64,000 bases of DNA, taken from positions 8,556,001-8,620,000 of the forward strand of contig NZ_CP118527.1 of assembly GCF_028885415.1 (NCBI RefSeq). Direction: 5' to 3'. Source of the stretch: Streptomyces coeruleorubidus. Lineage in GTDB: Bacteria > Actinomycetota > Actinomycetes > Streptomycetales > Streptomycetaceae. Within the stretch, counting starts at the first letter, position 1; each line of letters starts with the position of its first letter. The notes under the pieces are model-generated. The model did not search any database. It was not told where the DNA came from and saw nothing but the letters and a program-made list of their open reading frames with translations. Positions 1 to 64,000 of this stretch are shown here, piece after piece. Position numbers and translations under genes: made by a program.

Positions 1-2107
<2,107 letters not shown>

Positions 2108-2273
2108 TCACGTCGTCACCTGTTCGTCCTACGGGATGCTCGATCGTGCGCGACCACCCTGACCTGCGGTCGGCGCAATCGTTCATCCTGCCGCATCCCG
2201 CACGGGGTTTCGTACCGGGGAACGGGCCAAGCCGGGGGAGTTCCGCCAGGGCACTGAGCGGCCTGTCGGGCGG

Positions 2274-3350
2274 TCAGATCACCTTCAGCCGTACCAGCGC
2301 GCCCAGCGTCAGCGCGCCGGGCAGCAGCGGCAGCCAGACCGTGATGACCCGGAAGGCCAGCACCACGGCCGTGGCCACCGCGGCCGGGCCGCCCGCCGCC
2401 ACCAGTGCCACGACCAGCGCCGCCTCCACCGAGCCGATCCCGCCCGGGGTGGGCACCAGCGCGACGGCGACCGTCGCCGCCAGGTAGGCCACCGCCATGT
2501 GCGCGGGCGGCACGTCCAGCCCCACCGCCCGGCCCACCAGCACCAGTACGGACGCCTGCAACGCGGGGAAGGCGAAGGCCCCGCCCCACAGGGCCAGGGC
2601 CCGGGCCGGGCGGGTGTGCACCGAGCGCGCCTCGCCGAGCGCCGTCCGCAGGAAGGACAGCACGGCCGAGCGCACCCGCCGGACCAGGGTCAGTACGGCC
2701 ACCGCGATGACGAGCACCACACCGGCACCGGCGAGCAGCGGGCCGAACGCCGTCTGAGGAACCAGCGTGCCGAGCCGCAGCGCGTCGGGGAACGCGACGA
2801 GCAGGGCACCCAACAGGGCCACCCGGCCGATGCTCTCCGCCAGCAGATACAGCGCGAGGGCGGCCGAGGAGCGGGCGAGCGGCAGCCCGCACACCGTCAT
2901 GAACCGCAGGTTGACCGCGCTCGCGCCCAGCCCCGTAGGCAGCAGGTGGTTGGCCGCGCCCGCCGCGAACTGCGTGGCGAGCAGCCGCCGTCGGGGCAGC
3001 CGCTCGACGACCGCCCCCTGCCGGGTGCAGGCGGCGGCGACCCAGGTCAGACAGGTCGCGCCCACCGCGGCCAGCAGCCATGGCCACTCGGCGTTGCCCA
3101 GATGCGCGAAGCCCTCGGCCAGCACCGACCGGTGCCGCACCGCGACCACGGTGACCAGCAGGAGCGGAAGCAGACACAGGATCTGACGCAGGCGGCGGAC
3201 CGGGACGCGACGGGGGAGTCGTCCCGGGCGGAGTTCGGGGAGTTGTACCGCTGTCACGTCCGCTGAGGCTTCCCACGCCCCGCCAACGGCGGGTTGCGGA
3301 TGTGCGGACGGCGTCTTACGTGCGGGGAGCGGCTGGGAGGAGAACGTCAT
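2274..3350 (-). CDS. YbhN/LPG-synthase transmembrane-like integral membrane protein
   Basis: This 358-residue protein has a proline/arginine-rich cytoplasmic N-terminus of about 55 residues, then eight or so hydrophobic helices. It carries the hallmark of the lysylphosphatidylglycerol-synthase TM (UPF0104/YbhN) family: LLPTGLGASAVNLRFM near residue 140 and PTPGGIGSVEAALVVALVA near residue 300. Proteins with this domain flip or transfer lipid-linked substrates, but stand-alone members like this one lack the aminoacyl-transferase domain and are mostly uncharacterised. It is divergent from the SoxR-controlled ABC gene, and their starts are 113 bases apart, so regulation could be shared; that is inference. 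Confidence 0.82.
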   Translation of the reverse strand: MTFSSQPLPARKTPSAHPQPAVGGAWEASADVTAVQLPELRPGRLPRRVPVRRLRQILCLLPLLLVTVVAVRHRSVLAEGFAHLGNAEWPWLLAAVGATCLTWVAAACTRQGAVVERLPRRRLLATQFAAGAANHLLPTGLGASAVNLRFMTVCGLPLARSSAALALYLLAESIGRVALLGALLVAFPDALRLGTLVPQTAFGPLLAGAGVVLVIAVAVLTLVRRVRSAVLSFLRTALGEARSVHTRPARALALWGGAFAFPALQASVLVLVGRAVGLDVPPAHMAVAYLAATVAVALVPTPGGIGSVEAALVVALVAAGGPAAVATAVVLAFRVITVWLPLLPGALTLGALVRLKVI

Positions 3351-3425
3351 CGGGGCCTTTGCGGGGGGACGGGGAGAGGGGGTTCGGGCCGATTGTGCGG
3401 GATGTCTGGGCGATGTGCGAGCGCC

Positions 3426-3456
3426 TTGACCTCAAGATTGCTTGAGGTTCTACGTT
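3426..3456 (+). promoter_or_regulatory. SoxR-type promoter: -35, palindromic SoxR box, -10
   Basis: TTGACC at 3426-3431 and TACGTT at 3451-3456 are separated by 19 bases, the over-long spacer typical of MerR-family promoters. The spacer overlaps the palindrome at 3429-3448, whose half-sites ACCTCAAG and CTTGAGGT are perfect inverted repeats around ATTG. This agrees with the known SoxR consensus (CCTCAAG..CTTGAGG). The predicted transcription start lies at about 3463, immediately at the ATG, so the transcript should be essentially leaderless. S. coelicolor SoxR is known to control an ABC-transporter gene in response to redox-active pigments such as actinorhodin. Confidence 0.88.
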
Positions 3457-3463
3457 TCCTCCC

Positions 3464-5356
3464 ATGAGTATGGAGACCACAGCGTGGACACAACTGCACA
3501 GCGTCATGAACGCCCAGGAGGAACGCCGCCCCTTCGCCCTCGCCACCCTGCGCCGCATCGGCGCGTTCGCCCGCCCGCACCGGCGTCGCATCGCCCTGTT
3601 CGTCCTGCTCGGCGTGGGAACCGCCCTGCTCGCCGTGGCGACCCCCGTCCTGGCCGGGAGCGTCGTCGACGCGATCGTCTCGGGCGGCACCGAGGACACC
3701 GTCGTACGCCTGTCCCTGCTCATCGCGCTGATCGCGGTGGCGGAGGCGGCACTCGGCATCCTCGGCCGCAGGCTCTCGGCGACCCTCGGCGAGCACCTCA
3801 TCCTCGATCTGCGGACCGCCGTCTTCGACCATGTACAGCGCATGCCGGTGGCGTTCTTCACACGCACTCGTACGGGCGCCCTCGTCTCCCGGCTCAACAA
3901 CGACGTCATCGGCGCCCAGCGCGCGTTCAGCAACACCCTGTCCGGAGTGGTCAGCAACCTCGTCACGCTGCTGCTCACGCTCGCCGTGATGCTCACGCTG
4001 TCCTGGCAGATCACCCTGCTCGCGTTGGTGCTGCTGCCGGTGTTCGTGATCCCGGCCCGGCGCATGGGCCGCCGTATGGCGCGCATGCAGCGGGAGGCCG
4101 CGACGCTGAACGCGGCCATGGGCACCCGCATGACCGAGCGCTTCTCCGCACCCGGCGCCACCCTGGTCAAGCTCTTCGGGCGTCCAGAGGAGGAGTCGGC
4201 GGAGTTCGCCGAACGCGCCCGCCGGGTCGCGGACATCGGCGTCCGGACGGCGACCGCCCAGGCCGCGTTCATCACCGCCCTCACCCTGGTCTCCGCCCTC
4301 GCCCTGGCCCTGGTCTACGGCCTCGGCGGCGCCCTCGCCCTGCGCGGCACGCTGGAGCCCGGCGCGGTCGTGTCGCTGGCGCTGCTCCTGACCCGGCTGT
4401 ACGCGCCGCTGACCGCGCTCGCCGGGGCACGGGTCGAGGTGATGAGCGCCCTGGTCAGCTTCGAGCGGGTCTTCGAGGTGCTCGACCTGAAGCCGCTCAT
4501 CGAGGAGAAGCCGGACGCGCGCAGGGTGCCCGACGGGCCCGTCGCGGTCGAGTTCGACGACGTCCGCTTCGGCTACCCCGCCGCCGACAAGGTCTCCCTG
4601 GCCTCCCTGGAGGAGGTCGCCACGCTCGACAAGCGGGGCGGTGACGAGGTCCTGCACGGCATCTCCTTCCGCGCCGAACCGGGCCAGACCGTGGCGCTCG
4701 TCGGCTCCTCCGGCGCGGGCAAGTCGACCGTCGCGGGGCTGCTGCCGCGCCTGTACGACGTCGACGGGGGCGCCGTACGCGTCGGCGGCGTCGACGTCCG
4801 CGACCTGAGCGCGCGGTCCCTGCGGGAGACCCTCGGCATGGTCACCCAGGACGGGCACCTCTTCCACGACACCGTCCGCGCCAACCTCCTCCTGGCCCGC
4901 CCCACGGCCACGGAGAGCGACCTGTGGGACGCCCTGCGCCGGGCCCGCCTCGACGACCTCGTACGGTCCCTGCCCGACGGCCTCGACACGGTGGTCGGCG
5001 AACGCGGCTACCGCCTGTCCGGCGGGGAACGCCAGCGCATGACCATCGCCCGGCTGCTGCTGGCCCGGCAGCGCGTCGTCATCCTCGACGAGGCCACCGC
5101 CCACCTCGACAACACCTCCGAGGCCGCCGTCCAGGAGGCACTCGCCGAAGCCCTCGAAGGCAGGACGGCGGTCGTCATCGCCCACCGGCTCTCCACGGTC
5201 CGGACGGCCGACCAGATCCTGGTCGTCGAAGCCGGCCGGATCGTGGAACGCGGCACGCACGAGGAACTCCTGGCGGCGGGGGAGCGGTACGCGGAGCTGT
5301 ACCGGAGCCAGTTCGGCGGGACGGAGAGCGCGGTCGTGGACGGGGCGGCCGCGTAA
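3464..5356 (+). CDS. ABC transporter half-exporter (fused permease and ATPase), predicted SoxR target
   Basis: The product is 630 residues. An exporter-type transmembrane domain spans about residues 30-310 with six helices, followed by an ATPase domain carrying an intact Walker A (GSSGAGKST), signature LSGGERQRMTIARL, Walker B VVILDEATAHLD and switch histidine in IAHRLS. All catalytic motifs are present, so a homodimer could work alone. There is an extra loop of about 20 residues (LASLEEVATLDKRGGDE) near the start of the ATPase domain. The start is set at 3464 because the -10 hexamer ends eight bases upstream, leaving no room for a leader. The likely role is export of a redox-active compound; this is inferred from the SoxR box. 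Confidence 0.9.
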   Translation: MSMETTAWTQLHSVMNAQEERRPFALATLRRIGAFARPHRRRIALFVLLGVGTALLAVATPVLAGSVVDAIVSGGTEDTVVRLSLLIALIAVAEAALGILGRRLSATLGEHLILDLRTAVFDHVQRMPVAFFTRTRTGALVSRLNNDVIGAQRAFSNTLSGVVSNLVTLLLTLAVMLTLSWQITLLALVLLPVFVIPARRMGRRMARMQREAATLNAAMGTRMTERFSAPGATLVKLFGRPEEESAEFAERARRVADIGVRTATAQAAFITALTLVSALALALVYGLGGALALRGTLEPGAVVSLALLLTRLYAPLTALAGARVEVMSALVSFERVFEVLDLKPLIEEKPDARRVPDGPVAVEFDDVRFGYPAADKVSLASLEEVATLDKRGGDEVLHGISFRAEPGQTVALVGSSGAGKSTVAGLLPRLYDVDGGAVRVGGVDVRDLSARSLRETLGMVTQDGHLFHDTVRANLLLARPTATESDLWDALRRARLDDLVRSLPDGLDTVVGERGYRLSGGERQRMTIARLLLARQRVVILDEATAHLDNTSEAAVQEALAEALEGRTAVVIAHRLSTVRTADQILVVEAGRIVERGTHEELLAAGERYAELYRSQFGGTESAVVDGAAA

Positions 5357-5416
5357 CACACCTGACCTGTGTGAACGCCTCCGGGCGCGCATCCGTACCC
5401 CTGACGAGTACTCCTG

Positions 5417-5434
5417 CCTGCCCGCGAGGGCAGG
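5417..5434. terminator. Short GC hairpin between ABC transporter and lipoprotein genes
   Basis: CCTGCCC and GGGCAGG pair perfectly around a GCGA tetraloop. It lies 60 bases after the ABC gene stop and 25 bases before the next start. There is no T-tract. It may be a weak terminator or a structured leader of the lipoprotein mRNA. Confidence 0.35.
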
Positions 5435-5458
5435 ACGGTTCGCACCCGGAGAGGCGAC

Positions 5459-5965
5459 GTGTCCCGGCAGCAACCCCCCGCACGATCCAACCGCCGGTCC
5501 CTGTCCCGCGCCCACCGGCTGGGCGCCGCCGCGCCGGCCGCCGCGCTGGTCGTCCTTCCCCTGGTCGCCGCCTGCGGCGGCGGTGACGACGACAAGCCGG
5601 CCGCCGGCGGCAGGACGGCGGCGCCGAGCGCGTCCGCCGCTCCCGCCGCCGGCGTCGTCGCGCCGGCGAAGGTGGAGGTGATCGCCGGCCTGACGGGCTG
5701 CCAGGTGAAGATCCGCACCGAGGCGGAGGAGCTGCGCGAGGGTGTGTGCCACACGAAGAAGGGTGACTACCTCATCACCACCTTCCCCGAGGAGAAGCTC
5801 AAGGAGACCTGGCCGGAGTCGGCCAGCGTGTACGGGGGCAAGTACCTCGTCGGCATGCGCTGGGTCGTCAGCGCCAAGCCGCAGATGCTCGAACCGCTCC
5901 GCGCGAAACTCGGCGGCACCGTCCGGGAGCTGCGGGGCGTCGGCCCCGGCGCGGACGCCTCCTGA
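5459..5965 (+). CDS. Small secreted lipoprotein, unknown function
   Basis: This 168-residue protein starts at a GTG with the Shine-Dalgarno GGAGAGG just upstream. The N-terminus is arginine-rich, followed by a hydrophobic segment and a lipobox ending LVAAC at about residue 39, so it should be lipid-anchored outside the membrane. An Ala/Ser/Pro-rich linker follows. The globular part has two cysteines (TGCQVKI and REGVCHT) that could form a disulfide. I do not recognise the domain. It ends three bases from the convergent TctC gene. Codon use is native. Confidence 0.8.
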   Translation: MSRQQPPARSNRRSLSRAHRLGAAAPAAALVVLPLVAACGGGDDDKPAAGGRTAAPSASAAPAAGVVAPAKVEVIAGLTGCQVKIRTEAEELREGVCHTKKGDYLITTFPEEKLKETWPESASVYGGKYLVGMRWVVSAKPQMLEPLRAKLGGTVRELRGVGPGADAS

Positions 5966-5967
5966 CG

Positions 5968-6951
5968 TCACTGCGGTCCGAGCCGGCGGACGAGAGCGGC
6001 GACCTGCTCGTCCTGCCGGGCCAGGTACGACTCGAAGGCACGGCCGGTGGCGAACACGTCTCTCCAGCCGTGCCGGCGCAGCTCGGCCCGCCACTGGCGG
6101 GAGTCGTGCAGCTCGGTCAGCGCCTCGACCCAGCGCCGCCGGTCGGTGTCGCTGATGCCGGGCGGGGCCACGATGCCCCGCCAGTTGTCGAAGACCAGGT
6201 CGATCCCCGAGGACTGCAGGGTCGGGACACCCGGCAGGACACCGACCGGCCGCTCGCCGGTGACGGCCAGGACCCGCAGCCGCCCGGCGCGGATCTGGTC
6301 GAGGAACTCGCCGAACCCGCTCGTGGCGACGTCGACCCTGCCGTCGAGCAGCGCGGGCAGCAGCTCACCGCCCCCACCGTCGTACGGCACGTACGCGACC
6401 TTCCTCGGGTCGATGCCGACCGTCTGCGCCAGCCGCATCGGCAGCAGATGGTCGGGACCGCCGACGGAGGAACCGCCACCCACCCCGAGGCTTCCGGGAT
6501 CCTTGCGCCAGGCGGCCACCAGCGCGCCGATCGTCCGGTACGGCGAGTCCTGCCGGACGACGATCGCGCCGGCCTCTTCGACGAGGCGTGCGATCGGGGT
6601 GGTCTCGGTGACGGTCACCCTCGACCCCGCCGCGTGCGCGGCGCCCACGACTCCGAGGCCCATCTGGAGGGCGAGATCGCCGTTGCCCCTCTCGTCGGCG
6701 AGGCGCTGCAGGCCCACCGTGCCCCCGGCGCCGGGCAGATTGAACACCTGCACGTCCGTGGCGATCCCGGCCTCCTCCATCACCCGGGCCGCGGTACGGG
6801 CCGTGGTGTCGTAGCCGCCGCCAGGGGTGTTGGGCACCATGAGCCGCAGGTCCCGCGCCGGCCCGTCGCCGGGCCACCCACCGCACGCGCCGGCCGCCAG
6901 CAGGGTCAGGGCGGACAAGGCACCGAGTAAGGCGCGTGCGGGGCCTCTCAT
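5968..6951 (-). CDS. TctC/Bug-family tricarboxylate-binding lipoprotein
   Basis: This 327-residue protein has a signal peptide and lipobox (LAAGAC near residue 23). The mature part follows the Bug/TctC family: VPNTPGGGYDTTAR is the ligand-loop motif, and PGAGGTVGLQRLA and GGSSVGGPDHLL follow. These proteins capture carboxylates (citrate, tricarballylate and relatives) for the TctAB membrane pair. No tctA or tctB homologue is visible in the window, so this receptor is an orphan. It is divergent from a CitA-like sensor kinase with about 97 bases between starts, so it could be the regulated output or a co-receptor of that system; that link is inferred from position. Confidence 0.88.
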   Translation of the reverse strand: MRGPARALLGALSALTLLAAGACGGWPGDGPARDLRLMVPNTPGGGYDTTARTAARVMEEAGIATDVQVFNLPGAGGTVGLQRLADERGNGDLALQMGLGVVGAAHAAGSRVTVTETTPIARLVEEAGAIVVRQDSPYRTIGALVAAWRKDPGSLGVGGGSSVGGPDHLLPMRLAQTVGIDPRKVAYVPYDGGGGELLPALLDGRVDVATSGFGEFLDQIRAGRLRVLAVTGERPVGVLPGVPTLQSSGIDLVFDNWRGIVAPPGISDTDRRRWVEALTELHDSRQWRAELRRHGWRDVFATGRAFESYLARQDEQVAALVRRLGPQ

Positions 6952-7048
6952 GACACCTCACTTCCGGTTTTCCCGGGCCGGCGTCATGATTGTGCGACTC
7001 GGCACACGAGCCGCCCCACCTGTGTCGGCATTGAAGATTGAGTTCATT

Positions 7049-8680
7049 GTGGTCGCCACCTTTCGTCGCCATTCGCTCGCGGGCGAGATGCTGGTGCTCC
7101 AGCTCGCCATCGTCGTGGTGGTGCTGCTGGCGGTCGCCGCGGTCTCGCTCGCCCAGTCGCAGGCCACCTTCAACCGCGTCGAGGGACGCCGGGTGAGCGC
7201 GCTGGCCGAACAGCTGGCCGCCAACCCCCTGGTGCGCAGCCAGCTGGTGCGTCCCGTGCCCGGGGAGACGCTCGCCCCGCTGGTGCACGCCACGCAGGCG
7301 CACTCCGGAGTGACCTCGGTGACGGTGGCCGACGCCTCCGGCCGTATCGTCAGCTCCACGAATCCCACGGTGGTCGGCGAGTGGCTGCCCCTGGGGCAGG
7401 GCAGCCACCGGGCGCGGGGCTGGGCGGGGCAGCTGACGCTGGACGGCAACCGCGAGCTGGCCGCCCAGGTCCCCGTCCTCGGGGCGACCGAGGAGAACCT
7501 CGGCCGGATCCTCGGCACGGTGATGATCGGCGAAGCCGATCCGACCGTCTGGCAGCGGCTCAGCGGCGCCTCCTCGTACCTGCTCGCCTATCTGGGCATC
7601 GCCAGCGGGCTCGGCGTGGCCGGCTCCTGGCTGCTCGCGCGGCGCGTGAAGCGGCAGACCCTCGGGCTGGAGCCGGGCGAGATCGCGGGACTCGCCGAGC
7701 ACCGGGAGGCGATGCTGTACGGCATCGCCGAGGGCGTGATCGCCCTGGACCCGCAGCACCGGCTCACCCTCGTCAACGACATGGGCCGCCGCCTGCTCGA
7801 CCTGCCCGAGGACTGCGTCGGCCAGAGCCTGGACGGCCTGGGCATCGACGGACGGCTGCGCGACGTGCTGGCCGGGACCACCGCCGCCGACAAGCGGGAC
7901 GAGGTCGTCGTCCGCCACGGCCGGGTCCTGGTGATGAACCGGATGACCGTCACCAAGGACGGCCGGCTCCTCGGCTCGGTCACCACCCTGCGCGATCGCA
8001 CCGAACTGGCCCGGCTGGAGCGGGAGATCGGCTCCTTCCGCAGCTCCTCGGAGCTGCTGCGGGCGCAGGCGCACGAGTTCGCCAACCAGCTGCACACCAT
8101 CTCCGGGCTGATCCAGATCGGCGAGCAGGACGAAGTCGTGCGCTACATCCGCGCGTTGAACCAGCACCGCCAGTCCCTGGACGTCACCCTCAGCCGCCGC
8201 GTCCGGGACACGGCGGTGGCCGCGCTGCTGATGGCGAAGGCGTCCCTGGCGGCCGAACGGAAGGTCAGCCTGCGCATCTCGGACGACACCGCGCTGGAGC
8301 GGCTGGCCGCGCAGGACGCCGCCGACGTGGCGACCGTGGTGGGCAACCTCGTGGACAACGCCGTCGACGCCGCGGCGCCCGACGGGGAACGGTGGGTCGA
8401 GGTGGCGTTGCGGCAGGACGCCTCCAGCGTGGAGATCGTGGTCCGCGACTCGGGGCCGGGCGTGGCTCCCGAACTGGCCCGCGAGGTGTTCTCCCACGGC
8501 TTCACCACCAAGGCCGCGCGGGAGGGCGAGCGCGGCATCGGACTGGCCCTGACCAAGCTGGTCTGTGAACGGCACGGGGGAGAGATCTCGGTGGCCAACA
8601 CCCCCGACGGGGCCGTGTTCACCGCACGCATGACCGTCAGCCACCTCGCCGAAGCGGTGGCGGAAGGAGCGGCCCCATGA
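7049..8680 (+). CDS. CitA/DcuS-type sensor histidine kinase
   Basis: Architecture over about 543 residues: a first membrane helix (LVLQLAIVVVVLLAVAAVSL), an extracellular sensor of the CitA/sCache type with VTVADASGRIVSSTNPTVVG, a second membrane helix near residues 180-200, a cytoplasmic PAS domain (GIAEGVIALDPQHRLTLVN), then the kinase core. The phospho-acceptor is in LRAQAHEFANQLHTISGLIQ, typical of this family. The N box is NLVDNAVDAA and the G boxes are DSGPGV and GERGIGLAL. The family senses extracytoplasmic citrate or C4-dicarboxylates. The start is uncertain: GTG 7049 is chosen to keep the first helix near the N-terminus; TTG 7031 and ATG 7088 are alternatives. It is coupled to the regulator gene by an ATGA overlap. 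Confidence 0.88.
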   Translation: MVATFRRHSLAGEMLVLQLAIVVVVLLAVAAVSLAQSQATFNRVEGRRVSALAEQLAANPLVRSQLVRPVPGETLAPLVHATQAHSGVTSVTVADASGRIVSSTNPTVVGEWLPLGQGSHRARGWAGQLTLDGNRELAAQVPVLGATEENLGRILGTVMIGEADPTVWQRLSGASSYLLAYLGIASGLGVAGSWLLARRVKRQTLGLEPGEIAGLAEHREAMLYGIAEGVIALDPQHRLTLVNDMGRRLLDLPEDCVGQSLDGLGIDGRLRDVLAGTTAADKRDEVVVRHGRVLVMNRMTVTKDGRLLGSVTTLRDRTELARLEREIGSFRSSSELLRAQAHEFANQLHTISGLIQIGEQDEVVRYIRALNQHRQSLDVTLSRRVRDTAVAALLMAKASLAAERKVSLRISDDTALERLAAQDAADVATVVGNLVDNAVDAAAPDGERWVEVALRQDASSVEIVVRDSGPGVAPELAREVFSHGFTTKAAREGERGIGLALTKLVCERHGGEISVANTPDGAVFTARMTVSHLAEAVAEGAAP

Positions 8681-9396
8681 CCGGAGCGCGCGACATGACC
8701 GGAACGCACGACAAGGCGGGCACGATCGACGTCCTCGTGGTCGACGACGACTTCATGGTGGCCCGGGTCCACCGCGCGTTCGTCGAACGCGTCGAGCCGT
8801 TCCGGGTCGTCGGCGTCGCCCACACCGGCGGACAGGCGATCGAAGCCGTGGACGAACTGCGCCCCGACCTCGTCCTGCTCGACCTGTATCTCCCCGACCT
8901 CTTCGGCCTCGACGTCATCCCGCGGCTGCGCACCGCAGGCCACGACTGCGACGTCATGGTCATCAGCGCCGCGCAGGAGGCCGACGCGGTCCGCGGCGCC
9001 GTCCGGCAGGGGGTCGTCGACTACCTCCTGAAACCCTTCGACTTCGAGGACCTGCGCTCCCGGCTGGAGCGCTACGCCGCCCAGCGGGGCCGGCTGCTCA
9101 CCGCGGTGGTGCGGGGCCAGGCCGACATCGACCGGGTCCTGGCCGGAGCGGGCGTCCCCGCACCGGCCCCCGCGCTGCCCAAGGGCATGAGCGTGGAGAC
9201 CGCCGAACTCGTCGAGCGGGCCCTGCGCGAGGCGGACGGCACCCTGTCCGCGTCCGAGTGCGCCGCGCTGACCGGCGTGTCCCGGGTGAGCGCCCGCCGT
9301 TACCTGGAGTACTTCCACGGCACCGGCAGCGCGGAGGTGTCCCTGCGCTACGGCGTCGCCGGCCGGCCCGAACGACGGTACGCCTGGCGGGCGTGA
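8677..9396 (+). CDS. CitB/DcuR-type response regulator
   Basis: This 239-residue partner of the preceding kinase begins inside its stop region (ATGA) with GGAAGGAG upstream. The receiver domain (about residues 15-135) has the acidic pocket VVDDD, the phospho-acceptor Asp in LVLLDLYLPD, and the conserved Lys in DYLLKPF. A linker follows, then a C-terminal helix-turn-helix (LSASECAALTGVSRVSARRYLEYF) of the kind found in CitB/DcuR regulators. It should activate carboxylate-uptake genes when phosphorylated. The divergent TctC gene is the nearest candidate target; no direct repeat operator is evident by eye. Confidence 0.9.
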   Translation: MTGARDMTGTHDKAGTIDVLVVDDDFMVARVHRAFVERVEPFRVVGVAHTGGQAIEAVDELRPDLVLLDLYLPDLFGLDVIPRLRTAGHDCDVMVISAAQEADAVRGAVRQGVVDYLLKPFDFEDLRSRLERYAAQRGRLLTAVVRGQADIDRVLAGAGVPAPAPALPKGMSVETAELVERALREADGTLSASECAALTGVSRVSARRYLEYFHGTGSAEVSLRYGVAGRPERRYAWRA

Positions 9397-9405
9397 CTCC
9401 CCTGC

Positions 9406-9687
9406 CTACGGCAGGCCGTTGCCCTGCTGAGGGTCGGGCGCCCGCAAGGGGGAAGGCGCGGGCGCCGGGACGGAGACCGTCGAGGCGTCCGGCTTCTGCG
9501 TCGTGTCCTGCGCGATCCTCACGGTGTACAGGCCCGGACTCTGGTCACGCCACTGCTCGGATTCCGGTCCGACGGCGGTCGCGGCGGTCAGCGGGAGCAC
9601 CACGGCCCCGGTGAGCGCCAGTACCCAGCCGAGGACGGGGCTCAGGAATGCGCCGGCAGTCCGGTGGTAGGTGTCGTGGTAGGCCAA
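9406..9687 (-). CDS. Small single-pass membrane or secreted protein, unknown
   Basis: This 93-residue product has one hydrophobic segment (about residues 13-37, PVLGWVLALTGAVVLPLTAATAV), then a polar region ending in a Pro/Ala-rich tail. The start is a TTG at 9687 with GGGA six bases upstream. Third-position G/C is high in this frame, which supports coding. No family is recognised. It is convergent with the response regulator (ten bases apart). Confidence 0.6.
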   Translation of the reverse strand: MAYHDTYHRTAGAFLSPVLGWVLALTGAVVLPLTAATAVGPESEQWRDQSPGLYTVRIAQDTTQKPDASTVSVPAPAPSPLRAPDPQQGNGLP

Positions 9688-9821
9688 CTGTCGTCCCGGT
9701 GGTTCGACTTGACGTCATGTACTGCCCCCATGGACTCAACTGTCGCAGCTGCCGCCGGCAAAGGGAATCTTGAAACTTAAAGCCCCACGCGCTGCACAGA
9801 AGTTTCACAGTCGGCCCTTGG

Positions 9822-10769
9822 TCAGGGCTGGTCGGTCAGGTAGCCGCCCATGGCGGTGAAGTACTCGGTCGCGGGCAGCTCCCGGCCGTCCTCGGTCCGT
9901 ACGCGCGTGATGGCCAGGCCGTGGTTGCGGCCGGTACGGGCGTCGGCGCCGGCGACGATCACCACGCCCTCGCCCTCGCGGTAGAAGATGCGTCCGGGCG
10001 TGCCGCCGTACCGGCCCTCGGAGACGACGGCGGCGAGGACCTCCAGTCGCTTGCCCTTGTGGAAGGTGAACGCGCTGGGGTACGGCTCGGACTGGGCGCG
10101 GACCAGGCGCTCCAGGTCCTCGGCCGGCCAGGTCCAGTCGATGCGGCTGTCCTCGATGGACCGCTTGTGGAAGAAGCTGGCCCGGGAGCGGTCCTGCTTG
10201 GTGAACTCCGTCTGTCCGGAGGCGATGAGGTCGAGCGCGCCGATGGTGACCGGGGCGATGAGGTCGACGGTCTTGTGGAACAGGTCGGTCGCCGTGTCCG
10301 CCGGCCCGACCGCCACCGCCTCCTGCCGCACGATGTCGCCGGCGTCGAGTTCGTCGTTCATCATGTGCGCGGTGACGCCGACTTCGGGCTCGCCGTTGAT
10401 CAGCGCCCAGATCAGCGGGGAGAAGCCGGCGTACTTCGGCAGCAGCGAGTCGTGCACGTTCAGTGTGCCGTGGCGCGGCAGGTCGAAGATGCGCGGCGGA
10501 ATCCACGTACGCCAGTTGTTGGCCACGATGATGTCCGGGTCGGCTTCCTTGAGGCGCTCGAACAGCTCGTCATCGTCAGGGCGGTTGCGGATCACGACCG
10601 GTACGCCGTGCTCCTCGGCGAGGTCGGCGACCGAGTCGCTCCAGATCTTCTCGTACGCGTGCTCGCTCTTGGGGTGCGTCACGACCAGGACCACGTCGTG
10701 CTCGGAGTCCAGGAGGGCTTGGAGGGTGCGGTGCCCCCAGGTCTGGTAACCGAACATGACGACCCGCAT
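9822..10769 (-). CDS. cchA: CchA, N5-hydroxyornithine formyltransferase
   Basis: This 315-residue enzyme of the methionyl-tRNA/UDP-ArnA formyltransferase fold transfers a formyl group from N10-formyl-tetrahydrofolate to N5-hydroxyornithine, making the hydroxamate used in coelichelin. The catalytic triad motif is visible: NVHDSLLPKYAGFSP (His), WALINGEPEVGVTAHMM, and DELDAGDIV (Asp). The C-terminal OB-like domain follows. The ATG at 10769 (MRVVMFGYQ) is preferred over an upstream in-frame start because AGGAGG sits directly upstream. It is divergent from cchB, with iron boxes between them. Confidence 0.93.
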   Translation of the reverse strand: MRVVMFGYQTWGHRTLQALLDSEHDVVLVVTHPKSEHAYEKIWSDSVADLAEEHGVPVVIRNRPDDDELFERLKEADPDIIVANNWRTWIPPRIFDLPRHGTLNVHDSLLPKYAGFSPLIWALINGEPEVGVTAHMMNDELDAGDIVRQEAVAVGPADTATDLFHKTVDLIAPVTIGALDLIASGQTEFTKQDRSRASFFHKRSIEDSRIDWTWPAEDLERLVRAQSEPYPSAFTFHKGKRLEVLAAVVSEGRYGGTPGRIFYREGEGVVIVAGADARTGRNHGLAITRVRTEDGRELPATEYFTAMGGYLTDQP

Positions 10770-10806
10770 AGGGTTCCTCCTCGAAGCAGGGAATGGCCGT
10801 GGCCAG

Positions 10807-10825
10807 TAAAGCAAGGCTTACCTAA
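10807..10825 (-). promoter_or_regulatory. Iron box (DmdR1/IdeR) upstream of cchA
   Basis: The plus strand reads TAAAGCAAGGCTTACCTAA, 14 of 19 matches by my count to the palindrome TTAGGTTAGGCTAACCTAA. It lies about 38 bases upstream of the cchA start. DmdR1/IdeR proteins bind such sites when loaded with Fe2+ and repress siderophore genes. Confidence 0.75.
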
Positions 10826-10909
10826 GTGGTCAACGGGGCCGCTCTGCGCGCGTGTTGGGCGTCCATCCCCGCTCGCGTGTCCGTTTTGTCTATGGACAGC
10901 CTCGCGGGA

Positions 10910-10928
10910 TGAGCTTAGCCTTACCTAA
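10910..10928 (+). promoter_or_regulatory. Iron box (DmdR1/IdeR) upstream of cchB
   Basis: TGAGCTTAGCCTTACCTAA matches the iron-box palindrome at 15 of 19 positions by my count. It lies 49 bases upstream of the cchB start. With the box 85 bases to its left it makes the divergent cchA-cchB region doubly repressible. Confidence 0.8.
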
Positions 10929-10976
10929 GTTTTGGGTGGTGCCTCTTCGGCGTGCCCGACTGACGATGGGAGTGAC

Positions 10977-12332
10977 ATGGCACAGGCTCGTCCTGGCGAC
11001 GCCCCTTTGATCCACGACCTCATAGGCATCGGCTTCGGGCCGTCCAACGTGGCCATGGCGATCGCGCTCAGCGAGCACAACGCACGCGCCGGTGGGGAGG
11101 AAGCGGTCTCCGCTCACTTCTTCGAGCAGCAGCCGCGCTTCGGCTGGCACCGAGGCATGCTCATCGACGACGCGACCATGCAGGTGTCCTTCCTCAAGGA
11201 CCTGGTGACGCTGCGGAACCCCGCCAGCGAGTACAGCTTCCTGTGCTACCTCAAGAGCCAGGGACGGCTGATCGACTTCATCAACCACAAGAACCTCTTC
11301 CCGCTGCGGGTGGAGTTCCACGACTACTTCGAGTGGGCCGCCGGCCAGGTCGACGACATGGTCTCCTACGGCCACGAGGTCGTCGGCGTCATGCCCGTCG
11401 TGCGCGACGGCGTCGTGGAGTACCTGGACGTGACGGTCCGTTCGGGGGAGGGCCTCGAGGTCCACCGGGCCCGCAACCTCGTCCTCGGCACCGGCCTGCG
11501 CCCCCTGATGCCGAAGGGCGTGGAGCGCAGCGACCGCGTCTGGCACAACTCCGAACTGCTGGGCCGAGTCGACGCGTTGGAGGGCACCTCGCCCGCCCGG
11601 TTCGTCGTCGTGGGGGCCGGGCAGAGCGCCGCCGAGAACGTCGCCTACCTGCACCGCCGTTTCCCCGAGGCCGAGGTCTGCGCGGTCTTCTCGCGCTACG
11701 GCTACAGCCCCGCCGACGACAGCGCCTTCGCCAACCGGATCTTCGACCCCGAGGCCGTCGACGAGTTCTTCGCCGCGCCCAAGGACGTCAAACGCCGGCT
11801 GATGGACTACCACGGCAACACCAACTACTCCGTGGTGGACATCGACCTGATCGACGACCTGTACCGGCAGATGTACCAGGAGAAGGTTCTCGGCACCGAG
11901 CGCCTGCGCTTCCTCAACGTCTCCCGGCTCACCGGTGTCACGGAGACACCGGACAGGGTCAGGGCCACCGTCACGTCCCTCGTCACCGGCGAGGAGACCC
12001 TCCTGGACGCCGATGTCGTGGTGTTCGCCACCGGCTACAGCCCCGCCGACCCCGTCGGTCTGCTCGGCGAGGTGGCCGACCGCTGTCTCCGCGACGACGA
12101 GGGCCGCGTCCGCGTCGAGCGCGACTACCGCATCGCGACGGAGTCCGACCTGCACTGCGGCATCTACCTTCAGGGCGGCACCGAGCACACGCACGGCATC
12201 ACCTCGTCCCTGCTGTCCAACACCGCCATCAGGGTCGGCGAGATCCTGGACTCGCTGCTCGACCGGGGCCGCAAGTCCGCTTCCGACGAGGCCCGGACGG
12301 TCTCCGACGGAACCGGCAGCCCCGCCCGTTAG
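10977..12332 (+). CDS. cchB: CchB, L-ornithine N5-monooxygenase
   Basis: This 451-residue flavin-dependent N-hydroxylating monooxygenase uses FAD, NADPH and O2 to make N5-hydroxyornithine, the first committed step to the coelichelin hydroxamates. Motifs: the FAD-binding GIGFGPSNVAMAI near residue 15, the NADPH-binding VVGAGQSAAENVAYL near residue 210, and FATGYSP near residue 350. The ATG at 10977 is preferred over an upstream in-frame GTG because GGGAG lies just before it and the product then starts at the usual distance from the FAD motif. It is probably co-transcribed with cchC and cchD, although 139 bases containing a repeat separate cchB from cchC. Confidence 0.94.
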   Translation: MAQARPGDAPLIHDLIGIGFGPSNVAMAIALSEHNARAGGEEAVSAHFFEQQPRFGWHRGMLIDDATMQVSFLKDLVTLRNPASEYSFLCYLKSQGRLIDFINHKNLFPLRVEFHDYFEWAAGQVDDMVSYGHEVVGVMPVVRDGVVEYLDVTVRSGEGLEVHRARNLVLGTGLRPLMPKGVERSDRVWHNSELLGRVDALEGTSPARFVVVGAGQSAAENVAYLHRRFPEAEVCAVFSRYGYSPADDSAFANRIFDPEAVDEFFAAPKDVKRRLMDYHGNTNYSVVDIDLIDDLYRQMYQEKVLGTERLRFLNVSRLTGVTETPDRVRATVTSLVTGEETLLDADVVVFATGYSPADPVGLLGEVADRCLRDDEGRVRVERDYRIATESDLHCGIYLQGGTEHTHGITSSLLSNTAIRVGEILDSLLDRGRKSASDEARTVSDGTGSPAR

Positions 12333-12351
12333 CTCCGCTGGTGAGGCCGTA

Positions 12352-12430
12352 TTGCGACTGCGGGCCGAGTGTGGCCGGTCGCGCCCGCGCGGCGGAGCCG
12401 CATATCGAGACGGCCCGCGCCCCTTTGGGG
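12352..12430 (-). repeat. Dispersed Streptomyces intergenic repeat, copy 1 (between cchB and cchC)
   Basis: Read on the minus strand this begins AAAGGGGCGCGGG, contains the palindromic GCGGCTCCGCCGC block, and ends GCGCGACCGGCC..GGCCCGCAG. The same string, with small changes, recurs downstream of cchI (31154-31228) and, without the middle block, inside cchH (24917-24970). It is rich in inverted repeats and may fold in the cchBCD mRNA. Confidence 0.8.
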
Positions 12431-12471
12431 CGCTGCCGTACCCGTAGATCAAAGGGATAACGTACGTCGAC

Positions 12472-13530
12472 ATGGGCACGATCGCAGTGGAGCGCCCCGC
12501 GTCCAAGGTCACAACTCAGGCCCGTCGGCGGCGAGTTGTGGGCCTGGCCGCGCTGGTGCTGATCCTTGTGGCAGCGGGGGCGGTGTCGTTGGCCGTCGGG
12601 GCGCGCGCGTTGAGCCCCGGCGAGGTGTGGCACGGGCTGTTCGCGGCACCGGAGTCCGACCAGCGGCTCACCGAGATCAGGCTCATCGTGGAGACCGTGC
12701 GGGTGCCCCGGACGGTGCTCGCGATCGTGGCGGGTGTCGCCCTCGGGGTCGGCGGGGCGCTGATCCAGGGGTACACGCGCAACCCGATCGCCGACACCGG
12801 CCTGCTGGGCGTGAACTCCGGCGCCTCGTTCGCCGTGGTGACGGTGATCGCCGTGTTCGGGCTCTCCGACCCGTTCCAGTACCTCTGGTTCGCCTTCCTG
12901 GGGGCGGCGGTCGCCGGTGTCGTGGTGTTCGGTCTTGCGAGCATCGGCCGGGGCGCCGGGAACCCGTTGACGCTGGCCTTGGCCGGGCAGGGAGTCACGG
13001 TGTTCCTCGCGGCGATGACGACGGCGATCGCGCTGTCGGACCAGAAGTCGCTGAACGCGCTGCGGTTCTGGAACGCGGGCTCGGTGGCCGGAGTGGGATT
13101 CGGCGTCATCTGGCCGGTGACCGGGTTCATCGCGGCCGGACTCGTGCTGGCACTGATCACGCTGCCGGCCCTCAACCTGCTCAACCTGGGTGACGACGTG
13201 GCGCGCGGGCTCGGGGTGAACATCGCACTGAGCCGGACCATCGGCATCACCGCCATCACACTGCTGGCGGGCGCCGCGACGGCCGCGTGCGGGCCCATCG
13301 CGTTCCTCGGGCTCATGGTGGCCCACGTGGCCCGGTACCTGACCGGGCCCGACTACCGCTGGCTGGTGCCGTACGCGGGTCTGCTCGGCGCCATCGTCCT
13401 GTTGGTCTGCGACATCGTGGGCCGCCTGGTGGTGCGGCCGAGCGAACTCGACGCGGGTGTCGTCGTCGCTCTGCTGGGCGCCCCGTTCTTCGCGGCTCTG
13501 GTGTGGCGCGGAAAGTTCAAGAACGCATGA
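12472..13530 (+). CDS. cchC: CchC, FecCD-family ferri-siderophore permease
   Basis: This 352-residue polytopic protein has about nine or ten hydrophobic helices. Family signatures of the BtuC/FecCD importer permeases are present: VRVPRTVLAIVAGVALGVGG, ALIQGYTRNPIADTGLLGVNSGA, and the cytoplasmic coupling region near GPIAFLGLMVAHVARYL. With CchD it forms the membrane channel, with CchE as ATPase and CchF as extracytoplasmic receptor, for uptake of ferric coelichelin. The stop overlaps the cchD start (ATGA), so translation is coupled. There is no iron box directly upstream, consistent with transcription from the cchB promoter. Confidence 0.93.
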   Translation: MGTIAVERPASKVTTQARRRRVVGLAALVLILVAAGAVSLAVGARALSPGEVWHGLFAAPESDQRLTEIRLIVETVRVPRTVLAIVAGVALGVGGALIQGYTRNPIADTGLLGVNSGASFAVVTVIAVFGLSDPFQYLWFAFLGAAVAGVVVFGLASIGRGAGNPLTLALAGQGVTVFLAAMTTAIALSDQKSLNALRFWNAGSVAGVGFGVIWPVTGFIAAGLVLALITLPALNLLNLGDDVARGLGVNIALSRTIGITAITLLAGAATAACGPIAFLGLMVAHVARYLTGPDYRWLVPYAGLLGAIVLLVCDIVGRLVVRPSELDAGVVVALLGAPFFAALVWRGKFKNA

Positions 13531-14600
13531 ACAGGACAGGCGTGAAGCCGGACGTAAAGCCGTCGGTGGCGCCGGGCGTGCGGCTCGGCCGGGTGTCGTT
13601 CGTGTGGCGGCCGTGGATCGTGTGCGTCTCGCTGCTGCTCGGGGCGGCGACGTTCCTGGTGTTCTGCCTGTCCATCGGCGTCGGGGACTTCCCCATCGGG
13701 CTGCCCCAGGTGATCGCCACGATCTTCGGCCGGGGTGAGCAGGTCGACGAGTTCGTGATCATGGATCTGCGGATGCCGCGCGCCCTTGCCGGGGTCGTCG
13801 TGGGCATCGGGCTCGGGGTGTCCGGGGCGCTCACGCAGTCCATCGCCCGCAATCCGCTGGCCAGTCCGGACGTCCTGGGCATCACGAACGGCGCCAGCGC
13901 GGTCGCGGTGTTCCTGGTGACGGTGTCGGGCGGGACGGCCGCGGCGATCGTCAGCTCCGTGGGCCTGTCTGCGGCGGCGCTCATGGGCGGTCTCGGCACG
14001 GGCCTGCTGGTGTACTTCCTCGCCTGGCGGCGCGGGATCGACGGCCTCCGGCTCATCCTCATCGGCATATCGGTGAGTGCCGTGATGGAGGCCCTCACGA
14101 CCTGGCTGCTGGTCTCGGCCGACATCAGGGACGTGGCCCAGGCCCAGGCGTGGCTGGTCGGCTCGCTGGACGACCGGTCGTGGGACGAGGTCCAAGTGGC
14201 CGTCTGGGGCACGCTCGTCCTGCTGGTCGTCGTGGCGGGCGCCGCGTTCCAGTTCAAGCCGATGCACCTCGGTGACGACGTCGCCGCGGGCCTCGGCGTC
14301 CGGTACTCGGCCGTGCGGGCGGTCCTCCTGCTGTGCGCCGTGCTGCTGGCCGGCGTGGCGGTGAGCGCGGCGGGCCCGGTCCCGTTCGTGGCGCTGGTGG
14401 CCCCGCAGGTGGCGATGCGTCTGGCGCGGTGCCCGACGCCGCCCATGGTGGCCTCCGCGCTGGTCGGCGCGCTGCTGCTGACCGGCTCGGACCTGGTCGC
14501 CCGTACGGCACTGCCCGTCGGTCTCCCGGTCGGCGTGGTCACCGCGGCGATCGGCGGCCCCTTCCTCGTCTATCTGCTGGTACGGGCGAACCGCAGATAG
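13527..14600 (+). CDS. cchD: CchD, FecCD-family ferri-siderophore permease
   Basis: This 357-residue second permease of the pair begins at the ATG overlapping the cchC stop. An in-frame start 240 bases upstream would overlap cchC and is rejected. Signatures: LRMPRALAGVVVGIGLGVSG, SIARNPLASPDVLGITNGA, and AAGPVPFVALVAPQVAMRL near the C-terminus. CchC and CchD are diverged and probably form a heterodimer. It is followed after 38 bases by cchE, with an iron box in the gap. Confidence 0.93.
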   Translation: MNRTGVKPDVKPSVAPGVRLGRVSFVWRPWIVCVSLLLGAATFLVFCLSIGVGDFPIGLPQVIATIFGRGEQVDEFVIMDLRMPRALAGVVVGIGLGVSGALTQSIARNPLASPDVLGITNGASAVAVFLVTVSGGTAAAIVSSVGLSAAALMGGLGTGLLVYFLAWRRGIDGLRLILIGISVSAVMEALTTWLLVSADIRDVAQAQAWLVGSLDDRSWDEVQVAVWGTLVLLVVVAGAAFQFKPMHLGDDVAAGLGVRYSAVRAVLLLCAVLLAGVAVSAAGPVPFVALVAPQVAMRLARCPTPPMVASALVGALLLTGSDLVARTALPVGLPVGVVTAAIGGPFLVYLLVRANRR

Positions 14601-14606
14601 CTGGTA

Positions 14607-14625
14607 CAAAGTCAGGCGAGCCTAA
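14607..14625 (+). promoter_or_regulatory. Iron box upstream of cchE
   Basis: CAAAGTCAGGCGAGCCTAA has 13 of 19 matches to the iron-box palindrome. It starts seven bases after the cchD stop and ends 13 bases before the cchE start. The ATPase may therefore have its own iron-regulated promoter in addition to read-through. Confidence 0.65.
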
Positions 14626-14638
14626 GTAAGGGGGCCTT

Positions 14639-15478
14639 GTGGTCACTCAGTCCGTCACCGGGGTCGAGTCCGAGTCCGATCAGGCCTCACGGCTGGCAGC
14701 CAGGGGCGTCACGGTCGGATACGGCGCCCGGACCGTCATCGACGATCTCGACGTGGCGATACCCCCCGGGGTGATCACCACCATCATCGGCCCCAACGGC
14801 TGCGGAAAATCGACCCTGTTGCGGACCCTGTCCCGGCTGCTCAAACCGTCCAAGGGGACGGTCGTGCTGGACGGTGACGACATTGCCCGGCTCAGGACCA
14901 GGGACGTGGCGAGGAAACTCGGCCTGCTGCCGCAGGCGCCGGTCGCGCCCGAGGGGCTGACGGTGGCCGACCTGGTCGCCAGGGGTCGCCATCCGCACCA
15001 GAGCTGGCTGCGGCAGTGGTCCTCGGACGACGCCGACGTGGTCGAACGCGCGCTGGCCATGACCGGGGTGTCCGACCTGGCCGACCGCCCTGTCGACGCG
15101 CTGTCCGGCGGGCAGCGGCAGCGCGTCTGGATCTCGATGACCCTGGCCCAGGGCACCGATCTGCTGCTGCTGGACGAGCCGACCACCTACCTCGACCTGG
15201 CGCACGCGATGGACGTGCTCGATCTGGTCGACGATCTGCACGAGTCGGGATGCACCGTGGTGATGGTGCTGCACGACCTCAATCTGGCCGCGCGCTACAG
15301 CGACAACCTCATCGTGATGCGGGCGGGTTCGATACTGGCGCAGGGGCATCCCCGTGACGTGCTGACCGCCGAGCTGCTGCACGAGGCGTTCGGACTGCGC
15401 GCCAAGGTCATCGACGACCCGGTGGGCGACCGGCCGCTCATCGTCCCGATCGGTCGCACGCATGTCCAACTCGACTAG
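14639..15478 (+). CDS. cchE: CchE, ferri-siderophore ABC importer ATPase
   Basis: This 279-residue FepC/FhuC-type ATPase energises ferric coelichelin import through CchCD. Motifs: Walker A GPNGCGKST near residue 53, Q-loop in LLPQAPVAPEG, signature [11 protein letters not shown] near residue 155, Walker B LLLLDEPTTYLD, and switch His in VLHDLNLA. All are intact. The GTG start at 14639 is chosen because the in-frame region upstream is the iron box. The Shine-Dalgarno is AAGGGGG. Confidence 0.93.
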   Translation: MVTQSVTGVESESDQASRLAARGVTVGYGARTVIDDLDVAIPPGVITTIIGPNGCGKSTLLRTLSRLLKPSKGTVVLDGDDIARLRTRDVARKLGLLPQAPVAPEGLTVADLVARGRHPHQSWLRQWSSDDADVVERALAMTGVSDLADRPVDALSGGQRQRVWISMTLAQGTDLLLLDEPTTYLDLAHAMDVLDLVDDLHESGCTVVMVLHDLNLAARYSDNLIVMRAGSILAQGHPRDVLTAELLHEAFGLRAKVIDDPVGDRPLIVPIGRTHVQLD

Positions 15479-15499
15479 TTCGCCATAAAGTTACGTAAG

Positions 15500-15518
15500 T
15501 AAGGCTAGGCTTGCCTTA
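15500..15518 (+). promoter_or_regulatory. Iron box upstream of cchF
   Basis: TAAGGCTAGGCTTGCCTTA has 14 of 19 matches to the iron-box palindrome and lies 74 bases upstream of the cchF start, immediately after the cchE stop. It likely controls cchF and cchG. Confidence 0.75.
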
Positions 15519-15592
15519 CTGCCTTGCGATACGGTTTGCCTGCCCTTATCCGGGGGCGCAGTGGACAGTGCGAACAGCAAGGGGATTGACGG

Positions 15593-16651
15593 ATGCTCCT
15601 CCACAGAACGACGCGCAGGACGCCATGGCGGCGGGCCGCGGCACTCCTCTCCGCCGCGGCGCTCGGCGTCGGCCTCCTCGCGGGGTGCGGTTCCGAAACC
15701 GACTCGGCGGACAAGGGCAGCGACAACACCTCGACCGCCGCGGCCGGTGCCTTCCCGGTCACCGTGGAGCACGCGTTCGGCACCACGAAGGTCACCGAGG
15801 CCCCGAAGCGGGTCGTCACCGTCGGCTACACCGACGACCAGACCGTCCTGGCGTTCGGCATCAAGCCGGTCGGCATGACCGACCAGTACCCGAACCCGGC
15901 GGGCCAGAGCCCCGACATCAACACCCAGTGGCCCTGGGTGAAGGACAAGTGGGGCGACACCAAGCCCGAGGTCATCATGAAGAACGGTGACACCGGCCCC
16001 AACTACGAGAAGATCGCCGCTCTGCGCCCGGACCTGATCGTCGCGGTCTACTCCGAGATCGACCAGGCCGGCTACGACAAGCTCTCCAAGATCGCGCCTA
16101 CGGTGGCCCGCACCAAGGCCGAGAAGGAGCCGTTCAGCGCCCCCTGGCAGGACAACGCCCTGCACATCGCCAAGGCACTCGGCAAGGCCGAGGAGGGCGA
16201 GAAGATGGTGCAGGACATCCAGGGCAAGCTCGACGCGGCCAAGAAGGCGAACCCCGAGCTCGCGAAGCAGACCGCCGTCGTACTGTCCTGGTACGAGAAC
16301 TCGGTGGCGCCCTTCACCTCCACCGACGTGCGCGGCCGGCTCGTGACGGGCATCGGCTTCAAGTACCAGACCGAGATCGACAAGGTCGCGGACGGCAGTT
16401 TCTACACCAAGCTCTCGCCCGAGCGCGTCGACCTGGTCGACGTCGACCGCATCTTCGTCATCAACGACAAGGCCGACACGGCGTCGCTGAAGAAGTTCAA
16501 GCTGTTCGCCAACCTCGACGCCGTGAAGAAGGGCAACGTGTCCTACCTGCTGGACAGTGAGGGCCCGGCGGTCGGCGCGGCCATCTCGCAGGGCACCCTG
16601 CTGTCCATGCCGTACGCCGTCGACGAGCTCGTGAAGTCGGTGGCCGAGTAG
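15593..16651 (+). CDS. cchF: CchF, ferri-coelichelin-binding lipoprotein
   Basis: This 352-residue FepB/FhuD-type receptor has a signal peptide with twin arginines in the n-region and a lipobox LLAGC near residue 31. The mature domain has the family core PKRVVTVGYTDDQTVLAFGI and IAALRPDLIVAVYSEI. It should capture ferric coelichelin at the outer face of the membrane and hand it to CchCDE. The ATG is preceded by AAGGGGA. cchG follows after 46 bases. Confidence 0.93.
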   Translation: MLLHRTTRRTPWRRAAALLSAAALGVGLLAGCGSETDSADKGSDNTSTAAAGAFPVTVEHAFGTTKVTEAPKRVVTVGYTDDQTVLAFGIKPVGMTDQYPNPAGQSPDINTQWPWVKDKWGDTKPEVIMKNGDTGPNYEKIAALRPDLIVAVYSEIDQAGYDKLSKIAPTVARTKAEKEPFSAPWQDNALHIAKALGKAEEGEKMVQDIQGKLDAAKKANPELAKQTAVVLSWYENSVAPFTSTDVRGRLVTGIGFKYQTEIDKVADGSFYTKLSPERVDLVDVDRIFVINDKADTASLKKFKLFANLDAVKKGNVSYLLDSEGPAVGAAISQGTLLSMPYAVDELVKSVAE

Positions 16652-16697
16652 CGATGCCGGTCACCATCTCCTGTCCCCTTCCCGCCCGGGTCGCGGT

Positions 16698-18485
16698 GTG
16701 AGCGCGACCGCCACCCGCCCCGCCCCGGCGACCCTGCACACGGCGACCGGACGCGAGGCCTCCCGATGGGTCGCGGCGCACTGCCGCGAGGTGCCCTGGC
16801 TGTCGGCGGCCACCGTGCTCACCACGGTGGCCGGCGCGGCGCTCCAGGTGCTCCCGGTCCTGCTGCTCGGCCGGGTGGTCGACGGCGTGGTCGAGGGCGA
16901 GTCCCGCTCGGTCCTGGTCACCATCGGGGTGCTGATCGGGGCCGCCGCGCTGCTCGGCGCGGCGGCCACCGCGGTGTCGACCTACCTGATCGGCCGGCTG
17001 GGCGCCGATCTGCTCGCACGGCTGCGGGAAGGGGCCGTCCGGGCGGTGCTGGGGATGCCGAGCGCCCGCATCGAACAGGTCGGCCGGGGAGACGTGCTGT
17101 CCAGGGTCGGCGACGACGTGGCCGTCATCTCCAAGGGCATCCGTACGGCCATCCCCACGGTGTTCTCGGCCGGAGTGCTGGTCACCATCGCCACGTTCGG
17201 CATGTTCGGGCTGGACTGGCGGCTCGGACTGGCGGGCGCCGGCGCGCTGCCCGCGTACGCGCTGGCCCTGCGCTGGTACCTCCCGCGCTCCGCCCCGCTC
17301 TACCGCAAGCAGCGGGTGGCCCAGGCCGACCGCGCGCAGGCGTTGATCAGCGGTCTGAACGGGATCGACACGGTCCGGGCGTACCGCCTGGAGGGCGTCT
17401 TCCGCGAGAAGGTCACCAGCGAGTCCTGGCGGGTGCGCGATCTCGGTATCGAGGTGTTCCGGTTCTTCGGCCGGTTCGTCGGCCGGGAGAACCGCGCCGA
17501 GTTCATCGGGCTGGTCCTGATCCTCCTGGTGGGGTACGCCCTGCTGGAGGCCGACGCCGCCACCCTGGGCGAGGTGTCGGCGGCCCCGCTGCTGTTCCAC
17601 CGGCTGTTCGGTCCGCTGGGCCTCATCATGTTCACCTTCGACGAGGCGCAGAAGTCGGGCGCGAGCCTGACCCGGCTCGTCGGTGTGCTGGGGGAAGCCG
17701 GGGAGGGCCGGCTGGTGGGTGACCCGGCCGTCGCGCCGGCGGACGCCGAGCCGTTGCCGGTGACGGTGCGGGGGCTGACGTTCCGTTACCCCGGCGCCGA
17801 GGAACCGGTGCTGAGGGACGTCGATCTGACGATCCCGGCCGGGGGTTCGCTCGCGCTGGTGGGTGCGACGGGGGCGGGCAAGACGACCCTGGCCGCGCTG
17901 ATCGCGGGCATCGGGACTCCCGAGGCCGGGTCGGTCCGCATCGGCGCCACGGACCTGGCGGGTCTGGACGAGGCCGGGGCGCGGGCCCTGGTGAGCATCC
18001 TGACGCAGGAGACACACGTGTTCTCCGGCCCGCTCGCCGACGACCTGCGGCTGTCCGCGCCCGGGGCGACCGACGCCGAACTGACGGACGCGCTGCGCAC
18101 GGTCGGCGCCGACGCATGGGTCCAGGCGCTGCCCGACGGGCTGAACACCACGGTCGGCGAGGGGGGTGAACGCCTGGACGTCACCAAGGTGGCCCAGATC
18201 GCCCTGGCCCGGCTGGTGCTGGCCCGCTCGCCCGTGGTGGTGCTCGACGAGTCCACCGCGGAGGCCGGCAGCGAGGGCGCCGCCGAGCTGGAACGCGCGG
18301 TCGTGGCCGCGTGCGCGGGCCGGACCACGCTGTTCGTGGCGCACCGGCTGACCCAGGCGATGGCGGCGGACCGGATCGCCGTGCTGGACGCGGGCCGCGT
18401 CGTCGAGCAGGGCACGCACGACGAGTTGGTGGCGCTGGGCGGCCGGTACGCGCGGTTGTGGCAGGCCTGGCGCGAGGGTAGTTAG
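16698..18485 (+). CDS. cchG: CchG, half ABC exporter with degenerate signature motif
   Basis: This 595-residue protein has an exporter-type six-helix domain (about residues 35-320) followed by an ATPase domain. Walker A (GATGAGKTT), Walker B with catalytic Glu (VVVLDESTAE) and the switch His (FVAHRLTQ) are intact. The signature LSGGQ is replaced by LDVTK in GGERLDVTKVAQIALAR, and the D-loop is altered (AEAGSE in place of SALD). This is the mirror image of the defects in CchI, suggesting the two form one asymmetric heterodimer exporting desferri-coelichelin. The export role follows the accepted assignment for cchG/cchI in S. coelicolor; the pairing is my inference from motifs. The stop codon lies within the iron box of cchH. 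Confidence 0.9.
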   Translation: MSATATRPAPATLHTATGREASRWVAAHCREVPWLSAATVLTTVAGAALQVLPVLLLGRVVDGVVEGESRSVLVTIGVLIGAAALLGAAATAVSTYLIGRLGADLLARLREGAVRAVLGMPSARIEQVGRGDVLSRVGDDVAVISKGIRTAIPTVFSAGVLVTIATFGMFGLDWRLGLAGAGALPAYALALRWYLPRSAPLYRKQRVAQADRAQALISGLNGIDTVRAYRLEGVFREKVTSESWRVRDLGIEVFRFFGRFVGRENRAEFIGLVLILLVGYALLEADAATLGEVSAAPLLFHRLFGPLGLIMFTFDEAQKSGASLTRLVGVLGEAGEGRLVGDPAVAPADAEPLPVTVRGLTFRYPGAEEPVLRDVDLTIPAGGSLALVGATGAGKTTLAALIAGIGTPEAGSVRIGATDLAGLDEAGARALVSILTQETHVFSGPLADDLRLSAPGATDAELTDALRTVGADAWVQALPDGLNTTVGEGGERLDVTKVAQIALARLVLARSPVVVLDESTAEAGSEGAAELERAVVAACAGRTTLFVAHRLTQAMAADRIAVLDAGRVVEQGTHDELVALGGRYARLWQAWREGS

Positions 18486-18510
18486 GCAAGCCTAAGTTAG
18501 GCTGGGCTTA
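18482..18510 (+). promoter_or_regulatory. Two overlapping iron boxes upstream of cchH
   Basis: TTAGGCAAGCCTAAGTTAG at 18482-18500 and CTAAGTTAGGCTGGGCTTA at 18492-18510 each match the palindrome at 13 of 19 positions, offset by ten bases (one helical turn). The first overlaps the cchG stop. Tandem half-overlapping sites fit two repressor dimers on opposite faces. The cchH start is 34 bases downstream. Confidence 0.75.
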
Positions 18511-18543
18511 CTTTGGTTTCCTTGAAAGGGTGCTGAGTCTTCG

Positions 18544-21500
18544 ATGATGGAACCGAGCGCTCGTCTCGTACGGCTTTCTCCCGCACTCCTGGCCGACGTA
18601 CGCCGGCGGACCGGCGACTACTCCGACAGGACCATCACCGAAGCGTGCGCCATCGGGCTGTCGTACTGGACGACGGGCCGGAGCCCCGACGGCATCGACC
18701 TCACCCCCGGCACCCTGTTCGCCGACGTCCTCGGATGGGTCGACAACGGCGGGGCCGGGCCCGGTGACTGGGAGGTCGGCGCGGACGGCCGCAGCATCAC
18801 CGTCCCGGACGGTGTCGCGCCGGCCGACGCGCAGCTCGCGCTGGACGACCTGGCCGACTTCCCGGACCGGCCGCTCGGCACCATCGGCCCGTCCAGCGTG
18901 GCCGCGAGACTGGAAGTCCTGGCCAGGTGGAACGACACCGGGGCCGACCGGGTCCGCCCGACCATCGTGGAGATGTTCCGCGAGCAGGCGCGGACCAGAC
19001 CGGAGGCCGTCGCCATCGTCGACGAGCACCGGTCGCTGACCTACCGTCAGGCGGCCGAGCGGTCCAGCCAGCTGGCCCACCATCTGATCGAACGCGGCCT
19101 CGGCCACGAACAGGTCGTCGGCATCTCACTGGGCCGCTCCGCCGACATGGTGATCGGTCTGCTCGCCGTGCTCCAGGCGGGGTGCGCGTTCGTGCCGCTC
19201 GATCCGCAGTGGCCCGCCGCGCGCCGGGCCGTCGTCATCGAGGACGCCCGGGTCGTCGTACAGCTCAACGCCTCGGGCGAGCACGAGCCGGCCGAACCGC
19301 CGGCCGTGGCCGTCGACCTCGACGACTGGCGCTACGGTTCCCACCCCACCGAGGGGACCGGCGTCACCGTCCACGGCGACGCCCTCGCGTACGTGATCTT
19401 CACCTCCGGCTCGACCGGACGGCCCAAGGGCGCCATGATCCGCCACGAGGCGATCAGCGAGCGCCTGCTGTGGCAGGTGAACGAGATCCTGGGCTTCGGC
19501 CACGACGACGCCTCGCTGTTCAAGGCGCCGTTGTCCTTCGACATCTCCATCAACGAGATATTCCTGCCGCTGGTGTCCGGCGCCCGGCTCGTGGTGCTGC
19601 GGCCCGGCGGCGAACGCGACCCGCACCACCTGCTGAGTGTGATCGCCGAACAGCGCGTCACCTTCACGTATTTGGTGTCGTCCATGCTGGACGTGTTGCT
19701 GGAGATCGCCGGCGACTCCGGCCGCCTGGACACCCTGCGGCACGTGTGGTGCGGCGGCGAGGTGCTGACCCCGGAGCTGTACGAACGGTTCCGCACCAAG
19801 CTCGACATCCCCATGTACCACGGCTACGGCCCGGCCGAGACGACCATCGGCGTCTCGCACGTCATCTACCGGGGAGAGGCGGAACGCCTGTCGACCTCCA
19901 TCGGCAAGGCCAACCCCAACACCCAGCTGTACGTCCTGGACGAGGAACTGCGCCCGGTCCCCGTCGGCGTCGGTGGTGAACTGTACGTGGGGGGTTTCCT
20001 CCTGGGACGCGGCTACGTCAACGCGCCCGGTCTGACGGCCTCCCGGTTCGTCGCCAACCCCTTCGCGAACGACGGCTCCCGCCTCTACCGCACCGGTGAC
20101 CTCGCCCGGTTCGCCCCGGACGGATCGCTGGACTTCCTCGGGCGTGCCGACAACCAGATCAAGATCCGCGGCATGCGGCTGGAGATCGAGGACGTCGAGG
20201 TCGGCCTCGCCGAGCACCCCGGCGTACGGCACACCTGCGTCGTAGCGCGGAAGAACGCGGCGGGCGGCACCTACCTGGTGGGCTACGTCATCCCGGCGGC
20301 AGGCAGCGAGGACCTGCGGGCGGACGAGGTCAAGGCGTGGGCCGCCGAGCACATGGTCGAGTACATGGTGCCCGCCCACATCGTCGTCATGACGGAGTTC
20401 CCGCTCACCGCCAACGGCAAGCTCGACCGCAACGCCCTGCCGGAGCCCACCATCGGCACCGGCACGCTCGTGCGGCCCACCACCGACGACGAACGCGCGG
20501 TCTGCGCGGCGGTCGCGGCGGTGCTGCGGCTCGAAGAGGTCGGCGTCGACCAGGACTTCTTCCAGCTCGGCGGCGACAGCATCCTGGCGATCTCACTGCT
20601 GACCGCGCTGCGCGACGCGGGCCTCTACGTCACGGCACGGCAGATCTTCACCCACAGCACCGTGGGGGCCCTGGCCTCGGTCGCGAGCCGGGAGGACGTC
20701 TCCACGGTCGACCACCGCGATGTCGCGACCGGTTCCGTCGTGGGCTCGCCCATCGTGCAGTGGCTCGGCGAGACCACCGAAGCGATCGACGGCTTCGTGC
20801 AGTCCGTCGTGCTGAACACCCCGCCGGACCTGACCGCCGACGCCCTCGACGAGATCCTCACCGCCGTGCTCCGCAGGCACGACATGCTGCGCGCCAGGCT
20901 GGTGCGCGCGGACCGCTGGAGCTTCGACATCCCGGAGCCGGAGGGGGCCGCCGCCGGGTGGCAGGAGAGCGACCTGCCGCTCGACGCGTGCGTCGCACTC
21001 GCCACCGACGCCCTGGACCCCGACAACGGCGTGATGCTGCGAGCCGTCTGGCGCCGCGCGGCAGGGCAGCTGGTCCTGGTCGCCCACCACGTGGTGATCG
21101 ACGGCGTGTCCTGGCGGATCCTGATGGACGACCTGGCCACGGCCTGGCGGCAGTTCGCCTCGGGCACCCCCGTCGAGCTGCCCCCGGTGGGCACGTCCTT
21201 CCGGCGCTGGACGCAACTGCTGGAGCGCGCGGCGTTCGACGCGGACAGCTCCTACTACTGGCGCCCCCTGCCGGGGGAGGACCGACCGGTGGGCAGACGC
21301 GCGCTGTCCACAGCCGACACCGTCGCGACGGAGCGACTGCGGACCGTCTCGGCCGGCCCGGAGATCACGTCCGCGCTGCTGGGCGACATCCCCGCGAAGT
21401 TCCACGCGGGCGTCAACGACGTTCTGCTGACCGGGCTCGCCGTCGCCCTCGCCCGCTGGCGCCGGGACCTGGGGCAGGACCAGACCTTCGCGCACATCGA

Positions 21501-24500
21501 GCTGGAGGGCCATGGCCGCGAAGGGCAGTTCGTGGCGGCCTCCGCCGGCTTCGAGCCCGAACTGTCGCGGACCGTCGGCTGGTTCACCACGCTCTTCCCG
21601 GTGACCGTCGACCCCGGCACGGCGGCCGACCTCACCGCACCCGACTACCTGACCGCCGCCCTCAAGGCGGTCAAGGAAGACCTCGCCCGGGTGCCCGACA
21701 ACGGCGTCTCCTACGGTGCCCTGCGCTACCTGACCGACACCGAGTTCGACGCGCCCGCACCGCAGGTGCTCTTCAACTACCTGGGCCGCTTCGCCGCCGG
21801 AGAGCCCGGAGACTGGCAACTCGCCCAGACCACCGGCCAGTTGGGCGAGAAGCGCGATCCACGGATGCGGCTGCCGCGCGCCCTGGAGTTCAACGCGATC
21901 GCCGAACCGGCCCCGACCGGCGACTACGACCTGGTGACCACCATCTCCTGGCCCGACGGCATGTTCACCGACCAGGACATCACGACCATCGGCGCCTACT
22001 TCCGGGACGCCCTCGCCGGACTGGCCGCACTCGACCCGCACGGCGGCCACTCGCCCAGCGACTTCCCCCTCGTGTCGCTGACGCAGGCCGACGTCGACGC
22101 CCTGGACGGCCCGGCGCTGCGGGACATCCTGCCGCTGACGCCGTTGCAGGAGGGCCTGTACTTCCACTCCGTCTTCGACGACGACTCGGCCGGCGCCTAC
22201 GTCGAGCAGCAACTGCTCACCCTGGACGGTGAGGTGGACGCCGACCGGCTCGCGGCGGCGGCCACCCGGCTGCTCACGCTGTACCCGAACCTGGCCGCGC
22301 GGTTCGTGGCCCTCGCCGACGGCCGGGTGGTCTCCGTACTGGAGAGCGGAGTCGAGGCGCCCTTCACCACCCTGGACCGCCCCGGCATCACCGACGCCGA
22401 GCTGCGTGACCTGGCCGAGCGGGACCGCCGCGCCGGATTCGACCTGGCGACCGGCCCGCTGATGCGGTACACCCTCGTCCGCGGCGGCCCGGGCCGCAAC
22501 GTCCTCGTACAGACCGTGCACCACATCGTCGCCGACGGCTGGTCGGTGCCGCCGATGCTCCGCGCGCTGGTCGCCGAGTACCACGCGCCCGGGACCGTGT
22601 ACCCGATCGGCGGCTTCGCCGACTACGTACGCTGGCTCGCCGGACGCGACGCCGAAGAGAGCGACCGGGTGTGGCGCGAGCAGCTCGCGGACCTGCCCGG
22701 CCCGTCGCTGGTCGCCGAGGGGCACACCCCGTCCGACCGGTTCGCCGACACCGCCGCGCGGCCGGAGCACGACATCGACGCGGCCGCCCGGTCGGCCGGC
22801 GTGCCGCTGAGCGTGGCCGTGCACAGCGCCTGGGCGGTGACGCTGGGCGGCATACTGCACGGCGGGGACGTGGTGTTCGGCTCCACGGTGTCCGGCCGCG
22901 ACGCGGATGTGCCCGGCATCGAGGACATGGTGGGTCTGTTCATCAACACGATCCCCGTACGCGCCCGTTGGACCGGCATCACCACCGCGCGGGACCTGCT
23001 CGCCTCGGTGCGGGAACACCAGGGCGCCGTCCTGCCGCACCAGCACGTCTCCCTGGCCAGGATCGGCCGCCAGGCCGACGCCGGCTCCCTGTTCGACACC
23101 CTGGTGGTGTTCGACGTCGCGACCGATGTGGAGGCGCTGCGGCGGCCCGGCGACACGCTGGTCGTCACCGACCTCGTCAACGAGGGCGCACCGCACTACC
23201 CGTTGACCCTGGTCGTGGAGCGCGCACTCGACGGCCGTCTCCGCTTCAACCTGATCTACGACGGCGAGCTGCTGCGGGAGAGCACCGCCCAGGCGATCCT
23301 GCGCACGTTCACCTCGACGCTCACCGCCCTGCTCACCCGACCGGACACCCTGGTCGACGACGTGATGTCCGAGGGCGACCGGCGCCCCGCGCGCATCACC
23401 CCGACGACCCTGGGCGGCCTCTTCGACGCCGCCGCGCGGCGCGACCCGGCCGCCACCGCCGTCACCCAGTGCGGCCTCGACGGCGGGACCAGGTCCCTGA
23501 CGTACGGCGAACTGGCGGATGCCAAGGACGAGTTGGCCGCCGCCCTGCGCGCGGCCGGTGTCGGCCCCGGCCGACGGGTCGCCGTCGCCGTCCCGCGGTC
23601 CGTCGAGCAGGTCGTCGCCCTGGTCGCGATCGTCGGCGCGGGCGGCGCGTACGTACCGCTGGACCTGGCGTACCCGGACGAACGGCTGGAGTACATCCTC
23701 GCCGACGCCGCCCCGCAGGTCGTCCTCGTGGACCGCGAGCAGCGCGACCGCTTCACGGAACTCCTGGCCCGTACGGGCGTGCGGGCCCGCGTACTCGTCC
23801 AGGGTGACGAGCTGCCCCAGGCCACCACCGAGCAGCCCCGCCCGGAGCCCGGCCGGCACGATCCCGCGTACGTGATCTACACGTCCGGATCGACCGGCCG
23901 GCCCAAGGGCGTCGTCGTCCCGCACTCCAGCGTGGTGACCCTGCTCGCCAACACCCAGCCGGACATGGAATTCGGCCCGCACGACGTCTGGGTCCAGTTC
24001 CACTCCTTCTCCTTCGACTTCGCGGTCTGGGAGCTGTGGGGCGCGCTGGCGTACGGCGGTGAACTGCTGGTGCCGGAGTACGGGCTGACCCGCTCCCCGG
24101 TCGACTTCCACCGGCTGGTCCGCGAGCGCGGGGTGACCGTGCTCAACCAGACGCCGTCCGCCTTCTACCAGTTCATCGAGGCCGACCGGCACGCCGGCGA
24201 GCCCCTGCCCGCCCTGCGCCGCGTCATCTTCGGCGGCGAGGCGCTGGACCTCGGGCGGCTGCGCGGCTGGGTCGAGCGGCACGGCACCGGCTCGCCCGAG
24301 CTGGTCAACATGTACGGCATCACCGAGACCACCGTCCACGTCACCCACCGCGTGCTCACCGACCAGGACTTCGGCCCCGGAGACGACGTCAGCCCGATCG
24401 GCGGTCCGATCCCCGGCCTGGTCACCTACCTCCTCGACGACCGGCTCCGGCCGGTGCCGCCGGGCCGGGTGGGCGGCATCTACGTCGCCGGCGACCAGGT

Positions 24501-27500
24501 GTCGCTCGGCTACCTGGGCAGGCCCGGCCTCACCGCGAGCCGGTTCGTGGCGAACCCCTTCGCCGGGGACGGTTCCCGCATGTACCACACGGGCGACCTC
24601 GCCCGCCGCACCCTCGATGGTGAGCTGGAGTTCGCCGGCCGCGCCGACGACCAGGTCCAGCTCAAGGGCTTCCGCATCGAGCTGGGCGAGGTGGAGTCCG
24701 CGATCCGGGAACTCGACGGTGTGATCGACGTCGCCGTGACGGTGGCGGACAGCGGTGATCACCTGGTGGCGCATGTGGTGGGCCGGGTGCCGGGGGACTT
24801 CGCCGAGGAACTGTCCAGGAAGCTGCCCGTGCACATGGTGCCGGGGCGGGTGCTGCCGGTTGAAATACTGCCTCTGACAGTGAACGGCAAGCTGGATCGA
24901 AAGGCGCTGGTGAAACGCGCCCAAAGGGGCGCGGGGAACTGCGCGACCAGCCACGACGCACCCGCAGACGAAACCACCGCGGTGGCCGCACTCACCAAGA
25001 TCTTCACAGAGACGCTGCCCGGCTCGGACGTGACCGCCGACACCGACTTCTTCCACGCCGGAGGCGACAGCATCATCGCCATCACGGTCGTGAACCGCGC
25101 CCGCACGCTCGGCCTGCCGATCAGCCCCCGGGACGTGTTCCTGCACAAGACCCCCCGCGCACTCGCCGAGCACCTGGCGACGCGTACACCACAGGCCGCC
25201 ACCCCCACTCACCGCGAGGACGGCCCGCTCCCCCCGACACCGATCATCCTGCGCCAGCGCGAACTGAGCGGCTCCCTCACCCGGTTCGCCCAGGCCAGGA
25301 CACTCCAGGCCCCGGACGGCACCGGCTTCACGGACGCCCAGCGCGCGGCCAACGCCGTAGTCGCCGCACACCCGACCCTGCGACTGCGCCTCCGCACCGA
25401 ACACGGCGTATGGACCCTCCGCACCGAACCCGCCCGCGACATCACCGTCGTCCGCCCGGACACCACCGACGCGAAGACCGCCGCGAACGAGGCCGCCGGA
25501 CGGCTCGACCCCGAGTCGGGAGAGGTCATCGCCTTCTCGTGGCTGGAGGCGACCCGAACCCTGGTCGTCACCGTGCACCACCTCGCCGTCGACTCGGTGT
25601 CCTGGATGATCCTGCTGGACGACCTGACCGCCGCCCTGCGCGGGGAAGCCCTGGCCGCACCGACGACGTCGTACGCCGAGTACGCCGAAGCCCTGGCCCT
25701 CGGGTCCGCCCATGCGATCGACGACCTCGGGTACTGGCTCACCACGCTCCAGGCGCCCCCGCTGCTCCCCGCCGTCGAGGGACTGCGGGAGACCACGGTC
25801 GTACTCCCGCCCGAAGCGAGCGACCGCCTGACACGCACCGCCCCCGCAGCACTCGGCATCGGCCTCACCGAGCTGCTGTGCGGAGCCCTGCGCACCGCTC
25901 TGACCCACATCCAGCCCTCGCCCACCGACCTCGCGATCGAGCTGGAGCGGCACGGCCGGGTCCCGGTGCTCGAACAGCACGACTACACCCGTACCGTCGG
26001 CTGGTTCACTTCCATCGCGCCCGTACGGCTCACCGCGCACACCGACCCCGTCGCGGCCGCGCGCGAAGTCGCCGAACGCCAGCCGGACGAGCGCGCTCAC
26101 GTCGCTTACGGACAGCTCAGGTATCTCAACCCGCAGACGGCCCAGCTGCTCGACACCGCCCGCCCGCAGGTGCTGTTCAACTACCTCGGCCGGGGCAGCG
26201 AGTCCCAGGCGGTGCACATCACCGGCGGCGACCAGGGCAGCCCCTACGCCGTCGAGGTCAACGCCTGGCTGGACGAGGCCACCGGGAGCCTGCACACGGC
26301 CTTCACCCTCGCCGAGGGCGTCCCCGACGAGATCACCGAGCACTGGCAGGGCGCACTCCAGCGCATCGCGGACGCCGTCACGACGGCCGAGCGCACCGCA
26401 CCGGTCACCCCGCTCCAGCGGGGCCTGTTCTTCCAGGCCCAGATGGCGGGCTCGGCCGGGCACTACGTGGCGCAGAGCTGGTTCACGTTCGACCGGCGCC
26501 TGGACACCGGCGCGCTGGCCGAGGCGATGGCGTACGTGATCGCCCGGCACCCGGTCGTGGGCGCGGGCTTCACGACCGACTCCGACGGCAACCCGGTCCA
26601 GGTCCTCAAGGCCGGCCGGAGGGTCGACGTCCGCACGATCGAGCTGTCCACGGACGCCGAGGTCGACGCGCTGCGGGCCCGGGACCGCGACACGGGGTTC
26701 GACCCGGGAGAGCCACCGCTGATCCGGCTGACGGTGGTGCGCCTGCCCGACGACCGCGACGGCCTCCTGCTCAGCTACCACTTGCTGCTGTGGGACGGCT
26801 GGTCCCGCGAGATCATGCTGCGGGACCTGTTCGACGCCTATCAGGCCGCCGTCGCGGGCGAGCCGCTCGACGCGGTCCCGGCCACGCCGAGCTTCGAGGA
26901 CTACGCCCGGGCGCTCGCCGCCAAGGACGCGGCCGCCTCGGAACGCTTCTGGGCGGAGCACCTGGCCGGCCTCCCCGGCCCCACACTGCTCGCCGGACCG
27001 GCGCCGTCCTTCTCGGACGACCTGCCGCGCGCGCTCGTGCACACGCTGTCCGCCGAGCAGTCCGACCTGCTGCGGGAAGCGGCCAGGACGCACGGCGTCA
27101 CCCTGAACTCCGTGCTGACCGGAGCCTTCGGCCTTCTCCTCGGCGCCCACACGGGCCGCAGCGACGCCGTGTTCGGCGTGACCGTCTCCGGCCGGGAGGG
27201 CGAGGGACTGTCCGACATCGTCGGCGTGCTGCTCAACACCGTGCCCATGTGGACGCGGCCGCGGCCGGACGACACGGTCCGCGACTACCTCTCGGCCGTG
27301 CAGACGGCCAGGGTCGAGGCGATGGAGCACGAGCACCTGGGGCTCGGCGAGATCCAGCGGGCGAGCGGGCACGACACCCTGTTCGACAACCTGTTCGTGC
27401 TCCAGAACTTCCTGGACATGGACGCCTTCGCCGAGATGAACGCCCGGCACGGCATCACCTCGGTGAAGGCCGACGACTCCACCCACTATCCGTTCACCTG

Positions 27501-29463
27501 GGTCGTCACGCCCGGCGACCGGCTCACCGTCAAGCTGGAGTACCGCGACCAGGACACCGGGAACGCCCGTCGCCTCCTCGACGACTACCTGCGCGTGCTG
27601 GAGGACCTGGCCCGCTCGACCGGCCCGGTGGGTGCCCTGCGGGGCCTGGGGGCGGAGCCCTCGCGGGGCGAGCGCACGGACGTCGGCACGGACACCGTCG
27701 TCGACCGGTTCGACCGGGCGGCGGACCGCGCACCGGAGCGCGTCGCGCTCGTCGCCCACGGTTCGAGGATGACGTTCGCCGAACTCCGGGACCGCAGCCG
27801 CGCGGTGGCAGGCGTGCTCGCCCGGCGGGGCATCGGGCCCGAGACGAACGTGGGTCTCGCGATCCCGCGCTCCCTCGACTCGATCGTGGCGCTGTTCGCC
27901 GTGCTGCGCGTCGGCGCCGCGTACGTGCCGCTGGAGCTGGACCACCCTGACGAGCGGATCGCCGCGATCGTCGAGGACGCCCGCCCCGAGGTGATCCTCA
28001 CCGTGAGCGCCGTGTCGCCCCGGCTGACCGCGCTGAGCGGCGACCTGATCGAGCTGGACCGCCCGCTGCCCGAGTCCGAGCCGTATGTGACGTTCGCACC
28101 GGACGACCCGGACCGCCTGCGGCACCCCGCGTACACGATCTACACCTCGGGATCGACCGGCAAGCCCAAGGGCGTGGTGACCGAGTACGCCGGACTCACC
28201 AACATGCTGATCAACCATCAGCGCCGGATCTTCGAGCCGGTGCTGGCGGAGCACGGCCACCGGATCTTCCGGATCGCGCACACCGTGTCGTTCGCGTTCG
28301 ACATGTCCTGGGAGGAGCTGCTCTGGCTCGCCGACGGGCATGAAGTGCACGTCTGCGACGAGGAGTTGCGCCGCGACGCGCCCCGGCTGGTCGAGTACTG
28401 CCTGGAGCACGGGATCGACGTCGTCAACGTGACCCCGACCTACGCACAGCAGCTGGTGGCCGAGGGCCTGCTCGACGACCCGGAACGCCGGCCGCCGCTG
28501 GTGCTGCTGGGCGGCGAGGCCGTCACGCCGACACTGTGGCAGCGGCTCGCCGAGACCGAGGGAACGGTCGGCTACAACCTCTACGGACCCACCGAGTACA
28601 CCATCAACACCCTCGGCGTCGGCACATTCGAGTGCCAGGACCCGGTGGTGGGCGTCGCGATCGACAACACCGACGTGTACGTCCTCGACCCCTGGCTGCG
28701 CCCCCTGCCGGACGGCGTGCCCGGTGAGCTGTACGTGTCCGGCATCGGCATCGCGCGCGGCTACCTCGGGCAGCCCGCCCAGACCGCGCACCGCTTCGTC
28801 GCCTGCCCCTTCGGGGAACCCGGCGAGCGCATGTACCGCACCGGGGACCTGGTGGTCCGCCGGCCCGACGGCAACCTGATGTACCTGGGCCGCACCGACC
28901 AGCAGGTCAAGATCCGCGGGCACCGCGTCGAACTCGGCGAGGTGGAGGCCGCGTTCGCGGCGCACCCGGCGGTGCGGTTCGTCGCCGCGGTCGCCCAGCC
29001 CGACCCGCAGGTCGACGGCTCGTACCGGCTGGCCGCCTATCTGGTGCTGGACGGGGCGGAGTTGGCCACGGTGGCCGCCGACGTCGGCGCGGGACTGCCG
29101 GACTTCCTGCGCCCCACCCACTACGCCCAGGTCGACAGCATCCCGCTGACGGTGAACGGGAAGGCTGACACCAAGGCGCTGCCGGAGGCCAAGCCGCTGG
29201 GCGCGCTGACCACGGTGGGGGAGCGGGGGCCCGCGACCGAGACCGAGACCGTGGTGTGCGAGTACTTCGCCGAGGCACTTGACCTGGACGACGACGAGGT
29301 GAGCGCGGTGAGCGACTTCGTGTCCCTCGGAGGACACTCCATGCTGGCGGTGCGGCTGATCGGGCTGCTCCGCCGCGAGTACGGTCCCGTGATCACGATC
29401 CGTGATCTGTTCACCCTGCGCACCCCGGAAGCGATTGCCCGCCACCTCGATGACAACTCCTGA
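18544..29463 (+). CDS. cchH: CchH, trimodular nonribosomal peptide synthetase for coelichelin
   Basis: Domain order in 3,639 residues: A1-T1-E1, C2-A2-T2-E2, C3-A3-T3, with no thioesterase. Specificity residues read by eye: A1 DINYWGGIGK (formyl-hydroxyornithine), A2 DFWNVGMVHK (Thr), A3 DMENLGLINK (hydroxyornithine), the published coelichelin set. Carrier serines: T1 Ser679 (LGGDS), T2 Ser2176 (AGGDS), T3 Ser3599 (LGGHS). E1 has HHVVIDG at 848 and E2 HHLAVDS at 2345. C2 has HHIVADG at 1326. C3 departs from consensus, with HLLLWDG at 2746, so the second catalytic His is Leu. Three modules make a tetrapeptide, so one module acts twice or out of line. The A2-T2 linker contains a translated dispersed repeat. 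About 130 residues precede A1 with no clear domain. The 3' end overlaps cchI by 14 bases. Confidence 0.95.
24917..24970 (+). repeat. Dispersed Streptomyces intergenic repeat, copy 2, translated inside cchH
   Basis: The sequence from GCGCCCAAAGGGGCGCGGGG through GCGCGACCAGCC to ACCCGCAGACG is the short form of the repeat found between cchB and cchC and after cchI. Here it lies in frame between A2 (ending [11 protein letters not shown]) and T2, encoding roughly [19 protein letters not shown]. It adds no stop codon or frameshift. Confidence 0.8.
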
Positions 29464-31150
29464 CACGCAGCGGCCCCGCTCGGGGTCCGACATCCTCCGC
29501 ACCGCACTGCGCCGCAACGTCGGCGCCATGGCCGGCGGCACCCTCCTCATGGGCATGTACCAGGCGGGCGAGACGGCCTTCCCCATCGCGCTCGGCCTGA
29601 TCGTCGAGCACACGATGCGGGACCGCAGCCTCGGCTCGCTCGGCCTCTCGATCGCCGTACTGGCCGTGATCATCACGACCGTGTCGCTGTCCTGGCGATT
29701 CGGGATGCGCATCCTTCAGAAGGCCAACACGACGGAGGCGCACCGCTGGCGCGTGAAGGTCGCGGCCTGCGGCCTGAAGCCGGTGGCCAGGGACGTCGAC
29801 CTCAAGTCCGGCGAGGTGCTGACCATCGCCACCGAGGACGCCGACCAGACCGCCGACATCATCGAGGTGGTGCCGCTGCTGATCAGCTCGCTCGTGGCGG
29901 TGGTGGTCGCGGCGGTCGCGCTGGGCCTGGCCGACATCCGGCTCGGTCTGCTGGTGATCGTGGGAACCGTCGCGATCCTGTCGTGCCTGAGCGTGCTGTC
30001 CAAGCGGATCGGCACCAGCACCCAGGAACAGCAGGCCCGGGTGGCGCGGGCGGGTGCGAAGGTAGCCGACCTGATCACCGGCCTGCGCCCGCTGCACGGC
30101 TTCGGCGGCAACCACGCGGCGTTCCGGTCTTATCGCGAGGTCAGCACGGAGGCGAAGGTCCAGGCGATCACCGTCGCCAAGGTGAACGGCGCGTACGCGG
30201 GCACCGCGCTGGCCCTCAACGCGGTACTCGCCGGCGCCGTGACGCTGACGGCGGGCTGGCTGGCGTTCGACGGCCGGGTCAGCATCGGCGAACTGGTCAT
30301 GGCCGTGGGCCTGGCGCAGTTCATCATGGAACCGCTCAAACTGTTCTCGGAGATGCCGAAGTACGTGATGATGGCGCGCGCATCGGCCGAGCGCATGGCG
30401 CTGGTGCTGACCGCGCCGCCGGTGATGACGCCGGGATCCGAACGCCCTGCGGAGAGCGGGGACGTGGAGATCGACTGCGTCCGGTACGGAACCCTGCGCA
30501 AGCTGAAGTTCCAGGTGTCCGCCGGGGAGTTCGTGGCGATCGCCGCCTACCAGCCGCGCGCGGCGGCCGACCTCGCGTCGATCCTGGCCGTGAACGTCCC
30601 GCCCGGCATGTACGAGGGAACGGTGCGGGTCGGCGGGCGGGACCTCGCGGACCTGTCGGTCGAGGCGGTCCGTGAGCACGTGCTGGTGAACCCCTACGAC
30701 GGGGAGATCTTCGCGGGGACGCTCCGCTCGAACATCGACCCGTCGGGCACCAGCCGCATGGTCCCCGAGGCCGTCGAGGCGTCCATGCTGACCGACGTCG
30801 TCGCCCTCCACCGCGAAGGCCTCGACTACGGCGTCCGCGACCGCGGCGCGAACCTCTCCGGGGGACAGCGCCAACGGCTCTCCCTGGCCCGCGCCCTGGC
30901 CGCCGACAGCGACGTCCTCGTCCTGCACGATCCGACCACGGCCGTCGACGCGGTCACGGAACAGCTCATCGCACGCAACGTCGCGAAACTGCGCCGGGGC
31001 CGCACCACCATCGTCCTCACCAGCAGCCCGGCCCTCCTGGACGCCGCCGACCGGGTCCTCGTCCTGGACGACGGCGTCGTCACGGCCGAGGACACCCACC
31101 GGAACTTGCTGGCGACGGACGAGAACTACTGCTCGGCGGTGGCGCGGTGA
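29450..31150 (+). CDS. cchI: CchI, half ABC exporter with degenerate Walker A and B motifs
   Basis: This 566-residue half-exporter has an N-terminal six-helix domain (about residues 20-310) and a C-terminal ATPase. In the ATPase the P-loop is lost: [14 protein letters not shown] near residues 363-377 stands where GxxGxGKST should be. Walker B reads [12 protein letters not shown], with Pro in place of the catalytic Glu, and the switch His is Ser (LTSSPALLD). The signature [15 protein letters not shown] is perfect. On its own it should not hydrolyse ATP, but it can complete a site with CchG. The ATG at 29450 is taken because it gives the usual short N-terminus and overlaps the cchH stop by 14 bases, implying translational coupling. 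Confidence 0.9.
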
Positions 31151-31153
31151 AGC

Positions 31154-31228
31154 TTTAAGGGGCGCGGGGCTGTTTCGATTTGCGGCTCCGCCGCGCGGGC
31201 GCGACCAGCCCCCACCGGCCCGCAGACA
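31154..31228 (+). repeat. Dispersed Streptomyces intergenic repeat, copy 3 (between convergent cchI and cchJ)
   Basis: It starts TTAAGGGGCGCGGGG, carries the palindromic GCGGCTCCGCCGC block, and ends GCGCGACCAGCC..GGCCCGCAGAC. It occupies almost the whole gap between cchI and the convergent cchJ, where its stems may act as a bidirectional terminator. It is the plus-strand counterpart of the copy at 12352-12430. Confidence 0.8.
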
Positions 31229-31229
31229 A

Positions 31230-32327
31230 CTACGGTGCCCCCAACACCCAGGCGACATCCCTCAGCAGGGCATGACGCCACCCCACCCGATCATGGCCGG
31301 AGGCCGACCGCGAAACCCGCACGGTCGCCCCGGCCTGCTCGGCCAAGGCCTCCACCGCCTCGCAATGCGGCAGCATCCGCGTCTCGTGCTCCCCCACATC
31401 GAACGCGACCCGCAGCCCCGACAGATCCGCCCCCTCCCGCAGCCGCGCGGCGATCGCCCCACCCACCGGACCCCCCAACGGATCCGCCGAACCCACCGCA
31501 TCGGACGTCCACCAGAACGACCCCGACTGACAGGCCACACGCGACACCAGCTCCGGAAACTCCAGCGCCGCGTACACCGCGCTCAGCCCGCCGAGGCTCT
31601 GCCCGGCGACCACCAACCAGTCAAGGTCGGCGGAGACCCCCGACTCCGCCACCAGCGGCAGCAGTTCGTCCCGGACCGCCTCCCACAACTCGGGCCGGCA
31701 CGCGAACTCGGTCTCCCTGTCCTTCGCCGGCAGGAAGACGAGGGTGACCGGCGGCATCTCCCCACTGGCGACCGCCGAGTCGAACGCGGTCATGGCCGGG
31801 TGCAGATACAGCCAGTCGTCCCCGTCGAGCAGCAGGACCACGGGCCCGCCACCGCCCGCCGGATGCACGCGCACGGTCCGCCGCCCGCCCAGCCGTTCAC
31901 TGGCCCAGCGGATCCGGGTGCGGGGCAGGGGAAGCACTCCGTCGGCACCGACAGCGGGCCAGTGCGGCTGGGCCGGCGCGTCCGGCGTCGCGGCGATGGA
32001 CCGGTCACCGCCGGCCCCGGCCGGGTTGAACGGATCGGCGTACGCCTCCTCGCCCACCCGGAACTGGTACGTCACCCGCAGCCGCGCGGGCATGCGCACC
32101 TCGGCGTACCAGCAGTCCGTGTCGCCGAACCGGCGCAGCGGCACCGGCTCGGACCAGCTCTCGAAGTCGATGCTCGCCGCATCGGACCCACGCCACAGGA
32201 AGAGGGTCACCCAGCCGTCGCCGTCGGGTACCGACGCGGGTGTCCGCGCGGCCACCCAGAACTCGTCGGTGCCGGGTGTGCCGGGCAGTCCGAACGCGGC
32301 GAACGTGTCTTCCCCCACCAACCTCAT
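31230..32327 (-). CDS. cchJ: CchJ, Fes/IroE-type siderophore esterase
   Basis: This 365-residue alpha/beta hydrolase of the enterochelin-esterase (Fes) type has an N-terminal Ig-like domain (about residues 1-130) and a hydrolase domain. The nucleophile elbow is GQSLGG near residue 237, the acid is likely in VGEHETRM and the His in SASGHDRVGWR. In the coelichelin pathway the esterase has been proposed to release the tetrapeptide from CchH, which lacks a thioesterase, or to act on the ferri-siderophore. No signal peptide is visible, so it acts in the cytoplasm. The ATG start has AAGGAG upstream. It is divergent from the MbtH gene across one strong iron box. Confidence 0.9.
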   Translation of the reverse strand: MRLVGEDTFAAFGLPGTPGTDEFWVAARTPASVPDGDGWVTLFLWRGSDAASIDFESWSEPVPLRRFGDTDCWYAEVRMPARLRVTYQFRVGEEAYADPFNPAGAGGDRSIAATPDAPAQPHWPAVGADGVLPLPRTRIRWASERLGGRRTVRVHPAGGGGPVVLLLDGDDWLYLHPAMTAFDSAVASGEMPPVTLVFLPAKDRETEFACRPELWEAVRDELLPLVAESGVSADLDWLVVAGQSLGGLSAVYAALEFPELVSRVACQSGSFWWTSDAVGSADPLGGPVGGAIAARLREGADLSGLRVAFDVGEHETRMLPHCEAVEALAEQAGATVRVSRSASGHDRVGWRHALLRDVAWVLGAP

Positions 32328-32377
32328 TGAACGTCTCCTTGTGGAGCGGAAAGCGAGAAGGCTAAGCTCAGTTGCGA

Positions 32378-32396
32378 TTAGGCGAGCCTAACCTAA
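32378..32396. promoter_or_regulatory. Iron box between cchJ and cchK
   Basis: TTAGGCGAGCCTAACCTAA matches the palindrome at 16 of 19 positions. It lies 50 bases from the cchJ start and 22 bases from the MbtH start, so it can repress both divergent units. Confidence 0.88.
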
Positions 32397-32418
32397 TTTT
32401 CACAGGAGGCACCGGCAC

Positions 32419-32631
32419 ATGAGCACCAACCCCTTCGACGACGCCGACGGCCGTTTCCTCGTCCTCGTGAACGACGAGGGCCAGCACTCGCTCTGGCCGT
32501 CCTTCGCGGACGTGCCCGGGGGCTGGACGATCGCCTTCGAGGAGAACACCCGGGAGGCCTGCCTGGAGTACGTCGAGGCCAACTGGACCGATCTGCGCCC
32601 CCGTTCCCTCGCCGAGTCCATGGACGCCTGA
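32419..32631 (+). CDS. cchK: CchK, MbtH-like NRPS chaperone
   Basis: This 70-residue protein has the full MbtH signature: [20 protein letters not shown], the tryptophans in [14 protein letters not shown], and [14 protein letters not shown]. MbtH proteins bind adenylation domains and are needed for their solubility or activity; in S. coelicolor the cch MbtH protein is known to support coelichelin synthesis. The start has AGGAGG upstream. It is first in an iron-regulated unit; the amidohydrolase starts seven bases after its stop. Confidence 0.95.
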
Positions 32632-32637
32632 CACCCG

Positions 32638-34236
32638 ATGCTCTGCGCCAGACTGACGAACGCCCGTATCGTCACCATGGATCCGGCCCACCCCGTCGCC
32701 CACGACCTGGGCATCTGGAAGGGCCGGATCGTCGGCCTGGACGAGGCCGTGACCTCGCTGCCCGCACAGGAGGTGATCGACCTTCAGGGCGCCACCGTGC
32801 TGCCCGGGTTCATCGACGCCCATGTGCACCTGGCCTGGGCCGGCTTCAAGCAGAACACGCCGAGCATCGCGGGCCGTACGCGGATCGACGACGCGCTGGC
32901 CGTGGTGGAGGAAGCCGTCCTCCGGAAGGGCGCGCCGGGCGCCTGGGTGAGCATCGCCGGCTACGACCAGCGGGCCCTGGGCCGCCATCTGACCGCCGCC
33001 GAACTGGACCGGGTGAGCCACGGGCGCAAGGTGTTCGTGCTGCACGACTCCGGACACGGCTGCGTCGTCAACACCGCCGTTCTGGACCTGCTCCCGGCCG
33101 GTGTCCCGCACGAGAACGGCTTCCTCGCCGAGGGCGCCATGGGCGCCGCCCGCGCACTGCGCCTGCCGTACTCCCAGGAGGAACTCGCCGAGGCGATCGG
33201 ACGCGCCGCCCGGACCTGCGTCGCCGAAGGCGTCACCGCCTGCGCCGAGGCGGGCATTGGCGGCACTCTTTTCGGACACAGCCCGGTCGAACTCGGCGCC
33301 TACCAACTAGCCCGCGAGAAGGGCCTGTTGCCGCTGCGGGTGCAGCTCATGGTCGCCGCGGACCGGCTGCGGCACGTCACCGCGCACGAGGCCGACGGCA
33401 TCCCCAGGGCCCTCGACCTCGGCCTGCGCACGGGCTTCGGCGACGACTGGCTCTCCGTCGGTGCCCTGAAGGTCTACACCGATGGCGGCATGATGGCCCG
33501 CACCGCCGCGCTGAGCAGCCCCTACGAAGGGCTGGCCCACACGGGCCAGTTGCAGGACGACCCGGAAACGCTCACCGAGACGATCGTGGCCGGCCACCTC
33601 GCCGGCTGGCAGCTCGCCGTCCACGCCATCGGCGACCGCGCGGCCGACGTCGCCCTCGACGCCCTGGAACGGGCCCAGCGCCTGCGCCCGCGCCACGGCG
33701 TGCGGCACCGCGTCGAACACGCGGGCCTCATCCGCCCCGACCAGCTCTCGCGCTTCGCGCGGCTCGGCGTGAGCGCCGTCGTCCAGCCCAACTTCCTGCG
33801 CTACTTCGGCGACGACTACGCGGCGATCATGGGCGAGGAGCGGGCACCGTGGCTGTACCGGGGCAAGGCGTTCCTGGACCACGGCATCACCCTCGTCGGC
33901 AGCTCCGACCGGCCGGTCACCGACGGATCCCCGCTGCGGGCCGTCCAGTTCATGGTCGAGCGCGCCTCCGAGTCCGGCCAGGTGATCGGCCCGGACGAGG
34001 GCATCACCGTGGACGAGGCGCTGCGCGCCTACACCGTCGCCGGTGCCTATGCCTGCCACTGGGAGGACAGCGTCGGCAGCCTCTCCCCGGGCAAGCGCGC
34101 CGATCTCGTCGTGCTCGGCGACGACCCGCGGCGCGTCGACACCTCCCGCATCGGCGACATCGAGGTGGTGGCGACGTACGTCGACGGTCGCGATCGACGC
34201 GACGGCGGATTCGGCAGCGGGGAAGGGAAGCGCTGA
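32638..34236 (+). CDS. YtcJ-like metal-dependent amidohydrolase
   Basis: This 532-residue amidohydrolase-superfamily enzyme of the YtcJ type has the metal-binding HxH in GFIDAHVHLAWAG near residue 60, later ligands in VHAIGDRAADV and RVEHAGLI, and a catalytic Asp in SSDRPVTDGSPL near residue 425. Substrates of this family are varied (amides, N-formyl groups, exo-amidohydrolysis) and the sequence does not tell which. It starts seven bases after the MbtH gene, so it is probably translated from the same iron-repressed message. A role in processing a siderophore intermediate or degradation product is possible but unproven; it is not part of the defined coelichelin gene set. Confidence 0.85.
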   Translation: MLCARLTNARIVTMDPAHPVAHDLGIWKGRIVGLDEAVTSLPAQEVIDLQGATVLPGFIDAHVHLAWAGFKQNTPSIAGRTRIDDALAVVEEAVLRKGAPGAWVSIAGYDQRALGRHLTAAELDRVSHGRKVFVLHDSGHGCVVNTAVLDLLPAGVPHENGFLAEGAMGAARALRLPYSQEELAEAIGRAARTCVAEGVTACAEAGIGGTLFGHSPVELGAYQLAREKGLLPLRVQLMVAADRLRHVTAHEADGIPRALDLGLRTGFGDDWLSVGALKVYTDGGMMARTAALSSPYEGLAHTGQLQDDPETLTETIVAGHLAGWQLAVHAIGDRAADVALDALERAQRLRPRHGVRHRVEHAGLIRPDQLSRFARLGVSAVVQPNFLRYFGDDYAAIMGEERAPWLYRGKAFLDHGITLVGSSDRPVTDGSPLRAVQFMVERASESGQVIGPDEGITVDEALRAYTVAGAYACHWEDSVGSLSPGKRADLVVLGDDPRRVDTSRIGDIEVVATYVDGRDRRDGGFGSGEGKR

Positions 34237-34265
34237 ACACGGCCACGCCGCGTACCGCACCGCCG

Positions 34266-34760
34266 TTGCCGCGTGCTCCTCTCACCGCGATCTCCGTCGT
34301 ACGCCCCGCACGCCCCGAGGACGCCGCCGCACTCGCCGCCCTGTCCCAGCCCTTCGTGCATTCGGGGGCGTTACGCCGACGGCCCGTCCCGCTCTATGCC
34401 GCCCACGCGGCCGACTTCCTCGTGGCCGAGGGACCCGACGGCGCCTTGGAGGGCTGCCTGGCCCTGCGCGTACACGCGGCCGACGCGGAGGAGGGGGGCC
34501 GTGGTCCCGCGGGCGTTCTCTACAACTTCTGCGTCGCCCGGCACCGGCAGGGCAGCGGACTGGGAGGCCGGCTGCTGCGTGCCGTGCTGGTCAGGGCGCG
34601 CGCCCAGTCGGTCGGCTCCCTGTTCACCGCGACGGTCGGCAGCGGCAGCCTCTTCCTGCGGCACGGGTTCGCCCCGGCCGGCGTGCGCCTCGCGCCCGCG
34701 GCCTGGGCGACGTCCCTGGACCCACGCCGCAACGCGCGCGTCCTCGCGCGAACCCTGTGA
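34266..34760 (+). CDS. GNAT acetyltransferase resembling N-acetylglutamate synthase (ArgA type)
   Basis: This product of about 165 residues is a GNAT fold protein. The order RPARPEDAAALAALSQPFV, SGALRRRPVPLY, FLVAEGPDGALEGCLALR, then the acetyl-CoA loop RHRQGSGLGGRLL and a C-terminal FLRHGFAPAG resembles the short amino-acid N-acetyltransferases that make N-acetylglutamate. The start is uncertain: no ATG or GTG exists after the upstream stop, so TTG 34266 is used; a CTG at 34233 has the better Shine-Dalgarno (GGAAGGG) and overlaps the amidohydrolase stop. It ends 13 bases from the convergent argB-like gene. A role in ornithine supply is inferred. Confidence 0.75.
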   Translation: MPRAPLTAISVVRPARPEDAAALAALSQPFVHSGALRRRPVPLYAAHAADFLVAEGPDGALEGCLALRVHAADAEEGGRGPAGVLYNFCVARHRQGSGLGGRLLRAVLVRARAQSVGSLFTATVGSGSLFLRHGFAPAGVRLAPAAWATSLDPRRNARVLARTL

Positions 34761-34773
34761 CGGCCTCGGATCC

Positions 34774-35679
34774 TCAGGCGAAGCTCGCCCCGGCGCCCGG
34801 GCCCTGCTCCGCGAACACCGTCGTGCCGGGACTGTTCAGGCCCAGCACGCCCCGCAGCAGTGCGTGCGGCACACGGCCGTCGAGCACGTGCGCCCTGCGC
34901 ACGCCGCCGCGGACGGCCCGCAGACAGCCCTCCATCTTCGGCAGCATCCCGGCCGCCAGCCCCGGCAGCAGCGCGGCCAGTTCGTCGGCTGTCAGCCGCT
35001 CGATCACCTCGGTGCTGTGCGGCCAGTCGGCGTACAGTCCCGCCACGTCGGTGAGCACCACCAGGCGGGCGGCGTCGAGGGCCACGGCCAGTGCCGACGC
35101 CGCCAGATCGGCGTTCACGTTGTAGACCTGCGCGTCCTCGCCGCGGGCCACCGGGGAGACCACGGGGATGTGCCCCTGCTCCAGGAGCGTGCGCACCGCG
35201 CGCGGGTTCACGTCGACGACATCGCCGACCAGGCCGATGTCCACCGCCCGGCCGTCCACCCAGGCCGCCCGCCGTACGGCCGTCATGGTGTGCGCGTCCT
35301 CGCCCGTCATCCCCACGGCGAGGGGGCCATGGGCGTTGATGTGGCCGACCAGCTCGCGCTGGACCCGGCCCGTCAGCACCATGCGCACCACGTCCATGGT
35401 CTCCGGGGTGGTGACCCTGAGGCCCGCCTCGAAACGGGTCTCCAGGCCGAGGCGGTCGAGCATCGCGCTGATCTGCGGTCCGCCGCCGTGCACGACGACC
35501 GGGCGCAGACCCGCGCGCCACAGCTCCACGACGTCGTGGGCGAACGCCTCCTGGAGTCCGGGGTCCACCATGGCGTGGCCGCCGTACTTGACGACGACCG
35601 TGCTGCCCCGGAGCTCCTCCGGCGGGCGGAGCTCTTCGGGGGAGCAGGTCGCGACCTGGTCGGCTTGGGTCACGCTCAC
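34774..35679 (-). CDS. argB: N-acetylglutamate kinase (ArgB-type), siderophore-linked copy
   Basis: This 301-residue member of the amino-acid kinase family phosphorylates N-acetylglutamate, the second step to ornithine and arginine. Motifs: [10 protein letters not shown] near residue 30, [10 protein letters not shown], the substrate region [26 protein letters not shown], and the regulatory C-terminal [15 protein letters not shown]. All look intact. A housekeeping argB normally sits in an argCJBD operon; here the gene stands alone behind an isochorismatase gene and an iron box, so it is probably a second copy induced by iron starvation to supply ornithine for the three ornithine-derived residues of coelichelin. 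That purpose is inference. Confidence 0.88.
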
Positions 35680-35736
35680 GGAGCCACTCCATTCATGGGC
35701 AGGCCAGGACTTCGGACGGACAAGGGGGGAGCGTCG

Positions 35737-36393
35737 TCACGCGTTCCGCCGCTCCTTGTGGAGCAGCAGCCCGCGCAGCAGGGAGTCCGTCGTGCAGACC
35801 ACGCCGCTGCGCGCGGCCCATCGAAGGGCCAGGGAGTGTTCCTCGGCGGAGATGTCGGCCACCGCGTCGGCGACGACGAACGGCTGGATGTCGTTCATGA
35901 AGGCGTCCGCCGCCGTCAGCAGGACGCCGAGATGTGCGTGCACCCCGCAGATGATCAGCTGGTCGCGGCCCTTGGAGCGCAGCAGTCTGCCGAGATGGCT
36001 GCGCAGGAAGGCGTTGTGCCGCACATTGGCCAGCAGATGCTCGCCAGGACGGGGTGTGAGGGGCGCGATGATCGCGGCGGCATCCGGCTCGTCCGCGATG
36101 CCCGGCCCCCACATGTCGGCGACCAGACCCCGCGTGCCCGGCGGCTGCCCGGCCGGCTCCGCGCTGAAGACGACCGGCAGGCCCAGGGCGTCGGCGAGTT
36201 CGCGCAGCGCCACGATGTTGTCGACCAGTTCCATCACGGGGGAACGCCCCGCCGGGAACGCCCCGACGAAGTGGTTCTGCATGTCGTGCACCAGTAACGC
36301 CGCCCGTGCCGGATCGATCCTCCAGGAGACGTGCGGGCGGGGGAGGCAGGAACGATCCGGCATCGGGTACGAGCCGATGGTCGGCAAGCCCAC
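35737..36393 (-). CDS. EntB-like isochorismatase-family protein with altered active site
   Basis: This 218-residue protein aligns along its length with the isochorismatase domain of EntB/PhzD: SYPMPDRSCLP at the N-terminus, LVHDMQNHFVG carrying the catalytic Asp, DMWGPGI, ICGVHAHLGV and DAFMNDIQPFVVADAVAD. In the segment that reads VKWRYSAF in EntB it has ANVRHNAF, so the conserved catalytic Lys is Asn (codon AAT). No aryl-carrier domain is attached. Isochorismatases make 2,3-dihydro-2,3-dihydroxybenzoate for catecholate siderophores, but no other catechol gene is present, so its role is unclear. The GTG start has GGGGAGGGA upstream. It is first in an iron-box-controlled pair with the argB-like gene. 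Confidence 0.82.
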   Translation of the reverse strand: MGLPTIGSYPMPDRSCLPRPHVSWRIDPARAALLVHDMQNHFVGAFPAGRSPVMELVDNIVALRELADALGLPVVFSAEPAGQPPGTRGLVADMWGPGIADEPDAAAIIAPLTPRPGEHLLANVRHNAFLRSHLGRLLRSKGRDQLIICGVHAHLGVLLTAADAFMNDIQPFVVADAVADISAEEHSLALRWAARSGVVCTTDSLLRGLLLHKERRNA

Positions 36394-36447
36394 GGCGGTT
36401 CCCTCCCCTGATGACGCACCGCACGGATCCGAACTCCCGAGTTTCTC

Positions 36448-36466
36448 TTAGCTTAGCCTAACCTAA
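36448..36466 (-). promoter_or_regulatory. Iron box upstream of the isochorismatase-argB pair
   Basis: TTAGCTTAGCCTAACCTAA matches the palindrome at 17 of 19 positions, the best score in the window. It lies 54 bases upstream of the isochorismatase start on the minus strand. No intact gene lies to its right, so the minus-strand pair is the only plausible target. Confidence 0.9.
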
Positions 36467-36700
36467 TTAAAAATTCCGGGTGTTGACGCTCCTCGCGCCG
36501 CCCGGACAGCACTGAGCACCAGTGAGCACCCGACTGATCTGGGTCCGCCCCGCGAGCCGGCACAGCATCGGCGGCGCCGACGCGATCGACAGTTCGGGAG
36601 CCCTCGCCGGGGGCGGCTGTCCGCGCGGCCAGCAGCCTGAAAGGCCGTCATACGTGCTCGCACACCCCAGCCGTACCCACCCGTACGCCGCTCCGGGGCC

Positions 36701-36920
36701 GTACTCACCCTGCTCACCGCAGCGCAGTTCCTCGTCGTTCTCAACACATCCGTCGTGAACGTGGCGCTGCCCGCCATCGGGAGGGATCTCGACGCCGCGC
36801 AGACCGGACTGACCTGGGTCGTGGGCGCCTACGTTCTCGCCTTCGGCGCCCTGCTGCCGGTGGGCGGACGGCTGGCCGACCTTCGGCAACCGCAGGGTCT
36901 TCCTCGCCGGGCTCGCCGCA
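36701..36920 (+). pseudogene. MFS transporter N-terminal remnant
   Basis: The frame VLTLLTAAQFLVVLNTSVVN, followed by VALPAIGRDLDAAQTGLTWV and VGAYVLAFGALLPVGGRLAD, is the first two to three helices of a DHA2-type drug/proton antiporter. There is no start codon in frame downstream of a TGA at about 36642. After GGRLAD the reading frame shifts: the expected continuation FGNRRVFLAGLA is present in another frame. The sequence then stops resembling an MFS protein. A 14-helix antiporter would need more than 1.4 kb, so most of the gene is gone. Confidence 0.75.
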
Positions 36921-36945
36921 CCGCGGAGCGGGCGAAGGTGCTCGG

Positions 36946-37086
36946 CCTGTCCGACCGGACATGCTGAAGGCGGTCAACGAGGACATCGCGGCCCTGCGGA
37001 GCAGCGGCGAACTCGCGAAGATCCTCACCAGGAACGGTCTGGAGGCCAGTGCGGCCGAGGTCGGAGAGCCGCGCCTGACCGGCTGA
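36946..37086 (+). pseudogene. Family 3 solute-binding protein C-terminal remnant
   Basis: The frame ending at TGA 37084-37086 reads RPDMLKAVNEDIAALRSSG then ELAKILTRNGLEASA, the typical last helix region of amino-acid ABC-transporter binding proteins (family 3). Only the last 45 or so residues remain, directly joined to the MFS remnant upstream. It is not expressible as a functional protein. Confidence 0.6.
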
Positions 37087-37256
37087 CCAGGGACGTCCCG
37101 ACGCGTGCCGGGTACGACAGCGGGATCAGTGGCGGGTCAGTGTGAGTCCTCCAACACCCGGAGACGGCTGACCGCACATGCGTATCGATGTAATCTCCGG
37201 ATGCCGCACTTGACCTGCATGAGCAGGCAGGGAGCAGACAGATCGGGAGTTGTTCC

Positions 37257-37289
37257 GTGCTTCGTACCATGTTCAAGTCCAAGGTCTAG
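37257..37289 (+). pseudogene. panD: panD 5' remnant (first ten codons, then stop)
   Basis: A GTG start followed by LRTMFKSKV and TAG reproduces the invariant N-terminus of aspartate 1-decarboxylase (MLRTMFKSKI). The rest of panD is absent; after the stop the sequence runs into the upstream region of jetA. The bases around it (37087-37437) hold no other gene that I can see. The likely explanation is a recombination breakpoint within panD when this segment was assembled. Confidence 0.65.
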
Positions 37290-37437
37290 CGTTTTGCTAT
37301 CTACCCAGGTCAGACGTGTGGCGGCAGCGATTCGATCAGCAATTGGTCAGCGTCAGTGCTCGCCCGGCCGTTAGACGGCGTGTTCGGATCGCGCCGCGTG
37401 CGGCCGGTTTTCCTCGACTTCCTTCGAAGTGTCAGTG

Positions 37438-39048
37438 ATGGTCCGTACGCTCGGCAGCGTGGAGGGGAAAGAAGGAAGAGCACCACAAGGGGAGGAAACC
37501 GGCGCGGAGGCGTGGCAGCGGCTGAGCGCGTACGCGTACCTCAGTGCGCCCGAGCGTCTGGAGTACGTGGCGGTGATGCGGGTGTTCTGCGCCACGTTGC
37601 TCGCCGACCTGTCCGTACCCGACCTGCTCGCCAAACTGGCCGAGACGGGCGGCCCAGGGGCGGCGCTGGACGCGGAAACGCTCACACGCAGGCTCGAAGA
37701 GCTGGTGCGTTGGGGCAATCTGCTGCGCAGCACGCACACCGTCAAGGCGACGAGCATCGCCGAATACCAGCGCTCGCGGTCCCGCTACCAGTTGTCGAAG
37801 CTGGGGGAGCGCGTGCAGCGAGACGCGGACGAGGTACTCGCCGGCGCGGATGCGGCACGTGAGGTGAGCAGCGAGCTGCTGGCCCTCGTCGACCGCGGGC
37901 TGCGCGAGATAGCGGCCCTGGCCGCGGCGCCGGGTGGTGCCGACCCGCAGCAGGCGCTGGAGCGGATCAGTACGCTCTTCGTGCAGTTCGCCGAATTCGC
38001 CGAGTCCGTCCGGGACTTCTACGCCTACCTGGGCCAGGTGCTGGCGCGCTACGACCTCGACTCGGCCGAGTACCAGGGATTCAAGGAACTCCTGCTCGAC
38101 TACGTGGAGGCCATCACCGAGGACGTCTCCTTCCGCGCCCCGCGCATCGCGGCCCACCTGGACGCCGTCTGGCCGCATCTGCCCGCGTTGCTCAGCCGTA
38201 TCGACGCGCACGCGGCGGGCATCGGAGCGCTCGCCGACGGGCTTCCCGAGACGCGGGTGCAGCGCAGCCGCGGACGGGATCTGGCGGATTGGGAGGGGCT
38301 GCGCGAGTGGTTCATCGTCACCGGAGGACACCCCAGCCAGGTGGATCAGCTCCGGGACGCCACCCTGCGCGCCCTGCAGTCGCTGCTCGCCAACGCCAAG
38401 CGGATGCTGCGTTCGGCCTCCGGTGAGATGTCCCGTCGCAAGGACCTGCTGCGGCTCGCGGCCTGGTTCGACGCCGCGGAGCCGGAAGAGGCCCACGACC
38501 TCGCTGTCGCCGCCTTCGGGCTCTACGGCGCGCGCCATCTGGGGGTCGCACCCGACCCCGACCGGTCCGTGCCGGCGTACGTGAGCTGGTGGACCGGACC
38601 CGTGGTGGACGTACCCGTGGCGCTGCGCGAGCGCGGCAGCAGGGCTCCGCGCGGACGGGCAGCGGCGGTCGAGGACCACTCCGAGCAGAAGCGCCGCCTC
38701 ATGGAGCAGGCCCGGCAGCAGGCCGAGGCCCGGCGGGCCGCGGCCGACGAACTGCGCAGCACCTCGGGCAGGTTCGAGCAGGTGCGCCTCAGCGCCCCAG
38801 CCATGCGACTGCTGCTGGAACTGCTCACGACCGCCCTCGGCAACGCCCAACTGCACAAGGACGCCCGCGACTTCCAGCTCGACGGCGCACTGGCGTACGA
38901 CGCGGACCTCGGCATCAGGTTGACCGCGTGGCGCACACCGGGCCGGTCCACCGTAATGCGGTCCGTGGACGGTGACCTGACGGTTGACGATCTCACCGTG
39001 GCCGTCGAGAGCGCGTCCTCGCCCACGGTGGGGGAGGCGAGCGCCTGA
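37438..39048 (+). CDS. jetA: JetA, Wadjet type II subunit (TIGR02677 family)
   Basis: This kleisin-like subunit of about 536 residues belongs to a type II Wadjet (JetABCD) anti-plasmid SMC complex. The match is to the TIGR02677-type protein by position, size and character: a helical protein with LSAYAYLSAPERLEYVAVMR near the N-terminus, a long Ala/Arg-rich helical stretch near residues 415-445, and no enzymatic motif. The start is uncertain among GTG 37429, GTG 37435 and ATG 37438, with no good Shine-Dalgarno; ATG is used. It is first of four genes with 1- to 4-base overlaps. I infer family membership from the operon as a whole. Confidence 0.85.
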   Translation: MVRTLGSVEGKEGRAPQGEETGAEAWQRLSAYAYLSAPERLEYVAVMRVFCATLLADLSVPDLLAKLAETGGPGAALDAETLTRRLEELVRWGNLLRSTHTVKATSIAEYQRSRSRYQLSKLGERVQRDADEVLAGADAAREVSSELLALVDRGLREIAALAAAPGGADPQQALERISTLFVQFAEFAESVRDFYAYLGQVLARYDLDSAEYQGFKELLLDYVEAITEDVSFRAPRIAAHLDAVWPHLPALLSRIDAHAAGIGALADGLPETRVQRSRGRDLADWEGLREWFIVTGGHPSQVDQLRDATLRALQSLLANAKRMLRSASGEMSRRKDLLRLAAWFDAAEPEEAHDLAVAAFGLYGARHLGVAPDPDRSVPAYVSWWTGPVVDVPVALRERGSRAPRGRAAAVEDHSEQKRRLMEQARQQAEARRAAADELRSTSGRFEQVRLSAPAMRLLLELLTTALGNAQLHKDARDFQLDGALAYDADLGIRLTAWRTPGRSTVMRSVDGDLTVDDLTVAVESASSPTVGEASA

Positions 39049-40385
39049 TGCCCCTGCCTTCCGCACACGACGTGGCACTCGCGGCCGAGCGCCGCACCGC
39101 CGCCAGGCTTCTGCTGGCCCACCCCCTGGTCACCAGCACCGGACCGCACGGCGACACCTTCCCGCTGATCCGGCGGCACGCCGACTGGCTCGCTCAGCGC
39201 TTCCAGCAGGTGTTCGGGTACCGCCTGCTGGTGGAGGCCTCGTACGCCCGGCTGTTCAAGGCGGGCCTCGGCCCGGGCTCGGGTCACCGCCTGGAACGAC
39301 CGTCGACCGGTACACCGTTCAGCCCCCGCACGTACGCCTACCTGGCCCTCGCGCTGTCGGTCCTCGTCACCGCCCCGGAACAGCTCCTGCTCTCCCAGCT
39401 CGTCGCCGATCTGCGGGCCGCGGCCGTCGACGCCGGCATCGAGATCTCCGACACCGGGCGGCAGGCCGAGCGGCGAACCCTCGCGGCCGCGCTGCGGCAA
39501 CTCGTCGACTGGGGCGTACTGGTCGAGACCGAGGGGCACGTCGCGGCCGTCGCCGAGGAACGGGCCGGGGAGGCATTGCTCACCGTGGACCGCGAGATAG
39601 CGCGAGTCGTCGTCGCCGGCCCGCTCGCCCAGAGCCGCGACGGCGCGGACCTCGTGCGCCGGGCCGCTGACCCGGGCTTCGGAGGGCCACGTACGTACGT
39701 CCGCAGGCGCCTCGTCGAAACCCCCGTCGTCCACCTCGACGACCTCACGGACGCCGAGCGCGAATGGCTGCGTACCCGGCAGCGGCGCGAGGCGCAGGCG
39801 TTCTCCGAACTCCTCGGCCTGGAGGCCGAGATCCGCGCCGAGGGCATCGCCCTGATCGACACCGACGACGAACTGACCGACCTGCACCTGCCGGGCACCG
39901 GGACGGTGGCCCAAGCCGCCCTGCTCCTTGTGGAGCGGCTGGTCGACCGGCTGCGTCCCGAAGACCCGGGCCATCCGGCGGTCGGCGGACGTCTGGTCAT
40001 CGGCGTACCCGTCCCGGACGGGCTGCTGCCCGACCTGCTCGACGAACTGATCGAGCAGTACGGCAGGCGCAGCAACTGGCAGCGCGGTCACCTGGAGGAC
40101 CGGGACGGATTCCTCGCTGCCGTACTCGACCTCCTCGTCCGGATGCGTCTGATGGCTCCCGCCGGACCCGTGCGCGCGGACGGCCACGGCCTGCCCGACG
40201 GATATGAGGAGACGGTGGCCGACGGCCGCGCCGTCACCGATGTCTCCCAGGCGCGCGGCCAGGGACCTGCGGTCGGCGGCTGGCTCCTGCTCGCCGCAGC
40301 CGCCCGGTATGCCACCACGGTGGCGGTCAAGTCCCGTACCGACCAGTCCTCACCGGACGACGTCTCCAAGGAGCCGCCCCGATGA
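39048..40385 (+). CDS. jetB: JetB, Wadjet type II subunit (TIGR02678 family)
   Basis: This 445-residue subunit starts one base inside the jetA stop (TGATG). TIGR02678-type proteins are winged-helix subunits corresponding to the KITE (MukE/JetB) component that bridges the kleisin and the SMC heads. Visible features: RYLxVEASY-like YRLLVEASYARLFKAG, the loop FSPRTYAYLALALSVL, and a winged-helix-like segment around ALRQLVDWGVLVETEGHVA. There are no catalytic residues. It couples to jetC by an ATGA overlap. Confidence 0.85.
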   Translation: MPLPSAHDVALAAERRTAARLLLAHPLVTSTGPHGDTFPLIRRHADWLAQRFQQVFGYRLLVEASYARLFKAGLGPGSGHRLERPSTGTPFSPRTYAYLALALSVLVTAPEQLLLSQLVADLRAAAVDAGIEISDTGRQAERRTLAAALRQLVDWGVLVETEGHVAAVAEERAGEALLTVDREIARVVVAGPLAQSRDGADLVRRAADPGFGGPRTYVRRRLVETPVVHLDDLTDAEREWLRTRQRREAQAFSELLGLEAEIRAEGIALIDTDDELTDLHLPGTGTVAQAALLLVERLVDRLRPEDPGHPAVGGRLVIGVPVPDGLLPDLLDELIEQYGRRSNWQRGHLEDRDGFLAAVLDLLVRMRLMAPAGPVRADGHGLPDGYEETVADGRAVTDVSQARGQGPAVGGWLLLAAAARYATTVAVKSRTDQSSPDDVSKEPPR

Positions 40386-43300
40386 ACCGCCCACCGGCCC
40401 CGCACCGCTACCGACTGCACCGCGCGGGCATCCGGAACGTCTGGCAGTACGACGAGCAGGAGTTCACCTTCGGCGAGGGGCGCCTGCTGCTGCGCGGCAA
40501 GAACGGCGCCGGCAAGTCCAAGGCCCTGGAGATGCTGCTGCCCTACCTCCTCGACGGCGACGCCCGTGCACTGGACGCCACGGGCACCGGGCGCACCACC
40601 CTTTCCTGGTTGATGCTCGACGGCTTCGAGCAGACCAACCGGCTGGGCTACCTGTGGCTGGAGTTCGCGCGGACGGACGAGGAGGGCGACGAGCACCATC
40701 TGACCGTCGGCGTGGCCATCCGCGCGTCCCAGTCGACCAAGACGGCGAAGCCGTTCTTCTTCACCACAGGGCTACGGGTCGGCGAGGGGATCGACCTCGC
40801 CCCCACCGGGCGGCCACTCCCCGTCGACCAACTGAAGTCGCTCGTCGGCTCGGAGAACGTCACCGACCGTGCTGTCGAGCACCGGGCAAAGGTCGCCCGA
40901 GAACTGTTCGGCCTGACCGACCCGGCGCGTTACCGCAACCTGCTCCACCTGCTGCACCGCTTGCGCCGTCCCACCATCGGCGACCGTATCGACTCCGGTG
41001 GACTGGTCTCGGTCCTCGCCGAGACCCTGCCCGCCCTCGACGACGAGGTCGTGGAGAAGGTGGCCCGCAGCCTGGACGACCTGGACTCCGTGAGGGCCTA
41101 CCTGGGGCGCCTGGAACGCACCGACCAGGCCCTGCGCACCTTCCTTGCCGGCTACCGGGGCTATCTGCACGGGGCGCTGCGCCGCCGCACGGACCAGGCG
41201 AGCGGTGAGCTCGAGCAGTTGATGGAGTACCGCAAGTCCGCAGGTGACGCGGCCCGCAGGGCGGAGGAGCTCCGCGAGCGCGAGCAGGAACTCAGGGCCC
41301 GCATCGAAGCTCTCGAGGGCGAGTCGGGTGCCGCCGAGACGGACCTGGCCGCACTGCACGCCAGCGCCGGATACCGCAGCCTGAAGGAACTCGGGGAGAA
41401 ACGCGCCACCGTCACCGCCCTGCACAGCGCCGCTGCCACCGCCTTCAAGGCCGTCCGTCAGGCGCACAGCAACCAGGAGGAGGCCGGGCGGCGGCTCACC
41501 GCCGAGGCCGGGCGGCTCGGCGAAGAGCTGGTTGAACTCAGCACCGCACACGGCGAGTTGATGCGAGAAGCCGAGCGGTCCGGGATCGATCCCGCCCATC
41601 TGGGGGAGCCCGTGGCGACACCCGCCGTGCCGGTCGCGCCCGCCACCACGACCGAACTGACCGCGCCGGAAGGCGACCTCCACGTGGTAGGGCACAGCGA
41701 GGTGCTGGCGGTCGATCCGGAGATCTGCACGACCGCGCTGCACGCCTGGGGCGCACGACTTGACGCCGCGCAGCCGGTGATCAGGAACCGCTCCCGATTC
41801 GTCAGCGAACTGGGCGCCCTCATCGAGCGGTCGAACGAGGCTCAGAGGCTGGCGGCGGAGGCCGACGCCACCCGTGAGCGCCTCGAGGAGCAGGCGGACC
41901 ACGCGCGCGCCCAGGCCGAGCAGCGCCGACAGGAAACCGTGCGCGAGGGAGAGGCGTACGCCGTCGCGGTCAAAACCTGGAGCGAGCGGCTGGGGAACTC
42001 CACCAGAGTACCCTTGGACGCCGTACTCGCCCTGGTCGCGCATGATCCGGCAGACGGTCCGCTGCCCGCGCGGGCCCCCGACGAGGTGGTCGAAGCGGCC
42101 CGCTCGGCCGTCGACCCGTGGTTGGCGGAACTGGGCGCCGAACGCGACGATCTCTCCCTGACCGTCCGCGAACTCGAGGCCGAACACGACCGCCTGCGGC
42201 ACCGGCGCGAGGAATGGGAACGCCGCACCGACCCCGAGCCTCCACCCCCGTCCCACCGGACGGCTCCCCGCATCCCGGGCACCGGAGCGCCCCTGTACCG
42301 GCTGGTGGACTTCGCCCATGACCTGGCGCCGGACGCGCGGGCAGGGCTGGAAGCCGCGCTGGAGGCGAGCGGCCTGCTTGACGCCTGGGTACGCGCCGAC
42401 GGCACCGTCCTCGACCCGGCCACGCGGGACACGCTCCTGGTTGCAGGAGCACCCGTGGCCGGGGCGACTCTCGCCCGGGTACTGCGGCCGGTGGCCGCGC
42501 CGGACACCGGAGTGACGGCGGAGCAGGTGGAGCGCGTGCTGGGGGCGGTGGTCCTGGCCGAGAGCCACCAGCTGACCGGCGACGGTGACCCGCCGGCCGC
42601 GGCAGAGACAGGGTCGCACACCGCGATCGGCACCGACGGCTCCTGGCGGCTCGGCATCGCCCGCGGCCGCCACGCCAAGCAGGCCGCCGAGTACGTGGGC
42701 GCGGAGGTGCGCGCGGAGACACGCCGCCGGGCGCTGGCGGAACTCGACCGCCGACTCTCCGATCTGGACGGCGAGTTGATGGAACGCCGGCACAATCTGC
42801 GGAAGCTCACCGAACACCGCGACCAGATCGGCGACACCCTGCGCCGCCCGCCCTCGCCACGTGGGCTGACGGATGCGTGGGCCCGTACGGCCGAGGCCCA
42901 GAGCACCGCGGAATCCCTCGCCTCGCAGGCGTCCACGGCCGCCCGCGAGGCGGAGCAGGCGCGTGCCCGAGCGGTCGCCGCCCGGCGCGAAGCCGAGGCC
43001 ACGGCGAGTGCCCAGGGCCTCCCGGCGGATCCGGCCGCACTGGAGACGGTCCGTGTGGCCCTGGATCGTCTGGGGCAGGGCACGCTGCGGCTGCGGCGCC
43101 GGGTGCACACGGTCCTGTCCGCGGCCGACGGCCACCGCGACGGCCGGGCCGACTACGAGCGTGCCGAGTCGGCCCGCCGGGATGCCGAGTCGGACTACGC
43201 CGAGCCGTTCGGCCGCCTGGAGGCGGCCCGCCGTACCGTCCGCGCTCTGGAAGAGGCCCTTGGCGCCACGGAGCAGCAGGTCCTCGCCCGCGAGGCCGAG

Positions 43301-44590
43301 GCGAAACGCCGCCTGGACGCCGTGGGACGCCAACTCCCTCGCGTCCGAAGGGACCTTGCCGAGGTGCACGACCTGCGCGTACGGGCGGAGGAGGACGAGA
43401 GGGTGCGGCGCGAGACACTCGCCGCGCAGGAGGCCGAGGTGCTGGCCTGCGGCAGGAGACTGCGTACGGCGCTTTCGTTGCCGGGGGTGCTGAAGGGGGC
43501 GGGCCTCGAAGCCGACGCGGACGAAGGGGCCCTGAAGTCCCCGGACCCCGTCCATCACGACGTGGGGGAGCGCATCACAGTTCTGCGCCTGCTGGTCGAC
43601 GCCGTGCGCCGCGGTCTGGATGCCGAACGCCGTGACGTCTCCGACACCACCCTCCTCAACCGCCACACCGAACTGCGCGACCAGCTCTCCGGCGGCTACG
43701 ACGCGACGATGGAGGAACAGGACGGCATAAAACTGTGCCGGCTCGTCGACGACCACGGCCCGCACGACATCGTCGCGGTCGGCGAGCGCATCGCGGCCGA
43801 GGCCGCCGAGGCACGTGACCGTCTGACGGAGCGCGAACGCGAGGTCTTCCAGCGCTTCCTGACAGGAGAGCTGGGCGACCACCTGTCCTCGCAGGTGCTG
43901 GCCGCCGGAGCCCTGGTCGCCGCCCTCAACACCACGCTCGCCACGGTCCGTACGTCCCACGGCCTGGGCGTCACCCTCGACTGGAAGCTGGCCGAGGGAG
44001 TCGAAGCCGACGTCAAGGCGGCCGTCGACCTTCTGCGCAGCCCCTCCGGACTGCGCACCCGTGAGCAGTCCGAGCAACTCCGCGACGTCCTCCAGCGCCG
44101 CATCGAGGACGCCCGCCGCGCCGACCCGGCCGCCGGCTACGCGGCCCACCTGCGCACCGCCCTGGACTACCGTGACTGGTTCACCTTCACCCCCTGGGTG
44201 GTGAACGACGCGGCACCGGGCAGCCGTCGTAAACTCTCCGGCCGCACGGGACTGAGCCAGGGCGAACAGCGGGTCCTCTCCTACCTGGTCCTCTTCGCCG
44301 CGGCGGCAGCGCACTTCACCAGCCTCGCAGACGCAGCCCCTCACGCACCACGCCTGATCCTCCTCGACGACGCGTTCGCCAAGGTGGACGAGCCCACGCA
44401 TGCCCGCCTCGGCCGCATCCTGGTCGACCTCGACCTCGACTTCGTCCTGACCAGCGAGCGGCTGATCGGCAACTGGCCCGACGTACCATCCCTCCACATT
44501 TACGAGTGCCTGCGCGACCCGCATGTGCGGGGCGTGGCCACGCTCCACTACACATGGAACGGGCGGCAGCGGAGGCTGATGCCGGTATGA
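40382..44590 (+). CDS. jetC: JetC, Wadjet type II SMC-like ATPase (TIGR02680 family)
   Basis: This 1,402-residue SMC/MukB-like ATPase carries Walker A in LRGKNGAGKSKALEM near residue 40 and, at the C-terminus, the signature GLSQGEQRVLSYLVLF and Walker B LILLDDAFAKVDE. Between them are two long charged coiled-coil arms (rich in AEAR, EELRERE and RRREAE runs) flanking a central globular hinge region near residues 620-760. In Wadjet the SMC complex extrudes DNA loops and delivers small circular DNA to JetD for cleavage. Walker B has Asp-Asp where many SMC proteins have Asp-Glu; whether this is usual in the family I cannot check here. Confidence 0.92.
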   Translation: MNRPPAPHRYRLHRAGIRNVWQYDEQEFTFGEGRLLLRGKNGAGKSKALEMLLPYLLDGDARALDATGTGRTTLSWLMLDGFEQTNRLGYLWLEFARTDEEGDEHHLTVGVAIRASQSTKTAKPFFFTTGLRVGEGIDLAPTGRPLPVDQLKSLVGSENVTDRAVEHRAKVARELFGLTDPARYRNLLHLLHRLRRPTIGDRIDSGGLVSVLAETLPALDDEVVEKVARSLDDLDSVRAYLGRLERTDQALRTFLAGYRGYLHGALRRRTDQASGELEQLMEYRKSAGDAARRAEELREREQELRARIEALEGESGAAETDLAALHASAGYRSLKELGEKRATVTALHSAAATAFKAVRQAHSNQEEAGRRLTAEAGRLGEELVELSTAHGELMREAERSGIDPAHLGEPVATPAVPVAPATTTELTAPEGDLHVVGHSEVLAVDPEICTTALHAWGARLDAAQPVIRNRSRFVSELGALIERSNEAQRLAAEADATRERLEEQADHARAQAEQRRQETVREGEAYAVAVKTWSERLGNSTRVPLDAVLALVAHDPADGPLPARAPDEVVEAARSAVDPWLAELGAERDDLSLTVRELEAEHDRLRHRREEWERRTDPEPPPPSHRTAPRIPGTGAPLYRLVDFAHDLAPDARAGLEAALEASGLLDAWVRADGTVLDPATRDTLLVAGAPVAGATLARVLRPVAAPDTGVTAEQVERVLGAVVLAESHQLTGDGDPPAAAETGSHTAIGTDGSWRLGIARGRHAKQAAEYVGAEVRAETRRRALAELDRRLSDLDGELMERRHNLRKLTEHRDQIGDTLRRPPSPRGLTDAWARTAEAQSTAESLASQASTAAREAEQARARAVAARREAEATASAQGLPADPAALETVRVALDRLGQGTLRLRRRVHTVLSAADGHRDGRADYERAESARRDAESDYAEPFGRLEAARRTVRALEEALGATEQQVLAREAEAKRRLDAVGRQLPRVRRDLAEVHDLRVRAEEDERVRRETLAAQEAEVLACGRRLRTALSLPGVLKGAGLEADADEGALKSPDPVHHDVGERITVLRLLVDAVRRGLDAERRDVSDTTLLNRHTELRDQLSGGYDATMEEQDGIKLCRLVDDHGPHDIVAVGERIAAEAAEARDRLTEREREVFQRFLTGELGDHLSSQVLAAGALVAALNTTLATVRTSHGLGVTLDWKLAEGVEADVKAAVDLLRSPSGLRTREQSEQLRDVLQRRIEDARRADPAAGYAAHLRTALDYRDWFTFTPWVVNDAAPGSRRKLSGRTGLSQGEQRVLSYLVLFAAAAAHFTSLADAAPHAPRLILLDDAFAKVDEPTHARLGRILVDLDLDFVLTSERLIGNWPDVPSLHIYECLRDPHVRGVATLHYTWNGRQRRLMPV

Positions 44591-45885
44591 CAGGACGCGA
44601 ACGAGCCGACGCACACCGTCCGGACGCCGAAGCCCTCGCGTTCCTCACCCGGCCAAGCCTCACTCGCCTCTGGACGGCCGCACGCACCCGCCTGGAACGC
44701 AACGGCCTCCAACCGGCCGGAACCATCAGACTCCAGCACCTGGACGCACAAGAACGCGAGGCACTGTCCCTGCTCTTGGCCAGGCCGATCACCGGTGGCA
44801 CCGCCACGATCCGCCTGCCGGACCTGGACACCCGCCTGCGCGCCAGCGCGGTCGGGCAAGGTCTGGCTTCCACACTGGAGGAAATGGGCCCACCCCTGAC
44901 GGACCGCCGAGCGGTCCGCGACGCGGCGGCGGCAGAACGGGCCCGCTTGTGGTCGACGGCTCAGACCGAGGTGGACGCCACCTCGCTGTCGGGCCGGCCC
45001 TGGACGGCACAGTGGCTGGAGGAGATACGACGCGGCGGAACACTCGCCCGTCAGGATCCGCACACCGCGAACAGTGTGATCACTCAGGCCGTCCACACCC
45101 TGGCGACGCTCTTCCCCGGTACCGGACCACACCCCACCCCGGTCTCCTGGGGCCGTGCTGAACTGGCCACCCGAGCCACCGGCTCGGCCCACGGCCTCGA
45201 CGACGGCACGCTGCTGGCCCGGCTGGTCCTGCGCGGCATCGCACTGGCGTACGGTGTCGAGTCCCCCGCCGACGCGCCCGCGCGCCGCGCCCTGTGGCAC
45301 CTCGCCTCGGTCACTCCGGACGAGGTCTCCAGCACGGTGCTCGCGTACGGCCTGCGCCCCACCGGCGGCACTTGGCGGGAGGCCGCCCTCCGCGAACGCG
45401 CCGACCACCACATGGAAACCCACCTGACCCTGCGCGAACTGCGCACCCTGAGCCTGAAGATGCCGCCCGGTACCCGAGTCCACGTCTGCGAGAACCCACG
45501 CGTGGTCGAGGCAGCGGCCGGCACCGGCCGTTCGGCACCCCTGATCTGCACCTCGGGGAGCGCGACGACGGTCGTTCTCACCCTCCTGGACACGTTGGCC
45601 GCGTCCGGTTGCCGGTTCGCCTACCACGGTGACTTCGACTGGCCCGGCATCGCGCTGGCCAACCGGATCATGCAGCGGTACGGCGCCGGGCCGTGGCGCA
45701 TGCGAGCGGCCGACTACGAGTACCTCGCGACACGCACCCAGGCGCACGGCACACCACAGATCGCCCTCATCGGAACGCCGGCCGAGGCCGTGTGGGATGC
45801 GGAACTGGCCCCCACCATGGACGCCCTGGGCATCGCCCTGCACGAGGAGGCGGCGCTCGACCTGCTCCTGGAGGATCTCGGGTGA
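44587..45885 (+). CDS. jetD: JetD, Wadjet type II Toprim-like nuclease (TIGR02679 family)
   Basis: This 432-residue protein begins at the ATG overlapping the jetC stop (ATGA). Its C-terminal half has the topoisomerase VI-type Toprim fold: the metal Glu in VHVCENPRVVEAA near residue 300 and the DxD pair in YHGDFDWPGIALAN near residue 345. JetD is the endonuclease that cuts plasmid DNA after it is trapped by JetABC. The N-terminal part is helical (TIGR02679). All catalytic residues I can identify are present, so the system looks intact. Confidence 0.9.
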   Translation: MTGRERADAHRPDAEALAFLTRPSLTRLWTAARTRLERNGLQPAGTIRLQHLDAQEREALSLLLARPITGGTATIRLPDLDTRLRASAVGQGLASTLEEMGPPLTDRRAVRDAAAAERARLWSTAQTEVDATSLSGRPWTAQWLEEIRRGGTLARQDPHTANSVITQAVHTLATLFPGTGPHPTPVSWGRAELATRATGSAHGLDDGTLLARLVLRGIALAYGVESPADAPARRALWHLASVTPDEVSSTVLAYGLRPTGGTWREAALRERADHHMETHLTLRELRTLSLKMPPGTRVHVCENPRVVEAAAGTGRSAPLICTSGSATTVVLTLLDTLAASGCRFAYHGDFDWPGIALANRIMQRYGAGPWRMRAADYEYLATRTQAHGTPQIALIGTPAEAVWDAELAPTMDALGIALHEEAALDLLLEDLG

Positions 45886-45924
45886 AGGCCTGGCCGGACG
45901 GCGAACCGGCGCGGCGGCATCGCT

Positions 45925-45940
45925 GACGGTGTGCACCGTC
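45925..45940. terminator. Short hairpin between convergent jetD and methylase genes
   Basis: GACGGTG and CACCGTC pair across a two-base centre in the 90-base gap between the two convergent stop codons. It could terminate both transcripts. There is no T-tract, as is usual in Streptomyces. Confidence 0.4.
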
Positions 45941-45975
45941 GCGTCCCACCTGTCCGGCGATTCCCCATGACGACG

Positions 45976-47961
45976 TCAGATGTCCAGCCCACCTGCCGCA
46001 AGCAGGTCGGCCACGTCGCTCACCAGTCCTCTGCCCGTGCCCTCGGCATTGACGAGTTGCGCTTCGAAGGCCCTGAGGCTGCGAAAGACCTCGGCGTACG
46101 CTGCCTGTTCGTCAAGAGGGAGCTGCAGTACCTGGAGGCGCCGGACGTCGACCCGTGACGAACTGGAGGCATGAGTGCCTGCCTGACGTCCGTTGGAGGG
46201 TGCGCGCAGACAACCGGCGAGGAAGTGGGCGTCCAGTTTCGCCGGATCCACCCGCAGGGCGTAGAGCTGGGACCCCAGGGCCGTCGGAGGCCCTTCGTGC
46301 ACCCATGCCTTGAACGCACGCACGACACCGGCGACCACGACGTCGCCCTTCTCGGCGATCGCAGCCGCCGATTCGGTCGCGACGAGCCCGCTAGGAGTGC
46401 CGTCCGTCAGCAGGTCGGCAACGGTGAGGAGCGGCACGGATGCTTTGGCGGGCGCCGCTGTGCCCTCCAACGGCTGCTGCCCTGCGCGCAGCGACAGAGC
46501 ACCGGCCTTGGCGAGGTCTCCCACGCTGGCCGTGGTCTGCTGCCTGTCGGCATCGAACCTCAGTTCAGACAGACGCTGGGCTCGACTGGCCAGGTCGGTC
46601 AGCAACGTCTCCGCTTCTTTCCAGGCTGCCGCGAGTTCGAGGCCGGACGGCTCGGTGCTCACCGACGTGTAGCGCCCAGGGGTGACGTCCACCTCGTCGT
46701 CCAGGAGCTCGATGAGTGGAACACGGACGGCGCCGTCCGGCAGATCCGCGTCCGAGCGGTCGAGGGCTTCCAGCGCGGAGAGGACAAAGGCCTGGAGCGG
46801 GTCCCAGTGGGGGCCGGGTTCACGCGTGCCGGTTCTCGTGAAGCGCGTCGCGTCGACAAGAAGTGCGTCCTGGCCGGGCGGAACCGCACCCGGGCCGTCC
46901 GGAGCGGCTCTGAGGATCCATAGTTGGAGTGAGACGCTGTGCGGCTGGGCGCTGCCGGGCGGGAGTGCCACCACGGCTCGGAGCGCGCCGGTCCGCAGCA
47001 AGGAGCCTCGGATGCGTCGGCCGGCCTTGCGTGAGGCGACCGCGGGAGGCAGGACGACGACGGCTGCTCCGCCGGGCTTGAGATGGGCGAGCAGGTGTTG
47101 CACCCAGGCCAGTTCCGGCTCGGTCCGCGGAGGGAGACCATGGGTCCAGCGCTGGTCGGTGGCGAGTTCCTCGTATCCCCAGTCGCGCTCGTTGAAGGGA
47201 GGGTTGCAGAGGGCGATGTCTGCCCGCGCTCCGGTGAACGGGTCCTCGCGCAAGGCGTCCGCCGTGGCGATCTCCGTACGGACGTCGTGGTCGTCCCCGA
47301 CGAACGACAGTCTGGTGGAGGCCAGCGCGGCGAGGGCAGGGTCTCGCTCGCATGCCAGCACCACCAGGCCCGAACCCTTGCACTCCTGCACGGCAGCGGC
47401 CGCCAGGTGCCCCGTGCCGCAGGCCGGGTCGAGGACGGTGAGTTCCTCCTCGGGCTCGCCGATGTGGACGCCGAGCGCGATCCGCGCCATCAGGGCGGCG
47501 AGCGGCGGCGGCGTCGTGCTCAGCTGACGTACATGTGTCTCGAGCCACCGCTGGAGCAGGAACTCGAATGTCGCTCGCGCCCCTTCGTTCCGTCCCAGCT
47601 TCGCTGTCTCGACCACCAACTTCTCGGTGTCTGCGGTGAGTTCAACCCGTGAAGCGCGTGCGCGAGGGGAGCGCATGCGGCGGCCTGCCTCGGCGATGGC
47701 GAGGCCCGACTCGTCCCTGCTGCCCAGGGCTTCGAACCGGGGCCACAGGAGCTCGCGCCCGCCGATGTTGTCGAGCTTGCCGTTGTCCCTCAACCACTGC
47801 TCGACCTCCGCCAGTGAGAACTGGGGGCTGACATCCGTGCCGCCGATGCGCGTGGGGAAGGAGTCGTGGCGTCGCCGCCAGTTGCTCACCGCGGCACGCC
47901 CCACGCCGGCGATCCGAGCGATCTCGGCAAGGCTGACCGGTACGGAGCCGGTTGTACTCAT
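45976..47961 (-). CDS. HTH-containing N6-adenine DNA methyltransferase (HsdM-like)
   Basis: This 661-residue protein starts at the ATG at 47961; longer upstream in-frame starts run antisense through the kinase gene and are rejected. It begins with a helix-turn-helix (SLAEIARIAGVGRAAVSNWR, residues about 10-30). The methylase core has the AdoMet motif VLDPACGTGHLAAA and the catalytic NPPF in ALCNPPFNERDWGYE, placing it with N6-adenine methylases of the HsdM type. The C-terminal 200 residues resemble a specificity (target-recognition) region with a TVADLL segment and alternating helices, so modification and recognition seem fused. No restriction subunit follows it. It is divergent from two kinases and faces jetD tail to tail. 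Confidence 0.85.
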   Translation of the reverse strand: MSTTGSVPVSLAEIARIAGVGRAAVSNWRRRHDSFPTRIGGTDVSPQFSLAEVEQWLRDNGKLDNIGGRELLWPRFEALGSRDESGLAIAEAGRRMRSPRARASRVELTADTEKLVVETAKLGRNEGARATFEFLLQRWLETHVRQLSTTPPPLAALMARIALGVHIGEPEEELTVLDPACGTGHLAAAAVQECKGSGLVVLACERDPALAALASTRLSFVGDDHDVRTEIATADALREDPFTGARADIALCNPPFNERDWGYEELATDQRWTHGLPPRTEPELAWVQHLLAHLKPGGAAVVVLPPAVASRKAGRRIRGSLLRTGALRAVVALPPGSAQPHSVSLQLWILRAAPDGPGAVPPGQDALLVDATRFTRTGTREPGPHWDPLQAFVLSALEALDRSDADLPDGAVRVPLIELLDDEVDVTPGRYTSVSTEPSGLELAAAWKEAETLLTDLASRAQRLSELRFDADRQQTTASVGDLAKAGALSLRAGQQPLEGTAAPAKASVPLLTVADLLTDGTPSGLVATESAAAIAEKGDVVVAGVVRAFKAWVHEGPPTALGSQLYALRVDPAKLDAHFLAGCLRAPSNGRQAGTHASSSSRVDVRRLQVLQLPLDEQAAYAEVFRSLRAFEAQLVNAEGTGRGLVSDVADLLAAGGLDI

Positions 47962-48052
47962 CGACAGTCTCCGAGGTGCTGGGGGGCGCTTGCGTGCGGT
48001 GCCGGCGGTGGACGGGTCTGGCGGAGTGGCTTTGCATGAGAGGCTACTACGC

Positions 48053-48082
48053 TCATTGACAGTGTTCACAGTGCACATATCC
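48053..48082. promoter_or_regulatory. Divergent promoter/operator between methylase and kinase genes
   Basis: TTGACA (48056-48061) and TATCCG sit 16 bases apart and could be the kinase promoter. The spacer contains TGTTCACAGT (48063-48072). On the other strand the same region reads TGTGAACA, CT, then GTCAATG, facing the methylase. The decamer TGTTCACAGT recurs at 50450-50459 ahead of the helicase gene, again adjoining GTCAATG. The core TGTnnACA is palindromic, as expected of a dimeric regulator site. The methylase carries an N-terminal HTH and is a candidate regulator. Confidence 0.5.
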
Positions 48083-48117
48083 GGAATCGCCGTGTGGGAA
48101 GTGTGGAGGACGGGAGA

Positions 48118-49059
48118 ATGCAGAGATTTACGCCGGGAACGGTGCTCCTGGACCGCTACCAGCTCACATCGGTCCTCGGCCGTGGCCTGATGGGCCAGGT
48201 GTGGCAGGGGCGTGACCTGCGTCTGGAGCGGCCCGTGGCCGTGAAGACCGTGGCTGCGGACCTGCTCGCCGTCCCCCGGAGCCGGGATGAGGCGTTGCGG
48301 CGTTTCCAGCGGGAGGCGAAGGCCGCGGCGCGCCTGGACCACCCGAACACGACCACCGTCTTCGACGCGTCGATCACGGACGGTACATGCTGTCTGGTGA
48401 TGGAACTGATCGAGGGCACCACCCTTGAGTTCCTCTTCGACCAACAGGACGACGCACGGTTCGACGTCCCCACGGCCGCTGCTGTCGCAGCCCAACTGTG
48501 CGCCGGACTGTCCGCCGCCCACGCAGCCGGTCTCGTCCACCGTGACCTCAAGACCCAGAACGTCATGATCCGCAGGGACGGCGTCGTGAAGATCCTGGAC
48601 TTCGGACTGGTCAAGGTCCTGAGCGACGCCGACCCGCGTCTGACCATGACCGGTGAGAGCATCGGCAATATCGTGTGCGCCTCGCCCGAGCTGCTCTCCG
48701 GGCAAAGCCGGCTCGACGGGCGGAGTGACCTCTACGCGGTGGGCTGTCTGCTGCACCACATGCTCACCGGCGAGACCCCCTTCGTCACCGGCCAGCCGGC
48801 GCTGCTGGTCACGCATCACCTGACCTCTCCGCCGCCCGTGATGGCGGACTCGGGTCTCGACGCTCCGAGGGGCCTGCAAGAACTGGTCACCGCACTGCTG
48901 GCCAAGCGTCCGGACGACCGCCCCTCCTCCGCGGCCGAGGTGTACGCGGCCCTGGCCCCCTACCTGCCCGCTCCCTGCCCCGAGCTGGCCACCCGGCCCG
49001 GGCTCCCCGAGGACCCCCGTCGTCCCTTCCTGGTCCCGCAAGGGCCGAGCCTCGTGTGA
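48118..49059 (+). CDS. Soluble Ser/Thr protein kinase 1
   Basis: This 313-residue Hanks-type kinase has a glycine loop (LGRGLMGQVWQG), the Lys in RPVAVKTV, the catalytic loop VHRDLKTQNVMI, the Mg loop DFGLVK, and an activation segment ending CASPELL (Ser in place of the usual Ala-Pro-Glu). The catalytic set is complete. It lacks a transmembrane helix, PASTA repeats or any sensor domain; it ends soon after the kinase fold with a Pro-rich tail. The ATG at 48118 follows GGAGGACGGGAGA. The next kinase begins in its stop codon (GTGA). The position between two DNA methylases suggests a signalling role in defence rather than morphology. Confidence 0.85.
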   Translation: MQRFTPGTVLLDRYQLTSVLGRGLMGQVWQGRDLRLERPVAVKTVAADLLAVPRSRDEALRRFQREAKAAARLDHPNTTTVFDASITDGTCCLVMELIEGTTLEFLFDQQDDARFDVPTAAAVAAQLCAGLSAAHAAGLVHRDLKTQNVMIRRDGVVKILDFGLVKVLSDADPRLTMTGESIGNIVCASPELLSGQSRLDGRSDLYAVGCLLHHMLTGETPFVTGQPALLVTHHLTSPPPVMADSGLDAPRGLQELVTALLAKRPDDRPSSAAEVYAALAPYLPAPCPELATRPGLPEDPRRPFLVPQGPSLV

Positions 49060-50420
49060 GCAGTGAGAAAATGACCGTGCCGACCGGGGTGCGGGACCTC
49101 GACCGGGTCGCAGGGGAGCGAAGGGCGCCGCGGGCGCCGGGACTGGGGACGGGCGCGATGGGGCGAAGCCTTGGACAGTACGAACTCACGCGAGAGCTGG
49201 GCCGGGGCGGCATGGGCGTCGTCTGGGCGGCGTACGACCGGGAGCGTCACCGCGACGTCGCGGTGAAGCTCGTCGCGCCCCGCGCGGGCGGTGCGGAGTT
49301 CACGTCACTGGAGCGTCGCTTCCTTCGCGAGGCACGCCTCACCAGCCGCCTGAACCACCCCGGCATCCCCGCCGTCCACGACCACGGCAGCTACGAAGGC
49401 GAGCTCTACCTCGTCATGGACCTCATCCCCGGACGCGCCCTCGACGCCGTCCTCAAGAGCGAGGGCCCACTGCGCGTCGAGCACGCGGCGGACGTCGCCG
49501 GGCGTACGGCAGAGGTGCTCGCCTACGCCCACGCCCAGAACGTCGTACACCGTGACCTCAAGCCGTCCAACCTGATGATCACCCCGGACGACGACATCAA
49601 GGTTCTCGACTTCGGCGTCGCGGCCGCTCTGGATCCGCAACCCGGCGAGACCCGTTTCACCGCGGCGAACGCCACCCCCGGCACCGTGGTGTACATGGCC
49701 CCCGAGCAGGCCGTGGGCCAGACCGTGCCCGCCAGCGATCTGTACTCCCTGGGCTGCGTCCTCTATGAACTGCTGACCGGGGACCCGCCCTTCACATCCG
49801 GAAGCCCGTTCATGCTCTACCACCAGCACGCGCACGAGCCCGTGCCTGCGCTCGACGAGCGCCGCTCCGGCATCCCGTCCGGACTGCGGGAGCTGGTGGA
49901 GGCGCTCCTGGAGAAGAAGCCGGAGAACCGGCCCGCCTCCGCGGCCGAAGTGGCCACACGAGCAGCCGCCTGGGCGCCCGCCCCGGCACGCCCCTCGGTA
50001 CCGAGAATTCCGCATCCCCGGCTGGCGGAGATCGACCGGCTTCGCCAGTCGGGCCAGCCCGCTCGCGCCCTGCGGGAGTACGGCGATCTCCTGGCCGGTG
50101 CCGACCTCGGACGAGCGGACTTACTTGCCGCCCGGGCCGGACACGCCCTGTGCGTGGGCGTCCTCGGCCGTACCCGCGAGGCGCTGGACGAGCTGAAGTC
50201 GGTCCTCGCGGAGCAGCGCAGCCTCCTGGGGCCGGACGATGCCGGGGTTCTGGGCACGCGGTACGAGATCGCCGTGCTGCTGGCTCGCGCGGGCGAACGC
50301 CACGCGGCCACGGAGCTGCTGAAGCGCCTCGCGGACGACGAGGACCGGATCCTGCCCGACACAGACCCACGGCACGGCCGGGCCCGCGCTCTGCTGGACC
50401 GGCTTCGCCGCATCGCGTGA
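49056..50420 (+). CDS. Soluble Ser/Thr protein kinase 2 with helical C-terminal extension
   Basis: This 454-residue protein has an unstructured N-terminus of about 40 residues, then a full kinase domain: LGRGGMGVVWAAYD, VAVKLV, VHRDLKPSNLMI, DFGVAAAL, GTVVYMAPEQ. It is followed by about 130 residues of paired helices (RQSGQPARALREYGDLLAG, GRTREALDELKSVLAEQ, AGERHAATELLKRLADD) resembling TPR units for protein binding. There is no membrane segment. The start is taken as the GTG overlapping the kinase 1 stop; ATG 49071 is an alternative. It is co-translated with kinase 1. The helicase gene follows after 135 bases with its own probable promoter. Confidence 0.85.
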   Translation: MSSEKMTVPTGVRDLDRVAGERRAPRAPGLGTGAMGRSLGQYELTRELGRGGMGVVWAAYDRERHRDVAVKLVAPRAGGAEFTSLERRFLREARLTSRLNHPGIPAVHDHGSYEGELYLVMDLIPGRALDAVLKSEGPLRVEHAADVAGRTAEVLAYAHAQNVVHRDLKPSNLMITPDDDIKVLDFGVAAALDPQPGETRFTAANATPGTVVYMAPEQAVGQTVPASDLYSLGCVLYELLTGDPPFTSGSPFMLYHQHAHEPVPALDERRSGIPSGLRELVEALLEKKPENRPASAAEVATRAAAWAPAPARPSVPRIPHPRLAEIDRLRQSGQPARALREYGDLLAGADLGRADLLAARAGHALCVGVLGRTREALDELKSVLAEQRSLLGPDDAGVLGTRYEIAVLLARAGERHAATELLKRLADDEDRILPDTDPRHGRARALLDRLRRIA

Positions 50421-50440
50421 CCCAGCCCGAGGCGATGTTT

Positions 50441-50481
50441 TGTAATCTCTGTTCACAGTCAATGTTGCGGTGTTACGCTGC
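50441..50481 (+). promoter_or_regulatory. Probable promoter of the helicase-methylase operon
   Basis: The 135-base gap after kinase 2 is less GC-rich than its surroundings at its left end. It contains TGTTCACAGT (50450-50459) running into GTCAATG, the element shared with the methylase/kinase divergent region. TTCACA and TACGCT 16 bases apart could serve as -35 and -10, which would place the shared element over the -35. The helicase start lies about 75 bases further on, behind AGGGGA. Confidence 0.45.
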
Positions 50482-50555
50482 CACCGCCCCGTCCGGAGGG
50501 GAGACAGGACACTGTCTACGGACGGTCGCAGGAGACACCGAGGGGAACAGCGCCC

Positions 50556-53500
50556 ATGACGTCAACAGCTCAGCGCGAGACCGAGCGGACGGGGGCCGAG
50601 CAGCTCCCTGAGGAGGGCAACCTCGTCGAGGTGCGCGGGCAGTCCTGGGTGGTCGCCCGCGTCGAGCCGTCTCCGGCCCGTGACGGCGCCGAGGAGCGCA
50701 GGCCCGCCACCCTCGTCCACCTCCAGTCCGTCGCCGACGGCCGCTTCGGAGACACCCTCTCCGTCATCTGGGAGGTCGAACCCGGCCGCCGCGTCCTGCC
50801 CGCCGGCTCCCTCCCCGACGCCTCCACCGGCGCCTACGACTCCCCGAGCCGCCTCGCCGCCTTCCTCGACGCCGTCCGCTGGTCCGCCGTCGCCTCCGCC
50901 GATGCCAAGACCCTCCAGGCCCCGTTCCGCTCCGGCGTCGCCGTGGAGCCGTACCAACTGGAGCCGGTCTCCCGCGCCGTCGGCGCTCCCCGCGTCAACC
51001 TCCTCCTCGCCGACGACGTCGGCCTCGGCAAGACCATCGAGGCCGGCCTCGTCGTCCAGGAGTTGCTGCTGCGTGGCCGCGCCCGGCGCACCATGGTGGT
51101 CTGTCCGGCCGGCCTCACCCTCAAGTGGCGCGACGAGATGGCGGAGAAGTTCGGCCTGGAGTTCACCATCGTCGACTCCGAGCACTGCGCCCGCCTGCGC
51201 CGCACCCACGGCACGGCCGCGAACCCCTTCCGCGTCCACCCCCTCACCATCGTCTCCCTCCCCTGGCTGCGCGGCCAGAAGGCCCAGCGCCTCCTCGACG
51301 AGGTCATCGGCGCCCCCGAGGAGAGCCCCGACGGCGAGCACAAGCGCTTCTTCGACCTGCTCGTCCTCGACGAGGCCCATCACGTCGCGCCCGCCGCACC
51401 CAAGCAGGTGTACGCGGTCGACTCCCAGCAGACCAAGCTGATCCGTCGCCTCGTCCCGCACTTCGAGCACCGCCTCTTCCTGTCCGCCACCCCGCACAAC
51501 GGCTATCCCGAGTCGTACACCGCGCTGCTCGAACTCATCGACGACCAGCGTTTCGCACGCGGCGTGGACCCCGACAAGGAAGCGCTTAAGGACACCGTCG
51601 TACGCCGCTTGAAGTCGACGGTCACCAACGCCGACGGCACACCCCGCTTCCGCACGCGCAAGACCCTCGAACTCTCCGTCGACTACACGCCGCAGGAGCG
51701 CGAGATCCACCAGCTCCTCGGGGAGTTCGCCGAGCTGCGCCGCAAGAAGCTGACGCCCAAGGCCCGAGGCGGCCGCCGCGCAGCCGACCTGGTGACCCTG
51801 CTGCTGAAGAAGCGCCTGTTCTCCTCCCCGGCGGCCTTCTTGCACACGGTCCAGGTCTACCTGTCCCACCTGGAGGACACCGGCCCGGCGCGGGGGCGCT
51901 CGGCAGCGGCCGAAGTCCCGGAGTGGCTGGAGGAGTTCGCGGACCTGGTCGCCGACCTCGACGACACGGGTCTGGTCGACGCGGAGGACGACGCGCTCAC
52001 CCGCTCGACCTCGCTCACTCCGGCGGAGGACGGCCAGGAACTCGACCTGTTGCAGCGGATGGAACGCTGGGCGCTCACCCATGAGGCCGCACCCGACTCC
52101 AAGGCAGAGGCAATGATCCGCGAGATCAAGGCCATCTGCCGACCGGACGGCAAGAGGTGGACCAACGAACGGGTCGTCGTCTTCACCGAGTATCGCGACA
52201 CGCAGGAGTGGCTGTACGACCTCCTCCAGCAGGAGGAACTCACCGACGGAGGCCGCGTCGAACGCCTCCACGGCGGCCTGTCCACCGAGGAACGCGAGCG
52301 CATCCGCCTCGGCTTCCAGACCGAGCCGACCCGCGAGGAGGGCAAGGTCCGCATCCTGCTCGCCACCGACGCCGCCGGCGAGGGCATCGATCTCCAGAAC
52401 CACTGCCACCGCCTGATCAACTACGACATCCCCTTCAACCCCAACAAGCTCGAACAGCGCATCGGCCGTATCGACCGCTGGGGCCAGAAGAAGGACCCGG
52501 AGATCACCCACTTCATCGGATCCGGCTGGCAGCATGCCCAGGCCGGCTCCTACGAGGCCGACCTCGAGTTCCTCTCCCGCGTCGCCAAGAAGGTCGCGCG
52601 CATGGAGCACGATCTCGGCTCCGTCAACGCCGTCCTCGCCGATGCCGTGCAGCGCCGGATGACCGGCGACACGGCGCCCGTCGACATCGAGAACGCCAAG
52701 CCGAAGCCGATCAAGGGCCGCCGCACGGGCGGCGAGGTCGCGCCGGAGCAGAACGTCACGGCCCAGACGAAGAAGCTCGCCGACCAGTACGAGGAGACGG
52801 TGAGCGTCCTCGGCCTCACCCCGGCCAATGTCAAGCGGGTCGTGGACACCGCCCTGGCCCTCGACCACCAGCCGCCGCTCCTGCCCTCCACGGTCCGCGC
52901 CGAGGACTTCGAGCCGGGTGACCTCTTCGAGGTGCAGCCCTTGTCCGGCAGCTGGGAGCGGGCGACCCGGGGCCTTGCCCACAAGCTCCGCGAGGGCGAG
53001 CAGCGACCGCTCACGTTCTCCCCGACGGTCGCCGCGCACGGCAGGGACGACGTCGTCCTCGCCCACCTCAAGCATCCGCTGGTGGCCCTCTCCACGCGCC
53101 TGCTGACCGCCGCCGTGTGGAACGCCGACCAGATGGACCTGAACCGCGTCACCGCCGTCGTCTCCGACGACCCGGCCGTCACCACGACGCTCGTCTCCGC
53201 GTACGCGCGGTATGTCCTCGTCGGCACGGACGGCACTCGCCTGCACGAGGAAGTCCTGTACGCCGGCGGCTGGTTCGGCGACACGGGCCGCTTCCGACGC
53301 TGGGAGTCGGTCGGCGAACAGGGCAGGGTCCTGTCCAGGGCACTCACCGAGGGAGCCGAGGCTGCCCCGCACCTGCGCAAGGAACTCACCGAGGCTTGGC
53401 CGAAGTTGCGGGACCCTCTCTACCGGTCCCTGGAGGCCCGTGCCGCCGAGCTCGGCCGCCAGCTGGAGAGCAGGCTCGCGGACCGCCGAACGGAGGAGGA

Positions 53501-53795
53501 GCGCCGCATCACGGCCACCCTCGACCGCTTCGAGGCGACTCTGCGCGCCAAGCTCAAGGAGGAGGGCGACGGCGAGGGCGAACAGCTGGCCCTCCTCTCC
53601 ACCCACGAGCTGACGGGCCACGAGCGCCGCCAGTTCGAGGACGACCGCCGCCGCTGGCAGGAACGCCTCGAAGGCCTCCCCGCCGAGCGCGACCGCGAAC
53701 TCGCCGCCATCGCCGCCCGCTACCGCGAGCCCCGCTCCCATCTCTTCCCCGCCGCCGTCGTCTTCGTGATCCCCGCAAAGGAAGCCCGCCGATGA
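50556..53795 (+). CDS. DrmD-like SNF2-family helicase
   Basis: This 1,079-residue superfamily 2 DNA translocase has motif I DDVGLGKTIEAG near residue 157, motif II LVLDEAHHVAP, motif III FLSATPHNG, and in the second RecA lobe motifs V/VI ATDAAGEGIDLQ and QRIGRIDRWGQ. A C-terminal extension of about 400 residues ends in a charged helical stretch. Domain order and length fit DrmD, the SNF2-like helicase of class 1 DISARM. DrmD is normally beside drmMI and the drmABC core; only the methylase partner is here. The stop overlaps the methylase start (ATGA), so the two are tightly coupled. It probably moves along unmodified DNA; that is inferred from family. Confidence 0.87.
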   Translation: MTSTAQRETERTGAEQLPEEGNLVEVRGQSWVVARVEPSPARDGAEERRPATLVHLQSVADGRFGDTLSVIWEVEPGRRVLPAGSLPDASTGAYDSPSRLAAFLDAVRWSAVASADAKTLQAPFRSGVAVEPYQLEPVSRAVGAPRVNLLLADDVGLGKTIEAGLVVQELLLRGRARRTMVVCPAGLTLKWRDEMAEKFGLEFTIVDSEHCARLRRTHGTAANPFRVHPLTIVSLPWLRGQKAQRLLDEVIGAPEESPDGEHKRFFDLLVLDEAHHVAPAAPKQVYAVDSQQTKLIRRLVPHFEHRLFLSATPHNGYPESYTALLELIDDQRFARGVDPDKEALKDTVVRRLKSTVTNADGTPRFRTRKTLELSVDYTPQEREIHQLLGEFAELRRKKLTPKARGGRRAADLVTLLLKKRLFSSPAAFLHTVQVYLSHLEDTGPARGRSAAAEVPEWLEEFADLVADLDDTGLVDAEDDALTRSTSLTPAEDGQELDLLQRMERWALTHEAAPDSKAEAMIREIKAICRPDGKRWTNERVVVFTEYRDTQEWLYDLLQQEELTDGGRVERLHGGLSTEERERIRLGFQTEPTREEGKVRILLATDAAGEGIDLQNHCHRLINYDIPFNPNKLEQRIGRIDRWGQKKDPEITHFIGSGWQHAQAGSYEADLEFLSRVAKKVARMEHDLGSVNAVLADAVQRRMTGDTAPVDIENAKPKPIKGRRTGGEVAPEQNVTAQTKKLADQYEETVSVLGLTPANVKRVVDTALALDHQPPLLPSTVRAEDFEPGDLFEVQPLSGSWERATRGLAHKLREGEQRPLTFSPTVAAHGRDDVVLAHLKHPLVALSTRLLTAAVWNADQMDLNRVTAVVSDDPAVTTTLVSAYARYVLVGTDGTRLHEEVLYAGGWFGDTGRFRRWESVGEQGRVLSRALTEGAEAAPHLRKELTEAWPKLRDPLYRSLEARAAELGRQLESRLADRRTEEERRITATLDRFEATLRAKLKEEGDGEGEQLALLSTHELTGHERRQFEDDRRRWQERLEGLPAERDRELAAIAARYREPRSHLFPAAVVFVIPAKEARR

Positions 53796-56700
53796 GCCCC
53801 CGCCGCCCGATGAGCCGTGGAGTAGCCGCCGCCAAGGCCCAGGCCGCCGACGGCCGCCGGCAGCACCAGGAGTGGCTGGACCTCACCGAGGTCTCCGGCC
53901 CCTTCCTGACCATGCCCGTCCTGCTGAGGGCCTGGCCTCAGCTCGACGCCCTGGAGAAGGACGAACGGGCCAGGCTGCGCGCCCGCCACGCCGACTGGCA
54001 GACGGACACGACGGCCGGCCGCGACGAGTGGGTGGCGTACGTCCTGGGCCGGCTGCTGGGCTGGGAGGACGCGCTGACGTTCCGCCAGGGCGAGTCCGAG
54101 CACCACGGCCTGGACCGCCTGACCCTGCGGGTGGCCGAGCACAACACCGAGGTGCGCCCTGACTTCGCGCTGGTCGAACCCGGTGCGGATCTCGCGGTCG
54201 AGCCGGACGTGGAGTCCGCGGCCAAGCGGGTGCGACTGCTCGGCATGACGGTCCCGGCCGGCACGGCTCCGACCGCCCGCGCGGGCGGAGGCGGCGACTG
54301 GTCCGCGGCCCCGGCCGACCGCCTGGCCCGCCTCCTGCGCCACCACGGCGTACCGCTCGGCCTCGTCACGGACGGCCGCTGGTGGTGCCTGGTCTGGGCC
54401 CCGCTGGGCGGCGTCACGACCACGGCCGTCTTCGACGCGATCGGCTGGAACGAGGCGGCGGAGCGGAACGTCGTCCGCGCGTTCGTGTCCCTGCTGCGCC
54501 GCCGCCGCTTCTTCGAGTACGACGACGCCGAGACCTTGGCCGGCTTGCTCAAGGCCAGCCTCGCGGCAGGCGAGGACGTCACCGAGGCGCTGGGCATCCA
54601 GGTCCGACAGGCGGTGGAACTCCTCGTCGACGCCATAGGGCGAGCGGACGTGCGCGCGGTCGAGCACGGGACGCCGGGCCTGCACGCGTCGGGCGTGAGC
54701 GCGGGGGAGGTCTACCGGGGCGCGGTAGCGGTCATGATGCGCATCGTCTTCCTCCTGTTCGCGGAGGAGCGCGGCCTGCTCCCGGCGGACAACGAGGTGT
54801 ATGCGCGGTCCTACTCCGCCCGCTTCCTGCGCGACGAGCTGAAGGCGCGAGCGGACGAGGAGGGCGAGACGTCGCTGGAACACACGACGTCGGCGTGGCA
54901 CCGCCTGATCGCCCTGTTCCACGCGGTGCACGGGGGAGTGGACCACCCGGGCTCCGGCTTCCACCTTCCGGCGTATGACGGATCGATCTTCGATCCGGAG
55001 AGGTACCCGTGGCTGGAGCGCACGACGCCGCTCCTCCCCATCGACGACCGCACGGTCCTGCACATGCTCCAGGCGGTGCAGGAGGTCCGCGTCGGCAAGG
55101 GCAAGGATCGCGAGGTCCGCACGCTCAGCTTCCGTGCGCTGGACGTCGAGCAGATCGGGTACGTGTACGAGGGCCTGCTGTCGTTCGACGGGCGGCGGGC
55201 GACGGAACACATGGTGGGACTGATCGGCCCGGAGGGCCTGGAACACGAGGTCCCGCTGCGGGAGTTGGAGTCGCTGGCGGCGAAGGCCAGCGGTTCGCTG
55301 AAGACGCTGGCGAAGTCCATCCACGACAAGTGGAAGGACCCCAAGCCCCCGGCGACGGCGGGCCAGTTGGAGAAGAAGCTCGCCCCGCTCGGGGCGGAGG
55401 AGTCGGCCGAGGCGCGCCGCCGCCTGAACGCGGTGACGAAGGACGCGGCGCTCACGGAGAGGCTGCTGCCCTTCGTCGGCATCCTGCGGGAGGACCTGCG
55501 GGGCCTGCCGACGGTCATCCCGAACGGCGCCCTGTATGTCACGGAGTCGTCGCTGAGGAAGAACACGGGCACGCATTACACGCCCCGCTTCCTCGCGGAG
55601 GAGGTCGTGCTGCACGCGCTGGAACCGCTGGTGTACGAGCCGGGGCCGCTCCAGACGGCGGACACAGGGGAATGGCGCCTGAAGTCCGCTGACCAGATCC
55701 TGGACCTGAAGGTCGCGGACATCGCGATGGGTTCGGCGGCGTTCCTGGTGGCGGCGTGCCGTTACTTGGCGGACCGTTTGATCGAGGCGTGGGAGGCCGA
55801 GGGCCGCGCGGACGCGATGGCGTACCGGGCGGGTCGCGCGGTGGACGTGGTGACGGCGGCGGACGCGGAGCAGGACCCGGTGGTGGTCGAGGCCCGGCGT
55901 CAGATCATCGAGCACTGCCTGTACGGGGCGGACATCAATCCGATGGCCGTGGAGATGGCCAAGCTGTCGCTGTGGCTGGTGTCGATGGACCCGGGGCGGC
56001 CGTTCACGTTCCTGGACGACCGGTTGGTCGCCGGGGACTCGCTGCTGGGTGTGCACAGCATGGAGCAGATCCAGTCCGTGCACATGAAGCCGGGGCAGCA
56101 GGCCGACATCCTGGCTGAGCAGGCGCGGCAGTTGGTGGATCAGCTGACGCAGGAGCGTCTGGCGATCACCGCCATTAAGGGCGTCGACCTGCCGGCGCTT
56201 CAGGAGAAGCGTGAGCGGCTGGAGGAGGTCAACCGGCACTCTCGGCGGCTGCGGCTGGTCGGTGACTTGATTGCGGGGGCTGCGCTGGCGACGTGTGCGT
56301 CGGGACGGGTGCCGTGGTACAAGGAGGAGGGCGGGGAGAGGGTTCGAGACCTATTCCCACGGGCTGCGTGGATCGTACGGCAGATCGTGGGGGATGGGGT
56401 CGAGGACGACTCTGAGGTGGTTCAGGAGGCTCGGGCGACCGCTGAGGAGTGGCTGGCGGCGGAGCTGCCGGAGGGGGCGCTGGAGCGGCGGCCTGTGCAT
56501 TGGCCGTTGGTTTTTCCGGAGGTATTTTCCCTTAAAGATGGGTTTGATGCGATCGTGGGGAACCCGCCGTTCCTCGGAGGTAAGAAACTTACGAGTGCGC
56601 TGGGTGAAGCTTACCGCGAATTCATGGTCGATTTCTTGGCTAGCGGGAGACGAGGAAGCGCTGATCTGGTTGCCTACTTTGAATTGCGGGCGCATGGGCT

Positions 56701-58123
56701 ACTCAATCGCGCCGGGCAAACTGGTCTAATTGCTACAAACACTCTGGCGCAGGGTGACTCGCGCGAGGTTGGCCTTGATCAACTAGTATCCGCTGGCGTT
56801 ACCATTCGAAGAGCCATTAAGAGTGCCCCCTGGCCTTCGAGTTCGGCAGTGCTTGAATATTGCGCGGTGTGGACGACGAAGCTGCCACTGCAGGTGGAGT
56901 CTGTGTGCGCTCTCGGTGACGCAATTGTGGTTAATGGAATTTCGACGTCACTTAATCCGGCAACCCGAGAATCTTCTTGGGCGGAACGACTGGCCAGAAA
57001 CGTCGGTAAATCCTTCCAAGGCTCTTTGGTCCTGGTTATTGATGGGTTTAGCGTATCGGAATCAGAGGCTCGGAGTTGGATTCAGGGGGATGGCCGCTAT
57101 GCCGAGGTCCTGGCACCCCTTCTTAACGGGCAGGACCTCAATGCGAGTCCGACCTGTCAAGGTGACCGCTGGGTGATTAATTTTCACGAGTGGTCAGAGG
57201 AGAAGGCTAGGAGTTACCCCAAGGCATTTGCCAAGCTATTGGAGGATGTGAAGCCAGAGTGTGAAAAGAAGGATCCGAAGTCCTATGCTGGATTGATGGA
57301 TCATTGGTGGCAGTACTGGCGGCCGCGTGGTGAGATGACGCGTGCTCTGCGCGATCTGTCCCGCTGTATCGTGCTCACGAGGGTGAGTAAATCTGTCATG
57401 CCGGTCATGGTGCCAACAGGGCAGGTATTTTCCGACAGGCTGGTTGTGTTCACCTCTGATGATCCGGGGCTACTTGCGGTACTTAGCGGCGCTTCGCATT
57501 ATTGGTGGGCGCTGGATCGTAGCGCCACGATGAAGGCGGACCTGCTTTACAGTCCAAGCGATGTATTTGATCCCTTGGTCCGCCCAGCTTCCTCAAAAAA
57601 TCTTCGTGTGATCGGCGCGCGTCTCGACGAGTATCGCCGTGACTTGATGATCGCCCGCAATATGGGTCTTACTGCCACCTACAACTTGGTGCACGACCCC
57701 GACTGCAATGACGAAGACATCGTTGAACTGCGGCGCATCCATGAGAGGATCGATAAGGCCACGGTCGAGGCGTACGGCTGGCATGATCTCTTGGACGAAT
57801 CTGGCCAGACCCCGGCTGCCGATCCGACCCACCAGACGTTCCCGCTCGACCACGGTTTCCACGAGACCGATCAGGGCGTCCGCTATACCATCGGCATGCT
57901 CGCTCGCACCGAGATCATCGACCGGCTCCGGCAGTTGAACCACCAGGCGTACGCCGACGAGGTTCACCTCGGCCTGCACAAGGGGGTGACGGAGAAGAAG
58001 GCGAGGGAGAAGCACCCCGACCTGCCCCCGCCTTCCCCTGAGGCCGTTCGGAAGCGCAAGGAGCAGTTGGCTGCGCGAGGTGGTTCGGATTTCGGTGAGG
58101 GCGTCGAGGGCGCCCTCTTCTGA
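53792..58123 (+). CDS. DrmMI-like giant N6-adenine DNA methyltransferase
   Basis: The product is 1,443 residues. The N-terminal 550 residues contain a restriction-like or scaffold region (FALVEPGADLAVEPDV and a helical domain). The AdoMet motif is VADIAMGSAAFLVAACRYL near residue 645 and a second pocket motif is ADINPMAVEMAKLSLWL. The catalytic NPPF is in DAIVGNPPFLGGKK near residue 925. A target-recognition region follows, and a conserved tail ending GVTEKKAREKHPDLPPPSPE. The layout resembles Eco57I/PglX/DrmMI methylases, which mark adenine in self DNA. The stretch coding for the region after NPPF (about 56520-57740) is clearly richer in A/T-ending codons than both flanks. The start is fixed by the ATGA overlap with the helicase. 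Confidence 0.87.
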   Translation: MSPRRPMSRGVAAAKAQAADGRRQHQEWLDLTEVSGPFLTMPVLLRAWPQLDALEKDERARLRARHADWQTDTTAGRDEWVAYVLGRLLGWEDALTFRQGESEHHGLDRLTLRVAEHNTEVRPDFALVEPGADLAVEPDVESAAKRVRLLGMTVPAGTAPTARAGGGGDWSAAPADRLARLLRHHGVPLGLVTDGRWWCLVWAPLGGVTTTAVFDAIGWNEAAERNVVRAFVSLLRRRRFFEYDDAETLAGLLKASLAAGEDVTEALGIQVRQAVELLVDAIGRADVRAVEHGTPGLHASGVSAGEVYRGAVAVMMRIVFLLFAEERGLLPADNEVYARSYSARFLRDELKARADEEGETSLEHTTSAWHRLIALFHAVHGGVDHPGSGFHLPAYDGSIFDPERYPWLERTTPLLPIDDRTVLHMLQAVQEVRVGKGKDREVRTLSFRALDVEQIGYVYEGLLSFDGRRATEHMVGLIGPEGLEHEVPLRELESLAAKASGSLKTLAKSIHDKWKDPKPPATAGQLEKKLAPLGAEESAEARRRLNAVTKDAALTERLLPFVGILREDLRGLPTVIPNGALYVTESSLRKNTGTHYTPRFLAEEVVLHALEPLVYEPGPLQTADTGEWRLKSADQILDLKVADIAMGSAAFLVAACRYLADRLIEAWEAEGRADAMAYRAGRAVDVVTAADAEQDPVVVEARRQIIEHCLYGADINPMAVEMAKLSLWLVSMDPGRPFTFLDDRLVAGDSLLGVHSMEQIQSVHMKPGQQADILAEQARQLVDQLTQERLAITAIKGVDLPALQEKRERLEEVNRHSRRLRLVGDLIAGAALATCASGRVPWYKEEGGERVRDLFPRAAWIVRQIVGDGVEDDSEVVQEARATAEEWLAAELPEGALERRPVHWPLVFPEVFSLKDGFDAIVGNPPFLGGKKLTSALGEAYREFMVDFLASGRRGSADLVAYFELRAHGLLNRAGQTGLIATNTLAQGDSREVGLDQLVSAGVTIRRAIKSAPWPSSSAVLEYCAVWTTKLPLQVESVCALGDAIVVNGISTSLNPATRESSWAERLARNVGKSFQGSLVLVIDGFSVSESEARSWIQGDGRYAEVLAPLLNGQDLNASPTCQGDRWVINFHEWSEEKARSYPKAFAKLLEDVKPECEKKDPKSYAGLMDHWWQYWRPRGEMTRALRDLSRCIVLTRVSKSVMPVMVPTGQVFSDRLVVFTSDDPGLLAVLSGASHYWWALDRSATMKADLLYSPSDVFDPLVRPASSKNLRVIGARLDEYRRDLMIARNMGLTATYNLVHDPDCNDEDIVELRRIHERIDKATVEAYGWHDLLDESGQTPAADPTHQTFPLDHGFHETDQGVRYTIGMLARTEIIDRLRQLNHQAYADEVHLGLHKGVTEKKAREKHPDLPPPSPEAVRKRKEQLAARGGSDFGEGVEGALF

Positions 58124-58137
58124 GCCGTCGGCATGAC

Positions 58138-58180
58138 AACGGGCTCGCTCACGTCAGCCCAAGTGACCTGAGCGAGCCCG
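58138..58180. terminator. Strong bidirectional terminator hairpin
   Basis: ACGGGCTCGCTCA (58138-58150) and TGAGCGAGCCCGT (58168-58180) form a perfect 13-bp stem. The loop carries a further GTCA/TGAC pairing. TCTCTTT follows on the plus strand. It lies 14 bases after the methylase stop and 12 bases before the stop of the convergent regulator, closing the defence module. Confidence 0.85.
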
Positions 58181-58192
58181 TCTCTTTGCGCC

Positions 58193-59281
58193 CTACCGCG
58201 TCGCGAGCGCCACGAACGCGGCCCACCTGTCACGGCTGACCCGCAGTACCGGTCCCACGCTCGGCGCCTTGGAGTCCCGTACGTACACGGCGTCCTGGTC
58301 GGCGGCCACCTCTACACAGTCGCCACCGTCTGACCCGCTGTAGCTGCTCTTGAACCAGCGCAGCCCGCCTCCGTTGTCGGTCACCTGCTCCATGCTCATG
58401 TCTCTCCCGCCCAGCCGTTCGATGAGCCGCGCAGACTCCTCGACGTTCAGGGCCTGCGATCGCAGCTTGCCATAGCGCAAGGCGAATGCGCTTACGTCGG
58501 CAGGATCTTGCACGACACACCCGACGCCTTGTGACTCAAAGTATCCGAGCTGCCGATGCTCCTTCGACTCCGCGACCACGAACGGACCGTTCTTGCCCGG
58601 GTGGAACCCCCGCCCGGCAGGCATGACCTGTACCTCGACGTTCCGCAACGTGCTTACCTCCAGCAGTCGTTGCAACTGCCCGCGCATCACCTCAGCGTCG
58701 CCCACCGGATCGCGCAACGCCTCCTCCCCGATGATGAACGACAACTCCGCCATAGGTACCCGCGTCAGCAGCTTCTGCCGACTCAGCCGCGCCTCCGTGT
58801 GCTGGTCGATGATCTCCTCGCTCAGTGGCGGACAGTGCCCGGCGAACACAGCCCGCGCGTACCCCTCCGTCTGCAACAGTCCCGGCACCAGCAGCGGGTC
58901 GTACGAGAACCGGCTCACCACCTCCGCCTCGATGAGCGCGAAGTTGCGGAAGAAGCGCGGCAGTTTCGCCCGGTCCACCTCGTCCTGAAGCACTTCCAGG
59001 ACGCCCCGCGCCTCCAGCACTCTTTCCGCCGCCGCGGTGAACGCCGCCTTCGCCGGCCGCCGCCCCTGCTCGACCGAGGCGACCTGCTCCAGCGAATAGC
59101 CGATCGAGTCCCCGAGCTGCTGCTGATTCAACCCGGCCCGCTTACGCAAATGCTGGAGCAGCACACCGTACGCCGACCACACACCCGGCAGATCGGGCCC
59201 CTCCTCCTTCGTCTTCGCCGCGCGACCATTCCGCGTGTCCCGTACGTCCCGTCCCGTCCTCACACCGCCACGCCCTTCCAT
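58193..59281 (-). CDS. HTH-DUF5753 regulator fused to DUF397
   Basis: The product is about 362 residues. It has a helix-turn-helix (LRKRAGLNQQQLGDSIGYSLEQVASVEQG, residues about 45-75, split here by family knowledge of the XRE fold), then a DUF5753 domain (PGLLQTEGYARAV, RLSRQKLL, LQVMPAG-like VQVMPAG). Its C-terminal 65 residues are a DUF397 domain (WFKSSYSGSDGGDCVEVA, VRDSK). In Streptomyces these are usually two adjacent genes, acting as WhiJ-type regulator and small partner; here they are one reading frame. ATG 59281 is used; GTG 59296 is possible. It is divergent from an ATPase gene across an array of GTAC repeats. Confidence 0.85.
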   Translation of the reverse strand: MEGRGGVRTGRDVRDTRNGRAAKTKEEGPDLPGVWSAYGVLLQHLRKRAGLNQQQLGDSIGYSLEQVASVEQGRRPAKAAFTAAAERVLEARGVLEVLQDEVDRAKLPRFFRNFALIEAEVVSRFSYDPLLVPGLLQTEGYARAVFAGHCPPLSEEIIDQHTEARLSRQKLLTRVPMAELSFIIGEEALRDPVGDAEVMRGQLQRLLEVSTLRNVEVQVMPAGRGFHPGKNGPFVVAESKEHRQLGYFESQGVGCVVQDPADVSAFALRYGKLRSQALNVEESARLIERLGGRDMSMEQVTDNGGGLRWFKSSYSGSDGGDCVEVAADQDAVYVRDSKAPSVGPVLRVSRDRWAAFVALATR

Positions 59282-59351
59282 CCCGCTCCGCACCACGCCG
59301 CCGGGGCATGTTCAACGCAGCTCGCAGGAAACGGGACACGCCTCGGGGCCT

Positions 59352-59437
59352 GTACAACGCCCGTACAAGACCCGTACAACCAAGACCACAGCCAGTCGCC
59401 CCCGCCGTACGACGAAGACGACGTACGGCCGCCGTAC
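59352..59437. promoter_or_regulatory. Phased GTAC repeats in divergent promoter region
   Basis: GTACAA occurs at 59352, 59363 and 59374, exactly 11 bases apart. GTAC also occurs at 59407, 59423 and 59434, the last two again 11 apart. Spacing of one helical turn suggests cooperative binding on one DNA face. The HTH-DUF5753-DUF397 protein encoded to the left is the obvious candidate ligand (autoregulation); that is inference. Confidence 0.5.
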
Positions 59438-59474
59438 CTGGTCAGCGGGACAACCACCGCACCACGCTGGCACC

Positions 59475-60002
59475 GTGACCCACCACCAGATCACCGACGT
59501 AGCGAAGCCGCCTCACACGCCCGCCCGCCACCTGACCCTGCGCTTCAGCAGCACCAGACGCGGCGCCCGCCTCGCCCGCCAGCTCGCCGTCCAGCAGTTC
59601 GCCGAGTGGACCGAGCTGCCGCACGACTCTGACCCCGCCCGTACCGTCGCCCTCGTCACCGCCGAGCTGGCGTCGAACGCCATCCGCCACGGCAGTCTCC
59701 CGGGCCGGGACTTCCGGCTGACGCTGCTCCTCCTGCCCCACGGCTTCCGCGTCGAGGTGACGGACACCCGCCCCGAGCGCTGTCCCCCGCATCCCACGGA
59801 TCTGAGGCCAGTCGTCGACGCTTCCTCCGGTCGTGGCCTGCTCCTGGTCGAGGCATACGCCTACCGCTGGGGATGCGACGTCCCCGACGGCTGCACCAAG
59901 ACCGTCTGGGCCGAAGTTCGACACCAACCGCTGAACCCCTCGGCGCACTTCCGACCAGTCCACGCCCGGACCGAGGCCGTCGGCCAGGTGCACGAGACCT
60001 AG
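59475..60002 (+). CDS. Anti-sigma-factor-type ATP-binding protein (HATPase_c_2)
   Basis: This 175-residue protein has a GHKL/HATPase fold like RsbW/SpoIIAB: the N box VTAELASNAIRHG, a shortened G1 region VEVTDTRPE, and G2 SSGRGLLLVEAYAYRWG. In Streptomyces such proteins commonly neighbour HTH-DUF5753/DUF397 genes and form regulatory switches with them. The GTG at 59475 gives a product starting just before the conserved core; the longer upstream frame runs through the GTAC repeats and is rejected. The substrate or partner is unknown. Confidence 0.83.
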   Translation: MTHHQITDVAKPPHTPARHLTLRFSSTRRGARLARQLAVQQFAEWTELPHDSDPARTVALVTAELASNAIRHGSLPGRDFRLTLLLLPHGFRVEVTDTRPERCPPHPTDLRPVVDASSGRGLLLVEAYAYRWGCDVPDGCTKTVWAEVRHQPLNPSAHFRPVHARTEAVGQVHET

Positions 60003-60507
60003 GGACTTACGACACGGTCGGAGCTAACGGCACGACCGCCGTGTCCAAGAGCAAGCCCTGGCCAACGCGGCTGTGACCTCGCTCGCCCGGTCCGACAAAT
60101 GAGGGCGGCCCAAGCGTTCGGTGATGCTCTCGCGACCGCCGTGCCGACCTCGGTGGCGTTGAACCCACCGTGAAGCGGTAGGAAGCCGTACCGTTCGGCG
60201 TCGGGGATCGGCCACGGAGTGAAGTCCGCAGAAGAGACAATTCTACGACAGGTCGCTCCACGATCATCCGAGATGTGTGCGACCCTGCCGCACCGATCCT
60301 CTTTTTGACGCCCGCCCGCGACGAACCGACCGTGGCAGAACCCGTACGAGCCGGACTTCGCTCGCGACGACGACCTCTACGCTCCGGAACCCCGGCGTCG
60401 AAGGTGCTGCTGCGCCGCACCACAGCAGCCCTGGCTCCCGCCTTGCGGTCCCGCCACAGCTTTTACAATTCCTCGGAAGACGTAAGACCCAAGCGGGCGT
60501 GTGTTTG
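60003..60507. other. Gap without a recognisable gene
   Basis: These 505 bases lie between the ATPase gene and the stop of the HNH gene. All reading frames are short or lack the G/C bias at third positions seen in real genes nearby. I find no strong hairpin, repeat or RNA gene. It may hold a degenerate gene, but nothing can be named. Confidence 0.4.
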
Positions 60508-61278
60508 TCACGAGGTAAAAGGCCGCGCCGTTCCGCTGTGGTGGGCACGGTGGTACGCCAGGTACTGGCGGTCGATTCTGTGTTCCGGTATCTCTCTGAG
60601 TCGACATGGCGAAGCTCCAGAAGTGTGATCAGTGACGGTCAAACCATCACCTATGGTCAACATGCCGAAGTCGAAGAGGACATGATGGTTCGGGCACAGG
60701 CAGAGTACGTTGGCTGGGATGTCGGGCCCATCGTGAGGGCGCCCCAGGGCTCGGATGTGCGCTGCTTCTGCGTACGCTCCTGTTGACGTTGCAAGTCGAA
60801 TGCCGCAAACCTGACATCTGTAGTCGTGCACTCGTTTCACGTAGTCGGCAACGGCGGTACTCCTGACTACGCGTTGAGTCGTCTGTTCGGCGCGTGAGGG
60901 TGTCTCGTCTCCTTTCGGCGTGTGGGCGGATGACCCGGGAGGATCCTCCGTCCCCGCGCCGGCCTCGACCTCCGTGTCTCTGAGGAGGTGAAACTGGTCC
61001 CAGCCGGCTTCAGTCAGTGTCCAGACGCCACGTGACTCCCGGGCCGGGACCAGAAGACCTGATCGCTCCATCTTCTTTCGCTCAAACCTGGTCCTGTTGT
61101 GCCATTTGGGCTCATTATCTCGATCCGTTCCTTCATGGTCTTCGGGCGAGAGGAGTGTGCCGTAGCGTTGCTCCATGTGTTTGAGTGCGTGACCGGTTGG
61201 TGCGCTGCCGCCCAACTCCACCAGCACGTTCAACAGCCAGGTTCGAAGGGTGGGTTGAGGTGTCAATCCGGATGTCAT
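60508..61278 (-). CDS. HNH endonuclease with N-terminal winged-helix (Mrr-N-like) domain
   Basis: This 256-residue protein has an N-terminal region (about residues 1-95: TWLLNVLVELGGSAPTGHAL, NRTRFERKKMERSGLLVP, RGVWTLTEAGW) that resembles the winged-helix domain of Mrr-type restriction enzymes. The C-terminal HNH nuclease shows zinc-binding YRCQVCGIRL, the His pair region AYAEAAHIRALG, and NVLCLCPNHHVLFDFGM, all intact. HNH nucleases of this layout are often modification-dependent (type IV) restriction enzymes. GC content is lower than its neighbours (many CAT, GGT and TTT codons), suggesting transfer. It stands alone at the edge of the defence island; whether it cooperates with the methylases is unknown. 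Confidence 0.83.
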   Translation of the reverse strand: MTSGLTPQPTLRTWLLNVLVELGGSAPTGHALKHMEQRYGTLLSPEDHEGTDRDNEPKWHNRTRFERKKMERSGLLVPARESRGVWTLTEAGWDQFHLLRDTEVEAGAGTEDPPGSSAHTPKGDETPSRAEQTTQRVVRSTAVADYVKRVHDYRCQVCGIRLATSTGAYAEAAHIRALGRPHDGPDIPANVLCLCPNHHVLFDFGMLTIGDGLTVTDHTSGASPCRLREIPEHRIDRQYLAYHRAHHSGTARPFTS

Positions 61279-61428
61279 GGCCAGAGCATAAGGACTTCTG
61301 CCGACTTGGTCAGAGGGAGCACCGACTGGCCTGCCGGGACAGCAGTGCCTTTATTGGGAATGGGAGCGTCGACGCAGTGAGCGTCAGCGGCCTGCGTAGT
61401 GCTCCGCTAGCGCCTTGAGTTCCCGCGT

Positions 61429-61753
61429 TCACGGCAGCGCGTCGTCACCCGAGCGCCCGTACGGCGGCCGTCGGGCCAGTTTGAAGAAGCCGCTGGGCGG
61501 CCAGCCGCTGTCCTTCAGCACCACGAGCGCCGACAGCAAGGGCAGTGATCCGTCCGGGCTTTCCCGCACCGAGGCGTCCTCCAAGAGGTAAGGCATGGGG
61601 CCCTCGTGGGCGGCGACGTGATGACCGAGCCGTGCCAGTTCGCTGCTCAGATCACCCGTACGGAATGGGCACCGCGCCCTGGCGTGCCCGTGAACGCAGG
61701 ATCTCGATCACGGCGTCCAGAGCCTGCTCGTACTCAAGCGTGCCCTTCTGCAT
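61429..61753 (-). pseudogene. Frameshifted small gene, about 107 residues if repaired
   Basis: From the ATG at 61753 (Shine-Dalgarno GGGAGGG) the frame reads MQKGTLEYEQALDAVIEIL through QGAVPIPYG, then stops at 61652. Removing one base at that point continues as DLSSELARLGHHVAAHEGP, MPYLLEDASVRESPDG and LLSALVVLKDSGWPPSGFF to a TGA at 61429. The continuation matches my recollection of a small actinobacterial family with a PYGDLSxxL...LLSxLVV..GxPGxGFF pattern. So this looks like one gene broken by a single-base insertion; a sequencing error is also possible. Confidence 0.6.
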
Positions 61754-62268
61754 GTGCCCTCCCGACCTCGGATTCCGACGACTGTCGAACCTATGCCACT
61801 GGCGGTGCGAGCGCTGTTCGAATGCGCGAAGTGAACATGCGCCCCTTGTGAACTGAGTGCATGGGTCTCATACTGATGGCGATCAACCGTCGCCCGCCCT
61901 CTCGGGGGCAGGCGCGCGTGGCCGGGGGGAATGCGTGAACGGGTGGGCGCGGCCAGGCAGCACGTGCGCTTCCAGGCGCGCAGCGATGGCACCGGTTGTC
62001 GGGCGCCGCGACGCGGCAGGCCAGGAAGGCATGGTCGGGCCCGAGTTGCTGCCGGCCCAACGACGCGTCGGCTCGAACACGTCCCGAACCATGAGGAACT
62101 GGTGTCTGCCCGGACGTCATCTCCACGTCGGCGCAAGGGAAGCGGGCCCTGGCCCTGTCCAGGCCGGCACCTCGCTCTCGCGTCATCGGAAGAGCTCGGC
62201 CCTGCCCGGCGATCGCCGCGCGCGCCCCGACCACCCACAACTGCGAGAAGCGACTTCAGGAGCGGGCG
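61754..62268. other. Gap without a recognisable gene, upstream of the 418-residue protein
   Basis: These 515 bases separate the frameshifted gene from the next start. Several short open frames exist on both strands, but none has coding-like third positions or a known motif. The promoter of the downstream gene must lie here; I cannot pick it by eye. Confidence 0.4.
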
Positions 62269-63525
62269 ATGGACAACGAGATTCAGCTGATCAGTGACGA
62301 TGATGGACTGATGGTCATCGGGAACGCGGTGGATGTCGACCGCTTCCTCATCTCGGAGGGACTGTCGTCGTCGAAGGATCTCGGACCGCAATGGCTCAAG
62401 TCCGTCTTCGGTGCCGGAGCCGCAGTCGCGCAGGCAGGTTCGGAGTTCGCCGCGGACTCCGGTCGCTGGGTGAAGCTGACTCCGAAGTCGGCACAGCTCG
62501 TCAAGAAGTACGGGCTGAGGGAAAGTTCGAAGACCGGTTTCAGCACAGGTGTGGTGAAGGGGCAGAAGGGCCAGATCAGGGGATTCGTGGAGTTCGTGAA
62601 GGGACCCCGATCGTTTCTGACCAACCCGGCGGCTCTCGCCAATGCCGCGAAGCTCATGTCGCAGGTTGCGATGCAACAGAGCATGGACGAGATCACCGAC
62701 TATCTCGCGACGATCGACGCGAAGGTCGAGGACGTGTTGCGCGCCCAGAAGGACACTGTGCTGTCCCGCATGATCGGAGTGGGCATCGTCATCGACGAGA
62801 CCATGACCATCCGCGAGAAGAGGGGCAGGGTCGACGAGATCATGTGGTCGAAGGTGCAGGACGCGCCGACGGCGATCGCGGAGACCCAGGTGTACGCCTT
62901 GCGTCAACTCGACGCGATCGCAGAGAAGATGGAGCGGCAGTCCAAGATCGGCGATCTCGCCGCGACGGTCAGGGAAGCCGAGTCCCCGGTTCGGGAGTGG
63001 CTCGCCGTTCTGGCTCGCTGCTTCCAACTGCAGGACGCGATCGCCGTGCTCGAACTCGACCGGGTGCTGGACGCGTCCCCGGAGGAGCTGAACGGTCATC
63101 GCGTCGGACTGAAGGCTGCCCGGCAGGACCGGCAGGAACTCCTATCGCGGAGCACCGAGCGTCTGGTGGCGCGGATGGATGCGGTTGCCGGCACGGCCAA
63201 CGCGAAGGTGCTGCTGCACCCGGCCAAGTCCCCGGCTGTGGTCCGGTCGAGCAACCATGTCGCGATCGGCGTCCATGACTTCCACGAGCGGCTCGGGATC
63301 GAGTCCGGTCGCCGGTCGTCGGAGGCGAGACGATGGGTGGACGCGGCTGCCGAGGTGAGGGACAAGGCACTTGAGACAGGAGCGAGGGGCGTCGATGCCG
63401 CCAGAAGCCGCGGCAAGGTGACCCTCGACCGGGCCGGTTCGGTCAAGGGCAAGCTCTCCAGCGGGATCGTCGAGCGAGTGCGTCGTCGGCGAGGGGACGG
63501 GGAGGGAGGCGACGAGGAAGGCTGA
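62269..63525 (+). CDS. Uncharacterised 418-residue helical protein
   Basis: The ATG has AGGAGCGGG upstream. The N-terminal 60 residues include GLMVIGNAVDVDRFLISEGL. A Gly/Ala stretch (SVFGAGAAVAQAGSEFAADSG) near residue 45 is only weakly hydrophobic, so the protein is probably soluble. A long helical middle (LMSQVAMQQSMDEITDYLATIDAKVEDVL; AETQVYALRQLDAIAEKME) is probably coiled coil, and the tail is very basic, ending in an Arg/Gly/Glu/Asp-rich run. I recognise no enzymatic motif. Similar proteins of this length occur singly in actinobacterial accessory regions, to my knowledge without assigned function. Its position beside a defence island makes it worth noting. Confidence 0.75.
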   Translation: MDNEIQLISDDDGLMVIGNAVDVDRFLISEGLSSSKDLGPQWLKSVFGAGAAVAQAGSEFAADSGRWVKLTPKSAQLVKKYGLRESSKTGFSTGVVKGQKGQIRGFVEFVKGPRSFLTNPAALANAAKLMSQVAMQQSMDEITDYLATIDAKVEDVLRAQKDTVLSRMIGVGIVIDETMTIREKRGRVDEIMWSKVQDAPTAIAETQVYALRQLDAIAEKMERQSKIGDLAATVREAESPVREWLAVLARCFQLQDAIAVLELDRVLDASPEELNGHRVGLKAARQDRQELLSRSTERLVARMDAVAGTANAKVLLHPAKSPAVVRSSNHVAIGVHDFHERLGIESGRRSSEARRWVDAAAEVRDKALETGARGVDAARSRGKVTLDRAGSVKGKLSSGIVERVRRRRGDGEGGDEEG

Positions 63526-63689
63526 GTGAGCGCCGGAATCGCAATGCACCCAGTTGGCCGTCGAGATGGCGACCACCCGCCGCCGGCTGTGAGCCGACCG
63601 GACACACCGGCGCGGAAGACGAGGGGCGTTCCCGCGTCAGGAGGCGTCCTCGCTCAAGGGCAATGGATGCCGGAGCGATGGAAGGACTG

Positions 63690-64000
63690 ATGGACAGGCT
63701 CGGGAAGGATGCCGAGCCCTGGGCATCCGCCGTGGACTACTCCGACGGAGCGATCGAGGACGGAGCCATGGGCGACTACACCGGCATGGTCAAGCAGATC
63801 TCGCTCCAGGCAGCGGACCTGCCCCCGCTGCGCGGAGCCGCTGGTCCACGTGGGCTCCGCCTTCGCCGCACCCCGCCGCCGGGACACAGCGGCCTGGCGG
63901 ACGCTGTCCGTTCTGCTGCACGCAGGCGTCCGCTTCCACAAGAGCTGCTGGGGCGGGCCCGGTTACCGTCCTCGCACCCTGAGCGAGGTCCGCGAGCGGA
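63690..64000 (+). CDS. Unrecognised gene, 5' part, possibly frameshifted; cut by window edge
   Basis: ATG 63690 follows GGAAGG with ideal spacing. The frame MDRLGKDAEPWASAVDYSD through MGDYTGMVKQISLQAADLPP has strongly coding third positions up to about 63830. After that the same frame stays open but loses the bias, while the +1 frame (LVHVGSAFAAPRRRDTAAWR, then TLSVLLHAGVRFHKSCW) has it. Either a single-base indel has broken the gene or two genes overlap. No family is recognised. Confidence 0.45.
   Translation, partial: MDRLGKDAEPWASAVDYSDGAIEDGAMGDYTGMVKQISLQAADLPPLRGAAGPRGLRLRRTPPPGHSGLADAVRSAARRRPLPQELLGRARLPSSHPERGPRA

Follow-up and report, generated by a model that had tools for sequence, protein, structure and literature searches.

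The window, a 64,000-nucleotide stretch of Streptomyces coeruleorubidus DNA (contig NZ_CP118527.1, positions 8,556,001 to 8,620,000), carries a cassette of five genes that an earlier note had proposed as a self-contained defence system. All five genes are present at nearly the coordinates claimed, and the names given to them hold up. In window coordinates, the features are:

45976-47961, minus strand: HTH-N6 DNA methyltransferase (MT), from Pfam, PADLOC and HTH conservation
48055-48069, minus strand: operator copy 1, GTGAACACTGTCAAT, within the divergent MT/K1 promoter region
48118-49059 (ORF open from 48094), plus strand: K1, soluble Ser/Thr protein kinase (Pfam Pkinase, 140 bits)
49056-50420, plus strand: K2, Ser/Thr protein kinase (Pfam Pkinase, 169 bits; C-terminal TPR_12 match weak, below cut-off)
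50442-50458, plus strand: operator copy 2, variant form, GTAATCTCTGTTCACAG, preceding drmD
50556-53795, plus strand: drmD, SNF2-type helicase of class 1 DISARM (NF038317)
53792-58123, plus strand: drmMI, N6-adenine methylase of class 1 DISARM (PADLOC PDLC02643, DrmMI, 1739 bits)
58139-58181, no strand assigned: terminator hairpin between the convergent drmMI and XRE/DUF5753 genes

K1 and K2 overlap by 4 nt, as do drmD and drmMI, and because 135 bp separate K2 from drmD the two pairs are probably two separate units, which agrees with the arrangement first proposed. The strong terminator claimed after drmMI also stood up to analysis: the 43-nt hairpin has z = -5.35, and 0 of 200 shuffles fold equally well. 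The ATG start of K1 is preceded by GGAGG. The MT frame is open as far as 49041, and its real start was set at 47961 using homologues, the HTH and the start codon. An XRE gene adjoins the cassette in many loci.

MT begins with a winged HTH (residues ~8-62), continues with an HsdM-like core of type I, in which DPACG stands at residue 178 and NPPF at 253, and ends in an HsdS-like specificity part. It matches Pfam N6_Mtase at 98.6 bits, and in PADLOC it matches MTase_I, with weak matches to mad1 at the HTH and to Specificity_I near the C-terminus. Its AlphaFold2 model has a mean pLDDT of 82, and the Foldseek matches are type I M and S subunits. Across 40 MT sequences, conservation over a 20-residue window peaks at HTH residues 12-31, and the identity profile shows the C-terminal part to be more variable than the HTH.

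As the earlier note had expected, the five genes travel together. Of 73 DrmD loci, 26 contain K1-K2-drmD-drmMI, and in 24 of these MT lies next to K1 in divergent orientation; such a conserved order and orientation excludes a chance association. The drmD genes of kinase-bearing loci form one clade (SH-aLRT 100), and the 12 genomes with the close DrmD, out of 295 Streptomyces genomes sampled, all carry K1, MT and K2. The Wadjet II genes at 37429-45885 were considered as part of the unit and set aside: in the retrieved flanks, which extend about 5 kb to the left of MT, they neighbour only 2 of the 26 cassette loci besides the window, and they carry no operator. Phage and plasmid carriage were also considered and gained no support; no MT relative was confirmed in viral contigs, and K1 was absent from the plasmids searched at E 1e-80.

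By a simple pattern test, catalytic motifs are retained in K1 in 25 of the 26 loci and in K2 in 23. Both kinases match the PADLOC PD-T4-6 models (best 266 and 295 bits respectively), models named for an anti-phage kinase that forms a single-gene system. The drmD product scores 1366 bits with NCBIfam NF038317, whose cut-off is 610. Residues ~840-1320 of drmMI form a divergent, low-GC stretch in the identity and GC profiles and are taken for its putative target-recognition part. The reading of DrmMI as the nuclease was rejected, since inspection by eye of 27 aligned N-terminal parts revealed no conserved PD-(D/E)xK; a sequence search found no solved structure that matches DrmMI.

Class 1 DISARM consists of drmD, drmMI, drmA, drmB and drmC. 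The statement in the earlier note that no drmABC is visible is right inside the window and wrong for the genome, where drmA starts 16.5 kb beyond the window end and drmA-drmB-drmC lie 22.0 kb downstream of the cassette. In genome coordinates:

8636460, same strand as the cassette: drmA (PADLOC DrmA, 986 bits)
8640284, same strand as the cassette: drmB (PADLOC DrmB, 236 bits)
8642170-8642925, same strand as the cassette: drmC (tblastn, 80% identity to the DrmC of genome G196, itself PADLOC DrmC at 374 bits)

All five DISARM genes are thus found in this genome on one strand and in the class 1 order. Unlike class 1 DISARM as known, the locus is split by 22 kb of other genes, and an HTH-methylase, a pair of Ser/Thr kinases and a recurring operator are joined to it. 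The genes do not form a single contiguous operon; because six other Streptomyces DISARM loci show gaps of about 0-9 kb, contiguity was not treated as defining DISARM. In the 12 cassette genomes drmA, drmB and drmC were found every time, contiguous with the cassette in 10, at gaps of 1.7-37.2 kb. DrmA and DrmB are present in 29 of the 29 DrmD-bearing genomes of the 295 sampled, and a helicase pair always accompanied by drmABC is one of the outcomes that the earlier note had itself named as speaking against one five-gene system. As judged from sequence, the five genes make up the upstream half of a class 1 DISARM that is complete but interrupted by intervening genes. The PLD nuclease DrmC has been reported as dispensable for DISARM, and the available part of the same source mentions auxiliary genes unnamed, with no HTH-methylase, kinase or operator among them (PMC9142583).

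The operator is a 15-bp quasi-palindrome, GTGAAC-NNW-GTCAAY, and its strict form is present in 24 of 24 divergent MT/K1 regions. In the genome studied here it recurs at four promoter regions across 32 kb. Copy 1 is one of three matches in this genome with A or T as the third spacer base, all three in the island; the A/T rule was fixed after these matches and then tested genus-wide. The form before drmD has a variant half-site and is present in 22 of the 26 loci, with near variants in L012, L014 and L015 and none in L065, and it has perfect six-base arms in L017, L018, L019, L059, L066 and L070. The pattern GTRANCNNTGTTCACAG is matched once in the genome, at the drmD operator copy. Frankia drmD promoters carry GTGAAT-N3-GTTCAC. 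That drmA would bear the operator was a prediction set down before looking, and the operator was found before drmA in 12 of 12 cassette genomes, as well as before some cargo genes.

The significance of the operator comes from its conservation and not from a scan of the window, where TGTTCACAGT was found 2 times against 1.2 expected and 33 of 100 shuffles gave as many. The 12 cassette islands (443 kb) hold 29 strict sites, against 0 for the reversed pattern and a mean of 0.01 (maximum 1) for 200 permuted half-site patterns; 3 of the 29 sites have no downstream gene on their own strand. Six other DISARM islands, 207 kb in all, hold 0 strict sites. Genus-wide, with MT status taken from the matches listed at a 380-bit limit, 28 of 36 MT genomes have the strict motif, compared with 5 of the 259 that lack MT (Fisher 5e-27), and the reversed pattern occurs in 0 of the 295 genomes. 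Among the matches listed, 8 MT genomes have no strict motif; the upstream regions of five of them were read, and all five show degenerate copies. Four of the five genomes with the motif and without MT by that limit share the spacer CGA. In MT genomes, 7 of 54 sites lie away from MT among the matches listed: three on drmA or cargo contigs of draft genomes, one before a relative of m40, and three unexplained. By sequence, one operator family is common to MT/K1-K2, drmD-drmMI, drmA-drmB-drmC and some cargo genes. A literature search with most subscription journals outside its coverage found nothing on kinase-bearing DISARM or a DISARM operator, and an operator shared across the island looks like a new feature.

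MT and its operator are not confined to DISARM. The operator accompanies MT into pPIWI-RE islands in which DISARM was not found, and the MT family and K1-like kinases also lie beside other modules, namely pPIWI-RE and UvrD-like and DruE-like helicases. Since they occur with these other defence modules as well, MT and the K1-like kinases seem to form a common layer, for control or as an accessory, and not to be components of one closed five-gene machine. In Streptomyces, the MT family, operator and kinase adjoin pPIWI-RE (Ppr), whose effectors are unlike those of the cassette. In the available part of a 2013 description of pPIWI-RE triads, some REase proteins bear a fused HTH and the triads are not accompanied by a methylase gene (PMC3702460).

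Other known systems fit less well. In MADS, mad1 is an HTH protein, mad2 a methylase and mad6 a kinase; the cassette likewise has an HTH, an N6-methylase and kinases, and it matches mad1 and mad2 weakly and mad6 over the kinase domain, but membership was rejected on the NCBIfam scores (MAD2 29 bits against a cut-off of 720, MAD6 161 against 460). BREX type 2/Pgl was rejected in the same way (K2 against PglW, 93 versus 990 bits; drmMI against BREX_2 PglX, 18 versus 400). DrmMI scores 41 bits against the BREX_1 PglX model, whose cut-off is 500, and neither PglZ nor PglY is among the best matches listed for the ORFs scanned. Dedicated regulators have been described for a composite defence island of E. 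coli, where the repressor RptR has a conserved site (PMC12255303), and for a BREX locus, where the regulator is BrxR (PMC9122589). The cassette resembles both in probably having a dedicated regulator; RptR and BrxR are separate regulator proteins, whereas here the methylase itself is the likely regulator.

The closest precedent for such a methylase is M.SsoII of the M.SsoII/Ecl18kI type, described as having an N-terminal regulatory region and a 15-bp quasi-palindrome in its own promoter region, and as repressing its own gene (PMC3978073). MT shares this layout: its N-terminal part is an HTH, and a quasi-palindromic site lies in the promoter region of its gene. It differs in being not a C5-cytosine methylase but an N6_Mtase, type I-like, with its own specificity part, in that its binding is predicted, and in that its site recurs at several distant promoters across the island. 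By this analogy we infer that MT autoregulates and controls the island, and repression is the most likely sign of this control, given that the operator sits within promoter regions and that M.SsoII represses.

We put a probability of roughly 75% on the reading that the cassette is the upstream half of a split class 1 DISARM joined by kinases and MT, with MT binding the operator and setting expression of itself, the kinases, DISARM and cargo. The N-terminal HTH of MT would bind the operator as M.SsoII binds its quasi-palindrome, and the level of MT would set the output of all these genes. MT and DrmMI would mark host DNA. Unmarked DNA entering the cell, or the island entering a new host, would draw MT off its operators, the freed promoters would open together, DISARM would attack the unmarked DNA, and the kinases would adjust or execute the response. 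A bolder and rather doubtful extension makes MT a methylation-gated master switch, in which unmethylated DNA titrates MT and unrelated modules, each with its own kinase, fire together: DISARM, the kinases, an SF1 helicase-nuclease and pPIWI-RE.

The operator might instead be an activator site, MerR-like and between -35 and -10, or a timer that places methylation before restriction after transfer, rather than a brake. This is quite possible, though we lean against it: TANNNT lies 8 bp past the operator in 32 of 45 MT-type sites and 4-5 bp past it in 10 of 29 drmA and cargo sites, a spacing that fits either sign, and C-proteins are described as controlling restriction-modification systems, but the closest precedent, M.SsoII, represses its own gene (PMC3978073). 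That another protein binds the operator, either the XRE/DUF5753 product or an unlinked host regulator, with the MT HTH serving target choice only, seems improbable. The XRE gene found beside many cassettes and the five genomes with the motif and without MT by the 380-bit limit would suit it, but L006 and L016 keep the operator with no XRE match in the retrieved stretch, the operator tracks MT across the genus and into islands where DISARM was not found, and the HTH is the best conserved segment of MT.

The kinases could also be the effectors, acting in abortive infection through phosphorylation of host proteins, with DISARM a co-resident. The PD-T4-6 matches point this way, as do K1 relatives in four loci that lack MT and operator and adjoin UvrD-like and DruE-like helicase genes, from which it follows that the kinases are not bound to DISARM alone. 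We nonetheless consider it unlikely, since the operator is common to kinases and DISARM, the kinases are kept with drmD throughout one clade, and the PD-T4-6 models also match the other kinases examined here (K0, m24). The original proposal, in which two methylases mark DNA, DrmD scans it, kinases relay the response and drmABC is unneeded, could draw on gene order and orientation being conserved in 24 loci (26 if K1-K2-drmD-drmMI alone are counted) and on drmABC lying up to 37 kb off, where it could be a separate resident. It is very improbable and already largely refuted by DrmA and DrmB in every DrmD genome sampled, by the same operator before drmA in all 12 cassette genomes, and by genome G084, where the drmMI-drmA gap is merely 1.7 kb (though drmD is broken there).

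Defence islands are commonly seen as loose sets of systems that act independently. In this case, genes spread over 30 kb and over unrelated systems are marked as belonging together by a 15-bp site, so that island membership, the occurrence of kinases next to DISARM and the time at which defence sets in can be tested directly. DISARM can be split by tens of kilobases, and it can be mis-filed when a partial locus is viewed, as at the edge of this window. If the master-switch reading were true, the island would be an inducible regulon that reads self and non-self, which modules would join by acquiring a 15-bp operator.

The earlier note took five genes of the window to be a self-contained, undescribed defence system that lacks drmABC. 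The genes and the system beside them are as follows.

37429..45885, complete Wadjet type II (JetABCD2), directly adjoining MT
45976..47961, minus strand, HTH-bearing N6-methylase (MT)
48118..49059, plus strand, Ser/Thr kinase K1
49056..50420, plus strand, Ser/Thr kinase K2
50556..53795, plus strand, drmD helicase
53792..58123, plus strand, drmMI methylase

Because homologues, the HTH and K1 on the opposite strand all fix it, the MT start is 47961; the same three rule out a start at 49041. K1/K2 and drmD/drmMI each overlap by 4 nt, K2 and drmD are separated by 135 bp, and a strong hairpin stands at the drmMI end. Convergent with drmMI is an XRE/DUF5753 regulator (58193-59296) whose own C-terminus is a DUF397 domain, and which often adjoins the cassette. 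At 60508-61278 lies an HNH_2 protein with a weak Mrr_N domain, likely a further restriction gene of the cargo. A very long open frame of 3639 aa with strong coding bias occupies 18544-29463.

The five genes are real and travel together, in line with the note. Among 73 DrmD loci fetched via protein search, K1-K2-drmD-drmMI occurs in the same order and strand in 26, with a divergent MT adjoining K1 in 24 of these; MT is co-oriented in L059 and lies about 10 kb upstream, beyond the fetched stretch, in L017. Two short contigs (L005, L050) carry a partial copy of the arrangement. In a quick maximum-likelihood tree that left out L065, whose drmD is too short (first 400 residues only), the kinase-bearing loci form one DrmD clade (SH-aLRT 100). 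The cassette's flanks vary among loci; Wadjet was seen in the window and, within the fetched flanks, in two of the 26 cassette loci.

The segment is not self-contained. The window ends at 8620000; further along the same genome, drmA begins at 8636460, followed by drmB at about 8640284 and drmC at 8642170. DrmA and DrmB profiles, from eight loci each, nearly all outgroups, match all 29 sampled Streptomyces genomes for which a search at E 1e-100 gave DrmD. The cassette (close DrmD, MT, K1 and K2) is present in 12 of 295 sampled genomes; G084 holds only a fragment of a close DrmD. All 12 have drmA, drmB and drmC, in ten cases downstream of drmMI on the same strand after a gap of 1.7-37.2 kb; in the other two, the draft genomes G098 and G031, they are on a separate contig from drmMI. 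Together with drmABC the segment therefore makes up a complete class 1 DISARM, interrupted by other genes. Inside this gap the own genome encodes a protein that joins a MerR HTH to a DNA polymerase III beta-clamp domain (L155:8127-9269). Cargo gene m8 (L155:12324-14924) encodes a GmrSD-type enzyme with a C-terminal O6-methylguanine-methyltransferase-like DNA-binding domain.

A 15-bp quasi-palindrome, the predicted operator, was first noticed in the MT-K1 intergenic region and upstream of drmD. Before MT it reads GTGAAC-NNN-GTCAAY, a strict form found in 24/24 divergent MT/K1 regions. The drmD form, GTRANC-NNN-GTTCAC, is more symmetric, and six loci have it with both six-base arms perfect; it is strict in 22 of 26 loci, has near variants in L012, L014 and L015, and is absent from L065 even as a near variant. 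Whether the operator also precedes drmA was set as a test before looking, and it does so in 12/12 cassette genomes. It was not found in the window's Wadjet type II (37429-45885). Two Frankia-family DrmD loci (L043, L071) have GTGAAT-N3-GTTCAC palindromes about 150-170 bp before drmD, with no HTH-methylase matched nearby. In G288 an operator precedes a drmC match (L203:6237-6568); drmD was not found in that genome, nor were drmA and drmB recognised in the stretch L203, and this drmC is possibly a decay remnant of a split DISARM.

Strict sites number 29 in 443 kb of cassette islands, scanned mostly without the MT promoter, which was counted separately: 12 before drmA, eight before m10 (an SF1 helicase-nuclease gene), two each before m17 and m40, one at MT, one unnamed, and three, in three genomes, in the m8-m9 interval of the cargo, where their own strand carries no gene downstream. 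The reversed pattern gave no match in the same 443 kb, and 200 permuted half-site patterns averaged 0.01 (maximum 1). No strict site occurs in 207 kb of six other DISARM islands, one of which (G109, where the one kinase is K2-like) carries a looser site upstream of drmD. In G109, too, a Wadjet type II adjoins the one-kinase DISARM. Across the own genome (9.41 Mb) the loose motif matches 10 times; the matches whose third spacer base is A/T are exactly this island's three, and the drmD form matches only once.

Across the genus, 33 of 295 genomes contain TGTGAACNNWGTCAAYG, with 59 copies in all, and none contains its reverse. Among the matches listed, TGTGAACNNWGTCAAYG is in 28 of 36 HTH-methylase genomes (those with a match of 380 bits or more that starts in the methylase's first 10 residues) vs 5 of 259 others; of 54 sites in the former, 25 are no more than 2.3 kb from MT, another 22 share its contig at a distance of 2.3-60 kb, and the remaining 7 are elsewhere.

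The operator stays with MT in MT-only and pPIWI-RE loci, where DISARM was not found; in pPIWI-RE loci a variant also lies between a kinase and a PD-(D/E)XK gene. Degenerate forms precede MTs of 34-45% identity. In L006 and L016 the operator is kept and the XRE neighbour is absent from the fetched stretch. Across 40 MTs conservation is highest in a 20-residue segment that falls in the HTH, and the C-terminal part is more variable, so the unchanging site fits the unchanging HTH as its predicted reader. The predicted MT structure combines a winged HTH with a type I M core and an S-like part. M.SsoII is a direct precedent for the predicted binding by MT: it uses its N-terminal region to bind a 15-bp quasi-palindrome and acts as a repressor of its own gene (PMC3978073). 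The first 840 residues of DrmMI are mostly >85% identical in close relatives; residues ~840-1320 show 35-85% identity to the window's protein at 55-62% GC, which suggests that the target-recognition part has been exchanged repeatedly.

A simple pattern test finds the kinase motifs preserved in 25/26 loci for K1 and in 23/26 for K2. K1 and K2 accompany DISARM, another kinase, K0, accompanies pPIWI-RE, and m24, a 757-aa kinase, lies in the own genome's DISARM gap. In three genomes an operator lies between a DruE-like gene and a K1-like kinase (42-46% identity). Elsewhere (L136, L139, L149, L150), K1 relatives of 68-70% identity lie beside UvrD-like and DruE-like helicase relatives, three of the four with a GmrSD_N protein relative, and MT and operator were not found there; these domains were identified in L150 and assigned to the others via clustering. 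These neighbourhoods suggest that defence modules repeatedly have a kinase as partner, which may be regulatory or executing. In six loci (L018, L019, L065, L066, L070, L072), a single HTH-methylase is flanked by pPIWI-RE with K0 and by K1-K2-DISARM.

The DISARM core is an ordinary component. What is unusual is that other genes split the DISARM, that it has two kinases, and that one predicted operator stands at several modules; in the open-access papers searched, no description was found of a split, two-kinase DISARM with a module-marking operator around a methylase. The operator is predicted to tie several defence modules into a single regulon around MT.
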